Shown here piece by piece: positions 1-64,000 of a stretch of DNA of 64,000 bases. The first letter of the stretch is position 1, and each line of letters opens with the position of its first letter. The notes below the pieces were generated by a model, which saw only the letters and a list, made by a program, of their open reading frames with translations, ran no database searches and was not told where the DNA came from. The stretch is from Anas platyrhynchos. Taxonomy: Eukaryota > Chordata > Aves > Anseriformes > Anatidae. Location: NCBI RefSeq assembly GCF_047663525.1, contig NC_092607.1, positions 3,071,001 to 3,135,000 on the forward strand. The letters run 5' to 3'. The position numbers were made by a program, and so were the translations under genes.

Positions 1-690
1 TATTGTAGGGCCAGTTCTGGGTGTCCTAGGCCAGTGGTGGATGGCCTGGGACCATGCCCAGGTGTTCCAAGGCCACCTCTGGTGTCCTGAAGCCACCACT
101 GAGCATCCCAGTACCATGCCTGGGTGTCCTGGGGCCACCATGGGGTGTCCTGGGGCCACCATGTAGTGTCCCAAGACTATACCTGGGTGTCCTGGAGCCA
201 CCGCTGGGTGTTCCAAGACCACCTCTGGTGCCCTGGGGACATCAATGGATGCCCCAGGCCCATACCAGGGTGTCCTTGGGCCATCATCGGGTGCCCCAGG
301 ACCATCACCAGATGTACTAAGGCCACCTCTGGTGTCCTGGGGCCATCATCGGGTATCCCAGGACCATACCCAAGTGTCCTAAGGCCATCACTGAGTGTCC
401 CAAGGCCACCTCTGGTGTGTCAGGACCATCATCGGGTGCCCCAGGACCATACCTGGGTGTCTCAGTGCCATCACCAGGTGTCCTAGGGCCACCACCAATT
501 GCACCATGCCTGTGTGCCCTGGGCCCAGCACCGGGTGCCACAGGATCATGCCTGGGTCCCTTGGGGCCACCACCGGCTGCTCCACGACCGTACCCGGGTG
601 TCCTGGGGCCATCACCGGCTGCTCCAAGGCCACTTTCGATATCCGGGTGCCATCACCGCGCATCCCGGGGCCATCACCGCGTCCCCCGCC
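1..690. repeat. 21-bp minisatellite upstream of B4GALT5
   Basis: About thirty degenerate tandem units of roughly 21 bp fill this stretch. Units read like GGTGTCCTGGGGCCACCATG or GGTGCCCCAGGACCATCACC and alternate slightly in sequence, so a 42-bp higher-order period is also visible. Because 21 is a multiple of three, several frames on both strands stay open for hundreds of bases; these open frames are a by-product and I do not call them genes. The array starts before the window edge and fades into the CpG island of B4GALT5 at about 660-690. Confidence 0.9.
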
Positions 691-899
691 ACCCCCTAAC
701 CCCACACCCCCGCCTCTCCACCCACCCCCTCCCATCCCTTCCCCACGCCCCCCGTGGCCGCGGGAGGAGCCCGGCTCTGCCCGGCGGGGGCGGGAGCGAG
801 CAGCCGGGGCCGGCCCGCCCCGCCCCGGCTCATTCACGCGGCGGCGGCGGCGGCGGCTCGGAGCGGCCCCGGTTGCACGCTCCCGCCGGGCCTCGGCGC

Positions 900-959
900 A
901 TGCGAGCGGGCCCGGGGCGGTGCCGGTGCCGGTGCCGGTGCCGGTGCCGGTGCCGGTAG
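900..959 (+). other. Short upstream ORF encoding a Cys-Arg dipeptide repeat
   Basis: An ATG at 900 opens a 19-codon frame ending in TAG at 957-959, 36 nt before the B4GALT5 start. After MRAGPG the peptide is repeated Arg-Cys, because it runs through the GGTGCC hexamer array. The ATG context is weak (C at -3, C at +4), so many ribosomes would scan past it. It is in the same frame as the main ORF but cleanly terminated. It matters only if the transcript starts upstream of 900, which I cannot show. Confidence 0.4.
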
Positions 960-972
960 CGGTGGCGGTGCG
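919..972 (+). repeat. GGTGCC hexamer repeat in B4GALT5 5' UTR
   Basis: Six perfect GGTGCC units (919-954) are followed by three degenerate units (GGTAGC, GGTGGC, GGTGCG). The array sits 24-77 bp before the B4GALT5 start codon and is probably transcribed into the 5' UTR. It is likely to be length-polymorphic and highly structured. Confidence 0.9.
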
Positions 973-995
973 GCAGGGCTGCGGCAACGTCGGCC

Positions 996-1122
996 ATGCG
1001 GTGGCCCCGCGGCCCCCGCGGCGCCTGGCGGCTGCTGCCTCGGCGCTCGCTGCTGGCCGCGCTCTTCCTCTTCTCGCTCTCCTCCTCCTTCCTCTACTTC
1101 GTCTATGTGGCGCCGGGCATCG
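996..1122 (+). CDS. B4GALT5: B4GALT5 coding exon 1 (residues 1-42, start of 43)
   Basis: Encodes the short Arg-rich cytoplasmic tail and the transmembrane anchor ([20 protein letters not shown]) up to APGI. The donor is G|GTAAGC and leaves one base of codon 43. The [11 protein letters not shown] and YFVYVAPGI strings match B4GALT5/6 closely. The tail before LPRRS is longer than in mammals and rich in Pro, Gly, Arg and Trp. Confidence 0.95.
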
Positions 1123-4100
1123 GTAAGCGGCGGGCCGCGGCGCCGCTCCGAGGGGAAACGCTGAGTAATGGGGCGGGGGGGGGGCGGCCGCAGCATCGCC
1201 GGGGGGACGGAGAGGGGTGCGGGAGGGCGCGGTGCTGCCCGGCCGCTGCGCGGGGTGCTGGAGGTGGGGCGGGGGTAGTGGGGGAAAAAGGGGGGGGGGG
1301 TAAAAAAAAAAAAAAAAAGCGCGGGTTTGGGGTGGGGGGGATCAGGGGGGTGGCCCCCTGGGGGTGTGCATGGGAGTGGGGTTTTGCTGTTGGTCGTGGG
1401 GCCGCCTGTGGGTGCTGAGCCGTACCGAGCCGTACCGAGCCGTGCCGTGCTATAACCGAGCCGTACCTCCCCGCGGGCCCGCGAAGCACCGAGTTTGTTT
1501 TCGAAGAAGTGGAGTGTTGGCTGTTTGTGGTCTGAACTCTCCCTGGCGGAAATCCTACTCCTTTTTCTCTCTCTCTCTTTTTTTTTTTTTTTTTTTTTGT
1601 TTGTTGGTAAAGTAGAAAGATGAGAAGTGCGTGTTTTAGAAGGGGGGCGTGCTTGGTGGTGGTTGTCCTTACGGCGTGCTTCAAGGGTGGCCGTGTGCCC
1701 GAATGGCCAGCACCTAGGGCACCCGGTGCTCGTGGGACTGGGTGCCCATCTCCCATAGCGGCAGGAAGGCTTGTGGCTTGCAAAGCAACTGTTGTCTTCG
1801 TGCTGTGTGTCGTGTTTCTGTAAGAAGCCAAGGCTCACAGGCAGCTTGGCCTTCAATCTAGCTATAGTACCCATTCTTTGGAAAGGATTGTGGTTTTGGT
1901 TTTTCAATAAAACTGAAAATCTCGCCAGTGATAGTTTCTCCTTGAAATGTCATTGGTATCGCTCGTGCTGTCCCAAGCTCAGACATCCCAGGGAGACCCA
2001 AGTGTGCTCCTTGAAGTGACTTCTGCAGGTTTTTGTTTACAGATCCCATCCCATTGCTGCCTCTGGGCTTTGGGAGCCTTGTACGGGGCAAAGCAGAGTG
2101 ATGCCGGTGCCCAAAGCCCTGCACATGGGGGCACGAGTCCTGCGGACAGCCCGTGTGAGGTTCTAGGTGCCCGTGCCCTACCTGGCGGGGTGGCCCAGGG
2201 CTTTACTGTCCCCACGGGCTGACTGCTGAGTCCCTGGCCGCTGTCCTGCATGTTCGCCTTGGGGTAGCCAAGAGCTCCCCAGCATCCGTTTGAGGACAGT
2301 TTTGTACCAGCTCTGCTGGCAGCGGCTTTGTCAGATGCGTCCCATGGCCCTGTGCAGGGCAGGTGTGGGGAATGTCCCTTCAGAGAGCTGCGGTGCAGGG
2401 GTGAGCTGCTTTGGAAATAAACGACTGGTTTCCTTCTGGGGAAATGGCACTGCTCAGATGCTGGGCCCCCGGCAGAGCGTGGCTGCTGCTGGGGGCACAG
2501 CTTTGGGCCGGGACGAGGAGCAGCTCTGTGGTGTGCTCCTGGCCTGCTGCAGGGGCTGTGGCCGGGTTTCAAAGGGGGAGTTGCTGTATGGCATCAGCGG
2601 GAAACTTCTCTTGCAGGGATAGTTTTGCTCTTCCTCTAGGGTTGTGCTACGTTGTCTCATTTGCTTTGCACTGCTGTGGGTGGCCAACAGTCACGCAGGA
2701 ACCGGAGGTGCTGCAAAATGCAAATCCCCGTGTAAAAGCAGCTTGTTGCCCAGGCGTTTTACCCACATGGACTGCAGGTAGCACATCCACGTCCCAGCCC
2801 CTGCTCTCCTCTCTGAGGTGCTGGAAGAGGAAGCAAAGACGTGAAGATGGTCCCTGTCCCCACATGCCTGTGGATGTTAGCGATGTTCTGACTCATCTCC
2901 CCATCAGGTGACAGAAGATCTGGTTCCTGTTTTTTTTTTTTTTTTCCTTTTCCACCACTTTCAGCCAAAAATGTTCCATCGTGAAAACCCAGCCCAGTAT
3001 TCCCATGGCGGCTGGGCTCATCATCCTGGCACTTGGAAGCGGTTTGTATTTAGGGCAAAGAGGTAAGGAGAAAGTTGGAAGAAAAGCGAGTTTTCCTGGT
3101 AGGATGTGAGCAATGCTGCAGCCCTCACTAAACTGAGCAAACGGTGTGCAAACGGGAAGTGCTCGACACGGTGTGAGGCCTCAGCCCGAAAACCATCCTT
3201 TTGCAGGGCTTGCTGGCGAAGAGACTGAAGAGCAACTTGTGGCTCTTGACTAAAACACAAGTGGAGGAGTGATTAATCCTATTCCTTGGTCATGTCTCAA
3301 TTCAAAGAAAAAAATCCAAATGAACTGGACCTGAAGTTTAGGAAGCTGTGTGTGTGACTTTGAACCAGCGTTAAGAGGCTTTAATCTGTTTGATGTCTAA
3401 CAGTGATGAAAATGCACTGCTACAGCAAACCTTGGCCTGCAGAGGGTGACCCGCGTCCATTTGGCTGGTGAAGGCAACCTGCCCAAGGTGGCTGGGGGCC
3501 ACCCTGAGGACCAGTGGCCACACGTGCTGTGTGGGGCACCCCTGTGCCCTGTCCCCAGTGCCTGGTGCAGGCCCTGGGTGGGGAGCGGGTGCCAATTTGA
3601 GGGAAAATGCTTTGGAGCTGCTGAGGCTTGTTGTGTTCGAGCAGTTGTATCCCACTGCCAGGAGGAAACTGGGACAGTTGCACTTCTGGGTGCTGTCTCA
3701 GCATATTGGCGTGGCGCACTTTACAGCTCCCTTGATGGGTTGGGAAGGCAAGAAAATGGCTCCTGGTGCCCGCAGGGAGACCAGAGCCTGGCCCAGGTGC
3801 TGGGGACTGCTCAGGGTCACCTCCCCTCATCAAGCCCCACGCAGTGCTGTCCTGTGCTCCAGGCCAGGTGACAGTGGCCTGCCCTCCATCTGCTCGGACT
3901 GTGCTGCTCGTGATGGAAACGTGAGGAAGAATTTCATGTTTAGTGCCAGCAAGGATGCAGGTGGGAGAGTTCAGCCTGTGTGGGCAGCAGCCATGCCTGG
4001 CACCTTCCATGAGCCCAGGGCCTTTGGTACGTCTGTTTGTGTTGTCCTTGGGGTAACCCCCTGCTTATGTTCTTAAACAACATTTCACCTACAAAACTGA

Positions 4101-7100
4101 TATCTTCTTGCAGCCTCAAGTTCTTACAGAGCAATCTGACAATCAGCCAGCATCTCTTCCTTTGCGGCACTCAACTGAAATGCGTGACCTCCTCCGAACT
4201 GCACCATAACAACCCATGTCCTCGGGCCTGGGCTTGTAAATCCACTTCGGAGAGCAGATCATCAGGCGCTGAGCCGCTCGTGTGGATGCAGCAGGGTTCC
4301 CTTTTACTCCATGCTGTTCCCCAGCATCTGCTGGCTTTTGTTCCTGGTGCGGATGGAGTTATTATGTGGGTCTGTCTCATCGCTGCCATTGTGCGCTCCG
4401 TGAGGCGGCCGATTGTTCTGCTCTGCGCCGAGCTGTGTGGCGAGAGCCTGGCGGGGCCATTAAAGATGCAGCGGCTGAGGAGCTGCTGGTACACCTGTGC
4501 CTGTGTCCCATTGCCCCTGAGCTCCGCACAAGCAGGTGCTGAGCTGTGCTCATGAGGGCTGGAGCAGGCTCCTGGTGCTGCTGTCTCTGGTCCATCTGAT
4601 GTGGGGGTCTGCTGAGCTGTGACCATGCTCTACGGGGCTTGGAGTCCAACAGGCCACTTGGTTTGTTGTTTTTATGAGACAGAACTGAAAGCCTGTTCAG
4701 TCTCCTTGCTCACATTGAGGCTTTTATCACCCAGAGGTGCTGGGGGCCCGCAGCCACCCCCAGAGGTGCCACAGGGATCAGCCTGCCCAGAAAACTGCCC
4801 CGTGCCCAGGCAGGACCTGGAGGCCATGGGCTGAGCGAGCTGCCTTGCAGGCATTGCACCTCCAGAAACTGCTGCTGGTTGATTGCCTCTTGAATTGAAC
4901 AAGAGGGCTGCAGGTGCTTCAAGGGGCTGTTGTAAGAATCCCTGGGCGTCACGCCTTTGCACATCGTGGGGGTTCATGTGGCTTTCCTGGAGGTGTCTTT
5001 TCTTGTTGGCTTCACGCTTTTGTAACAGGGACCAGGAAACCAGGGAAATTCCATCTTGCAGCTGGAAGTAGTAATACTTTTACAAGTTGCTTGTGCTGCG
5101 TGCCTCAGTTGGACCTTGATAACTCTCGCTTCACCAGCAGAAACTTGTCAAACTGTGCCCTTGGTCCTCTCTGTGGGTTGTTATCAGGTTCCTGGAAGGA
5201 GGAAGGTTCAAGGCCTCCCCTGGTGCTCAGGTGCCTGCTTCTGTTTTTGTTTTTTATTTCTCTAGATGTTGGAGCCTATTTTTTTCTATATTTTTTAGGT
5301 CTGTACAGGAGTCTTTCTTGTCTGAATCTGATGTGGGAAAATAACAGAGAGAATTTAAATTATTGGGTGAAAGATCATTACCTGTGTGAGAGAGCTGTAA
5401 TTCACTCAAGCTTTACTTCCTCAAAACTTATCAGAAATTGCTTCAGACCTGTTGTAGAGTGCACAAGTCAGCAGCATTAGGCCTGGATTAAATCTGTGAT
5501 GCAAGGGCTTGATTTATGATCGGTCAAAATGCTTTGAAACACCATTCCTTCACGCCGCGTTTCAGTGGCCAGCCGGGCAATGCTATGGAGACCAAAGGCA
5601 TGGCGTTTTTGTGCGTCTAACCTACCGCTTTGATCCCTCATAGAAATACCACGCTGCCGTGTGTGACCGATCCAAATCGGCTGTTCAGTGCATCCTCCTG
5701 GCAAGCTGCAATACGGGGTAGCTCCAGGTGTGGACATGGTGAAATATTTTGATACCACCTTCTTCTCCAAACCATGGAGTTGCCCTCGGCAGGGAGAAGT
5801 GACAGCAGGTGGGTTCCCAGTGCTGGGCAGGTGGCTCTGTAGGGACAGCACTGCCCGGGGCTGAGACATCTGTGGCGGTGACGCCAAGAGGTGACATAGG
5901 GATGGAGAGCTGCTTGTTTCGCCCGCTATGCATTTTTCATGGGGATGCCAGCAGAAGGAGTTGTGGTCAGGCCCGATGGCCGGTGGAGAAAGAGGCAGGA
6001 GAGGTTTTGTTTCTCTTCACTCTTGGGTTTTTCCCGCAGCTCCAGCCAGGAGGCAGGGCCCTGTGGGTGCCGGAGGTTGGGGCTTGGTGTGGTGGCAGCT
6101 GTGGGAATGGGCTCCGCTCAGGTGAGGACAGGGCGCAGCTTTGCAGGCGGTGAGGTTTGTGCTGTGGCAGTTCCGTCTGTCACCTGCTAGGCCTTCCTTC
6201 TGCCTTGTGGTGGCTTACCGCAAACTTACTGGCAGTGCTGCCTTCGTTTACCTCCTTTCCCAACCCTAAAAGGTCTGTGCAGCAGCATTGTACAGCCCAA
6301 AGAAATAACGAGGCATTTCTTGGGGTGTTTCTCTGAGCTTTTTGCAGGCATCAGACTCAACAATGACTGAGGGGAGTGATAAATGCTGCTTGATACCAGG
6401 GCTTGAACTCTGTGTTTCCTGCCTTCAGTGTGAAGGAAGCTGGCAGCAGTGTAGGGAAATAGCCCCTGCCTCTGTCATGTCCAGGACAGAGCTTTCTGAA
6501 CCGCATGTGTGACCAGGAAGCTGCTGCAACCTCAGCACCACAGCTCAGGGCTCACAGGTCAAGGCTGGGAATTGCAGGGTTTCTCAGGGGGCAGGTGAAT
6601 TACCAGCTTTTCTTTGCTGTTAAGCACTCATGACAGTGGGCCATGTCGTCTGTCAGGCACTTCTGGTTTGGGTTATTTTGTTGGTGGCTCACTCGGTGTT
6701 GCAAGCGCAGGGAGCATGCGAGTAGTTCACGTTTCAGCGACCTGTCTCTGTGAGCATGACTCGTGAAAGCCACAAAGCCTTCCAGGTTCATTCCTGCAAA
6801 TTAATTGCATCAAAACTTCAGCGATTGGCAACAGACCAAACCTTACAGCAAAAACATCAGTGTTGCCAGCCCAGGTCTCCAGGATACCTGATCTTTTAAG
6901 ACTCGGGAAACCGTGGATGACCATGCCTTCAGCAGGCCGCTGGCCTCCTCAGGGCTGCTGGTGGCAATGAGGGTTGCGGCCCTGCTGCTTTGTTCTCTGA
7001 GCCCATGGTTTGTGATGGTTTGCGTCCTCCCTGGCTGGGATCATTAACTGCATTAATTCAGGCAGCCTCTGCTCCGTCAGGGGGTGGCGAACCCCCGGGG

Positions 7101-10100
7101 ACAGCTGCAGGGACTGGAGCCGAGGAGCGCGGGGAGCTGCGAGTGTCCCACTTGCCCCTGGTTGAATGCTCTCGGTCTTGGCTCATTTTAATGCGTGGAG
7201 TCTTTACGTGATTAATTACAGTGAAATTTCTGGGCAGCCTTGCAGGGGTGGATGCCACGACCTAAGGCTGGGGGGAGCAGGTCCGCAGAGCCCCTGCTAT
7301 GGCAGTGCCAGGAGTCCAGAAGGAAAATTCTGTAGAGTGAGGAAATCTTCCCCTCACCAGCTTTGTTTTTAAAGCAGCACTGTTACCATAAAACATGTTT
7401 ACTTTGACAAAACCTTTGCTGGGTTATTTTAGTGAAGTTTATTTCCATGCTAGCTTTTCCTCCTTGTTTGCCTTTGGGTTGTTCTGTTTTTCTCTGGCAG
7501 CATGGCGAGCATCAGTGCATTAGTGTGCTTAGTATTATATTTTAAGGCTTTTTTGCACCTGTTCTTAAAAAAAATAATAAAAAATTCTTTGAGCTCTGTT
7601 TGCAGATGTGTTTTATGGAGAATGTTAAATCACGGTTGTTAAATCTTAGCACTTCTGAAAATGCTAGGGCTCTTAGTATCGCTTCAGAGCCGCTATTATT
7701 TTGAAAGGAAAGGTAGACCAAAAATCTGGAGGGTGATGTAAGTGCCCGGCAGGAGAATGTCTCCCTCCAGCCATCCTAATCTGCTGCCTGGCCTGGTCCC
7801 AGGGGCAGCGCAAGGACAGCACATGTAGCTGCGGCCTGGCCAGCAAGCAGCCTTGTGGGCGCAGGCACGGTGCGTGGCGCGGCAGGGAGAGAAACACTGC
7901 CCTGTGTTCGCTCACAGAAGGAATTTTCTAGGGCTTTCTGGTTTTGTGTAAACCTATAGTGAAAGAGTGAGCTGCAGCAGGCGGGCTGGGGAGTCTGGTT
8001 GTGTTTTGTAGTGACTGTGGGTGTTTTGTAAGAAGTCAATGCTGTGCCACACCTGACGCGGCGCTCCGGTTTTCCAAGGCGCGTAAATAGTACTGCAGCT
8101 GCACAAGGGCCTGGGCTTGAGCCCTCCTGGTAAGGAGTGGTTGGCTGCAAATAGGGCAGGTGGCTCGCAGAGGGCTGTGCTGGGACATCTGAGCTGGGAG
8201 AGCACACACTGCTACTGTACAGTGCCTCCTCCCAGCAGTTGAGACTTTTACACGAGGATTTTGGATGGGAAGTGATGAAGACAGCTGCACGGATGCTAAA
8301 TGTTGGCAAGGTACCTCTGGCTTCTTTAAAAAAAAATCATAGAATCATAGAATATCCTGAGTTGGAAGGGACCCTTAAGGATCATCAAGTCCAACTCTTG
8401 ACACCGCACAGGTCTACCCAAAAGTTCAGACCATGTGACTAAGTGTACAGTCCAATCTCTTCTTAAATTCAGTCAGGCTCGGTGCAGTGACCACTTCCCT
8501 GGGGAGCCTGTTCCAGTGTGCAACCACTCTCTCTGTGAAGAACTTCCTCCTGATGTCAAGCCTAAACTTCCCCTGCTTCAGCTTAACCCCGTTCCCGCGG
8601 GTCCTGTCGCTAGCGTTAATGGAGAAAAGGTCTCCTGCCTCTCGACACCCCCTTACGAGGAAGTTGTAGACTGCGATGAGGTCTCCCCTCAGCCTCCTCT
8701 TCTCCAGGCTGAACAGGCCCAGTGCCCTCAGCCGTTCCTCGTACGTCTTCCCCTCCAGGCCTTTCACCATCTTCGTAGCCCTCCTCTGGACACTCTCCAA
8801 CAGTTTCATGTCCTTTTTATACTGTGGTGCCCAGAACTGCACACAGTACTCAAGGTGAGGCCGCACCAGCGCAGAGTAGAGCGGGACAATCACCTCCCTC
8901 GACCTACTAGCGATGCCGTGCTTGATGCACCCCAGGACACGGTTGGCCCTCCAGGGCACACTGCTGGCTCATATTCAACTTGCTGTCTACCACGACCCCC
9001 AGATCCCTCTCTTCTAGGCTGCTCTCCAGCGTCTCATCGCCCAGTCTGTACGTGCAGCCAGGGTTTCCCCGTCCCAGGTGCAGGACCCGGCACTTGCTCT
9101 TATTGAACTTCATGCGGTTGGCGATCGCCCAGCTCTCCAACCTATCCAGGTTATATAATAATAATGAAATAAATAAATCCATGAAGCGTGCAGAATAAAA
9201 CAGGAAATGAAAGACTGCAGTGCAGCAGGTAGGTGAGCTCCCACTGATGGCTTTTCCTTGCCTACCCAGTGGGAGCAGGGGAGCATTTCAGTACCACCCC
9301 TGCGCTCCGTGCCCTTGGTGGCACTGGGGCAGCGCCGGGCATGAGCTGTGCAATGCAACATGGGGTGCTGGTGGGCAGCTGATTGATGCACAGCCCACAG
9401 GGAGATACGATGGCTAAATGGCTGCATGCCAGGGCAGGAAAACCCTAAACCAAAGCGTCGGCTAGTGTGGGCCATGCCCGAGACTTGCCCTGTTTGCTGT
9501 ACTCCAGCTGGGACTGCAGCAACTAATCTCGGGGGCAGATCATTCCCATCAGGTTCCTCTCCATAAATGCACATTGTGATAGAGCTGGGGGGATGAGCGG
9601 GGGGTGCCCCCCTGCACCAGCAGCACGTGTAGGTAGCAGCAGCCACTGGCCCGACCTCAGCCCACTTTTAGGTTAGTGTGAAGTGCTCCGACACACGCAG
9701 CTCTGTCTCTTATTCTGCAGTCATATTTTTTCCCCTCAGTGTTTTTCCAACTCATGTCTTGCTGCCAACATCCATATTAATAATGCATGACTTTTTTTTT
9801 TTATGGTGCTTCCTTCCCAGTGTCCCTTTCAGCTGCTGAGTCAGAGAAGATTGTTATAGCAGCAGCCTCTGAAGCAGTGAAATGCCCCTGCAATGCTCAA
9901 CTGCTGTCATTTATCATGCACGGTTACTCTGCGGGCAGCCCTTTCTCTTTCCTGACTTTGGTTGAGGATACAGATGCCAAAAGGATGATTTCTGTTGCAC
10001 CAGCTGGTAACTGGCGAGCCCTGTGCACCTGGGAGCAGATTTTTTCCGCTGAGCCTTCCTTTGTAGTATTTGATTAAAGGAAATATCTCCTAGATTTGCT

Positions 10101-13100
10101 GCATTTTCTGTTTTAGAAATCCTGGGAAGTTTTTTTTTTTCCAGCTTGCTTGAGAACATGCTTTGGGATTGTGCCTAAAACCGGTTTTCTTTTTTTGTGT
10201 TTTTTCCCCCCTTCTTCACAAATTCTGAAACCTATTTTCTTCTCCTCCTCGCATTCCCCCAAGACCCGTGCCTGGGCTTTTTAAGGTAACAGAGATGACA
10301 GCAGCCCCACGATGCTCTAGCAGGGGTGAATTAACCAGCAGCCTGACGGTGGCCACTGGAGCCTGCTGGCTGCTGCAGGGGGCTCAGGAGCCACTCATGC
10401 AGCTGGCAGTGGGGATTTGCAGGGTTTGGCCCCGGTGCAGCCTCTTCCCCGCTGCATGCCTCATGTGTCCCACGTCCCTGTGTGGGACCACGGAGAGAAA
10501 CAGCAGCAGTACCTCTTCTCACAGTGTTGGTCTTCTGAAGGCTCAAATAAATGTGCTGTATTCGTGGGAGCAGAGCTCCCCTAACCCACATCCTAGCATG
10601 ACATTTTTGCCCTGCGGTGGCTGTGGTCAGGGTCGATGACTTCTCCTGACAGGCAGTGCTGGGGTTTCGGGACTTTGCTGGCTGTGAGCTGTGAGGTGCT
10701 CCCAGTGAGCTGGGAGGTGCTCCCAGCAGGGCTGGTACAGACTCCATTACAGGGGGAAGCTTTGCAAAAGGAGCCTGTGAATTTCTGAGCCTCGAATCCA
10801 TGCGGAGGTGCTGGAGCAGCAGGGACGGGTGCCGTGCCTCTGCCGCTCCTGTGCTCTGTGCTCGCCCAGCAGTGGAGCGAAATGCCGCCCGCCACTGGAG
10901 AGACAAGCCACTGGCTTCTCGGCTAACAAGATTTAGGTGGATTATGCTACGTATTTAATCAAGGGCTAAGCTCATTGCCTTATTTGAAATGGATCAAAGC
11001 CCTTGAACGTGCCACTCTGGAGCCCAGCTCTTGAGCAAGAACATCACTCGGGTTTGGGTCGGGCAGAGGGGCTCTTGGTGGCCCTGCAGGCACGCATCAA
11101 GAGCTGTGCTGGTCAAACACGAGACCAGACAGGAAGAGTTCACAGTGATGGGGCTGCCGGGGCACGTCGGTGATGCTGTAATTCAGCATCCTGGAGAACT
11201 TTCTCCCTCAAAGTCTTCCTTCTCTCACTGAAACTGTTTCCCCATACACAAAGTTGTGTGCCTGCAGGTATGGAAGACTCCCTGGCTGCTAGCAGTCAGG
11301 CTTCTACCTTCTACACCAGCAGCTGATATTTGTGAGCTTTCCACATCTGCAGCAGATGAGATTCTCCAGGGCTTTCACAGGAAGCCTCACCAAACCCACG
11401 TGCTATCAGCTGCAGACACCACTGGCTGAGAGCGTTGGAGCCCACAAGGGTCTGTGCTTGCCACCAGAGCTGTCTCCCCCTGTCCTGCTGCCCCGCGGAG
11501 GTGCCGTGTTGGACGTGAGGCTAGCACCCATCCTGTCATGCAGCGTTTATTCCTGTGCACACTTAGGAGGGCAGAAAGATTGCTATAAACAGGTATAGAG
11601 GCATGTTTAAAGCGATTTTCATCCTTGACTGAGAGCTCTTACACTTGCTAGGGTCTTTCTGAAGCAGCAGGGGAGGGTGCACGTGTCCCTTTCTGCAGGG
11701 TTAACTCTCTGCTGTTGTCACCAGAGGCATGTCAGTGCTTCCCTGTGCCTGTGTGTGCCATCGGTGTGCTGCGAGCACTCCCTTCACCATGGTGAGAGCT
11801 GTCCCAGCTTAGTTGAACAAGTTATTTAGGATGCACCAGCTATTTAGACCACCTTCCATCTTATTTATTTATTTTTTTTTAAAAAGCTATTCTGGTAACC
11901 TCTTTTCCCCTCACTGCTGCTGTGCAGAAGGGAGCAGCTGTGGGTGCCCCGCTCCCCAGCTCTGTGCGTGTGGCTGTCGGCACAGCCTGCGAGGTGGAAA
12001 AAGGGCCAGTGTGGAGGTAAACCAATAGCTGGGCTGGAGGAAGGAGATAATGCTCCATTCTGCTTTGAGGTGAACCGACCTGCGCAATTACAACGTGGAA
12101 GCAGGTGCCTGCACTCCCCGCTTTTCCTGCAGCCTGTTGCATATCCTCCTGCCCTAACTTGTGTCTGTTACTCTGGGCAAGTGCAGGTCAGGCACCCTTT
12201 CGTGTTTCAAGCGCTCAGCAGGCTTGTGGCTATCAAGTCAGCCTGTCAGCACCTGCTTTCCAGTTTCTTGTGTTGTGTCAAATGGTTTTTAACCTCCAGC
12301 ATGGGGTATCTGTTGACACCTGGCCCCGTTGGGCAACCCCAGGGTGGCTCCTTCACAGCACCGAGCTCAGCAGGGCTGCAGAGGGAGCGCACGATGTGCG
12401 GGGGAGGCTGCCCTGCGCTGTGCTTCAGCTGCTCTGCTGTCACCTGGTTAAAAAAAGCCAAAATGTGAGTTGATGCGGTAATGGGCTTGTTCACTGTTGG
12501 GCTAGAGCAAGCTGATAGTGAGGCACGTCCTCCTCAAGTGGTGCTGACACCAAACCCCCAGCTGCTACCTCCTGCCGCACACTGGGAGCTGTGGCACTGG
12601 GTGTCCTCGTGTCCCCAGGGTGCTGCTGAGGGCATAGAGGGCTCCTGGAGGCGTTGGGGCTCCCTGGGTGCTCGTGGCCTTCAGTGGGCAGTGGGGGCAC
12701 TGCGTCCCCACCTGGCTTGGGAGCAGGTTGAAAAAAAAAAAACAAGCAAATTGCAGGAGGAGGAGGATGATGATGATGAAGGGGAAACGTGGCATTTGTA
12801 GGGCTGTGTTTGCGAAGTGCTGGCAAGGGCTTGTCTGTAGAGGAAGGGATGAGAGGAGGATGATTGTGTTTAGCTGTAATACGTTGGAGGAGCGAACCTG
12901 ACCTGGGCAAATCGGATAAGTTGAGTGGATAAATCAGTGTAATCTAAAATCTTGTTATCTGCCATGGAGGGAAGGGCTGCTGCCTTGGCCAGGAAGGAGG
13001 GGTACTGCAGCACTGTGGGCAGGATACCCCAGGTTACCTTCCTGTGCTGTGCTGCGAGCTGAAGCCTTTGACTGCAGCACACACCGCTGCTGGCAGTGCC

Positions 13101-16100
13101 GAGGAGGAGTGTGAGTGGGATGCGAGCAGGGCCACACACCGCATGCTGCCATTTCTGACCCCAAGTCCCCAGGGGCTGCAGGATCTCTCCCTGTCTCTGC
13201 TCAGCACCCCGACAGCTCACAGGGTTTGGCTTTGAAGGAGGCCCCAGCCCCCCCGAGGGGTGACCCCCGTGCCCTGGGGGCAGAGCACGGAGCCCACACC
13301 GGTGCTGCCAGCCCTCGTGCCTGCTGCCCAGAGAAGCTTCTTGCAGCTGCCTTGGTTATAATCTGCTCCGGGCATTGAACCGGGATGTGCCCACCTGTTA
13401 TAAATTAATTTCCCTGCTTGTCTGCCAAGTGCCTTTTCCGTATCCAGAGCTGCTTGTGCAATAGGATGATGAAGCAGGGTGTGCAGCCGGCCACAGGGGC
13501 TGTGCCTGCGCGGGAGGGCTGCTCGCCCCTCCGAGCACCGTCTGCCCTCCCTGGTGTGTTTATCTTTTCCAGGGAAGCATCTGACTCCCGACTTGTTTGC
13601 CAAGCTTGCGTTTTGGGCGCAGTCAGTCTGGAACTAATTTTTTTGTTGTTGTTGCTGCTCTGTTTCTCATATCAGCTAACGAGCGTTCAGATCCCTGGGT
13701 AAACAGACAAGTCACTCGCAGAAATGCCTGCTGCCATGTACAACATCTTAAAGAAGTGTCTGTGGGGCAAGAGGGAGTTTGTGCTACCCCCAGTGTGCAC
13801 CTTCAGCTGCTTGTATTTCCCCAGGGCTGTGGGGCAGGGGTGATGTGCGGAGCTGTAACCTGCTAGTCCTTGCCAATTGAGGATAGTCCCTGCTAATTTA
13901 GCAGCCACCAGGCAATGAGGAGTGGCCATGGGGCAGGGCAGCATCGCCGGGCTGCCCGGAGCTGACGTGCAGCCTGCGCCCTGGGCTGGATTTGTTTCCT
14001 GTTGGTATAAAACAGCAACCCTGGTAGGTTGGGAGCCAGGCACCTGCAGGCTGGGATTTTGCAGGTGGTTGATGTTCCCATTGCCTCCTTGCTAGATCCT
14101 GAACCGGGCCCTCTTATCCCTCGCCGAGCTTACTCATTGCACAGCCTCGCTGCTGCTTATCTGGGATTAATGCGTAACTTAATTACAGAGCGTTACTCAC
14201 AACCCAGGGAGCCCGGTGTCTATGGTGAAGGGTGGTACTGAGCTGGATTCTGAAGCCAGGGCGCTCTACTCCCACCCTTACTGCGATAAGGTCTGGGGGT
14301 TCCTCAGGACGCTGCCAGCGTGGCCAGGCAGCATTGCTGCTGGCGTGCTCTGTCTGCTCCCAGGAGGGGAGGCAGCAGCCAGCACGGTGCTTTGGGCAAG
14401 ATCCAGGGGCAGCCCATGAGCAGTCTCCTTACCCTGGCACGTCCGGCAGGCGTCTTATCACGGGGCAAGGGCACGGAGGTTGTCCTTCGCTCCCTCCTGC
14501 TCGGGACACCCCAAACCAGCTCTCTTTGCCCTGCTACCTACTTTGCTGCTGACTCCCAGGAAGGCACCACAGGCTGTGATGTGACATCAGGTGTTAAATA
14601 AGTTAATCAAGAGCAGGATGAATGATCTGCAGTGAGGTCATTCTCTGGTAATGGAATTGGTTAATTTATTTACAGCAGCTGCGTTAGCATTTTGCTTGCC
14701 AGGTGGAAGAAAACAATTTCAAACATGTCAGGTATTCCAAGGCTACATTGTTCACGATAAGCTAATAAGTGTCTTAGGCCATTGGTGTTCTTACAAAACC
14801 ACGGGGGTAGTAGACTGGATGCTGGAACTTCAAGGTTGCATCCTCTCTCTGACAGCTTTTTTTTGTCCCACAGAAGTGCAGCAGCTGTACTCGCTTTGTT
14901 AGTGCTGTGGTCTTTAATTGTCGCAGACAAGAACAACTCGGAAATGTCACTGCGGAGGACAAGCTGCTGCAGCTCTTGGTGGTGTTGAACTGTGGAAGGA
15001 GCCTTCTTGGCTGGGAGCTCTGAGCTGTTGCCTTCTTAGATCTCGGATGGCAATAAGCCCATGTGGTTCCAGAGTTTCAGTCTAGGGAATTTTTTAGGAG
15101 TTGGGAGGACTGACAGGCACACCGGGCTGATGTATGGTGTGGGGGTGTGGCTGAGTGCTCCTTCCTCATATGCTGAAACTGCTGTTCTCCTTTTATCTGG
15201 CCTTGGGTAGTGAAGAAGCCACAAAGGGGATGCTCTTGGGATATTGCTGCAAGTGGATCTCATTAGCTGCAGTCTGCACAGTGAGAATCATGCTTACTGC
15301 AAGGTCCCTCTTGTACTTCCCAGGCTGGAGCAGTTGTACAACCCTGTTTGCACTAGCAGGCACCGAGTGCAGCACTGCAGTTGGTGCTGCTGTGGGGTCT
15401 GGGCTTTTTCAGCCCCAGTGTGGAGCCAGAACGTCCATGGTCATGTCAGAAATGAGCCTGGGGCTTCTCTGGGCAGGATGTCGCTGTGCTGAGGAAAGCA
15501 GCAGCAGAGCAGGGTATGGCGTGGTACAGGATGAGCGCCTGGCCCCACTCTGCACCTGCAGCAGGACGCTCCGTGTGTGCGGGCAGCAAGGAATGGGTCC
15601 CATGGGGTGTGGACATCGTGGGTGAGCGAGGCAGGGAGCAAAGCTCCCCCTGCACAAGGCTTTTTTTTGGAAGCAAAAAAGCCTTAAATAAGAGCTGGAC
15701 CATTCTTCAGCCATAAATGTCAGTGTGAAGCGTGCCCTGGGTCTTGAAGAACTGGAGGTAGGATGAATGCAGTGCTGGGTGCTACAACCACACATCTTGC
15801 ACTTGTGTTTATGTGTGACAGCTGGGAGGCAGTTTGATTTCATGCGTGGTAACTCACGTAGTCCAACCTGGCTGAAGAGGCAAGCCAGTGACCAGAAGCA
15901 AAGTTTTGGCCCCATACTTGGAACAACCCCTTGCAGCAAATGTGAGGCAGGGCATGTGATGAGCCTTTTTGTTCAGCTGTGCTGAGCTTGTGAAACACAG
16001 TTGGAAAATCAGGTCTTGGTCTGTTCCTCTGGAACATCCTAAACAGCTGTCAGATTCTCCTCTAGTTCACAGAAGTCGAGATGCTAGAACTTCAGTGGCG

Positions 16101-19100
16101 ATTATACCGCGTGGACTGAGTTGCTAAGTCTGTGGCTCTGTTTAATTGTTTTTATCTTGACACTCTGGATAATCCCCAGTGGGTGTAGGTAATCTCCTAA
16201 TTTGGCAGATTAACAAATGAGTGATTTCAAAATTTACCTGTGTAAGTGGTGTGTGGTTATACAGAAATCTTAAATCCAAACCCAGCCTAGCCTGCCTTTG
16301 TGACCTGGCTATGTGCTAGGTGGCTGAAGAACAGCATAGATTAAAACTCTCAATTTAATGCATTTCCTGGGAAGAAGTACCACAGACAGCCTTCTTCCTG
16401 CCTGTTTTAAGGTTTCTTGCTCAATATGTGTGATGTCCTGACCAGGGATTTCCTCCCTCCTGCAGCTGCATGGATTCCCGTGGCCAGGAAGCGAAGGAGG
16501 AGAGGGCTGGTGGCAGGCGGCTGTGTGCCTCCTGCCTCAGGCAGCGCCGGGCTGCATCTTGCTGCTCTGCCTCCCCTGGCTCACCCAGGTTTGCTTGGTT
16601 TCTTTTGGTTTTCTCACTGAAGCTCTTCCTCTGTTTCCTCATACTGATCCTACATGAGCAGTGGGATTCCTGCTGCTTAGAGCTGGTGCCTGGGACACAG
16701 GAATTGCCACCGCTTTGTCTCCCAAGGGGCGAGGCACAAACGCCAAGCTGTCTGTGTTTGCTGTCCGGGGTCAGCAGTGGTGTGCGAGTGCTGCCAGCTG
16801 AAGAGGGCAGCAACCATTTAATTCTGCTTGCTGAAGGGCCTTTTATTGTGCGCTTAACTGTGCAGTGCCCACGAGAGCAGGCCGAGCACGGTGCTTTTGT
16901 GCTTTGCGTGCCCAGAAATCTGCTGGCAGCCCTCGCTCTCCTGCTCCTTGGCAGCGGCTGTGCTCACCCTGGCGGGGAGGGCAGCCTGGCTGTGAAGGGG
17001 CAGGGATGGCGACCAAACAGGAGATGCAGTCCTGTGCAATTGCATCTCCTGAGCTGCAATTAAAGTAGGAGAGCCCCAGTCTCACTAGGAAGGGTAATAT
17101 TTAACTCGGGCAAGCACTTGTTGTGCTCTATGTGCTGGCCTGTGTGCGTCACTGCACCCAGCCAGGCGCTGGGTGCTCAGTGGTGGACATGGAGCTCACC
17201 CAGGTGGGTGCTGCAGGGCTGGGGGTGCTCAGGCTTCCCCTGGACTTCCGAATTGTTGCACATGGTTGGGGCGCTCCTCCTGCTCTGCCTGTCCTGCAGT
17301 CAGCGCAGTGGTGCTCGGAGGAAGTTGCACAACCCCCAGGCAGCGGTGGGACTGCTGAGATGGGTGCTGATAGCGGTGCTCTCCAGTCACGATAAAGAAC
17401 TCAGGAACTATTCGGGTAACCAGATTTCCACCCACCCCGTGCTGAAACCGTCACGGCTTTTTTTTTTCCTTCCCATTTTCAGGTGCAGATTCCCAATAGT
17501 CAGGGCTTGAACATCACTGCAGTCTCTGATCCTCCCCCCTTGCCGGGTGCACGTGCAGGCTGAGTTTGGGAGCGGGAGCTTAGTAATTACCAACTCAGTG
17601 CTGCAGCACTGCTAATTCTTAGGCCACTTAATGCATCAAATTATTCCTTCCTGTGCTATTTATAGGCAAAGGGCTAAGTAACAGTGTTGGCATTAGTATT
17701 AAATTCTCTAAACCTAATTGTAACCTCTTATTTAATTGTTCTGGCACTCGGTGCAGCAGGGGAATACGGTACCGCTGAACGCGTGAGACTAACGGAGCCA
17801 GAGGTCTCCTTGGCGTACCAGCAGTGAGACGCTGTGCTGCTACGCTCCCTCATCACCTTGCTTACACATTCAGGCTGTCCTAACTGTCTATATTTTTCTT
17901 GGAGGGTTAGTGTTGGGTGAGGGTGAGTAAAACCCTTTGTGCTGCTAATGCTGAATTGGTGCTGGAGATCTGCTGGAAGAGCCCCGCAAGAGGCTTGGTG
18001 CAGAGGTGCTGTGCAGTGAGGGCCAGCATCGCTCTCACTGGTGCTGCCCCACACATCTCCAGCGTGCAAAAATCCCACAAGTTCAGTGTTTCACGCTCCC
18101 TCCAAGTGCCTGATGAAGCTGCACGTTGGTTTAGGATTTATTGGTTTGTTATTCCAACTCCTGCTCCCGGGGCAGGGCAGGGGCTGGGGCAGGCCGCACG
18201 CTGTGCCCCAGCATCACTTTGTTGTGTCCGGAGGAAAAGGCCATGGTAAAGCCCTGAGCATCCCCTCAGTGCTTCTGCATACAGACAGATGGCCTGGGAA
18301 AGCCCTGAACGGGACAGAAAGCCCTAAATCTCCGTGCAGAGGAAGACACGGTCCTTCCTCCGGAAAGCCTGGCTGCTGTGCGGGGTGCTGATAATGCTGG
18401 CAGGGCAGGGCTGCTGTCACCCACCTGGCCTCTCCTTCAGGGACATCCTGCTGTCCCTGTGCTGGGGATCATCCTTCTGCATCCTGCTGGGGTCATGAGC
18501 AGGATGCGGCGGGTCTGAGCCCCTCTGGTGTGGGCAGCCGGCATGAGTCGTGCTCAGAGCTCTCCCAAAGTGGAAATCACTCTGCTGCCTCTTCTCGTAC
18601 ATATCATGTCTGTGAAATTAATCTTCCATGAGAGAGTCAGCTGTTTCTTAATTAGAAGTGATCTGAAAATACTAGCTGAGAAATGATTACAGGAAGCTTT
18701 CAGTGCTCATTTATGTAATTGGACTTCACCTCCCCAACTCAAGCTGCTGCCCGTGCCTGTGCTTTGGTGAGTGCTGGTTCTCCCCCCGCCTTGCTCGTGC
18801 GGGTGCTGGGGTGTGGATCTAAGGGTGCACAGCTCAGGGTGCTACGGGAGCCCCACTGCTGCTGCTGGGCAGCCGGAGGCTTGGCACTGTGCTTACAGAA
18901 CCATAACATGGCTCCCATGTGCTTAAATCCAAGCAGGGCCAACTTGTCCCTTAAACCAAAGGGAATAATCTGACCGTGGTCATTTGGGCGGACAGATTTT
19001 TAAACTTTGCTCATTTTCCATGTGGATAATGAGGGTCTGCTGGAAATTCCTCTGAAAAGAGGCATCTCCCCCTGCTGACAGAGGCTAAAATCCCTCTCCT

Positions 19101-22100
19101 GTCCTTGTGCTGCCGCTTGGCTGCCATGGCCGGGCTGTTACCGCTCCACGGATGTGCTCTCAAATGCCGTGTGGTCAGACAGAGGAAAGGCAGAAGGCTA
19201 ATGAAATTTTCTAGACCATCCTACGTGATTAGATGAGCCCTATCTCGTAACACAGAGAATTGCTTTCTGGCTGAACCCCAGCTCAGCCAGTGTGAGCCGC
19301 ACGTGCACAGTGCTGCTCCGACCCGGGGTCCCGTGTCACTGCCACGCCACCGCCGTGGCCCTGACCTCTGGGGGCAGCTGGGTTGTGCTTAATGCAATTA
19401 CAGGCTGGCCCCTCTGCTCGTCAGAAACCCAGGAAACTGAAGAGTGAGCTGGGGTCTGGCACAGCCCATATAGGCTCAGGCACAGCCCTGGCAGCTGCAC
19501 TGAGCAGATATAGGGAGTGAAATGTTTTAAATAATGCGTTTTAAATCTAATTTCCTGGGATACTAGGGATGTGTGATGGTGCTGGGTCACGGCAGGGGAG
19601 CACAGCTTTGGCTGTGGCAGCACGGACACAGGGCTCTGTGCTTGGGGCACTGGTGGCATGGCACTGCCGCAGCCAGGTACCCCTGTGACCCTTCGAGTTA
19701 AGGGGTTAATGTGGGAAAAGGCAGTGCTGCCTAAAACAAAGCTGCTCTTGTTTTTGCTCGAGCTCCCCTGGGGATGGTAACGGCTGTGACAGTCTGTTAA
19801 GGATTCCCACTGCAATTTCATCAAAGTGGAAATGAGCAAGTCATGTCATGCGCCTCTTGCAAGGCCGTGCTTCATCTGCCCTCTTAGAGAGCAGGCAAAC
19901 AAATGTCGCATTGAGTGCTGGACAGACCTCCCTGTTCCTGAAATTAAGCAGGGATTGGATGCTGATTTGTGTCTCTTTCATTCTTTCATGCTTCACCAAA
20001 CCTGATTCTGCTTTACCCAGCGAGCAGAAGGCATAATGAGGTAGAAAGCTAAATTACTTGTTCAGTATCAGCAAGTCGTGCCTCGCTGCTGACTCAAAGC
20101 CCAGGCGAGCTAGAAGAGGGAGCCTGCTGGGGCCCCTGCTCGCCCTTATCGCAGCCCGGTCCTGGTAAACATCTCCAGCAGTTCTGGCTCCCCTCTGGCT
20201 GCTCTGTGCAAAGAGAAGAGCTGTGCCCTGTCCCATGATCCGCCTTTTGGGTGGTTGGAAAGGGCAGTGGGCAGACGTTAATCCTGGTTGCTTTATGATG
20301 GGCGAGGTGGGGCCATGCCCTACCTCTCCTTGCTCTGCTGTGCTCTGGGCACACAGCTTCTGCCTCGTGCTGGTCCGTGCTGCCTCCTGGTAGAGCCTCC
20401 TGAGACTTTGCTGTGTCTTTGTGTGGATGGTGACTGTCTGTGAGGGCAAGGTGCTGCAAACGTGTCCTTAGGAGCTCTGTGTCTTGCAGGATTTGGGTGC
20501 ATCTTTGGCCGAGGCAGCTCTTGCTCGCTGCTGTGCTGGTATAACCCAGTCTGGGCAGAGGCTGGGCCTGGGGAAGGTGTCCTGACAAAATCCGGAGCCA
20601 ATTTCTCCTTTTGGGTGCCTTGGCATTCACATTGCTCTTGCGACATCCATCCCTGGCAGGGGAGGGACTGGAAATGAGCATTCAATGTTGCTTTTGCAGC
20701 AGTTTAGCCGCTAAGTCCCTGCTGCAGCACCCGGCTGCTGGCTCCGGAGCTTAGATGCCCTTCCAAATATTTACTTACCTGCATGGAGAAAAAATAATAG
20801 AGTTATAATTAGGAAATAGCAGGCAGCAGCTGCTCTGGAGGCTGCTGTGAGTGCTGTGGTCAGAAGGGGAAAGCAGAGGAGTGGCTATGGCTGTGTGTAC
20901 CAAGTGGGCAGTGCTGGCGGAGCAGCCTTGTGCCCTGATACGGGTCCCTATCTAATCGGGGCTGCAGCGGGGCTCAGGCTTCCTGGCACTATCAGTTCCT
21001 GGTGTTAGTGTGGTCAGCCCTCTGTTTTTTCTCCTCCCTGGTTTCAAATCAAGGTGTTCTGTAGAGGGGCTGGCAGGGGACCTGGTGCACGCGCTGCCCA
21101 GGGTGCAGGAGGGTGATGATGAGGAGGGTGTTGCTTAGGGACAGCACAAGCGTGCGTTTCGGTGCCGTGGGTAATGTGCCCTGTGCCCAAGTACCTGCCC
21201 AGCCCTTCTGCTGTGGTCTAGGGATGAGTTTGTGTCCGGTCATGCTGCTCAGTTTCCTGTTCTAATGCTACTTCCTAACTAAATGTCTGTACTTACACGG
21301 CACAAGGTGTTTAACCTCTCAAACCAAGTGACAGTCTGTGCTGTCAGGAGCAGCTCTGAGCTCCCCTTGCTCATCAGCCAGGGTTGCGAAGGTGCCTTCC
21401 CCCCACGCTCCAAGCGCACGCCTTCCCAGCTCCCGTTGGGTGACGCAGGGAAGCTCCTGGCAGCAGGGAGCTGCAGCACAGCAGGGCGCTGGGAATGCTT
21501 CCAAAAGACTAATTTTTCCTCTTTCCTCCAGAAGCTGCTGCTCACGGAAATCTTTTCTTCTTTTTTTTTTTTTTTCTTCCTTGCAGTGAACACCTACCTC
21601 TTCATGATGCAAGCCCAAGGCATCATGATTCGTGAGAACATGAGAACAATAGGAGCTCAGGTGTACGAGCAGGTGGTCCGCAGTGCCTATGCCAAGAGGA
21701 ACAGCAGTGTGAATGACTCAGGTATTTCCTTAATCAAAATGACAATTATTGAAGTCTTCATTTCTGGTGGAAATCAAGTTGACCTGAGCTGCTCTCGGGT
21801 CATAAATAATTTATATTGGAAATAATTTATGGTGGTAAATTCAGGGTGGGGATCTTGATTCATTGGTTTCTTCTACATGAACATGTTTTTTAATTCAGAT
21901 ACCCCTCACTTAAATAAGGGGTAGAAATCCTGATAGGTCTGAAATAACTGGACGTTGAGCTGGAAAACTCTTTGCTTTCCAGGAAAGTCAGCTTGTTAGC
22001 GTCTACCAATCTGAGGATAAACACTTTTAAATTCAATACAAAGACCAGGTTTCATACAGACATGGCATCGTGCATGTGGAGGAGCCTGCGCGTACCAGCT

Positions 22101-25100
22101 TCATTCTTCCCATTCAGGGCTGAACTGAAATGACTTGGCTGGACATCTGCCACAAATCATATTCTGAGCTCTGGGCGGGTTGCAGGGGATCCGAGAGGCA
22201 GGCTCGGACTTCAAGGCTGTTTTACCATCCGTACCATCAAGCTGATAAAAAGTTTACAAGTGTTTGTGTAAATGTAGCACAGTAAAAACATAAACGTGGG
22301 TGTCTGTGTACAGCTCGGTGTGGGGCACCCCGCTGGGGCTGGGTGAGCAGGTGGGACACTGAGCATGGCTCTGGCGTTCCCGTGTCATCTGCGGGCACAT
22401 TGGTGCCAGCTCCAGCACTGGGCTGGGTTCATCACCAGGGCTGAGAGAGTTAAAAAGGGCAAGATTGCTTCATGATTTAAATGCATGATGATGCCACTGC
22501 CCTGCTGGCTCCCAGGAGCATCGATTCCTGTGCGCTGAGTGTGTGCTGCCGCCACTGTGCTCTGCACAGGGGGTTTGGATCTCACCAGGGACCTGTGCAC
22601 TGAGGTCAGCTGGGCTGCCAGCCTGGGCTATTTTAAGGCTGGAGACATCAGCTGAAGCAGATGCACGGTGAGGAAGGAGCTCATGCTACCAACTCGAGAG
22701 GAGGAGGGCTGAATGCTTCGCGGCTGTGCCTGGTGGTGATGCAAGCCTCCCAGCTGGCAGCCTGCGGGGATCTAAGCCCTCCGAAACCTGCCGTGAACTC
22801 CTCCAGCGTGCGGTGGGCAGCGAAATGCTGCTGTGGGAATAACCAGCCCTGCACAGCCCTCGGCTCTGCACAGACCCAGCAGGATAACCTCCCTGCTCCG
22901 GCAGCCTGCAGCAGTGCAGACCGCATGCCAGCCTTGTGTGACCTTCCCCGGGCACGGCACTGCGGCCACCAGGATGGCATTAACACTGGGATCAGCAGCT
23001 TCCTCCTCAGTGTCTGCAGGGCCCTCACTGGGATCTCCATGGGCATGCTGTGGATCCAGCCTGGTGACGTGCATCCTCCCCACGCCACTGCTGGCTGTGT
23101 GGAAGCTGGGAGAGCAAAGCCACGTGTGCAGGCAGCATGGGACGGCAGCCAGCAGGACCACCACGTGCCCGATGGCATGAGAAGACCCCATGGCTCCGCA
23201 CAGGCTGTCCCTGCCCCAGCACCTGGCAGGCAGGAGGCTGCTGATGCTCTCCAAGCTATAACCTCACCTGCCTCTCACCTGGGCCCCAGAAGGCAGCAGC
23301 TCTTTTGTGACAAAGCAGGCTCGTGCGTGTGTCCTCCAGCACCCGTGGCTTTAATTTCTAGGCAGATTGCTTAGCAAAGTGACATCCAGTCCTGAATGGC
23401 AAGGTGACACCACATGGGATGGTGTGCTGTGAGCACGGTGTGCTTCTGCCTCACCTTCTATGTTCATGCTTTGTCTCTGCTGTATTTTTCTTCTGTTATT
23501 CAAATGAGGAAGTTACTTTTTAAGCATTTGATAATAGATGCAAAAATGGGTTTCCTATTCAGTGAGCTAGGAGGCCTCCGGTCTGCGCTTCAGCAGCCTG
23601 AAATGGCAGCACGTCATGCAAAATAGACCAGCTTCACTTTGCTCTGGGTTGTCAGACAAACCCAGCATCGAGAGCGTGTTCTGGTGATTGCAGCTTAATG
23701 GGAATCTGGCTATTAAAATTTAGAGCAGTATCAAGCCTCCAAAATAGATACTATCAAAGCTGACAAGCCCCTGGGTTCTGTCTGCAAGTCCTTCAAAAGC
23801 CTGCCTGGGATGCTCTGGGTGCCCATGGGAGCAGACAAGTGGTGCTCACGGCATGATGGTGGGCTCTGCTCCTGTAAATCTGCTCTTTGCTGCTCTGTCA
23901 CCTGCAGCCCTCGTGTCCAAGGCCCTGCTGAGCTGCTTGGACACCTCTGGGGAAGAAAGACCCACGGAGCTGTTGCCTCCAAAGGACTGGTTTGTACTGT
24001 GCTGGTGGGACACCAGGAGCACTAGGCTTTAGCGTGCTGAGAGCTGTGCCGATCACAAGGCGGTGCAGTTGGCTTTGGCAGCGATGCTCTCGCATGGGGA
24101 GGGGGCTGGAAGGGATGAGCCCTTTCTGTCCTGGTGGATGAGGACCTGATAGGTGGCTGGGTGGCCACAGTGCTAAATGATTGCTTTCCAGCACCTCTGT
24201 GGGATGAGGTAGTTTGAGGTGGGTGCTGGTGGTGCCCTGTGACCAAGAGACAAACCCTCCACTGCGCGCTTGATGCTCTGAGAAAGTGGAGAGGCAGCAT
24301 CTTCCCATAGCAGCTGGGGCATTGCTACAGAAAGGAAACTTTCTGCTACCTAAAATGTAGGTTGCAATTGGCCGGAGCTGTGGTGGCTGTGGGCGACTGC
24401 AGAAAGCAGAAGTTCTTAGCTGCACAAAGACTTCCGTAAAGTGGCTGGAGGTGCAGCACGCCAGGGGCTTTTACCCAGAAAGTGGAAGGAAGCAGAGGAA
24501 CCAGGGTGCTGGAGAAAGATGCTGCAACCTGCTGGGGCACGGAGGCTCCTCTGTGCAAGCCAAGGCAGGCTGATTGTGACTCTGTGGTCCCCTTGGTCTG
24601 CAGATTTCAGGGACGAGGTGTTCAGTGGCCTCTCCTGCCACGTGCTCCTTTGCTTTGATCTGTCTGTGATACCTGAGGGTGACACTGATCAGAAGGCTGA
24701 AGCTTTCTCTGGTGTGGCCACATGCAAGGTATCTGGGCTGCCCCTGCTGTCCTGCAGCTGCCCACCTGAGGGTGGGGATGAGCCCCCAGCTGGGTCACAG
24801 GTGCAAGCTGGGGACTTGTGATGGGTGGAGGCACCCCTGAGGTGCTGGGGATGCTCCCAGGTGTGGGCGGCTTTTAGAGTTTGCTCACAGTGGCTGCATG
24901 CAGCTCAGCTGTAGACTCTTCCTTTTTTTTTTTTTTCCCCCTCCCCAGATTATCCTCTTGACCTGAATCACAACGAAACCTTTCTGCAAGCCACAACTTT
25001 TCTTCCCGAAGACTTCACCTACTTCCCCAACCACACCTGTCCCGAGAGGCTCCCTTCTATGAGTGAGTACCAGTGGGTGCACAGCTGCCCCTGCCTTCCT

Positions 25101-28100
25101 GATGGCTCTGTGTGCCCCTTGCCACATCCTGCCTGGCCTGGGTGGCAGTGGCACAGCACGTGGCAGCACCCCATTTCACCCGTGTCCCACCTCTCCTGTG
25201 GAGCACCGAGGCCGTTGATGAATGGAAGCGCTGTTCTGAGCTGTCCCCTCCTGGGAAGCCGTTGTTTACCCAATTGCCTGAATTAATTCCTGCTACGTCG
25301 GAGGCCTGTCTCCCTCCTCAAGTTTGTCCATGGCAAACAAACAAAAGGGGAATTGTGTGCAGCCAGCCCGTGGAGAGGCCGGACCAGCCCTCTTCCAGGG
25401 GCAGTGGCAGTGGGGTTGCTCCTTTGCCCCGAGCTGGGCATGAGCCATGGGGGGACAGGAGGGTGTGGGGCGCAGGCAGGACCCCTGCTGCAGCTGGGAG
25501 AAATGCTGCTGCCTAGGCATTGCTTCCACGGGAAACAGGACTTTCTGGGATAAATCCATCTGAAAAGGGGAAGATGACTCATCGGGGAGGTGTTTCTGCC
25601 TGAAACCTCTGTGGGGAAGGGGGTGCTGGACCCTGGAGGGACTGTGTGCCCCAGTGGTGGTGGGTCTCTGATGGAGAGCTGCGTCCAGCCACAGCCATGA
25701 TGGCTGAGTGGGGCCAAGGAGCAACAAGGCACACCGGCAGCATTCCCTAGTTGTCTCTTTTGGTGTCTGGGGACAGAAGAAGCCACCTGCATTTGGTGCC
25801 GGGAGCAGAGGGCTGGGTGAGCAGGCAGCAAGCCACCCCAGGAGCATGGCTCCTGACCTGCTGCTCCTGCTGCCTCCCCAGAGGGCCCCATCGATGTAAA
25901 TATGAGCGAGATCACGATGGAGGACATCCACCAGTTCTTCTCAAAAGACCCTTCCATCAAGCTGGGAGGCCACTGGAAGCCGAGCGACTGCCTGCCTCGC
26001 TGGAAGGTGAGCAGGAGGCTTGGAGTGCCTGGGGGAATGTTACTGGGAACACTGGGATAACCTCTCTGGTGTGCTGCAGGGCAGTGCTGTGAGGATCCCC
26101 GCAACGTGGGATTGCAGCACCGGGAGAAATGCTGAAGCTGAGGGCTGTTAGTGACACGCGAGTCAGCTCTGGGCTTCTACAAGGGCTGCTAAGGGGACAT
26201 TCAATTCACCCCCAACCCTGTTTGGAGAGGGATTTGCTCAGGAGGCGAAGTGGCACCACTGGGGACCCGTGCCCAGATTTATACCATTTATACAGGGAGA
26301 GCAGCACTGACACCGTGCCAGCAGCCTCCTCCCCGGGTCGGGGTCTGTATGCTGCAGGAGCTGCTTTTGTGGTGCAGAGCTGTCCCCTTTCATCCCCAGG
26401 TGGCGATCCTGATCCCATTCCGCAATCGTTATGAGCATCTTCCAGTCCTTTTCAGGCACCTTATTCCAATGCTGCAGCGTCAACGTTTACAGTTTGCGTT
26501 TTATGTCGTGGAACAAGTAAGTGGTTGCGGTGTTGTGCCAGGCGGGCGGTGCTGGGGGCTGGCATCGCAGCCTGCCAGGACAGCAGTGCGTTGTGTCCCG
26601 AGGGGTTTGCCTGACAGATCGCATCCCTGCAACTTTTGAAGGCCTGGGGTTAATGTTGCAATGTTCAAATTGTCCCATCCTGCTGAAAAGCAGCACAGCT
26701 GGGAGGCATGCCCAAAAATGACTTTTTTAATCTAAAAAAAAATCCAGTAGACTTTTATTTAAAACAACAAACAAACAACACATGTTGAAAGAGATTTTTA
26801 ACAAACCAAACTGCAGCTTTGAAGCAGGTATTTGCAGTTGAAATAATGCTGCGTTACAGCTGTGTGTATTTGTAGTAGCTTCAGGGAGCATCCCCTGGGC
26901 CTGATGGGGTGGATGTGTGTGCTTCTTGTCTGTGCAGTGCCTGGAAGACTTCCATCAGTGTAGGACACAAGACTGTAATTTGATGTGTATGCTAACCTGT
27001 CACTTAAGCTATCTGGTTTCATCCGCCCTGTAAACATGCCTCCATATTTAGGCACCCTTACTCTTCTGGGCAGCAGCCAGTAGAGATTGATCAAAATTGT
27101 TTTGCTTTTTTTTCAAGTATCTGGCTAATGATACTTTTTGCAGCTTTATTTTTGCTACTGCAGTCTTGGTATTCAGGTTTGGGTTAATCTCACTGGTCTG
27201 TCTGTTCCAACACATCATTTCCCTTTGAGCAGTGAATCTGGAGCTGACTGCTCTGCAGTTCCCTGAATAGGGCCGAGAGTGCACACACAGCGTGAACTTG
27301 TGTGGGGCTTCCCTTGAAGGTGCTCTCTCTCCTAGGCTGGTAACCAACCCTTTAACCGTGCCATGCTCTTCAACGTTGGCTTTCGGGAAGCAATGAAGGA
27401 CCTGGACTGGGACTGTCTGATCTTCCACGATGTGGACCACATACCAGAAAATGACCGCAACTATTACGGGTGCGGCCAGATGCCGAGACACTTTGCAGCC
27501 AAGCTGGACAAGTACATGTATCTGTAAGCACTGCTCTTCCTCTTCACTACAGTAATAAATAAGAAGCAAGTGTTAGATTTTCTTCTGAAAGGCAGAAGCC
27601 CAAAGTAAAACAGAAAGAGGATTGGAGGAGAGCATCCTCACAGATCAGTGTCCCCCGCTGCAAGCAGGAAAGCCACAGTTGGTGCTGCGGTCCCCACACT
27701 GACCCTTTTCTCCCCCTCAGGCTCCCCTACAACGAGTTCTTTGGCGGGGTGAGTGGCCTGACTGTGGAGCAGTTCCAGAAGATCAATGGTTTTCCCAATG
27801 CTTTCTGGGGCTGGGGTGGTGAAGATGACGACCTCTGGAACAGGTACAGGCTCAGCGCGTGTCCCTGCGACGGGCAGGGCTCCCTGTGGCGTGGTGCTGC
27901 TGCCAGCTCCGGGGAGCACAGAAATCCCAGGAACTCAAGGAATTTCTGAGCACAGTGCCATGGTCCTGAGTGCTGGCAGCAGCTTCAGCCCCGCACCGAT
28001 GTTTTGTCCCTTGCTGTGCCATGGTCACCTGGGCTGGGCAGAGCCAGCCTGGCTGGAGGTGTCCTGGTCTGGGAGGGTGGGTGATGGTGGCAAATAGATC

Positions 28101-30403
28101 CTCAGCTGAACCTCAGGTACCAGAGGTGCTGAGCATGGTGCAGCTTAGGCTGAGGTGGGGAGTTTGCATAGCTTATCTGCTCAGAAGAAAGGCAAAGTTA
28201 CGTTAGGGGCCACAAATGCCCTAACTGTGTGCGCTGGCAGCATGACAAGGGCAGCTGTTGATTTTACTTCTGATTTTTCTCCCCTTCCCAACGCAGAGTG
28301 CAGTACGCAGGCTATTCGGTGACTCGGCCGGAAGGAGACACGGGGAAATACAAATCAATTCCCCACCATCATCGGGGAGAAGTGCAGTTCCTAGGAAGGC
28401 AAGTGATGTTTTTTTTTTATTATTTTATTTTTTATTTTTAAAGGTCCCAGAGGCCTTCACAGTCTGTGTCACATACAAGGTTCCCTGCAACTGCTAGAAG
28501 GCAATAACAGCCACAAGTTGCAGAGGAAACAAACTGTGGGGAGAAGAGGGAGGCAGAGCACTGCTGGGGCTCCAGGATGTTCAATGCCTAAGGCGAGAGC
28601 TCCTCACAGTGTGCTTGCAGCTCCTGGGGTGCCACCCAAAAGATGGGGCTCTCAGACATCCATGAGCCAGAGTTGTTCCTGAGAGACAATGGCTCAAGGA
28701 AGGGCTGCTGCTGCTGCTGGGGGACATGGGTGGAATTTGAGTCTTCTGCAAACTATGCAACAGGAAACCAGAGAAATACCTTTTTGCAATCAACGGCAGG
28801 AATTAAGACTTGTAGGGCACAAGCTGCTGCACGGTGCAAGCTCTGTTCTGGAAAGGGGCTGCTGGCTGCTGCTGGCAGAAGGAGGGGACAGCAAGGGGGC
28901 TTTGTTCTGCAAAGTACTATTTGAACTCGCTGCAGATTCAGAGGAGAAATGAACTTGCATGCTGATTGTCAGTCATCTACAGAGGATTCGTTCTGGGGGG
29001 TTTCCGTTTGAGGTTATATATAATCATTAGCCCTAGTTTTCATTTCTGTGTCAGACAGAATGCAGCAAGCGAGAGATGCTTCTCTCATTTCACTCTTAAA
29101 AAGAGGAATCAAGGAAGTCAATTTTGGCTTTAAAAAGCCATATTTAGTCAAGTCCTTGAAGCGTGTAAGGACTGAGTGCAGTGGGATGGAGCACTTGTTC
29201 CTGGAGCTTCCTTGACCTCCCCCTGGCTCCAGCAGGGAGCCCTGGTTTGATCTGGGCACAAGCTGTGGGGTCAGGGGCAGCCCCTGCCCAGGAGCCAGGC
29301 TGACAGCCATGTGGTTTCGCTCCATTTTACCTCCTACAAGAGCCCCCCTTCTGACTCTCCTCTCTGCTGCGGCTTTTCCCACCCAAGCAGGGAACCTGAC
29401 AGTTTTCCCAGGGAAAGTATTTATCAAGATGCTGTTTTCTGCCACTGTTCTGATGTTGCAACCCCTTTGAAGTCAGCATGGGCTCTTCTGCCTTTGGTCT
29501 GACCCGCAGCCTTCCTTTTCCTCCTGGCACGTCCACTTCCTGCTGCTTTTCCTGCACTCAGGTCCCAGCCTCAGCTTCTCCTTGCCCTGTGCAATGGTGC
29601 TGGGTGCTGCCAGGTGCTGGTGCTGGGTACTGCAGGGCAGGGAGTCAGTGTCCAGTCCTGCCATGATGCTCCTGTTTTTTTCTCCCCATCCCCCTGCCGC
29701 CCCCTCCCACCTTCGGCCTTAAATTTCATCACGCTGCCCTTAAATTTGCTTGAGGCTGCTCTTGTGCACTAGCTGCAGTTTTCTTCCCCAAAACACAGTT
29801 CTTCTAGGTTTACTTCTTCCTCCTCCATCACTTGCACTAAAACCATTAGTTCTGCTCTTGTGTGGTGTCCTGTTTCCTAAAAATGGAGAGGACCACATCA
29901 CCTATCAGCTGCTTTTCTACGGCATGTTTTGGCTGGCAGGTGCCAGGCAGGAGCCCTCCCTGAGCCCGGGAAGGCTTTGGGCAAGAGCCACTGCTTGTCT
30001 GAGAGCTCAGCGCCTGCTTGGTGCCCAGGGAGTGCAGGTAGCATCTAAATCTGTATCAGGTGGTAGAATTTTTTGTCATTTTGTGACACTGGGGCTACTC
30101 ACCTGCCAGGAACGTACAAAAGGTGACAGTCCTCTTTACTGAAGACTCAGAAATTCAGTTTTGCTGATGGGGTTGGCTGTTTTAAGAGTATGGGCTCTGC
30201 AAGGCTCCGTGTGATATAACAGTGCCTCCATGGGCCTCTGGTTCTCCCCGAACAGGTACGCCTTGCTGAGGAAGTCGAAAGAAAGGCAAGCCCTGGATGG
30301 CCTCAATAACTTGAACTACTTTCCTAACGTCACGTATGACGCCTTGTATAAGAACATCACTGTTAACCTGACACCGGAGCTGGCTCTGGTGACCGAATAT
30401 TAA
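996..30403 (+). CDS. B4GALT5: B4GALT5: beta-1,4-galactosyltransferase 5 (lactosylceramide synthase), nine-exon coding region
   Basis: Join of 996-1122, 21587-21721, 24949-25062, 25882-26006, 26400-26516, 27336-27523, 27721-27843, 28297-28398 and 30256-30403. It gives 1179 nt, or 392 residues plus stop, with phase kept at every junction. Known family role: a type II Golgi membrane enzyme that transfers galactose from UDP-Gal to glucosylceramide to make lactosylceramide. Visible features are a signal anchor at about residues 18-40, the FRNR motif (174-177), the metal-binding DVD motif (238-240), and the acceptor-site WGWGGEDDD motif (298-306). N-glycosylation sequons are at 81, 85, 96, 115, 132, 368, 377 and 381. 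The C-terminal half (for example [21 protein letters not shown]) fits B4GALT5 and not its paralogue B4GALT6. The start is the first ATG giving the anchor, with G at -3. The mammalian protein is 388 residues; the extra four lie in the N-terminal cytoplasmic tail. Confidence 0.96.
8336..9150 (-). mobile_element. 5'-truncated CR1 LINE (reverse transcriptase 3' part and 3' end)
   Basis: The element is inserted antisense in B4GALT5 intron 1. Its 3' end is at the left, where the + strand reads ATCATAGAATCATAGAAT, the complement of the CR1 terminal ATTCTATG units. The - strand protein at 8426-8959 is open for 177 codons. It contains CR1 ORF2 signatures: [60 protein letters not shown] and [10 protein letters not shown]. 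Farther upstream a second frame reads [19 protein letters not shown] and [10 protein letters not shown] small deletion near 8950 shifts the frame between the two parts. The copy is dead, but its low divergence suggests fairly recent insertion. Confidence 0.92.
12755..12781 (+). repeat. GGA/GAT trinucleotide run
   Basis: A short run of GGA units followed by GAT units in B4GALT5 intron 1, just after a poly(A) stretch of 12 bases. Simple sequence with no coding meaning seen. Confidence 0.7.
21587..21721 (+). CDS. B4GALT5: B4GALT5 coding exon 2 (residues 43-87)
   Basis: Encodes the start of the lumenal stem: [20 protein letters not shown] through NSSVNDS. Sequons lie at Asn81 and Asn85. It is preceded by a T-rich polypyrimidine tract and CTTGCAG. 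The donor TCAG|GTATTT is weaker than the others in this gene. Confidence 0.95.
21722..24948 (+). other. B4GALT5: B4GALT5 intron 2
   Basis: A 3.2-kb intron with donor GTATTT and an acceptor preceded by 14 T and several C residues. I recognise no gene or interspersed repeat inside it. Overlapping open frames on both strands at 22.7-23.3 kb reflect GC-rich sequence. Confidence 0.8.
24949..25062 (+). CDS. B4GALT5: B4GALT5 coding exon 3 (residues 88-125)
   Basis: Encodes more of the stem region, including [20 protein letters not shown] and [11 protein letters not shown], with sequons at Asn96 and Asn115. Cys118 is the conserved stem-proximal cysteine of the B4GALT5/6 group. Acceptor CTCCCCAG, donor A|GTGAGT. 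Confidence 0.95.
25882..26006 (+). CDS. B4GALT5: B4GALT5 coding exon 4 (residues 126-167)
   Basis: Encodes the entry to the catalytic domain: [15 protein letters not shown], then [18 protein letters not shown] and PRWK, with a sequon at Asn132. It ends in phase 0 after Lys167 with donor AAG|GTGAGC. Confidence 0.95.
26400..26516 (+). CDS. B4GALT5: B4GALT5 coding exon 5 (residues 168-206)
   Basis: Encodes [20 protein letters not shown] through FYVVEQ. FRNR (174-177) is a UDP-galactose contact motif shared by beta-4-galactosyltransferases. Phase 0 at both ends; donor CAA|GTAAGT. Confidence 0.96.
27336..27523 (+). CDS. B4GALT5: B4GALT5 coding exon 6 (residues 207-268)
   Basis: Encodes [16 protein letters not shown], then [20 protein letters not shown] and [14 protein letters not shown]. 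The DVD motif at 238-240 coordinates Mn2+ with the diphosphate of UDP-Gal. Mammalian proteins usually read VGTQPFNRAM where this one reads [10 protein letters not shown]. Confidence 0.96.
27721..27843 (+). CDS. B4GALT5: B4GALT5 coding exon 7 (residues 269-309)
   Basis: Encodes [18 protein letters not shown], then [15 protein letters not shown]. The WGWGGEDDD string (298-306) is the family's acceptor-binding and catalytic motif and is fully conserved. Acceptor CCCCCTCAG, donor AG|GTACAG. Confidence 0.96.
28297..28398 (+). CDS. B4GALT5: B4GALT5 coding exon 8 (residues 310-343), followed by a GC donor
   Basis: Encodes [20 protein letters not shown] and [13 protein letters not shown]. The His-rich IPHHHRGEV segment carries the third metal ligand region of the family. 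The frame requires the exon to end at AG (28397-28398) so that Arg344 is completed by the G of exon 9. The intron therefore begins GCAAGT and not GT. Confidence 0.95.
28399..30255 (+). other. B4GALT5: B4GALT5 intron 8, GC-AG type
   Basis: The intron begins GCAAGT and ends CCCCGAACAG. AG|GCAAGT is the classic strong context that accompanies GC donors spliced by the major spliceosome. The nearest GT, at 28403, would add four bases and break the reading frame. A T-rich run follows at about 28408-28440. No gene or repeat is recognised inside. Confidence 0.85.
30256..30403 (+). CDS. B4GALT5: B4GALT5 coding exon 9 (residues 344-392) and stop
   Basis: Encodes [18 protein letters not shown], then [20 protein letters not shown] and PELALVTEY, followed by TAA at 30401-30403. 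Three C-terminal sequons (Asn368, 377, 381) are present. This tail separates the gene from B4GALT6, which differs here. Confidence 0.96.
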
Positions 30404-30902
30404 GAGGAAAAAATAACTTTGCTCTGCCCTTCACCAAGAAAGCACCACGCCAGACTTTCTTTTCCAAGGGTTATCGAGGACGAAATACTTTGTCTAATGA
30501 AGGATCGCAGTATTTTGGAGAATAAGGCTGAAAGTGCACGCACAAATTGTCCTAGCTGTTCCAATCCGACCCAGTACTCGTGCAGCGAGCTCAGCAGTCA
30601 TTTTCTTTCCCCGCCACTTGCTTTCTGGGTTTCAGGACGACAGTTTGAACTGCTGCTCTCGTCTCCACATTCCTCCAGCAATCTCCAGCACCAGACTTGC
30701 CTCGGACGTGCTTTCTCCTCCAGGAACCAGCTCAGCCGAGGGATTCTGGCTTCCCGGCGGCGAACGTTGGAAGCAATTCATTCGGCAACTGCCCCAGTGG
30801 GAGATCAGACAACTTCTGATACCGTTGTTCTACATTTGTGCGGTTTTTTAAATGACCTGCTTGAAGTATATACAAGAGAATCGCTTCTTAAAGAAGTGTA
30901 AG

Positions 30903-30910
30903 TGTAAATA
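30903..30910 (+). promoter_or_regulatory. Pumilio-binding element in B4GALT5 3' UTR
   Basis: TGTAAATA matches the PUM1/PUM2 consensus UGUANAUA on the transcribed strand, about 500 nt after the stop codon. A short motif, so chance occurrence is possible. Confidence 0.35.
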
Positions 30911-32291
30911 TGCTGTGTAAATTGCCCCTTTTTATTTTCTTCTATGGTTTGAATCCAAGCTAGAGGTTTACATAAGGTCACTCATCTTAGTCCTGAATTC
31001 TGTAAACACTTGCGTGTGCATCACTGTACTTGTGCAAGTTGTTCCCTTTTCAACCAGTGAGACCGCTTGCATGATTTAAGCTATGCATATGCATAAATAT
31101 TTGTTGGACAGGGCCCTAAACTTTAAAATGTAGCGGATGAGAACTACAGCCATGTCATCACTCCTTACAGGAATCATGTAGGTGGCTTCTTCCAGGAAGG
31201 TTGAAGAAGTGGGAATATTTATGGAGAAACTCCCATTTCTATCATGTTTGCAACATACTGTGCAAATCAGTCTGAAAGCCATATGGGATAAAATCCATTG
31301 CCTGTTGCCCTGTCTCCCACGCTGATGGTAAGTGCAGCTCAGCAGGTTGCCCCGGAGCTCCCGGGGGGCCATACGGGCAAGCTGCTCATCCTGCCCCTGC
31401 AGTCCCCCCCCCCGGCCTGCCCCCTGTGAGCAGGGCTGTGCACTCACTCGTTGAGGGGGGCAGTACGGTTTGGGGTGGTTGTGTGGAGGAGGATTTGGGG
31501 ATTATTGTGTAAATCCAGTAGTACACTGCAACGATGGAGGTTAGAGCTGAGGGGTGCGCTTGCTTGTCCCTGTTAGCCACCTGAAAGTGCTGGCAGGAGT
31601 GCAGGTAGTGGGCAGGCTGTCCCAAGAGTTGCACTATGGGAAAAATGAAGGACAAACGTGAGTACCAGGAACTTGAGAGCTTGGTCTGACACCCCAACCA
31701 ATCGCCCAAATTTGAGTCATCCCTTCCCTTCTTCCCATCCTCTCCTCCGCAGCAGGCAGGGGGAGGCCAGGCTGTGCTTTCCAATCTCTTCCTCACCAAA
31801 AGCCAGCCCGTGGGTTACACAGCGTGTACACAGTCATTTTTACTGGACCTCTCTGACTTCAAAGTAAATATGTTGGGGGTTGTGTTTTAATTTGTATTTA
31901 TACAACACTTGTGAGTGCTTAACCTCAGAAGTACTTAACTTTCTTTTTATTGCATTGTTTGCCTTCGGTTTCCGTAACTGTTCATGGTTTATATTGTTTT
32001 CTTGGTTCTGTGGACATATGATCCCCATATACGCATCTGTTGTGGGTGTGACTGCCCAGGGCATTCCTAACCTGTATCCAGAAAATGTCAGTTTAGACAA
32101 CAGAGTTCTCGTGTAGATCTTATCAGCTGGCATGAGAGGACAGCGAGTCTGCCCTTGAAAAGCGCTGATAAGTTTGTAACTTAGGTTTAAAGTCTTTGAA
32201 TTTACATGTGCTTTAAAATCGCTTCCCGAGGGAATTCACCATGGTTATTTGCAGGCAGAGGTGAGGATTTGCTTTTTATGGCGCATATAGC

Positions 32292-32297
32292 AATAAA
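32292..32297 (+). terminator. B4GALT5: Proximal poly(A) signal AATAAA of B4GALT5
   Basis: Canonical hexamer within the 3' UTR, about 1.9 kb after the stop codon. Use here would give a shorter 3' UTR lacking the Pumilio site at 32836. Confidence 0.5.
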
Positions 32298-32835
32298 GAC
32301 TTTCGCTACTGAATCTTGATCTCCGATTCACATGGACCCTTTTCAGATGCTAAACCCGTGTTGCCCTGCCCCTCTTTTCTTTAATCTCGAGCCCTTGCTA
32401 GAAGTCTGTCTTTGTTTAATGGTGCTGCAAACAAGGAATGTATTTCAACTAGTCAAACATTCACTACCACAGGAATCATGCATGTGTGTGTGAGTAGGTG
32501 TTAAACTACCTTTGTTTGAATCCTCAGCCTTTGACGTGTACCTGACACCCATTGCACCTTGTGTTGAACAAAGAAAGATGTTACCTCTGCTCAGAAATGC
32601 ACTCTGTTGTTGGCATAAAAGGGTCCATTTTCCCCCCAAGCAGCATCCCTGTTCATAGTTCCTTTGTTCTAATCATGTTGAATTTTTTCCCTTTTTAAAA
32701 TGTGGAATATCTTAAAATGTGCACTGTTAATCTTATCAGCTATGTCAAATACTGTATAGTAAATGTAACTGTTAAAAACATACTGTCAAGCGCATGTGCT
32801 GTTATGGTGTAAAAATTCTCGTATTAAGGAGAACT

Positions 32836-32843
32836 TGTACATA
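32836..32843 (+). promoter_or_regulatory. Second Pumilio-binding element in B4GALT5 3' UTR
   Basis: TGTACATA is a perfect UGUANAUA match lying between the proximal and distal poly(A) signals, so only the long 3' UTR isoform would carry it. Confidence 0.35.
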
Positions 32844-33292
32844 TTCTGGCAGCTGAAACTCAACAAGGCCACTTGTTCACCCCTTCCACATCAACACCGT
32901 CTCTCAGCCCTGCTGGAGGGCAGGTCATATTCAATGCTGACTTCTTTTTTTTTTAATGAGCCATGTGGGTTTTATTTGCAAAAGTATTTATTTTTGGTTC
33001 ATTATTTGTAAAGCTCTGCTTCTCTAAGGGAGGTACTGTCTGAGCAACAGCCACACACTTCTATTCACTCGCCATCAGAAGTGGCTTTAAACTACAACGT
33101 ATCTTTCCATCACCATGGCTTTTGAGCTTACTGTTATGTTTTTAAGAGATGCCAGGGGGACATTTTTGCACTGAAGACTAGTGTTTTAAAACACACACAC
33201 ACTTCTCAGCAAAGCAATCCTTTGTGTCATTACATTTATTTACCCATGTGTTTGTACATTTTTGTATTTGTTAATTTATGAATGATTTTTTC

Positions 33293-33298
33293 AGTAAA
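33293..33298 (+). terminator. B4GALT5: Distal poly(A) signal AGTAAA of B4GALT5
   Basis: AGTAAA is a known single-base variant signal. It sits at the sharp boundary between the AT-rich UTR and GC-richer downstream DNA, consistent with the main gene end near 33310-33325. Confidence 0.5.
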
Positions 33299-33320
33299 AA
33301 ATACATATTCAAGAACAAAG

Positions 33321-36300
33321 AGTGCAGCGGTTGCTTTTTCTCTTGGAGCTTGGGGGTGTTCTGGGTGCAGATGGGGCTGTTCGAGTGACCTCTGTATGGG
33401 AGGGGAAATCCACAAGCCCCAAGGGTGAGCAGGGAGGGAGGATGGGGGTCCCTGAGCAGGGACCACAGCAGCCAGGAGCGAGGTCTGTGTGCTGACAGCT
33501 GGCCAGGAGCTGCACCATGGAGTCCCCAGTATCGGTGTTGGGCTGGAGCTGCTGCTTGGCAGGGGGAGCAGGAACCCCATGGGTGTACTGCTTTGTGCGT
33601 GCTACAGGCCTGTCTTCCAAGCATCTGATCCAGTGTGGTGCTGGCAGAGAGGCCGGCAGCCTGAGGGGAGATGAGTTTCGGAAGTTACTTGGCTGTGGAG
33701 AAAGCTGGCAGAGAACGTTTGTAATTAGATTTTTGATCAGGCCAGGCAAGCTTCCTTACAGCAGCTTTAAAATATCTGCCTCCTGCTCCACAGTGCACAG
33801 GCACGCTAGAATAAATAGCTGGCAGCCTCGGTTTGTCCCAGGCCTTGCCTTTATTTAGCTCTCCATCTTCTGGGAAGCTGCCTCCCACCCGTGGCGCTGG
33901 GCTGGAGCCTGCAGGGTGGCAGGCTGCTTCCTGCTCTGCTGCCCACCTGGGGCTGGGGGGATCCGGGAGTGCGCACAGACCTGGCTTGACCACACCAAGA
34001 GGGGAGTTTCTGCCTTGCTAACCCCCAGAATTGTTGTTGGCCCATGCCAGCGCCTGCTGGGCTACCAGAGGGCACCAGCCAGGAAAGCCACTGGAGAAAA
34101 TGCCTTGGCATCTGGGGTTGGCCTTATATAGGAAAACCCAAATCCGTAGGGAAAGCCTGGGGGCAATCCTGGCTGCCCTCTTGGAAGGAGCTTGGGTGCC
34201 TGGCAGTGCTGTGGCTCCAGCAGCAGCGCTACAGACCTGGCTGTGTGTCACCGGGATCTCTTGTGGGGTGCTCGTGGGGCACTGCAGCACTTGGTGTCCC
34301 CAGGGGGCACAGCCAGCCCTTGGCATGGGATTCTGTCTGACTGCAGAAAGCAGAGCTGGAAGCAAAACCTCATTTTGTATGGTCTGAGGAGCCAAGCACA
34401 GCGAGGGACTGGCTCACAACAGCTCTGGCACAGCCACCCCCGCAGAGCCCCGGCTTTCCTGGAGCTGCCCACGCCATGTGGGAGAGCTTCCCCTGCTCCC
34501 ACTGAGTGGCTCAGCCTTCTGTGCTGCACAGTCCTCCCGCTTTGCTGCAGAGAGCTAGAAAAACCCACACAACTACAGCAGAGTGTTTCCTCCCACGTCC
34601 CCTCTCTGCTTCTGGCACAGCCAACCTGCCTGGGACAGCCCCGTCCCACATCCTGAGTCATGGACGCATGCTGGGAGCGCTTCTGGGCTGTGTCCCTGCC
34701 GGCCCCGAGCAGCCCAGAATCCTGGCCCCATAAGGATGACCTCCAGGAGAGCCGCCGGGATGGCCAGGCAGGAATTGGTGCTGTTTTCTACCCTCCTCCG
34801 CTGTGTTTCTCCAGCCTAGGCAGGTTTGGAGCTGGGTGAAGCCCTTGCAGAGACCCAGCATGGGCTGGAGCTTGTCCCCAAAGATCAGTGCTGGGCTAAT
34901 TGTGTTCTGCATCTAGTCACTGCCCTTCAGAGCACCCACACAAGAAATGAGGCTCTTTTGGAACATCTGATAAATACCACGGAAACCTTAAGGATGCTTT
35001 TTTCCCCAAAGACCTGTGCAGTGTCATCTTTTCCTGCCAGAGGCAGCAGAGCCAGCTGGCGACTGTGTCCACGTAACTGAATACAGGGCAAGGACAACGA
35101 GGTGGCCTCTCTTGCCAGGTAGAAGGGTATGAGCTACTCCCAGCTGTATCTTAATGGGGTTAATTAGTGCCGACAGCATCAGCCCCAGCAGGACAGGCTT
35201 GGCTGATTTTGCCCCTGCTGCAGGGTTTCTCCATCCCCAACCTGCAGAGGTAGTGCCCCGGCCATGGGGTCCCTAGCCCTGTGGTTTGTCACCTGCACTG
35301 CCCGGGTGTGCTCCCAGGGGAAGGACAGGGTGTCCCCAGGTGTTTGTTCTTCCCTCGGGCGAGCCACATGGTGATATTGACTGTTATTTAAGGGCTGCTC
35401 TTGGTAGTCAAGAGGTGGGAGGAGAAGCACACAGGAGTGGTGGAGTGAGGGCAGGTTGCTAGGGCTTTTGTGGCACTGGTGGAGGGGTGAGGAAATTCTC
35501 CGGCCCTGGACTCTGCCCTTCTCGGCAGCAGCTTCATGGCTTAAAGGAGTCAGGCCGGGCTTGATAACATTTATCTGGTGTTTCGGGCTATACTGTTTAT
35601 AAAGCAATAAGCAGGGCCATGGTGGCTGGTCCACGTCATTGCTCTCGGGCTCTACAGCACCACAAAGGCTTTGCATACCGGCCTAATTGCTTTTGGATAA
35701 GAAAAACACAAAAAGGGCAAAACCAATAACTCATGCATATTACCTGGGTGAAGGAAAAGCAAACATCTCCCAGCCGTGGCAGGCTCGGGCCGTTTCTTTA
35801 CCCTGTGGACACCGCGGTGCCACCGGTGTGGGGACAACGGACAGCGCTGTGCTGGGTGAGGCAGGGAGGTTGTTTTGCAGGGTGGTGGCTGGGCCAAGCA
35901 GGCAGGACTGAACAGCCAGTGAGAGCTAAGGAGAGCCTTGAAGTACAGTGAGAAACCAGCTCCTAATGCACTGTCTCGAGCTGTGGGGACAGCAGGCAGC
36001 CTTGAGGAAGGCAGTTCCCGGCAGCCACGAAGGCGGCGTCACACGCTCAGGAATCTCTTGCACAACCGCCCACGTCAGCCCGCCTGCGTTCTCGGCTGTG
36101 CGGCTGTTCCCAGGCAGGCAGGCAGGCGTGGAGCTGCTCTCCGCTGCCATAAAGCCGTGAGTCACCGTGCAAGAAGTGTCAAGTGTGGGGCTGCTTGCCA
36201 GCGAGGTGGGGCTGGTCCTGCCCCCGAGGTGTCAGGGACAGGCAATGCCTCCCCGGTGCACCTAAGCAAAAGCGACGGCTCAGCTGCAGCTTGCGTTCAC

Positions 36301-38280
36301 CTGGGACAAAGGACAGCCTAGGGACCAGGGATGGTGGGGGATAATGGAACCCCCCTCCTGCTGCCCAGGGTCACCCCCAGGCGCCGAGGCTCCTGCCTGC
36401 CCCATGTCTCATCTCCCCTTGATTGCATTATAGCAGCTAATCTCGTTAGTGGGGTGATGGCCTGGGATCTCTCATGGGCTTGTGTGTGCTGGGGTCTTTG
36501 TTATCAGTCACAGCATCTTCAGCCCATGGCTGAGACCTAATCCCTTCGCCTGAGCTGAGATCTTCATTTGACAAAGGAAATTCATTCATAATTTAGAGCT
36601 TCTTCTGTAGCTGGAAACTTTTAATGGGCGACTGAGCTGCCTGGAGGTGCCACAGCCCCCTGCAGCTAACAGCAGGACTGAGGGGTGGCACAGGCTGGTT
36701 TACACAGGGCTTATTTCCATTGTGATTAGAGCTCATTTAGAGGAGGGTCAAATTAACCAGAGTCAGGGCTCACAGCAGCTGAAGGGGTCAGTAACTGTGC
36801 CTTCCACCAGCCGGGGGGACCCCATAGCTCCCGGGGGGGCTGGTGGCTCCCTAAATGCAAATCAGCTTTTTTGCCTGAGTTCCTGCCAAGCTGCTCTCTC
36901 TGCTTTGCTTATTTCCAACAGAAACAATCGCTTTGCTCTGCAGCTGCAGCTGTTCCTGGGGTGTCTATATCTGCTGCCCCGGGTTTTCTTCTTGGAGGGG
37001 CCCTGCTCACCCCAGGGTGGGCTCCTGCTTGTGCCCGGAGGCTGCAGCCTGGTCCCCAGGCCGGTCCCCAGGGCCCGGGAACCCCGGGCAGCTCCGGCGG
37101 AGAGCGGTGCGAAAGCCCCCCCTGGTGGCAGGCAACGGCTGTCCCCGGCTGGAAGCTGTGATGTGGAGAACATAAAAATAAAAATAGAAATAAAAATAAA
37201 AAGACCAAATTGCTCAGGGGACACTGGTCTGGGAAAAGCTATATCCAGTTCCAGAAAAGGGAGGGAGAAATTCCCAAATTTTCGGAGAAGTTAAAAAATG
37301 CCAGTGAAAGCTACTTGTGTCTCAAGGTGCCCAGGGATGCTGAGTGTCTGGTGGGCAAATAGCTGTCGAGTTTTCTTCCTTAGCATGAGAGCCTGGCCTT
37401 GCAGGCGCTTGAAGATGCTCCCAGACATCCCCTTGGTGTTCCTCTGAGACCTCTGGGGAGTTATTCCCAGGCTTGCAGCTGCCGCCTGCTACTGAGAAGA
37501 AATCATAGCGACTGCTTCTCGGCTGCTTAATTGCTTTCACATGCAGGGTGCCTGTGATGGAAATGCATGGTAGGGATCTCCCTCTTGCTGCCCCTCCACT
37601 GAGCAAAACTGAGCCTGTTGTGGATTTCCTTGTCCCATGACTTAAACCAGGGAAAGTTCTGAGCTGTAGAGAAACATGTGTTTGCAGACTCTGATGTGAT
37701 GTTTCATGTTCGTGCTATTTTACCCTTCTGTTTAATCCTTTTCTCTATTAATATTTATCAACATAACATTTTTCTTCTTTTAAACAAAGTCGAAGTTTTG
37801 CTTTTAAGGAAAAAAACATTTTTCAAAGCTTGGAAACCTTTCAGGTCCCCCTTTCCTCCTCCTCCCCTGCTTGTTTTGGCCCTAGCTGCAGTCTATTTTT
37901 CATGAAAAATATTGCTCTATAGAATCACCAGATAAACTTGCCTAGCTCTGATGCTGTCAGCTTAGGGGAAGGCTGGTGTCACTGTGTTTCTCTGTAGCCT
38001 GTAACCACTGGAGAGGTAGTTGTTTTTGCATGTTTGGTTTCTTTTGACAAGACCTGAAGTTTTTATGGCAGGTCTTTTGAGACCACAGGACCCCACTGTG
38101 TTTCTCTAGTACCACTGTGCCATAGATGTTCTGGGAACAGGCAAGCAGGCAAGAAATACCCCTTGCTGCTTCAGGGTCTGCTATCGGAAGACAAGGAAGA
38201 ACTGCAAAGCCTCTGAGATCTGAACTGGGAGTGCTAGTGAGAGCATAAAAACATACACCTGTGTTTAAAAAACTAATAAA
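33321..38280. other. Intergenic DNA between B4GALT5 and the PTGIS remnant
   Basis: I see no supported gene here. There is an AATAAA at 33810-33815 with no gene attached. A GC-rich patch at about 36950-37160 is followed by an A-rich (AAATA)n-like run at 37172-37202. The open frame across the GC patch (36647-37294, 215 codons) has no recognisable domain. The patch could be the decayed promoter or first exon region of the lost PTGIS gene, but I cannot align it. Confidence 0.6.
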
Positions 38281-38284
38281 ATTG

Positions 38285-38745
38285 GCTGATGGTCAGGCTC
38301 AGAGGGTTGTGGTAAACGGGGCTGCATCAGGCTGGCCGCCAATCACTAGCGGGGCTCCCCAGGGCGTCAGCCTGGTGCAGCCTCACCTCAAGCATGGTGT
38401 GCAGGGTTGGGTGCCATGGTGTAAAAAGGACATAAAGCTAGTGGAGGGTGCCCCAAGGAGGGTTATGAAGATGGGGAAGGGTCTGGAGGGGAAGATGCAT
38501 GAGGAGCGACTGAGGGCCCTGGGTTTGTTCAGCCCCAAGCAGAGCAGGCCAAGGGGAGGCCTCATGGTGACCTGCAGCTCCCTCACAAGGGGAGCAGAGG
38601 GGCAGGCACTGAGCTCTGCTCTCTGGGGACAGTGACAGGACCCGAGGGGACGGCATGGAGATGGGACAGGGGAGGGTCAGGCTTGTGGTTAGGGACAAGT
38701 TCTCTAGCTGGAGTCTTGGGGTGGTCTGACACTGTTTGGACAAAC
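38285..38745 (+). mobile_element. Old CR1 LINE fragment with internal deletion
   Basis: The + strand reads QRVVVNGAASGW and TSGAPQG (CR1 reverse transcriptase), then jumps directly to LVQPHLKHGVQGW and KKDIKLVEGAPRRVMKMGKG. After that come [20 protein letters not shown] and, in DNA, GTGACAGGACCCGAGGGGAC. In intact CR1 copies well over 100 residues separate TSGVPQG from VRPHLEYC, so a large internal deletion is present. The copy is much more diverged than the one in B4GALT5 intron 1, and its 3' terminal ATTCTATG units are not seen. Confidence 0.8.
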
Positions 38746-38746
38746 T

Positions 38747-38769
38747 GGGGGAGGGAGGGAGGGAGGGAG
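38747..38769 (+). repeat. GGGA microsatellite
   Basis: About five GGGA units directly following the CR1 fragment. A short polymorphism-prone run. Confidence 0.75.
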
Positions 38770-39309
38770 CGGGGAGCTGCGTCTTGGCAGCTGTGTGGGC
38801 TCTGTGCGACAGACCGGCTGTGCAGGATGAGGTTGGCAGCCAGCTTGGGACAACTTGGGGGCAGCTGGGTGTTTAGAAAAAGAGGTGAGTGTTTCTGCAA
38901 GTCCCTTGAGTGTATCTGAAGAGCCTCTTCCCTTGAGGGAAGTTCGCAAGGAAGAAAGTGTCCCTTGGAAAACCCAGGTGTCACAAAGACCTAATCTACA
39001 TGTCCCTGCGGTGTTCCTGAACCCCATAAGAGCTGGTGGCCAGGGCTCCTGCCCGCCTCCTGGGAGCACTTTGTCAGACCAGGTGCAGATTAGGATGCTG
39101 TGAATTTTTAACTTGATGCTGGAAGCCTTTCAAGTACTGTCTCCTCCTGAGACATTGCAGTTCATGTTTTTTGCAAGCCTACAGCAGCATTGCAAAGCTT
39201 GACGGTGGTTTATGTTGGCAGATTCCTGCTGCCTTCAAGTATCCTTCTTATGCAAGTTAGATGTGCATCAGTTCTTTGGGTTTTTCATGTTCTTATTTGT
39301 TAAACTTAG

Positions 39310-39410
39310 GTTAATGTTTGGGGAAACTCACACTAGAGCAGTCTGTGGGTATAAATCTCCTTTGAATGAATCCTCAGTGCCAATTTTTTTCAAACTAGAT
39401 ATTGTCTGAG
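39310..39410 (+). pseudogene. Candidate decayed PTGIS exon (DPH...LDF...IF...DV region)
   Basis: After AAACTTAG the frame reads FGETHTRAV, then SPLNESSVPIFFKLDIV and a stop at 39407-39409. With two single-codon gaps this aligns to the PTGIS segment running from LDPHSYDAV through RLDFHAYAIF to the ERIFDV end. Identities are few (His, Ala-Val, Leu, Ile-Phe, Asp), with several conservative changes. Position and order fit, but on its own this match is weak. Confidence 0.35.
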
Positions 39411-39867
39411 AGAGGTTTTTAGTTAATATAAACCAGAGAAAATTTATGATGACAAAAGATTGTCTTTTCCCCAACACTTCAAGCAATCTGTTGAAATGTT
39501 TGTTTCCCATGGCTAAAGTCAGGTCAAAAACTGGGATTTTGTTCTTTGCTCAGTGGATTCCAACAGTCCTGCTCTGGCAGGCTGGGAAGGTCCCTCGGCA
39601 GCTGCCTGCGCCAGCTTCAAATTGTTTGGGGAGAAGCATGAAGGCAGACTTCAAACAACATGCAGCACTGAGTGGTGGTAGAGCCCTTCTGACATTCAGT
39701 CTGGTTTGTCATTTGTTTGGCTTTGCTTCTTTGTTTGATTGATTGACTTTTCCTTCTTGAGGAAATATTTGTTGCAAAGTGAGGTTCTGGATACTTCACT
39801 TCAGATGAATCAAAAACTGCAGAGCTCTCAGGGCAGTGCTCTACTTCAGATCAACAGCTTCCCACAG

Positions 39868-39950
39868 TTTACTGAGATGCTTGCTGATATGTGCATCTTA
39901 GGCTGGCTGTGAAAACTGCAAAGCCCAGGCAAGAACACCTTCATGGTCCA
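39868..39950 (+). pseudogene. Weak candidate decayed PTGIS exon (LTEAMY region)
   Basis: CTTCCCACAG precedes TTTACTGAGATG, reading FTEMLADMCILG, which can be laid against LTEAMYTNLHAVLLG. A stop follows, and a shifted frame gives a Trp-containing stretch resembling the next residues. Collinear with the better exons but possibly coincidence. Confidence 0.22.
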
Positions 39951-40472
39951 CAGCGCCCATCAGCAAATGGCGTGACCTTGTGAGCTGAAGGCTGCTTAAC
40001 ATTTTCTCTCCCCTGACACACAGTGCTTAAATGTACCGATGTTTTCTGGTTTTGTGGTAACAGAAAAGCACTGCTCAGTGGTGTGGCAGGAGGGATCCCC
40101 ACTGGCTTCCAAAGCAGAGGCCTCCACCTCAGAGCAGCCATCTCCTTGCAGTCTGGCATCCTGGCAGAGTTTGCTCACCAACCTGTGAGAGGCTGCTGAG
40201 GCATCTGCACAGGCAGTGCTTCTGCCTCCCGCTCGTGACCAGTGCAGCCCCATCATGCGGGATGCCGGGGTTCCCCACTCATGGCCAGGACCTGGCCCCA
40301 TGCTGGCAGCAGCTGCCAGGGAGGAGGTCCAAGCCCTGCCCGGGGTCTTCCCAGGGCCAGCTCCTGGCTGGGTGCAGCAGGCATCAGGGAGAGGAGAGCA
40401 CCCAGCGCCCCCAGACCTGTACACGCTGCAGCCTGGGTGTTGCTCTTGCTCTTTCTGCTTTGATTTCTTCAG

Positions 40473-40560
40473 CTGCAAAGCTGAAGTTTTTTACTTCCTC
40501 ATGGAGTATATACAAGCCTGGTGATAACCTTATGTTATGCATGAAGGGCCTACCAAAAAT
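40473..40560 (+). pseudogene. Candidate decayed PTGIS exon (WLESYLLHLEE region)
   Basis: A strong acceptor (CTTTGATTTCTTCAG) precedes a frame reading CKAEVFYFLMEYIQAW followed by two stops. It resembles the PTGIS stretch SKWLESYLLHLEEMG that lies just before the GNMGPAAFW exon. A following stretch in a shifted frame (LCMKGLPK) may match the EMQARAL part. Order and spacing fit; similarity is low. Confidence 0.3.
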
Positions 40561-41672
40561 CCACCATGATGTGATGAAGGCTTCTCCCACTGATTTGGAG
40601 ATCAGCGGAGGAGGGAGAGGGCTGTAGCCTGCAGGGTCAGGAGGAAGAGAGCATGTAACTCTTTTGAATTGTCTGCATTTGTTATCCACCTTTGTAATAA
40701 CCCTGTAGTAACCTCCCTGCTGGGGAGAATCTGCTTCAGGACAGTCACTGGAGGAGATTGATTCGGCATCGAGTTGACTATCACTTTGTTCTTTTTTTGG
40801 CCTGACCTCAGCAAATGCTTCTTCCCAGGTGACATTGTGCTGTGTGGGGACTGACTCTCATCCCAGGACAAACTTGCTCAGTTCTTTCACATCTCCAGTG
40901 GTTTGAGTGTAATCTACAGAAAGAAGAGATACCTTTTCTTTCTAATGCATGACCAAGAATGTTTGCTTGAAGCATGAATAATTAAAGGCCCACATACATC
41001 TATATAAGCCTATATTTTAACTAAAAAAGCATCCCCCTCCTTGAAAATTTAGGCAGCTAAGGTGGCATTGTGCTTACCAAAAGAGGATGAATTATTTATA
41101 TGATATGCTCTGCTATTTAAATTACTTGGGTTTAATGTGCTGCACAAGCACACCGTATTGATAACAATGCTATTCTGCTTCCACTTAATCATCACAATTT
41201 CATTTCTTTATTAACAAGAACAGAAATACCCAGAGCTGGCTGATCAGATGCTGGTGCTGCTGTTGGACTTCATGCCACAACCCATGTTCATGCTTTTACA
41301 CTGCAATAATTGTTTTTTTTTTGCTCTGAAGAGGCTGATCTGTGGACTGCAGCAGTGCTTGGCACTGCAACCACAACCAGCAGTTTCTAAAGGTCACAGG
41401 GCATGGTGCTACTGATCCAAGCTCCTAAAAATCAAGTACTGCTTGTGCTCAGGGATCTTGGTATAGATGGTCCCAAATATTCAAACAGCCTGCCTCAAAT
41501 TTGCAATTAATGAACTCCACGGCCACCCTGCTGCTTGTGCACCAGACCGGTGGCATTTGTCATGCCAGCAGTGTTGATGCTGATTTGTGTTTTGGCATTT
41601 GCGCTGTGTGGGGATTCTGCTGGTTCCAACTTGTCTTATTAGCTCTGATTCCTTTGGGGTGTTTATTTTTAG

Positions 41673-41743
41673 GGTAATCCCTGCAGCGTTTTGGCTTCTC
41701 CTCTTTCTCCAAAAGCGTCCTGCAGCTGTGGCAGCAGCTCAAG
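41673..41743 (+). pseudogene. PTGIS: PTGIS exon remnant (I-helix, [10 protein letters not shown]) with 5-nt deletion
   Basis: Bounded by TTTATTTTTAG on the left and AAG|GTGAGT on the right. It reads GGT AAT (Gly-Asn), then, in a different frame, [20 protein letters not shown] and Gln. The mammalian exon segment reads [20 protein letters not shown] and so on to the same phase-1 donor. The counterpart would be 76 nt; this one is 71 nt, the difference being five bases lost between Asn and Pro. The splice signals survive but the frame is broken. This is the best-preserved piece of the lost gene. Confidence 0.75.
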
Positions 41744-42194
41744 GTGAGTCAGGAAGAGCAGCTCGAAATAGGCAGGAGAAGCTGCAAGGCAGAGACAGGG
41801 ATGTGGCCAGGAGAAGCCAGGTGGTTTGGCTGTTCTGGGCTGGGGCAGCTCTTAGTGCCCTTCAGTTCCTGGTAACAGTCTTCTGAGCCTTTATTTACTA
41901 TAATCGGAATTACCAGAAATGAAACCTTTTGGACAGTGTAGGAGATTGTTCAAGTTAGTAGTTGTGCTATGGCAGGGTCAAGGGTTACTCTGTGCTGAGC
42001 CACCTCCTGGAAGAAATCACAGCCCCCAAGATAGGGCACAGTCAGGAGTAAGGTTTTGGATAGAGTTGGGTAGATGCAGACTTTGGGGCTTTGACTTGTT
42101 TCTTTTCCTTCTCATTTGGAATTGGAATAGGAAGTTACCCAAACCAGTAAAGGTTGTGAGCCAATAACATAAAAAGGCTATTTCAGACAAAGTC

Positions 42195-42365
42195 ACTGTT
42201 GGTTTTTTTTTGTTGTTTTGTTTGTTTTTTAAATTTATTTTTTATTTATTTAATTTTTCCCCCCTTTGGTGATAATTTTAATTAATTTATTATTATTTTT
42301 AAAAATCTATTTAATTTTCTGTTTTAGCTAACAATTATTTATTTATTGGTATATTTGCAATTCAA
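42195..42365. repeat. AT-rich low-complexity tract
   Basis: T-rich then TTTA/TTAA-rich sequence lying between two PTGIS-like exon remnants, in what would be an intron. No gene content. Confidence 0.8.
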
Positions 42366-43634
42366 ATCATTTTCTGAACTACAAAGTCAGACTTTTTCCT
42401 AACCTGCCTGCAGCAATGTGGGGACCCTTGTCAATGTTTCTTCACAACAAAAAGCACCCAGCTGATGCTGGGAGTCATTTGAAATCTGCAGTTTTCACCT
42501 GAAGGCCTTAGGATTAAAAATAGCAGCTCTGTTTTCCTTGACACACATCACAGGACACAACTCTCTAGTGGTCACCCTCAGAATCGCCACCAGTACAAAA
42601 GGGGAGGAGATGGTTCCCAGATGATCGGGCAGCACTGGGCTCCCCATAGGGTGGTTGGGACCCTTGCTCCCACCCATGCTGTCCCGGGCTGAGCACTGTG
42701 GCTGAGCAAGGGCTATGAATGGGACTGCTCGGGCTGCAGCTTGCACTGCACCATTGGGGCGTGAAGCAGCAGCCCCAGAGGGCAGCAGAGGCTCCCTGAA
42801 GAGGAATATCTCCTAACAGCCATCCTAATTCTCCTGTCCTGCTATTTTTGTCTGATTCCCAGCAGATAAGGAAAGCAAGCCCTTAGTCCTCTACAGGAGC
42901 CTTTTTTGGAACTGAAAACTGTCATCCTCATTCCTACTCTTTTCCATTTCCATGAGTGAATGGAACCCCTTCTCTCCATCTCTCCTTAGAGGCTGTCTCT
43001 ACATCTCTGGTCACTCCTGTTGCTGCCCTCTGGGCTCTTGCCAGCTGAGCCCCATCATTCTTGATGACCAGTGCCCAAAATTGGATGCAGGATAACAGCT
43101 GAGCCTTTAGCAACAGGAGAGGGAAGGTTTACTTCATGTGTCTTACATACAACTCTGCTGTTTATAAATTCCAGCAAGATAGCTGAAAAAAAAAAATAAT
43201 AAAGGCAAATACAATGTCCTGGCAACCCTTGAGATTTGGGTACCATGGAGATGAGGACCTTGTAAGTACACAGACAGAGGCGTGGATGAAATGCAGGCTT
43301 TGACCAGTCAGACAAAGGGAAGTGAGCCTGGGTGAGCAGCACAAGGAGCACACTGCTGCTGGTCTGCATGCAAGCCAGTGAACACATTGGGAGCTATGTG
43401 GTCATCTTCTCTGGGGACATGCCAGGTGTGGTTGGTGTTGCTGGTGACTCCCAGCCCATGGGGGCTCCAAGCAACCCACAAACTGAGGGGGTGTGAGCCT
43501 TCCTGCTGCTTAGCTTGGCTTCCAGTGCCTGCAGCTGTAGGCATGCCTACTCAGGCTGTTCTCCATTGCTTTCCACCTCTGGAGGAAAAAGCTTTCTGTG
43601 AAAGGATGAGCTGTGTTTTTTGTCTCCCCTTCAG

Positions 43635-43785
43635 CCCAAGCACCAGGCAAGAGGCCAGTGACTTCTGCAGAGTTGGGCTCTGTCGAGGAGACAGCAGGAG
43701 GCGAGCGGAGCATCCTGGTGGTGGCTGGAATCCCTGTCACCATAGCGACTGGAGGAATCCTTAAATATAGATGTGGTTCTTCCCC
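43635..43785 (+). pseudogene. PTGIS: PTGIS exon remnant (ExxR-to-beta-sheet region)
   Basis: Preceded by TTGTCTCCCCTTCAG. The frame stays open and reads KRPVTSAELGSVEETAGG, then ERSILVVAGIPV and GGILKYRCG. With small gaps it aligns to PTGIS from [20 protein letters not shown] through ITREVVVDLAMPM to NLRRGD. The ExxR motif of P450s (ESLR in PTGIS) is replaced by GSVE, so the conserved Glu-Arg pair that supports the heme pocket is gone. Similarity is modest, and the case rests on order and phase as well as residues. Confidence 0.5.
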
Positions 43786-44889
43786 ATACCCTTGCTGTCC
43801 TTTCATCTGTAACACAGCAACAAACGGGCTTGGCTTCCTTCTGCATGCAACCTGATGGAGCCCCAAAGGCCAGAAATGTGCCGGCTTTATGGTTTTATAA
43901 GCCCTGCTACGTGCAGTGTTTGAGGCAGAGACCCACTGATAGTGGGTTGGGTCCTGCGCCATTCACAGCTCTGTGGGTGGGCTCCAAGTACTGGTTGAGC
44001 TCGGTGAAAATCCTCAGATGGGTTGGACTGGAATAAAGAATCCACTAGCAAGGCTGGAAATCACTTAATTCCTGCAGCTCCTGGAGGAGATGCCCCATTT
44101 TTGCAGCAAAGGCTAGGGATGAAGTGAGTATCCTGGTTGTTGTGTGGCCCCAGCCGGGCTCCCCATGCCGGCACGCTGTGCAGGAAGGTCATGCTCATGC
44201 TTTCCAGGCTGTTCCTGCAGGGCAGAGATGTCTCTTACCAGGGCTGCCAGCCACTGCTGCCCCTGGTGTTGAGGTCTGTGACTTCCTTCTGTGGCTGTGA
44301 ACCAGAGCTCCTGACTTTCCCAGCATGAAATGGGTTCTCTCCTGACAATGCTGTGCTGATGGGAAATGTTTTAGGGGCTTTGTGGTCTTTCACAGGCTGT
44401 AAGTATACACCCGAAGAGGTTTCTGGGAGGAGACGGCACTGTTTTGAGCAGTAAGGAGGGGCTGAGATCTAGCTCTTGGAAGCTGAAGCTAGTCCAAATG
44501 AGACCAGCACTAAATGTCCATGTTAACAGCCTCGTTAACCACTTGATTGGTGAACTGAGAACACTCATGTTATCATGAAGTCCAAGTTATTACAGGGGAT
44601 AGAAAGGACATCAGCTGCTCCCTGCTGCCAGCCTGGGAGCTGCAGCAACTCTGCATGTGCCCTGGGTCGCACTCTGCTGCCGGGAGAGCTCTGCCTGCTC
44701 TGTGCTGGGACACATCCCCATTGTTTTTACTGGTTTCCCTTTTTTTTTTTTTTTTTTCCCTTTGTAAATGCTGTGTAGAGGACTGTTACCTCTGGGATCT
44801 TTCTTCCTGTGACACCCTGCTGCTGTCCCATCTCCCTGAGCACCAGCAGAGTGCAAAGGGTCAATGAATGTGTGCTGTGTGCCACGCAG

Positions 44890-45160
44890 GAGCTGCTTGC
44901 ACCAGCACCGGACCAAAAGGCTGGGCCAGGACATTGCTGCCATCAGGAATTTAAACCCAACAGATTCCTTGGTGTGAATGGTGCAGGGAAAGCAGATCTC
45001 TAGGCAAGAGGAGCGTCTCAGTACCGCAGCATGCCGTGGGAAGCAGGAGCGAGCGTGCGTGCTGCAGAGGCACAGGCAGGCAGGAGCACCCTGCAGTGTG
45101 CAGTGAGCCTGCGGAGCGATGCCCTCATCCTGCTGCAATTTGTGTGCACCCAGCCAAGGG
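44890..45160 (+). pseudogene. PTGIS: PTGIS exon remnant with ruined heme-binding loop and premature stop
   Basis: Preceded by GCCACGCAG. The frame reads GPGHCCHQEF, then FKPNRFLGVNGAGKADL and a TAG at 45001-45003. This parallels [20 protein letters not shown] to EKKDF in PTGIS, with one codon missing before Phe. Still in the same frame after the stop, it reads QYRSMPWEAGASVRAAEA against NYNMPWGAGHNHCLGRSYA. MPW and AG survive, but the His-Asn and heme-ligand Cys positions are lost in this frame. A later stretch AGRSTLQCAVS and LQFV may match GRSYAVNS and KQFV with inserted codons. Confidence 0.62.
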
Positions 45161-48100
45161 GCATCTCCTGTGCACCCACCCGAACCTCCTTTGCCCTCCT
45201 CCACAGTGCTGAACCCCCTTAGGCTGGGCAAAATCACTGTCTATAAAACTGACCGAGTGCCTTTGGTGTCTCCAGTGTGTGATTACACACCAAAACTACC
45301 TGTTAAGGTTGTTCATTCCTCGGCGTTCTGCACAGGTTCTTTTAGAAATTCACACTTCTTAATTAAATATGGGGTTTTATGCCATAGATTAGGAACCAGA
45401 GTCCCCAAACTACAGGAATTATTTACTGGTGCAATGTAGTGGGAAAGCTCCCAGGTTCCTGACTTTGCTGTAGCATAGTTTCATTCTGTTAGCTAAACTG
45501 TTGTAATTTCATTGTTAGCTTATTATATTAGAAGGGTATTCGGACCACAAAACCAAGTGACTGATTGATCTGATTTGCTGAATTTAAGGTTTTCCCATAA
45601 AATCCTAGTTCTTCTCCTTTGTTCCTCTGTGAAGAAGTGCAATCTGGATCAAGTTTCTTTTTTTCTTTTCTTTTTATTTTTTTTTTCCCTCTTAATAACA
45701 GTCCTGTCTCTGTTAATATTGGATACTTTTCTCTTGATTCAGTCACTGAAAATGGCTAATTTTCCTGAGATTGTCTTTGATTCCTACTTAGAGCCCAATA
45801 ATCAGCATGGAAAATTCCAACCTGAGCAGTGTTAATTGTGACAAAACCTGAGTACAAAAGAACTCTGGTGCATCAGGCATCAGATGCACCTGTTAAATGC
45901 AGCCGTAGGAGGCTGCTCTTGTAAACCAGCTGTTTTCTGTTCTCAGATTTATTTTCCTCCTGTTGACCTCTTCTGATTTGGAGCAGAAAGACCTGAGGTT
46001 ACAAATCCTAGGTTTTAACAACGGAAGATTTGTCTTTGGGACGTTACAGCCAGAAAAGGATATCATGGCTAAACATGAATTGAAAACTCAGTAAAACATC
46101 ACGGACTTGCCTTTCATCTTCTGCTTCTCTGTAAGGTTGTTCACAATTGCTACAGGGCTGGCTTCAAACCCAACAAGTGCACTGATCAGTCCGTTGGGGT
46201 GGAGAACTGGCAGCAGAAAATGGCACTCAGAATGCCAGTGCTGTACGCCTGCTGTGAAGCTGTGAACCTGCAGCTTCAGTGCTGCATGGCACTGGGTGCC
46301 TGGGGGCCCCAGGATCCTTTCTAGGTACTGAACATCGGGTGTGCCAAAGTGAGCTGCATCACAGAGACACATTTCAGGGGAAAAAGTAGCTGTCAGGTAG
46401 GTTTGCACACTCACCCAGGCAGAGGGGTGATGTTCCTTGATGGCAATGTCACAAGGGGGGACTGAGGACAAGATGCTCTGGGGTGACTCAGCATCACCAC
46501 TATGTGTGCGAATATTGCTGCAATATTTACCTGCTGGAAAAAATATCCTGTTAGACTTAGAGCTCCCAGCCCATGCAGTGCTGACCCAGGGCACCTGCAC
46601 ATCTCTGGGCTGCAGCGTTCCTGCTGGCACCTTGCTCTTTTGGGGAGCTCCTTCAGGGTCTGGAAGGGCTGCGTTTAAACATGGAAACTGTGAGCACCAT
46701 GGCACAAAGCAGGCCAACAGATTTGCTTGTATCTACAAAGTCAGTTCCTCTGGCTGGATAAAAAATGTGCTTTTGTCCATTATTAATGCTGGAGCACCAC
46801 GTTTCCCAGATCAAGGAAAAAGCTGGGAGACTCCACCTCAGACCACACTGCACAGACTTGTAAAACTCTGTATTGAAGTTCCTGGGATGGTTCCCTAGAT
46901 GTTGCTGCTTGTTTGTGCTTGTTCCTACCCTAATTATTTTTTTTCCCATAAGGAACACTTGTTTTAGCTGTTTTCTTACAAAATTTAACTGATCTGTCTT
47001 GGTTTACTAAATTAAAATCCAGGAAGATTGATGCTTTAAGAACAGACAGCAAGGGCTGCTATTCACAGTGCTGATTCTGACTGCAGCAAGAACTCTGGAG
47101 CACACCAAAAAATGCAGCACTCCCTCTGGGCACACACAGATGCAAGTGGCAGGCTTGGTAAGTGACCCCAGGAGCAGCGTCCCCAGTGTTACCTGCTCAG
47201 TGTCTGGAACTGTCAGGACATATTGTCTCTGTGCAACCTTACTTGGGCTCTCAGCATGGCTGCAGTGGGACACAAGTCCCAGGGGTACCTTCACATGGCT
47301 TTTTAGGGGAGTTTTGGTGGCCATAGGGGACCAGAGGCAGGAGGGAGCTGCCAGCAGCCAGTGCTGGGGCAGCAGGAGAGCCAAGCTATCTGCAAGCCAT
47401 TGTTACGCAAGTTTTAAGCTAATTTAGTTTTTATTACTGAGTACAGTACTTGAAAACCGTGCTTTTTATGAGGCATCTTTATTTGAATCCCTTGTCTGCA
47501 GCATTCCTGGGGGCTATTAGCTTCTCTAAGTGGGACAGCAGCTGCTGGCAGCCTGGGCGTTTCCTCTTGGAGGCAGCACGAACCCTGGGGACTTGCTCAG
47601 CTCCTTGAGCTGCTGCTATCCATGGCTGTTGGTACACAGCAGCAAAGCACAGGGCAGGGAAGGACTATGCAGCCACATGTGGAACCCCAAAAACCAGTGC
47701 ACTTTTAACCAGAGACAGGTCTGGACAAGGTGAGCAAAGATTGCACACACACACAGTGACTGGGGAGGAGGTTGTTGTCTGCTGCTGTACAGAGGAATTT
47801 AATTAACCTCTTTTATTGATTTGGACAGAGAACCACCTTCTCATTTCTGGGCAAAGGAGCCCAAGGAAACTGGTGAGAGCATCTCCACCTTCCTGGCATC
47901 CCCCATCACACAGGGTGATACAGAAGGTGAGTGAGGGCTGGAGAAACATCCAGCAAGCACCCATGGGCAATGGCTGCTTGTTCTTCAAACCTGACAGTGG
48001 GTGAGAAGCTTGGGAGTTTGCTGGGAGTTTCTGATTTACTGGGGCATAACGGCTTGAACTCAAGGTCTTTTAAGTTTTGCATTATACTGGCTGGATATTC

Positions 48101-48603
48101 AATATTTAATGTACAGAAAAAGACAAAGGCAGGTAGCTGACACCTCTTTTGAAATAGAAATCTCCATTATGGTAATCTTGAGGCAGGTCTGTTATTGTTA
48201 ACGCTTTACTTGCTGCAGTGGCCTGATCTAATTGCAAGGGGCAGGGAGGGCAGCCTCGTTTGCCAGGTGTCATAGGAAGGGGAGTGCCAGAAGCTTGCAG
48301 TCTGACAGGAGGAGGAGGAGGAGGATGAAGGACATGAGGGCAGGAGTGGCCCTGGTGCAGAAATGCTCCCAAGCATGGTGACTGTCCCCAGCTGGTGACG
48401 GCTATGACCTAGGTCAAACAGGACATCTCCTTACAAACAGGTGATGTTAATTTGTCCTCCACAGGTGCAGATGAGTCCTGCTGAACATCCCTCCAGGCCT
48501 GGTGAGAATACAGGTGGTGACTTCCAGCCAGATCCTCTGCCCTCCTCGCAGAAGGAAGCTAATGGGTTCTGTAGGAAAGCTGCACTGCAATTGCTTTTTG
48601 CAA

Positions 48604-48627
48604 CAAACAAACAAACAAACAAACAAA
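48604..48627 (+). repeat. (CAAA)6 microsatellite
   Basis: Six perfect tetranucleotide units in intergenic DNA. Confidence 0.95.
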
Positions 48628-51600
48628 GCATTCACCAAAACTCTTAATTCTGCGTTATCATGAGGAGATTGGACAACAAAATGTTTTTCACAGCACTCCA
48701 TTGCTAGGAGATCAGAGATGACAGTAAATCTCCGTTTCTAAACCACTCTACTTTTTAGATATTTAATCACCCTGAAAAACGACTTTCTCAACAGAGCAGG
48801 GATGTTTTATTAAAGGTTTTGCTGCAAGGCTCTGGGGAGTGCTGGTACCTAAATTCGAAGACAATGAATGAGATTCTCCTTATGCTGAAGGTGTTGAGCA
48901 GGGGTCTCTGCTCTCTGGACAAATTCTCATTGTTGGGGTATTTAAAAAAAAAATAAAATAATTAAGAATCTGCTTTACTCTCTATTTCCAGCTGAAAAAC
49001 AACTTGAACAGTAAACAAAGCATCAAAAGAAGAATCACAAGAAATTGCCTTTAAGAAAGGGCCCGTGGCTGCAAACCCCGAGGGGGAGAAGAAACCTCCC
49101 TGCATCCTCAGTGAGGGGCCATGCAAGCATCAAGAAAGGTGATCCTAAGAGCTCCATCCTCAGCATTTTCTCCCCATCAACTCCAAATAATGCCTTGTTC
49201 TACTGCTGGCACTTCCCTGTCCTGTGGCCAGTCCCAAAACATGGACCTGCAGTACCTTCCATCGAGCATTGCGGCTCCGCTCAGCACCCTCCTCTCCCCC
49301 TGAGTCTCAGGGAACAGAGCTGCACTTTCAGTGTGATATCGCAGTTTTCATGTTGTAAGCTTACCTCCTGTTTGTTCTGTCTGGTTGGGAGCTTTGGGTG
49401 TTATTCCCCTGCAGCACTCGTGCCTACAGCAGAAGGGAAGGTTTAGAAGAGCTCATTGCAATTCATGGGGAGTGGTGCAGTCCCATGTGAAGAAGTTTAA
49501 TCCAAGCCAGCCTTCGAGAATGGTTTATTGCAGCCTTCTGTATCACCCACAAACACTGCAGGGAAAAACAGGGAAGGAGAACAGTGTTAGATAAGCTGCT
49601 TTAAAACGATCTTCGTAATCCTGCAAATTAAAATGTATTTTATTAAATATGCATTACAGATGCAAAATAACCCAAGAAAGGCTGGAAGTGACCCTCCCCA
49701 CAGGCAATTCATGGTACTCCTGCAGCTGCAACTGGCTGTCACCGAAATGGCAGCTCTCTGGAGCTCAAGGAGCCAGCCCTCGGTGGCACGAGAAGCCCAG
49801 CCTTGCCTGGGGGACCTGCCCAGGGTAGCCTGTCCCACTGGCACAAGCCATATCATTAATACTTGCTTGAAATCAGATGTGAGGGCCATCCCCTGTGTTA
49901 CTTTGCAGCCACAGACATGGGGCTTTCCAACCTCCTTGCAGCTCCAGCATTTGTTGCTGTCGGGTGGCACAACAGGAAGGAAGAGGAGAAATGAGAACAG
50001 GGAATGGCCAAGAAGGGCTGGCATCATGCAGGGTTTTCAAAACTTGCCCATTTGCTGCAAGTTCTTCATAAAAGATGAACAAGAAAAAGCTTAAAATATT
50101 GAGTAACACCATCAGCTTTATTCTTGCCGAGGTACCTGAGTCTCTGCCGAGAAGTGTGCCCCCCCCATCAGCTGCACGTGGCAGCGAGGAGGCAAAGCAT
50201 CTTGGCCACGATCACTGAAGGATCTCTCCTAGGATTTAGAGTACATTTGGCTGCTCATTCATCCCCCACCCCACACAGCTTTTGTCAGGTTGCTTTAATC
50301 CTCCTCTGTCTCAATTTCCCTCGGTATAAAAGGGGATATCGTGGTATTTGCCTCCCAGGAACCATCTGAAACTGCTGGCTGGCTGCAGAGTCCTTTCAGG
50401 CTCACTGATTGAAGAGCGGAGCTGTTCTTACTCTCATTATCCTGGGAAAACCAGCCACGCTTTGGGATGGCATCACTCCAGCACTAGACCCCAAAGGAGA
50501 TTGTAGCTGGGGGCTGAGCTGTGTGTCTAAATGGAAACTGGGCAGTGACAAGGGCATGCAAGAGCTGTGGATGTTTCGCCCACCCCGAGCTGCTGCCACT
50601 GGGGGGAGGTGATGGTTGGAAAGCACAGACCCAGAGGCCCCCCTGCTGCCCCACAGAGCCCCTCCAGCATGCAGGGAGCCACCCAGGGACCTGGCTGGAT
50701 TTTCCTTGCAGCGCTGGCTGTGTTTGCTTTGACCACGCAGGGAAGGTGCTGCCAGGGACTGGAACAGGGAGCTCGTGAGCAGCCCCGGCTGCTAGCTGTG
50801 CTGCTGAGTGTCCTGTTGCCAAAAGCCTTTCCTGAAGCAGCCGTGCCAGCACAGTCTCTTGCAGCAGGAGCCGAGCTCCCTGTTCCCCCTACTGCTCTTT
50901 CCCAGCACCGCTGCCCCTGGAGCAGGCAAGGGCTCCCTGCTGCCTGCTGGCAGGCTGCTTCTCCAACTGCTTAGAGCACCCAGGCTGCCTCCAAGCTGGA
51001 GTGAGGAGCATTACCTGTGACCTCTGGTGGCAAACACTGCTGGGTTTGCAATGTTTATCTAGTTCCAGTCCTCCCCATCCGTGTCTTCTGCTCAGCACTG
51101 GAGTTCCACAGAGCTGCCTGGACTCAGCAGCAGCCTTGCTGCCTTGGAGCCCTGGCTCTGCCTGCAGGCAGCATGGGGCTGGCATGGCACAGTCCCCAGG
51201 GCTGTAAATGTGCACTGCTCAAGGGTGTAAACAGCCACAGGGCCACATGCAATCCCCAGCATCTGGGTGCTGAGTGCCTAGTACTTGGTCACCCCTCCAA
51301 GTGGTCACTGCACCACCACGGCAAGAACCAGCCAAAGGCCCTGGCTCCGCTGCCCTCCCTCCTGACAGGTGCTGGGATGACAAGTAGGAACCTCCAGGCC
51401 CCCGGAGCCTGATAAATCCCCAGCTGCTGAATAATACAGCAGGTCAAATTGCCTTACTGAATTCCCTGCTTAAAGCTGGGTGTTAGGTAACTTGTTACAG
51501 GTGGCTGCCAGCCCTGTGCCAGCTCTGCCTGCACAGCACAAGCAGGGAGAATAAAGGGTCTGCCCCCGGCCCCAGCATAGGGTGCAGGGGACAGCAGCGC

Positions 51601-54600
51601 CCCTGTGCCACCTGTCCCAGGACCAAGCACTGCTGCAGGGCCCCAGGATTCAGTCCGTGGTGCTGACAGCTAGGAGAAAATTACTTTCTCAGATCATTTT
51701 GCAAATTCCCTAGCAGAGAGGTGACAGGGACAAATCGCCCAGCTGTGGGCATTTATTCCTCAACCAGCAGAAAAGCCTGGGCATTTTTTGTCCCTGAAAT
51801 GATTGTCTTTGACATGGGGGGGGGTCTGCTGGAGCCATCCTTGGGGAGAGGAGCAGCGCTGTGTGCTCGTGATCAGAGAGCACAGAGGCTGCTTAAGAGC
51901 TACAAGGGAGGAAATGCACATCCTGGGAGGGACAGGAAGCTGAAGCCAATGGGGATAGCTCCGAATGTGCTTTGGGAACCTCAATCAGAAAAGTTCTCTG
52001 CCCCCTGTTTGTACAGGTGTATTTCCTGCCCTGTTCCCAGAGCCACCAGAGCCCAGCTGGCCCCAGGAAGGCAAGCAAGAGCACGGCTCTGCCTGAGCCT
52101 TGCTCACAGCAGGGTGAGGGGAAGCCTGCCCGGCACCTGGGGTCCATGTGGTGTCTTTGGGCACCCCTGAGACTTCACAAATGTGTCTGAGAAGTCTGGA
52201 CAAGCTGAAAACATCACATCCTTGCAGGACAGGGTCCCCATGTGGCTACTGCTTTCCCAGATATGAGAGGTCTGTTCTCACCTCTCCTTTCTCTTCTACA
52301 TCTGAGTCTACAGAGACTTTGCCCTCTGCCAAGGAGTGTTTGCCCTCTGTTCCTGGTCTCTGCTGAGACCTCTCTCCACTTCCAGTTTTTACAGACTCCC
52401 AGCCCCACAGCTCAGCCCTCCCAGACCCTTCAGTGCTTCTCTGAGGCCCCCAGGGAGCTGACAGAGCTAAGACTCTGTTTTTTGGACCTACTGCTGTGGA
52501 CTTACAAATATAAATGAAAAACTCAGGAAAGGCTTCCTCATGCCATGGTGTGAGCTGGGGTGGTAGAGGGCAAGGTGAACAGTGGAGCATGGGGACAGGC
52601 TGAGGGACAGAACCACTGCTACCAAACCTTCTCAGGGCAAGCAGAGCCTGCTCCCCCCAAAGCACTGTGGGCTTGCAGCTACGGCCAAAACCCTCCTAAA
52701 AGAGCTTTCAGCAGCAGAGAATGTAATGGTGATGGAGCCCAGCTGTTCCTGACACGGCCATCCAAGCTCTGCTTGGGTGTTCCAGGGAGGGCATGGCCCT
52801 TTAAAGTTCATTTTTGGACCGTGTTTTGCTATCTGCTTCCAGCATTTTTCCCTGGTACTCCAATATTTTCATGCTCCTGGGCTCTCGGTAGTACAAGAGC
52901 TCTGCACCACACATCCCAGTTCTTTCTGCGCTTTTCAGCACTTGTTACAGACCTCTGCCAAGAAACCTGATAATTCTTTTTCCCCTTTTAAGGGAAAGGA
53001 TCTGAGACTATAAAAGAAAATGTCCATTATATCCAACGTGGCTGGAAAGAAAATCCCTGAAAACTCAGGGAATCCTTAAAGGGACATAATGGGAAACACG
53101 CTGTAACTGAGACAGCTCATTGTGTGCGGCTGTCTTTACGCTCACAAGTACAAGTACAGGGCCCCAGGGCTGCGAGAACAATATGGGTTATTGTGACATC
53201 TTCTAGCTCCTTTTAGAACATGAAAACCAGCATCCCCTCAGCATTGGGAACCAGCCAAAACTCGTGGGCCACCAGAGCTGCCGTGCCGCTCTCTGCTGGA
53301 AACCCATTGTTCTGAATGCCATTGCTGTGATGGTCACGGGCTTGTTTGTGCGCGAGGATCCTCTCTTCCTCCCAGCCATTTGTTTGCTGTGACCAGGAAA
53401 ACAATGTAAATCAGCCTCCCCTCTTGCTTCGCAGGATGGACGGAAGATGCCAGACTGTTGTACGGGCGTGGGTGTTTGTGAAGCTGTGATACTTTTCCTT
53501 ATGCAGGCAGAGGAGTCACTGCGGATCAGCAGAGGGATAGCTCCACATCCAGGCTCAGCCTGCTACGCTATCATGCTGCAGCCCAACAAATCCTGCCTTC
53601 CACACATTTTCTGGCTGGCAGGTGAAATCCATATCGGTGTATACCCCTGACTGTGGGCCCAGGAGAACACACTTAAGCCATACTCTGTGCATTTCCTCTT
53701 AAGTACTTGAGGTTGAAGGTATTCCCTTGTCAATAAGTGCTACAATAGCTGGGAAGGAAGTGGGTTTGCAACAGACTGCATTCGGGCATTTGGCTGGCTC
53801 CATAGGCTGTGGAAATAACAAACGACAAATTAAGTATGCAGAAGCTCAGGGTACAAAAAATATCAATCAAAAGGAATATCCAAAGCAAGAGCGGGTTAGA
53901 TAACCTTGGGGAAGAGAGAGCAAGCTGCACATTCCTGCATCCTCAGGCCTGCACTGCCCCTTGCTGACAAACTTGCCAGTCGTGGAACAAGAAGTGCTGC
54001 ACAGAATGGACATCCCAGGGGGAACGTCCTCTCCTCCCACCCAGGCTGCTTGATCACTCCAGGCACAGCCAGCTGGAGGGGCTGCTGGGCTCCTTCCACC
54101 TGAGGCTTGAGTATGATTTTTCATCCCCAGCTTTTGTGGAAGGGCAAACACAGAGCAGCGCAGGAGCCTGCGCCTCCATGCTGCCCCTTCATGTCCCCCC
54201 ACCCATGGCTGGTTCTCTGGTCTCTTGCCAGAGCATGTGCATGACATGGGCAGTGTATCAAGAGCAATGTACAAAGATACAAACACCCTGCTAATAAAAC
54301 TGATTTGCTTCTTTTCCAGTGATTTAACTGTACCGAATCTGATGCATGTCCCTGTATTACGCTACTTGTCATTTTCCCTCCCACCATTCCCTTTCCACAG
54401 GCGAGCGTACTGCATTTGTCACAACAGGAGATAATGCACCCTGGATGCCAGTGCTAACAAACAACCTGCTCTCATGCAGTGCCTGCCAGCTGGACATTTC
54501 AAGGCTCTTTGTAATCATTAACAGATTTAGCTTCACAGCCCTGGTCAGGAATTTTCATCTCTATTGTGAGAAGGGTAAAGTAGGGTCTGGAGGTGAAGTT

Positions 54601-55373
54601 GTGGGAAAGTGAGAGGAGAAATGAAGTGCTCTGAGTACTGGTTGTAGGCTTGCATGATGTGGGGGATCTACATCAGTGGAAGGGCACTGGGCTGGGATTA
54701 AGCTAGTCAACAATCTTTGCTCCCAACTCTTCCTCCCACCTCCCCACTGAGTGCTTCTCTATGCCTTTACTTCCCCATCTGCAGAAGGAAAGTAGGGACC
54801 CTCTTCTCCTTGTAAAAACTTCTGAGATATACAGATGATATGTGCTGTTGTGGGAGGTATGGAGAATAGGATCCAGCCAAAAAAATACTGTTTGGATTTC
54901 AGAAGGTCATCTCTTAAGATGACATGGACATTCAAATGCCAAAGATAGCAGCATAACATCGATACTGTGTACACTAGGAAAGGGGAGCTGGGTAAAGGGA
55001 GAAGCATGGAAAGCAAGGAGAAGCCTTTCCCAAGTTAATCACACAAAGCCAGACATCAGGCTCCTGTTTTAGAAACCCTGAAGTGGGAATTGTCACTAAG
55101 GACTCCAGGAGCCACGGTCAATCAATGTAAAGAGGAGAATGTAAAGAGGAGAAAAGGCTAACGAGCACAGCTGTGCACCTCTGCTACCCCAGCCTAAGCA
55201 GGTGAGCTGCGTTAAGTGGTGCTAATGTACCCATTAAACAGCATTAATGGAGCCACAGGCTCCTGGTGAGGTCCGTTTTCTCCTGTCAGGAGGGAAGGAG
55301 GAAAGTGGTAGAGAGAGACTTTGAATGTTGCGGTGTTGCCTTTTCTGTGTTTTCCAGTTAGAAGATGCTCTTT

Positions 55374-55394
55374 TTATTATTATTATTATTATTA
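55374..55394 (+). repeat. (TTA)7 microsatellite
   Basis: Seven perfect TTA units just upstream of the KCNB1 CpG island. Confidence 0.95.
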
Positions 55395-57196
55395 CATGTA
55401 GATCCCTAATCAAAACAGAGATCCATTTATATTCCTCCCGTCTCTATCTGCAAATGCATGCAACAATCCTGAGAACAGGCTCTTGCCTTTGATGAGAGAC
55501 TGCTGGGGCGAGGATGAGGACCCAGCTCACCCCCAGCACACGGATTGCTGCGTGGCCTCGTTGAGCTCAGCTGCTCCTAGCTCAGCAAGCAGGGCCTAGA
55601 AAGCACTGAGGGCCCTGCTGGGCTCATCAGCACTCTACTGATCCTTCTTCTCCTAGCTCCCATCCCTGTTCCTGCTTTCACGGCTGGTACCACCGGGAGC
55701 CGGAGCACGGTGGGGATAACCCTGTCCCGCTACGGAGGGATGCTGCGGCTCTCCCCTCGGTGCTAGGGCTGCTCCGGGCGCCTTCCCCCGCTGCAAATCG
55801 GCCTGGGGCGGCGGGGCGAGGCCAGGAAAGCGTTAACCTTCCCTGCAATGCTGCATCCCAGCTCACGGTGGAGCTGCCTTCCTCTCTTCCACCCCCAACT
55901 TCCAATTCACTCCAAACAACTCCGGGACAGAATTGCAGGGAAAAGCTGGAGGTTCAGCCTCGACTTGTTGATCTCCGTTTACGAGGCAGCAGAAGGAAGC
56001 ACCGGAGCTTTCCTTTGTGTCCTCGCCGGGAGAAGGGCGGGGGAAGGAGGGCAGATGCGGCTTCGGCGTTGACGGCGGGCAGGAGCGAGGAGCCGCAGCC
56101 GAGGGAAGGCCTCGGAAAAGCTTCCTGCCGAGGGATCCGATTTACCTCCTTTCGCTTCCCCTCCCCCTGGGCTTCGCGGACAGACGGGAGCGCGGCCGCC
56201 ATCCCTGCGCCTCGAGGCTGTCCGCGGGGGGATGCGAGCGGGGCCGCCCCGGCTGCCCGCCCCGACGCACCATGTAGCCGCCCTCGGCCCCGCACAGCCC
56301 CGCACCGCCTCGCTGGGAGCCCGCAGGAGGAGGTAGGTGCGGGCCGGGCTCGGCCCGGAGGAGGGGAGCCTTCCCCCGGCCGGGGAGCAGCGGCCGTGTT
56401 TCGCTGCCAGGGTGGGGGGCACCTAGATCGGCGGGGAGAGGGGCAGAGCCCCCCCGGAGCTGCGCGGCTGGGCAGGGAGAAGCCGTTCCTTCCTGCGCCG
56501 GGGTTTCTCTTCGTGCCATCTTGTGTAAGCAACAGTGCTCGGGGCTGTTCTAAGCCGCTGGCTTTGCGAGGAAGGCTCGGGGGTGGTTCTTATTCCCGTT
56601 TTCGTTGGTTTCCCTCTTATGCAGAGGGCTGCGTGGAGTGGGGGGGGTGGGCGTCCCTGGGTAGCCCGGAGAGGTAGAGTGGCTGGAAATACTCCCCCGT
56701 TCTCTTCCCCGGCGCTTTCCTCGGGAAAATTTGCGAGGCTGGAGTTATAAAAAGCTTCAGCTTCTCCCTGGCTCCTACGCGGAGGGGAGTTGCCCCGGGA
56801 GGGTCGCAAGGGGCGGCCGGGGGCCGGTGGTGGCAGGGCCGCTTCTCTCCGGGATGGGGGCCAAGGCGGCAGTACCCCCGGTGGCTGTCGGTCCGGCTCC
56901 TTTCGGGGAGCTTCCCCTCGCAGTACCGTGCAGAGCCCTTTAATCCACCAATTCCCAGCCTTTCTTCCAGAAGCAAAACCCACAAAAACCCGCACCACTG
57001 CCGTGCCCAACCTCCTCTCCCCCAGCACCGCGCGTGCAGCAGACCCTCCCGCACAGCTCCTGGGTCCCAAGGTGGTGGGTGGCGTGGGGGGGGGAGTCAG
57101 ATCCACGGATTTAGGGGTGCGGGGGCATCACCCATCCGCCACCCGGGGGAGCTCAGCGGCGGCTCCTCCGGCGGCCACGTGGGCGCGGGCGCCGCG

Positions 57197-57222
57197 TTCA
57201 GCACCACGGGCGCGGACAGCGC
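57197..57222 (+). promoter_or_regulatory. REST/NRSF site 1 (RE1, extended spacing) upstream of KCNB1
   Basis: Left half-site TTCAGCACC (57197-57205) and right half-site GGACAGCGC (57214-57222) are separated by 8 bp. The canonical 21-bp RE1 has the same two halves separated by 2 bp (start-to-start 11). Here start-to-start is 17, inside the 16-19 range reported for non-canonical REST sites. REST recruits co-repressors and silences neuronal genes outside neurons, which fits a neuronal potassium channel promoter. Binding itself is inferred. Confidence 0.75.
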
Positions 57223-57257
57223 TTGCCCGCGGCCGCCCGCCGGGGCGCGGAGCGCGG

Positions 57258-57283
57258 TTCAGCACCACGGGGGCGGACAGCGC
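57258..57283 (+). promoter_or_regulatory. REST/NRSF site 2 (RE1, extended spacing) upstream of KCNB1
   Basis: TTCAGCACC (57258-57266) and GGACAGCGC (57275-57283) are again separated by exactly 8 bp, with spacer ACGGGGGC against ACGGGCGC in site 1. It lies 61 bp downstream of site 1, as if a block of about 61 bp had been tandemly duplicated. It ends about 210 bp before the KCNB1 start codon. Confidence 0.75.
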
Positions 57284-57482
57284 CCGCCGCGCCCCCTGAG
57301 CTGATTAACGGGGCCGGGCGCTGCCCCGCGGGGATAAGGCCGGCCTCGGGCCCCATGGTTGGCTTCTCTTACAGCTCCGGGGCATGGAGGGGAAGGAGAG
57401 GTGAGGAGAAGCCGGCCCCCCCCTCCCCTTCCCTCCCCCGCCAGCCCTCGCCCTGCGCCACGCCTTGGAGCAGCCAGCCTGA

Positions 57483-58211
<729 letters not shown>

Positions 58212-60298
58212 TGAGGCTTAACGTATGCTTTTTGGGTAGTTTGGAAGGTATCTGGTTTGTGCTTCTCTGAGGGCCACATAGGCTGGTCAGTGTGGGAGCA
58301 GCTCCACCGAGTCCTGGGTCAGCATATGCTGATTGCTGGGACTGGAGGTTGGTAGGTTTGTTATTCAGTGGTCTGTCCTGATGCGTTGTGTAATGGAGAT
58401 TGCTTTGGGCCCAAAACATGTGTGTATCCTACTGCTTAACAAAACTGGTTTTTAAACGAGGAAATCTACTTAAACTCCTAGACCCAGGTCCAGTTCAGAA
58501 ATAATGCATTCCTTTTTAGGATGACTTCAAAATTTTGTGAAGTGCATCTCCTAGATATGTGTATCACATACTCTTAGGCTGCAGGTCTGCTAAAGCTAGC
58601 ATCTGAATTTCTTCCTTTACCTGATTCCAGCCTATTTAAATCTCCCTGTACAAAGCTGCTGCAGCTCTGTCTCTGTCAATAGTTGAAGTGCTGCAACTCT
58701 GAAGTTGGTGCCAGTGCAACAGATCTATTTGAAAGCGTTTGGAAGATAAGATCCTCGTTAGGAGAAACCAGTGTCAGAGTTGGCTCTGATAATTTAGCTG
58801 TCTCATGTTAGTCACATATTCTTCACTGAGGAAAATCTCTGTGAACACAGTGATTCAGTAACCATGGGGACAAAAGTAAAGGGGGAGAGGTTGAAAACTG
58901 TAGGATGGATAACTGGAAAGCATGAGAGTCTGAGCAGCAGGGACCAGAACTTGCATTTTCTATGTACCAGCATCCTCACAGTTTGGCAAAGAAGTAGAAA
59001 GTGACATTATAGAGGTGGCTGAGGCCTATCTCTTTTGTATGTGCATTTGCAACTGCAAACCCTGGTTCCATCCCTCAGGAAGCTTGGGTTTGGAGGGCTA
59101 CTTATGAAAACAGGCTTTTCCTTTCCCTGTCTTCTCTCCTGGAAATTTTGCACACCATGAATGGAGAGCATGTGTGAAGTTTTGGGAAGGGATTTTATTA
59201 AGTGTGGAGCTAAATGGCTCATTCTCGCAGGGGAAGGAAGAGGCATGGTCTGCTACTGAACCGATTATCACTTTTTTTAATGACAAACGGAGCCCCAGAA
59301 CGTCTTTTTCTCTCCAGATGACACTGTGCTGAATGCATTAATCATTTATAAGGCTCCTTTGGCACAGTCCTGGAATCCTGAAACACAGGCCCCAGGCTTC
59401 GCTGTCTGTGGCACTGACTCAAAATCCATTAGAGACTGTTGATGTTCATGGTTTATTGTATATGAGTAGGGGGTCATCCTTGCCAAATAAGTGTCTTTTG
59501 TGATTTATAAATGAAATACACTCTAGCTTCATTTTCTGAGAAAATTCTCAGAGTAAGTGCATTTGGAATTGCAGGCTCTGGATTAATTGAGAGTGAACTG
59601 TAATGCATTATTATCCTTCCCATTTAAAGCTCCCATTCTATGGCTTCTTTACTGTAATGAAAATGGTTGCTGTATGTTCTCAGACCTCAAATATTTCAGC
59701 AGTTCTCAAGCACCGATTTTAACTCATTTCAAGTGTAGTAAGAAAAATGGGCGTGATGAACAATTAGTTTACCAGGCAGGGACAGGAGAGTTGGTAAGCC
59801 TATTCTTTATCTGTTATTCTCCCTGCTGGTGGATAGCTTTTCTCTCCTGCCAGAGTGTGCCCTTTGCTTTCATCACCTTCATGAGAATTCTACATATTGA
59901 ATAGGCTGGGCCCAGTCTTCATCTTCTGATAGTTGGGCACAGGGATAGGGACTTGGCAGCCTGACCTGTTATCTGACCTAACCAGCTGTGCCCAGGCTCC
60001 ACTTCAGGCTGCATTCTCTAAATCGGAGCCTGATGGCTGAAAAAAGCTGTCCAGAAGCTGTCTGTTCAGTGGAGCACTTTTGCTGACACTACAGGTCTCC
60101 AGGAACTTCTGTCATCTTTCCTAGAGCCAGATTTGACCTGCTTTGCCAGGTCTGGGTGCTCCAACTGTTCCTATAGAATAGCATGCTTTGTTCCCTTTCT
60201 GAGGTTTAATGACTGTCACTGGATGACCTAGTATCAATTTTCCCCCAAATTTTCACTTACTTTTTTTCTCCAGATTGTACCACTCAATGCAAAAGGTG

Positions 60299-60330
60299 TT
60301 TTTTTTTTTTTTTTGTTTTGTTTTGTTTTT
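60299..60330 (+). repeat. Poly(T) and TTTTG run
   Basis: Sixteen T followed by GTTTT units. Read on the - strand it is an A-rich run of the kind left by simple repeats. No adjacent LINE or processed copy was recognised. Confidence 0.8.
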
Positions 60331-62270
60331 CTCATTTAAATATAACATGTACAGGCCCCCTTCATGTTCTCTGTAAGGAATCTAGAAAATGGCTACAAAT
60401 GCATGTTCTCCCTAAACCCAGCACAGTGTCCTAGTAAGCCATGCGCCATTATTTAACTCCTGCTCTGGCAAGGTGGGTTTTCTTGCTGGCTGTCAGCATT
60501 GTTTGTACTTTAACACTTTCTGCACAACACCTAACCAGATCCCTCCATAACAGCTTGCTGCAGAACTTCTCATGGTGATACTGGGATTAACTAAATCCTG
60601 AGAGGGCGAGTCATTGTCTTGTTTGCTTAAAAAGGAATTATAGGTGAAGTACCTCAGGGTGGAAAACAGCCTTAAAATAAGGGAAGAAGAATCCCCCAGC
60701 CCATCGTTTTTGTTGCTCTGTTATCTGGTGGGGATTTGCCTGTACCTTTTGACTTATCTGTCTGGCTTTTAAACTAACCACCTCATGGCAAGCACTGACT
60801 TATTTATGTCCGATGTTACACCCTGTATGTGACCAGAAAGAACACTCTGTTAGATCCTGTATTACCCACTCCTTGAGAGCCTCCAGATCTCTCAGATGAG
60901 GAATTAGATGGCTGTTGAAGCCCCAGGGTTACTTGTCACCAGCCTGTGCTAGCATAGGGGTGTTTGCTCCTTCCCTATAACACTTCATCCCCTCGTGGCT
61001 GTAATCAAAGCTGCACTGTCCTCGTGAGAGGGCCTGAAGGGCTGCATGGCAGTACTCTGGCTGATCATCCCTGCACATGGAGTGCCCTTCCCTGGCATCA
61101 GGCAGTGCCACAGGCACACGAGCCCTCTAACCCACCGGGCTGCTTGACTCTGAGGCTCTGTTGCACTGCTGAGCTCACTGCACTCAGTGGCGAAACTCAC
61201 ATGCACAAAACTCAGCATGAGGAGGGACTCCATAGCAAATGAAAAAATATTGAGTAGACATTAATTTAATTAAACTAATTTCTCCCTTTCTTACCTCACA
61301 AGACAAAGGATCAGTTTCTCCTGCTTTCTGTGACTTTACTTGCCTGTATATCCCTGTGAAATACCCACTGCAATCTATGTGGATGCTTCCTTCTCTTCCT
61401 GTGATTGCTGTCTCTGCGTGTTCCTGCTAATTTCTGTCACTCTCCCAGTAGTTCGTTTGTTTTTATAACATTTCTCCTGTACTTTGGTGTACTCACAAAA
61501 TCAATTTTTGACCATGAAGGACTTCAGTGTTCACTTCTGTCTGGATTTACTTCTGAAGAAGACAAGTATGGATATTTTCTGGAATAGTTATTACATTTTG
61601 TTGTGTGGTGGTTTTCCCTTGTAGTTCCCTTAGGGAAGGAAACCAGCTCTCCAGAAGCCAAACTGCTGCAGCTTTTCCTTGGGACTTGGTATAAGTGTTG
61701 GAGCAGCAGTGGCTAGTGCCTCTCCAGCACTCTGGTTTGGGGGTTTATATGAACTGGCCTTTCCCTCACCAAGGTTAAGCCTGAGCAGCTGGTTTCTGCC
61801 AGCTGCAACCCAGTTAGCAGCCTTGGATTTCCAGAGTACAAGTCCTTCCCATAGCTGTTGTTTTTACAAGTGAAACTAGTTAGGATCTGTGGGTCTATCT
61901 GCCTGGAGAGGCATTCATGTCCCCTGGGGCAGCCAGCCTAGCTGTAAATCCAAGTAGACTTCAGAGCATCCTGAAAAATCCCAGGCTGCTGTTGTTTCCT
62001 GCTTTCCAGTATAAACACAAAACAAATCAGAGCCACTCAACACCTTAATTAGCTTATATGGTATTGGAAATCCTCTGATCACTTGCAGAAGTGCTGGAAA
62101 GATCCAGCATCACCTTTTTTGCATCTTAGGGAGAAAATAAATCCTTCCTACTTTGAGTTCTTACGAATTGTTTTCCTGATCAATATCTGAGCAATTAGCG
62201 TTGCACAGTGGGGGACAGGAGGGGAAAAGCCTGCTTGTCTTACAGACTCCTGTGCGTGTGCTGGGTTCAT

Positions 62271-62760
62271 CTATTTTTCTCTTGCTGTCCTGAAGGCTGA
62301 GAAAAACAGGATGACATCATCCACTTTGCAAAAAGCTGCTCTGCATATCTGCATGTCAAGTAGGCTATACACTTCCTCTCTGCTCTGGAGGGCTGCTTCC
62401 ACTTCTCGCTTGTTCCTGTCTTGTTGGGAGCTCAGCTGCAGCAGTCCCTCCATTCTGGCAGGCTTCTTCTCATCTTTTTGCCCTGGTCCAACAATGCCTT
62501 TGCCAGTTCAATATCACATTTATCCTTGAAAACATGCAACTCCAATTCAGTAATCTTATTATGCATGCCTCTACATTTGTTGAACAGCTTTTCTCGAGCT
62601 GCCCGCTGCTCTCTGCTGCTAATCTCTGGGAGCATTGCTTAGGGATTGAAGAGGTTGCTCTGTAAGCTCTCTCCTTATTATTATTGATAGTAGGGACAAA
62701 ATAAGAATGATAAAGCCTCTTGGAGATGCATTTGCTACATCTAAAGCGTTCTTCCCCCAC
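62271..62760 (-). pseudogene. Possible decayed coding sequence with coiled-coil character, unidentified
   Basis: On the - strand two adjacent frames give charged, helix-like peptides. The first includes SSREQRAAREKLFNKCRGMH, NKITELELHVFKDK and LLDQGKKMRRSLPEW, then a stop. The next frame picks up at the overlapping bases with MEGLLQLSSQQDRNKREVEA and REEVYSLLDMQIC. A third frame upstream holds GEERFRCSKCISKRL. Together they look like one Lys/Glu-rich coiled-coil protein broken by frameshifts, such as an old retrocopy. I cannot name a parent gene, and the pattern may come from the complement of a CT-rich stretch. Confidence 0.22.
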
Positions 62761-64000
62761 ATGGGCTTTCTATTCCTGTCCCTCCCTTATGGCGTGCCAT
62801 TTTCATTCATCTCCAAGGCATTCAGCAGAGGAAACCCCTCTCCCTAATTGCTGGGGTTGCATCTCAGCCGTGTCTTCTGTCTCTCAGGCTCCCATTTCAG
62901 GGCAGGTGTTGACTGTGACTGTTACAGCTAGATTACCCACATTTTGCTGGCAGCTGTCTCTTTCATTTTTTTTTCTGATGCAACTACTGCCTTGGCTTTC
63001 CTGCTACATATAGGAGAAGAGTCCCTTCATCCAAAGTAAACTTCTGCCTTTGGAGAACATCAAAAGCAGAGCCTCATTCCAAAGCCTTTCCCATGGGCTG
63101 AGGGATTTGCCACTTTGGTTTATAGCTTATCGCTGGGTTTCTAGCACAGCACTGTCCTGTGGATACACAAACAATTGCTGTTCTGTATCAGTCTCATTTC
63201 ATCCTGCAGCTCCTTTCTGGGTGCCTATCCTTCCAGTGAGTTTATAATACCTCTTGCCTGGGGAGTCCTAATTCCTCCAGCCATTCCCTGCAGTGTGTCC
63301 TTTGCTTCTGTCTCGCTGATGACCTTTCTGCAATGTATGGCTGTGCCACCACTTCCCAAAACTCCCCCGCATGACAGCCTCCCTAAGCCCCCATTTTAGG
63401 GCAAAAAAAAACTATAATGCTGCCAGGTCAGTAGCTGTTTCCTGTGGTTCTTTGTTGGCTCTGAAGAATCTTGCCAATGATCCCTCTAGCATAGGAGGCA
63501 CCATGGCATCAGCTTCTCAGCCTCCCACATCCCCAACTCAACATCTCCTGCTATTTCCTGGTGTACATCTGCCAACAGCAAGCTTATTGTGAGCTCTCCA
63601 GGTGGGATCCTCGCCTGTCAAAGGTGATCCTTTCTTCAGGCCTATTACTGCATCACTGAGCACCCCCATGATCCAGGCAGACAGCTGCCTGGCATTTGCT
63701 GCCATTAATGTTTTGGGTTCAGCAGCTTACAATACAAACCTGCAGGTATGCAGTCTCTTAAAGCATTAAAAAAAAAAAAAAAGTTAAAATTGTTAAGCTT
63801 AGTAGTCCTCTTGATGTACATACTATGCTTCTTGAACTGTATGGTGTAGATAAACATGTGTGTAGGCATACCACTGCATTTTTAGCTTATTTGTAACTTT
63901 GTTAGGAGAGCCTGGACCATATTTGTGGTCTTCCTTGAGGGCAGTTATCCACATCTGTATGAGAGTGCCTGCCTCAGGAGGGAAGCGACAAGCTACCATG

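Follow-up and report, generated by a model that had tools for sequence, protein, structure and literature searches.

The window analyzed here, a 64,000-nucleotide stretch of the duck (Anas platyrhynchos) genome, holds the remains of a gene between two neighbors on the same strand. On the upstream side lies the last coding exon, with its stop codon (30257..30403, + strand, translation ending ...ELALVTEY), of a gene that we take to be B4GALT5. This 48-residue exon matched no Pfam family, and its only PDB match is a weak one to ribosomal eS25 chains (best E 0.0009); upstream of it stands a group 7 glycosyltransferase exon (about 26397-26522; PF13733, E 2.8e-15). The downstream neighbor is KCNB1, whose first coding exon (57495..58070, + strand) scores 413 bits against solved KCNB1 chains and carries the BTB_2 domain. 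Mammalian PTGIS, as we take the gene order to be, occupies the same place and strand between B4GALT5 and KCNB1. In the duck slot there are three segments resembling parts of PTGIS, relics A, B and C, which share the strand of both neighbors, as an orthologue by descent should, and lie in collinear order within 4.4 kb, separated by about 3.2 kb and 0.9 kb of non-coding DNA. The original prediction of collinear + strand PTGIS-like segments in this slot is borne out by tblastn and by a chained spliced alignment. The interval it gave, 39310..45160, contains relics A and B, starts 2.4 kb too early and leaves relic C outside. Rfam and tRNA scans of the whole window gave no matches.

Relic A, (G)VIPAAFWLLLFLQKRPAAVAAAQGE, extends over 41673..41748 on the + strand and corresponds to human residues about 288-312. 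Its identity to human PTGIS is 17/23 residues (74%); over the same columns a bird-human pair of working CYP8B1 proteins is 70% identical. In the window, tblastn with human PTGIS finds relic A at 41680-41748 (residues 290-312, E 2e-5); E is 0.09 with zebrafish PTGIS, and 1.06 when human PTGIS is searched genome-wide. There is no Pfam match. Directly 5' of the relic lies the T-rich, acceptor-like tgtttatttttag. At 41743/41744, the sequence CAAG/gtgagt may be a splice donor or may encode Gly-Glu. The idea of a donor matching the end of a CYP7A1 exon was dropped, as the CYP7-type exon stops earlier (FYLLK), and the donor reading is also disfavored by a second CYP7-type gene, whose exon continues through that point. 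Splice acceptors stand before relics B and C; at relic A the signal is acceptor-like only, and no donor is claimed.

Relic B (44947..45048, + strand; human residues 403-437) follows the acceptor catcag/GAA and reads EFKPNRFLGVNGAGKADL, a stop, then ARGASQYRSMPWEAG; of the 34 residues that align with human PTGIS, 15 are identical. Searches of the window detect it with E 0.1 for human PTGIS (44950-45048, residues 404-437) and 1.0 for zebrafish PTGIS, and it is absent among the genome-wide matches of the human protein. Two CYP7-type genes of the duck genome start their final exons at the very codon where relic B starts. Translation and alignment to human PTGIS place the predicted in-frame stop, a TAG, at 45001-45003 on the + strand. 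The predicted frameshift is possible yet unneeded; an alternative alignment of relic B takes two compensating shifts. Is the heme loop destroyed, as had been proposed? A contiguous reading puts Arg at the heme cysteine, which favors the proposal; against it, a candidate displaced remnant, AGQNHCL (human AGHNHCL), lies 174 bp downstream (45223..45243, + strand), followed in frame by TAA and TGA. AGQNHCL is the sole 6/7 match to the human motif in the six frames of the window, and 5 of 1500 Markov resamples reached such a match; as a displaced heme loop it is no more than suggestive. The in-frame heme-ligand cysteine of a working prostacyclin synthase is missing. An inserted repeat after MPWEAG was also considered and is unsupported: a whole-genome DNA search with 44947-46100, which skips very common words and could let old or common repeats escape, returned seven other places, all of them matching just the T-rich stretch near 45646-45701.

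Relic C, the last exon (45947..46094, + strand), follows the acceptor ctgttttctgttctcag/A (ttctcag/A, boundary 45946/45947) and reads FIFLLLTSSDLEQ...KHELKTQ up to a TAA at 46092-46094. Its frame is open throughout and its stop is placed as in human PTGIS, with 48 codons ahead of the stop versus 47 residues; 16/47 residues are identical. In tblastn with the human protein it reaches E 1e-5 within the window (45936-46085, residues 450-499) and 0.45 genome-wide; with zebrafish PTGIS, E in the window is 0.018. Like relic A, relic C has no Pfam match. The gap of about 900 bp between relics B and C ends at the relic C acceptor, and its donor was not identified. A gap at that place is in keeping with PTGIS as a gene of many exons; the zebrafish gene has 10 (PMC3012610). 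The CYP7-type genes of the duck genome have one continuous exon where relics B and C are split. The relics are not a processed copy, since non-coding DNA separates all three and relic B starts at the codon where CYP7-type last exons start; relics B and C also have acceptors.

How well does the locus as a whole match PTGIS? A chained spliced alignment of human PTGIS with 33301-47500 scores 219.2 on the + strand and 95.9 on the - strand. Among 200 residue-permuted PTGIS queries none reached 219.2 (maximum 114.5), and the real score lies 13.9 standard deviations above theirs. With cheap jumps, the spliced aligner had filled the slot from end to end with short matches that carry no meaning; jump costs were raised and then tested against permuted queries. 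The real chain also contains some chance segments, as do the permuted chains. At the highest jump costs, four segments of the human chain (34067-34198, 34675-35117, 38177-38265 and 42990-43121) are taken as chance because their stretches fail to beat permuted queries. A segment of the zebrafish chain, 38360-38396, was set aside, its frame reading like what we take to be a CR1 retrotransposon. In the cheapest-jump chain, LGFSCSYLLNLG at 39276-39311 resembled human LDFSYSFLLRAG; this match was rejected, as residues 1-288 did no better than permutations. The PTGIS segments predicted within 39310-41672 are not confirmed. In the stretches searched, neither residues 1-288 nor residues 311-403 were detectable above the chance level set by permuted queries. 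Simulated PTGIS exons of about 35% identity were recovered in 40/40 trials each, so that the missing exons must have been deleted or be far more diverged. The open frame of about 500 codons of a working prostacyclin synthase is absent, given the TAG and the undetectable residues.

Does an intact copy lie elsewhere? A whole-genome search with human and zebrafish PTGIS (42-contig assembly, best candidates scored) found none, as is proper to a unitary pseudogene. Apart from relics A and C and a single weak N-terminal match, everything returned genome-wide is another P450, and the sole full-length open match is CYP8B1; zebrafish PTGIS, at E up to 10, did not return the relics. As to sensitivity, the PTGIS query finds CYP7-type exons, and the TBXAS1 query probable TBXAS1 exons, at E values down to 1e-25 and below. 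By similarity, then, exons of thromboxane synthase (TBXAS1) are probably present. The prostacyclin receptor gene, PTGIR, was not found in the genome search, the three best matches being the EP2, DP1 and EP4 receptors. The window and genome searches, together with the chain score, support the original prediction that PTGIS was inactivated in place, and no intact copy turned up elsewhere in the assembly. The prostacyclin synthase gene PTGIS (CYP8A1) very probably survives at this locus as a unitary pseudogene.

Might the relics instead be what is left of another P450 gene, a copy of CYP8B1, CYP7A1 or CYP7B1 that decayed? These P450 families are close: the totals for the three relics are 233 with human PTGIS, 203 with the duck's own CYP8B1, 191 with human CYP8B1, 165 with zebrafish PTGIS, and 157 and 154 with CYP7-type exons. 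PTGIS is thus nearer than both CYP8B1 and CYP7 only when the human sequence stands for it, and relic B alone favors human CYP8B1 by 3 (64 versus 61). An origin from another P450 is nevertheless very unlikely: the highest total belongs to human PTGIS, the place and strand are those we presume for PTGIS, and the relics are split where CYP8B1 is a single frame and CYP7-type genes are intronless ahead of the last 47 codons. Several points do sit against the pseudogene reading: the uneven decay of relics A and C, the poorer fit of zebrafish PTGIS than of CYP8B1, the slight lead of human CYP8B1 at relic B, the failure of the zebrafish query to return the relics genome-wide, and the ambiguous position of the heme loop. 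One might think that relic C, with its clean acceptor and open frame to a near-ancestral stop, belongs to a fast-evolving or shortened gene that is still expressed. The TAG in relic B, the residues that escape detection where simulated copies do not, and the lack of Pfam matches for relics A and C make such a gene highly improbable. GC-rich avian regions are frequently misassembled, and the missing exons and stop could in principle be assembly errors; this we judge extremely unlikely, as the window contains 0 N, both flanking genes are present, GC content is 47-48% across 40001-46000, and the weakening of relic B differs in kind from that of relic C. The probability that the PTGIS similarity is chance is negligible. 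Genome-wide, the E values of relics C and A taken alone are unimpressive and relic B is unreported, but three relics stand in order in the expected slot, all within 4.4 kb, and the chain score counts against chance at any usual level.

A different question is when the gene was lost. The loss might be recent and limited to the duck or its waterfowl kin, with PTGIS still at work in other birds; we find this unlikely, though worth weighing. Decay has been uneven, since relic C is open to its stop and relic A is about as conserved as the working CYP8B1 pair, and these features suggest incomplete decay. Published statements on birds and PTGIS are mixed. In accord with a recent loss, a "for instance" list in Kawashima and Satta 2014 (PMC4076195) gives CYP27B1 as the chicken deletion and leaves CYP8A1 unmentioned for both chicken and zebra finch, an NCBI ortholog list is said in a passage of PMC4964396 to include birds, and targeted metabolomics of hen liver measured 6-keto-PGF1alpha, a prostacyclin product (PMC12066428). 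Against it, PMC4964396 also states that HomoloGene 68 lacks chicken PTGIS and that the only sauropsids with PTGIS in Ensembl 84 are anole and softshell turtle. Lovell et al. 2014 (PMC4290089), moreover, report that birds have lost PTGIR and link this to the unresponsiveness of chicken platelets to prostacyclin, and no paper found to mention both PTGIS and chickens is, by its title, about the chicken gene. The main text of PMC4290089 names PTGIS 0 times. Titles, abstract openings and passages of the papers searched describe no bird PTGIS pseudogene, and an earlier study's 640-gene list, cited in PMC4290089, may include PTGIS. On balance we lean toward a dismantling of the whole prostacyclin arm in birds, with the synthase dead in place, the receptor gone and thromboxane synthase kept; the uneven duck relics would then be the remainder of the synthase.

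What steps could have produced the duck locus? An ancestral PTGIS with introns would have stood between B4GALT5 and KCNB1, and the greater part of its exons, those for residues 1-288 and 311-403, would have been lost in this lineage by deletion or extreme divergence. The exon preceding the heme loop would have acquired a stop, and the in-frame heme loop would have been lost, leaving sequence that cannot code for a P450 with ordinary heme binding. With no enzyme from the locus, PGH2 would not be converted to PGI2 by the usual route. Other prostanoids, acting through receptors of the EP2, DP1 and EP4 kind that the genome encodes, might restrain thrombocytes and vessel tone. The best reading is that the prostacyclin arm is gone, and the thromboxane arm kept, in this bird.

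In mammals, prostacyclin is the main natural brake on the clumping of clotting cells, and its balance with thromboxane is a textbook control of haemostasis, relevant to aspirin and to pulmonary hypertension drugs. A vertebrate without the prostacyclin enzyme, and apparently also without the receptor, is a natural knockout. If the whole arm was dismantled, avian thrombocytes and vessels would have done without the mammalian balance since early bird evolution. Do birds make PGI2 at all, and if so, by which enzyme? The duck locus makes this question directly testable, and it also gives reason to check the 6-keto-PGF1alpha values measured in poultry. The duck PTGIS loss complements the report, cited in PMC4290089, of chicken platelets unresponsive to prostacyclin.

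The loss of PTGIR described for birds in PMC4290089 hits the prostacyclin axis on its other side, at the receptor instead of the synthase; duck PTGIS differs too in having left a relic in place. CYP8B1, the sterol 12-alpha-hydroxylase, is the nearest intact relative in the duck genome (C2:156609440-156610957, 48% to human PTGIS), and is distinguished by its single open frame of 510 codons and by a score of 586 bits with human CYP8B1 versus 458 with human PTGIS. With PTGIS itself the duck locus shares the slot and strand (the mammalian order being presumed), the order of the relics, the residues of three exons and the split layout, whereas it has a stop in relic B, a heme loop out of frame and most exons beyond detection. 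Like other vertebrate unitary pseudogenes, it appears to have been inactivated in place, with its inter-exon gaps and its neighbors retained.

It is well supported that PTGIS is a unitary pseudogene in this bird. The window corresponds to G000:C21:3071001-3135000, and the animal is probably a waterfowl: two joined exons of its alpha-A-globin came closest to 3eok (duck), followed by 1faw (greylag goose) and 1a4f (bar-headed goose), among the single-domain PDB chains in the best 60 of 86, with six two-domain fusion chains ahead of them by total score only. In mammals PTGIS lies between B4GALT5 and KCNB1, on the same strand. The slot in the window is bordered upstream by a + strand exon ending at 30403, which we take to be the last exon of B4GALT5 (a glycosyltransferase group 7 exon lies further upstream), and downstream by the start of KCNB1 (57495, +; 413 bits against solved KCNB1). 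Frames that presumably resemble the 3' portion of ORF2 from a CR1 retrotransposon occur at 8426-8959 (-) and 38261-38635 (+), the latter inside the slot and upstream of the relics. The collinear, PTGIS-like + strand segments of the original prediction are borne out by three tblastn matches to human PTGIS in the window, in the same order as in the protein: relic A at 41680-41748 (E 2e-5), the weaker relic B at 44950-45048 (E 0.1) and relic C at 45936-46085 (E 1e-5). Zebrafish PTGIS matched the same sites, with E values of 0.09, 1.0 and 0.018, respectively. A purpose-written spliced protein-DNA aligner, run on 33301-47500, gave a human PTGIS chain of 219.2 on the + strand and 95.9 on the - strand, against 73.9 and 75.6 for the reversed query and a maximum of 114.5 for 200 permuted queries (mean 82.6, SD 9.8); some segments of the human chain are chance in our judgement, and permuted queries were equally free to chain such segments. 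The zebrafish chain scored 132.4 (+) and 81.7 (-).

All three relics are on the + strand. Relic A (41673-41748) has a T-rich AG directly before it. Relic B starts at an acceptor, catcag|GAA, at the same codon, before F/Y-K-x-D/N-R, as the last exons of two CYP7-type genes of the same genome, presumably CYP7B1 and CYP7A1, whose acceptors are ttttcag|GAG and cag|ACA; it contains a TAG stop at 45001-45003 and, up to MPW, has one codon fewer than human PTGIS. Relic C, with ctgttttctgttctcag directly before it, has 48 open codons and then TAA at 46092-46094. Identities to human PTGIS are 17/23, 15/34 and 16/47 for A, B and C, and in an alignment of this bird's CYP8B1 with human CYP8B1 the same columns give 16/23, 20/34 and 29/44. 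By this comparison decay is uneven: clear in C, slight in B and absent from A. The last-exon relic at 45948-46091 is still open and ungapped, though just 34% identical to human PTGIS, and its open frame may reflect either chance or late exon use.

The predicted destruction of the heme loop stands only insofar as neither of two possible readings yields an in-frame loop. In the contiguous reading ASVRAAEAQ comes directly after MPWEAG; the cysteine position holds Arg, and 3 of 16 residues match. The other reading invokes AGQNHCL (human AGHNHCL) at 45223-45243, the sole 6-of-7 match when the window is read in all six frames; cccccttag stands before it, and TAA and TGA come after it. PTGIS residues 435-452, used as query in that stretch, outscored 99 and 100 of 100 permutations; a 6-of-7 match was reached by 5 of 1500 Markov resamples. 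It lies 174 bp downstream of MPWEAG, and as the heme loop would require 174 bp of extra DNA, in which no repeat was seen in a whole-genome DNA search of 44947-46100 that skipped very common words. AGQNHCL may mark an insertion, a lineage intron or chance.

What has become of the other exons? With 100 permutations per query and two settings, residues 1-288 did not rise above chance in 33301-41672 (permutations scoring as well: human 73 and 13, zebrafish 46 and 68), and the PTGIS segments originally predicted upstream of relic A are not upheld. Residues 311-403, sought in 41744-44946, stayed within chance too (human query 27 and 68, zebrafish query 99 and 75). Mutated copies, carrying substitutions without frame shifts or indels, were placed in the same DNA in six pieces (1-288) and two pieces (311-402); at about 45% and about 35% kept identity all were recovered (40/40 trials each), and at 25% recovery was 39/40 and 28/40, respectively. 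Because copies of about 35% identity are recovered and the real search is at chance, the exons for 1-288 and 311-403 have either been lost from the slot or diverged well beyond the level of A, B and C.

Is there an intact PTGIS elsewhere? No second copy was seen among the best candidates scored with human and zebrafish queries in the 42-contig, 1.26 Gb assembly. Of the 16 human PTGIS matches at E <= 10, the two CYP7-type loci on C2 supply nine, all of them exons. Another three, two of which lie on C11 and one on C3, overlap further P450 matches. Relics C and A account for two more (genome-wide E 0.45 and 1.06), and a match to the N-terminal part on C3 is weak (E 1.9). The sixteenth, the closest intact relative of PTGIS in this genome, is an intact single frame at G000:C2:156609440-156610957 (L009:1492-3024; C2:156609431 onward); it runs 510 codons from ATG and is CYP8B1, scoring 586 bits against human CYP8B1 versus 458 against human PTGIS. 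The 13 best-candidate zebrafish matches all fall in P450 genes, and the relics were not returned.

Does the pseudogene reflect an ancient disappearance of the prostacyclin arm across all birds? From the one bird genome examined, we consider this likely. PTGIR gave 16 matches at E <= 0.01, and no IP orthologue was seen among them, with the best three typed against solved receptors and the other 13 at or below 94.7 bits. The three are EP2-like (C5:3387158; EP2 286 bits, DP1 237, IP 222), DP1-like (C5:3380235; DP1 291, IP 177) and EP4-like (C35:14638148, L027; EP4 457, IP 151). The EP2- and DP1-like genes both lie within G000:C5:3380235-3388018 (L025, L026). A section of Lovell et al. 2014 (PMC4290089) gives PTGIR as missing in birds and links this to chicken platelets without a prostacyclin response. 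Thromboxane synthase is probably present, its intactness not proven, because nine of 25 TBXAS1 matches fall on C1:59147095-59321860 (about 175 kb) at 45-67% identity to human; stop codons inside the matched stretch in three of the nine may be intron run-on. A HomoloGene list without chicken PTGIS and an Ensembl 84 list whose only sauropsids are anole and softshell turtle, both given in PMC4964396, favour bird-wide loss; an NCBI ortholog list that includes birds, mentioned in the same paper, counts against it. Also against it are 6-keto-PGF1alpha in hen liver by targeted metabolomics, in an excerpt of PMC12066428, and a 'for instance' list within Kawashima and Satta 2014 (PMC4076195), which gives CYP27B1 as the chicken deletion and leaves CYP8A1 unnamed for chicken and zebra finch.

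Might the relics derive from another P450? When scoring is confined to the peptides of relics A, B and C, the totals are 233 for human PTGIS, 203 for this bird's own CYP8B1, 191 for human CYP8B1, 165 for zebrafish PTGIS, and 157 and 154 for exons of the two CYP7-type genes. By sequence, human PTGIS is thus the best fit, by a modest margin; for relic B by itself human CYP8B1 is ahead of human PTGIS by 3. It is the split layout, together with genomic place, that assigns the relics to PTGIS, because the CYP8B1 of this genome is a single frame whereas the relics are split, and the last exons of the CYP7-type genes are unbroken where some 900 bp part relics B and C.
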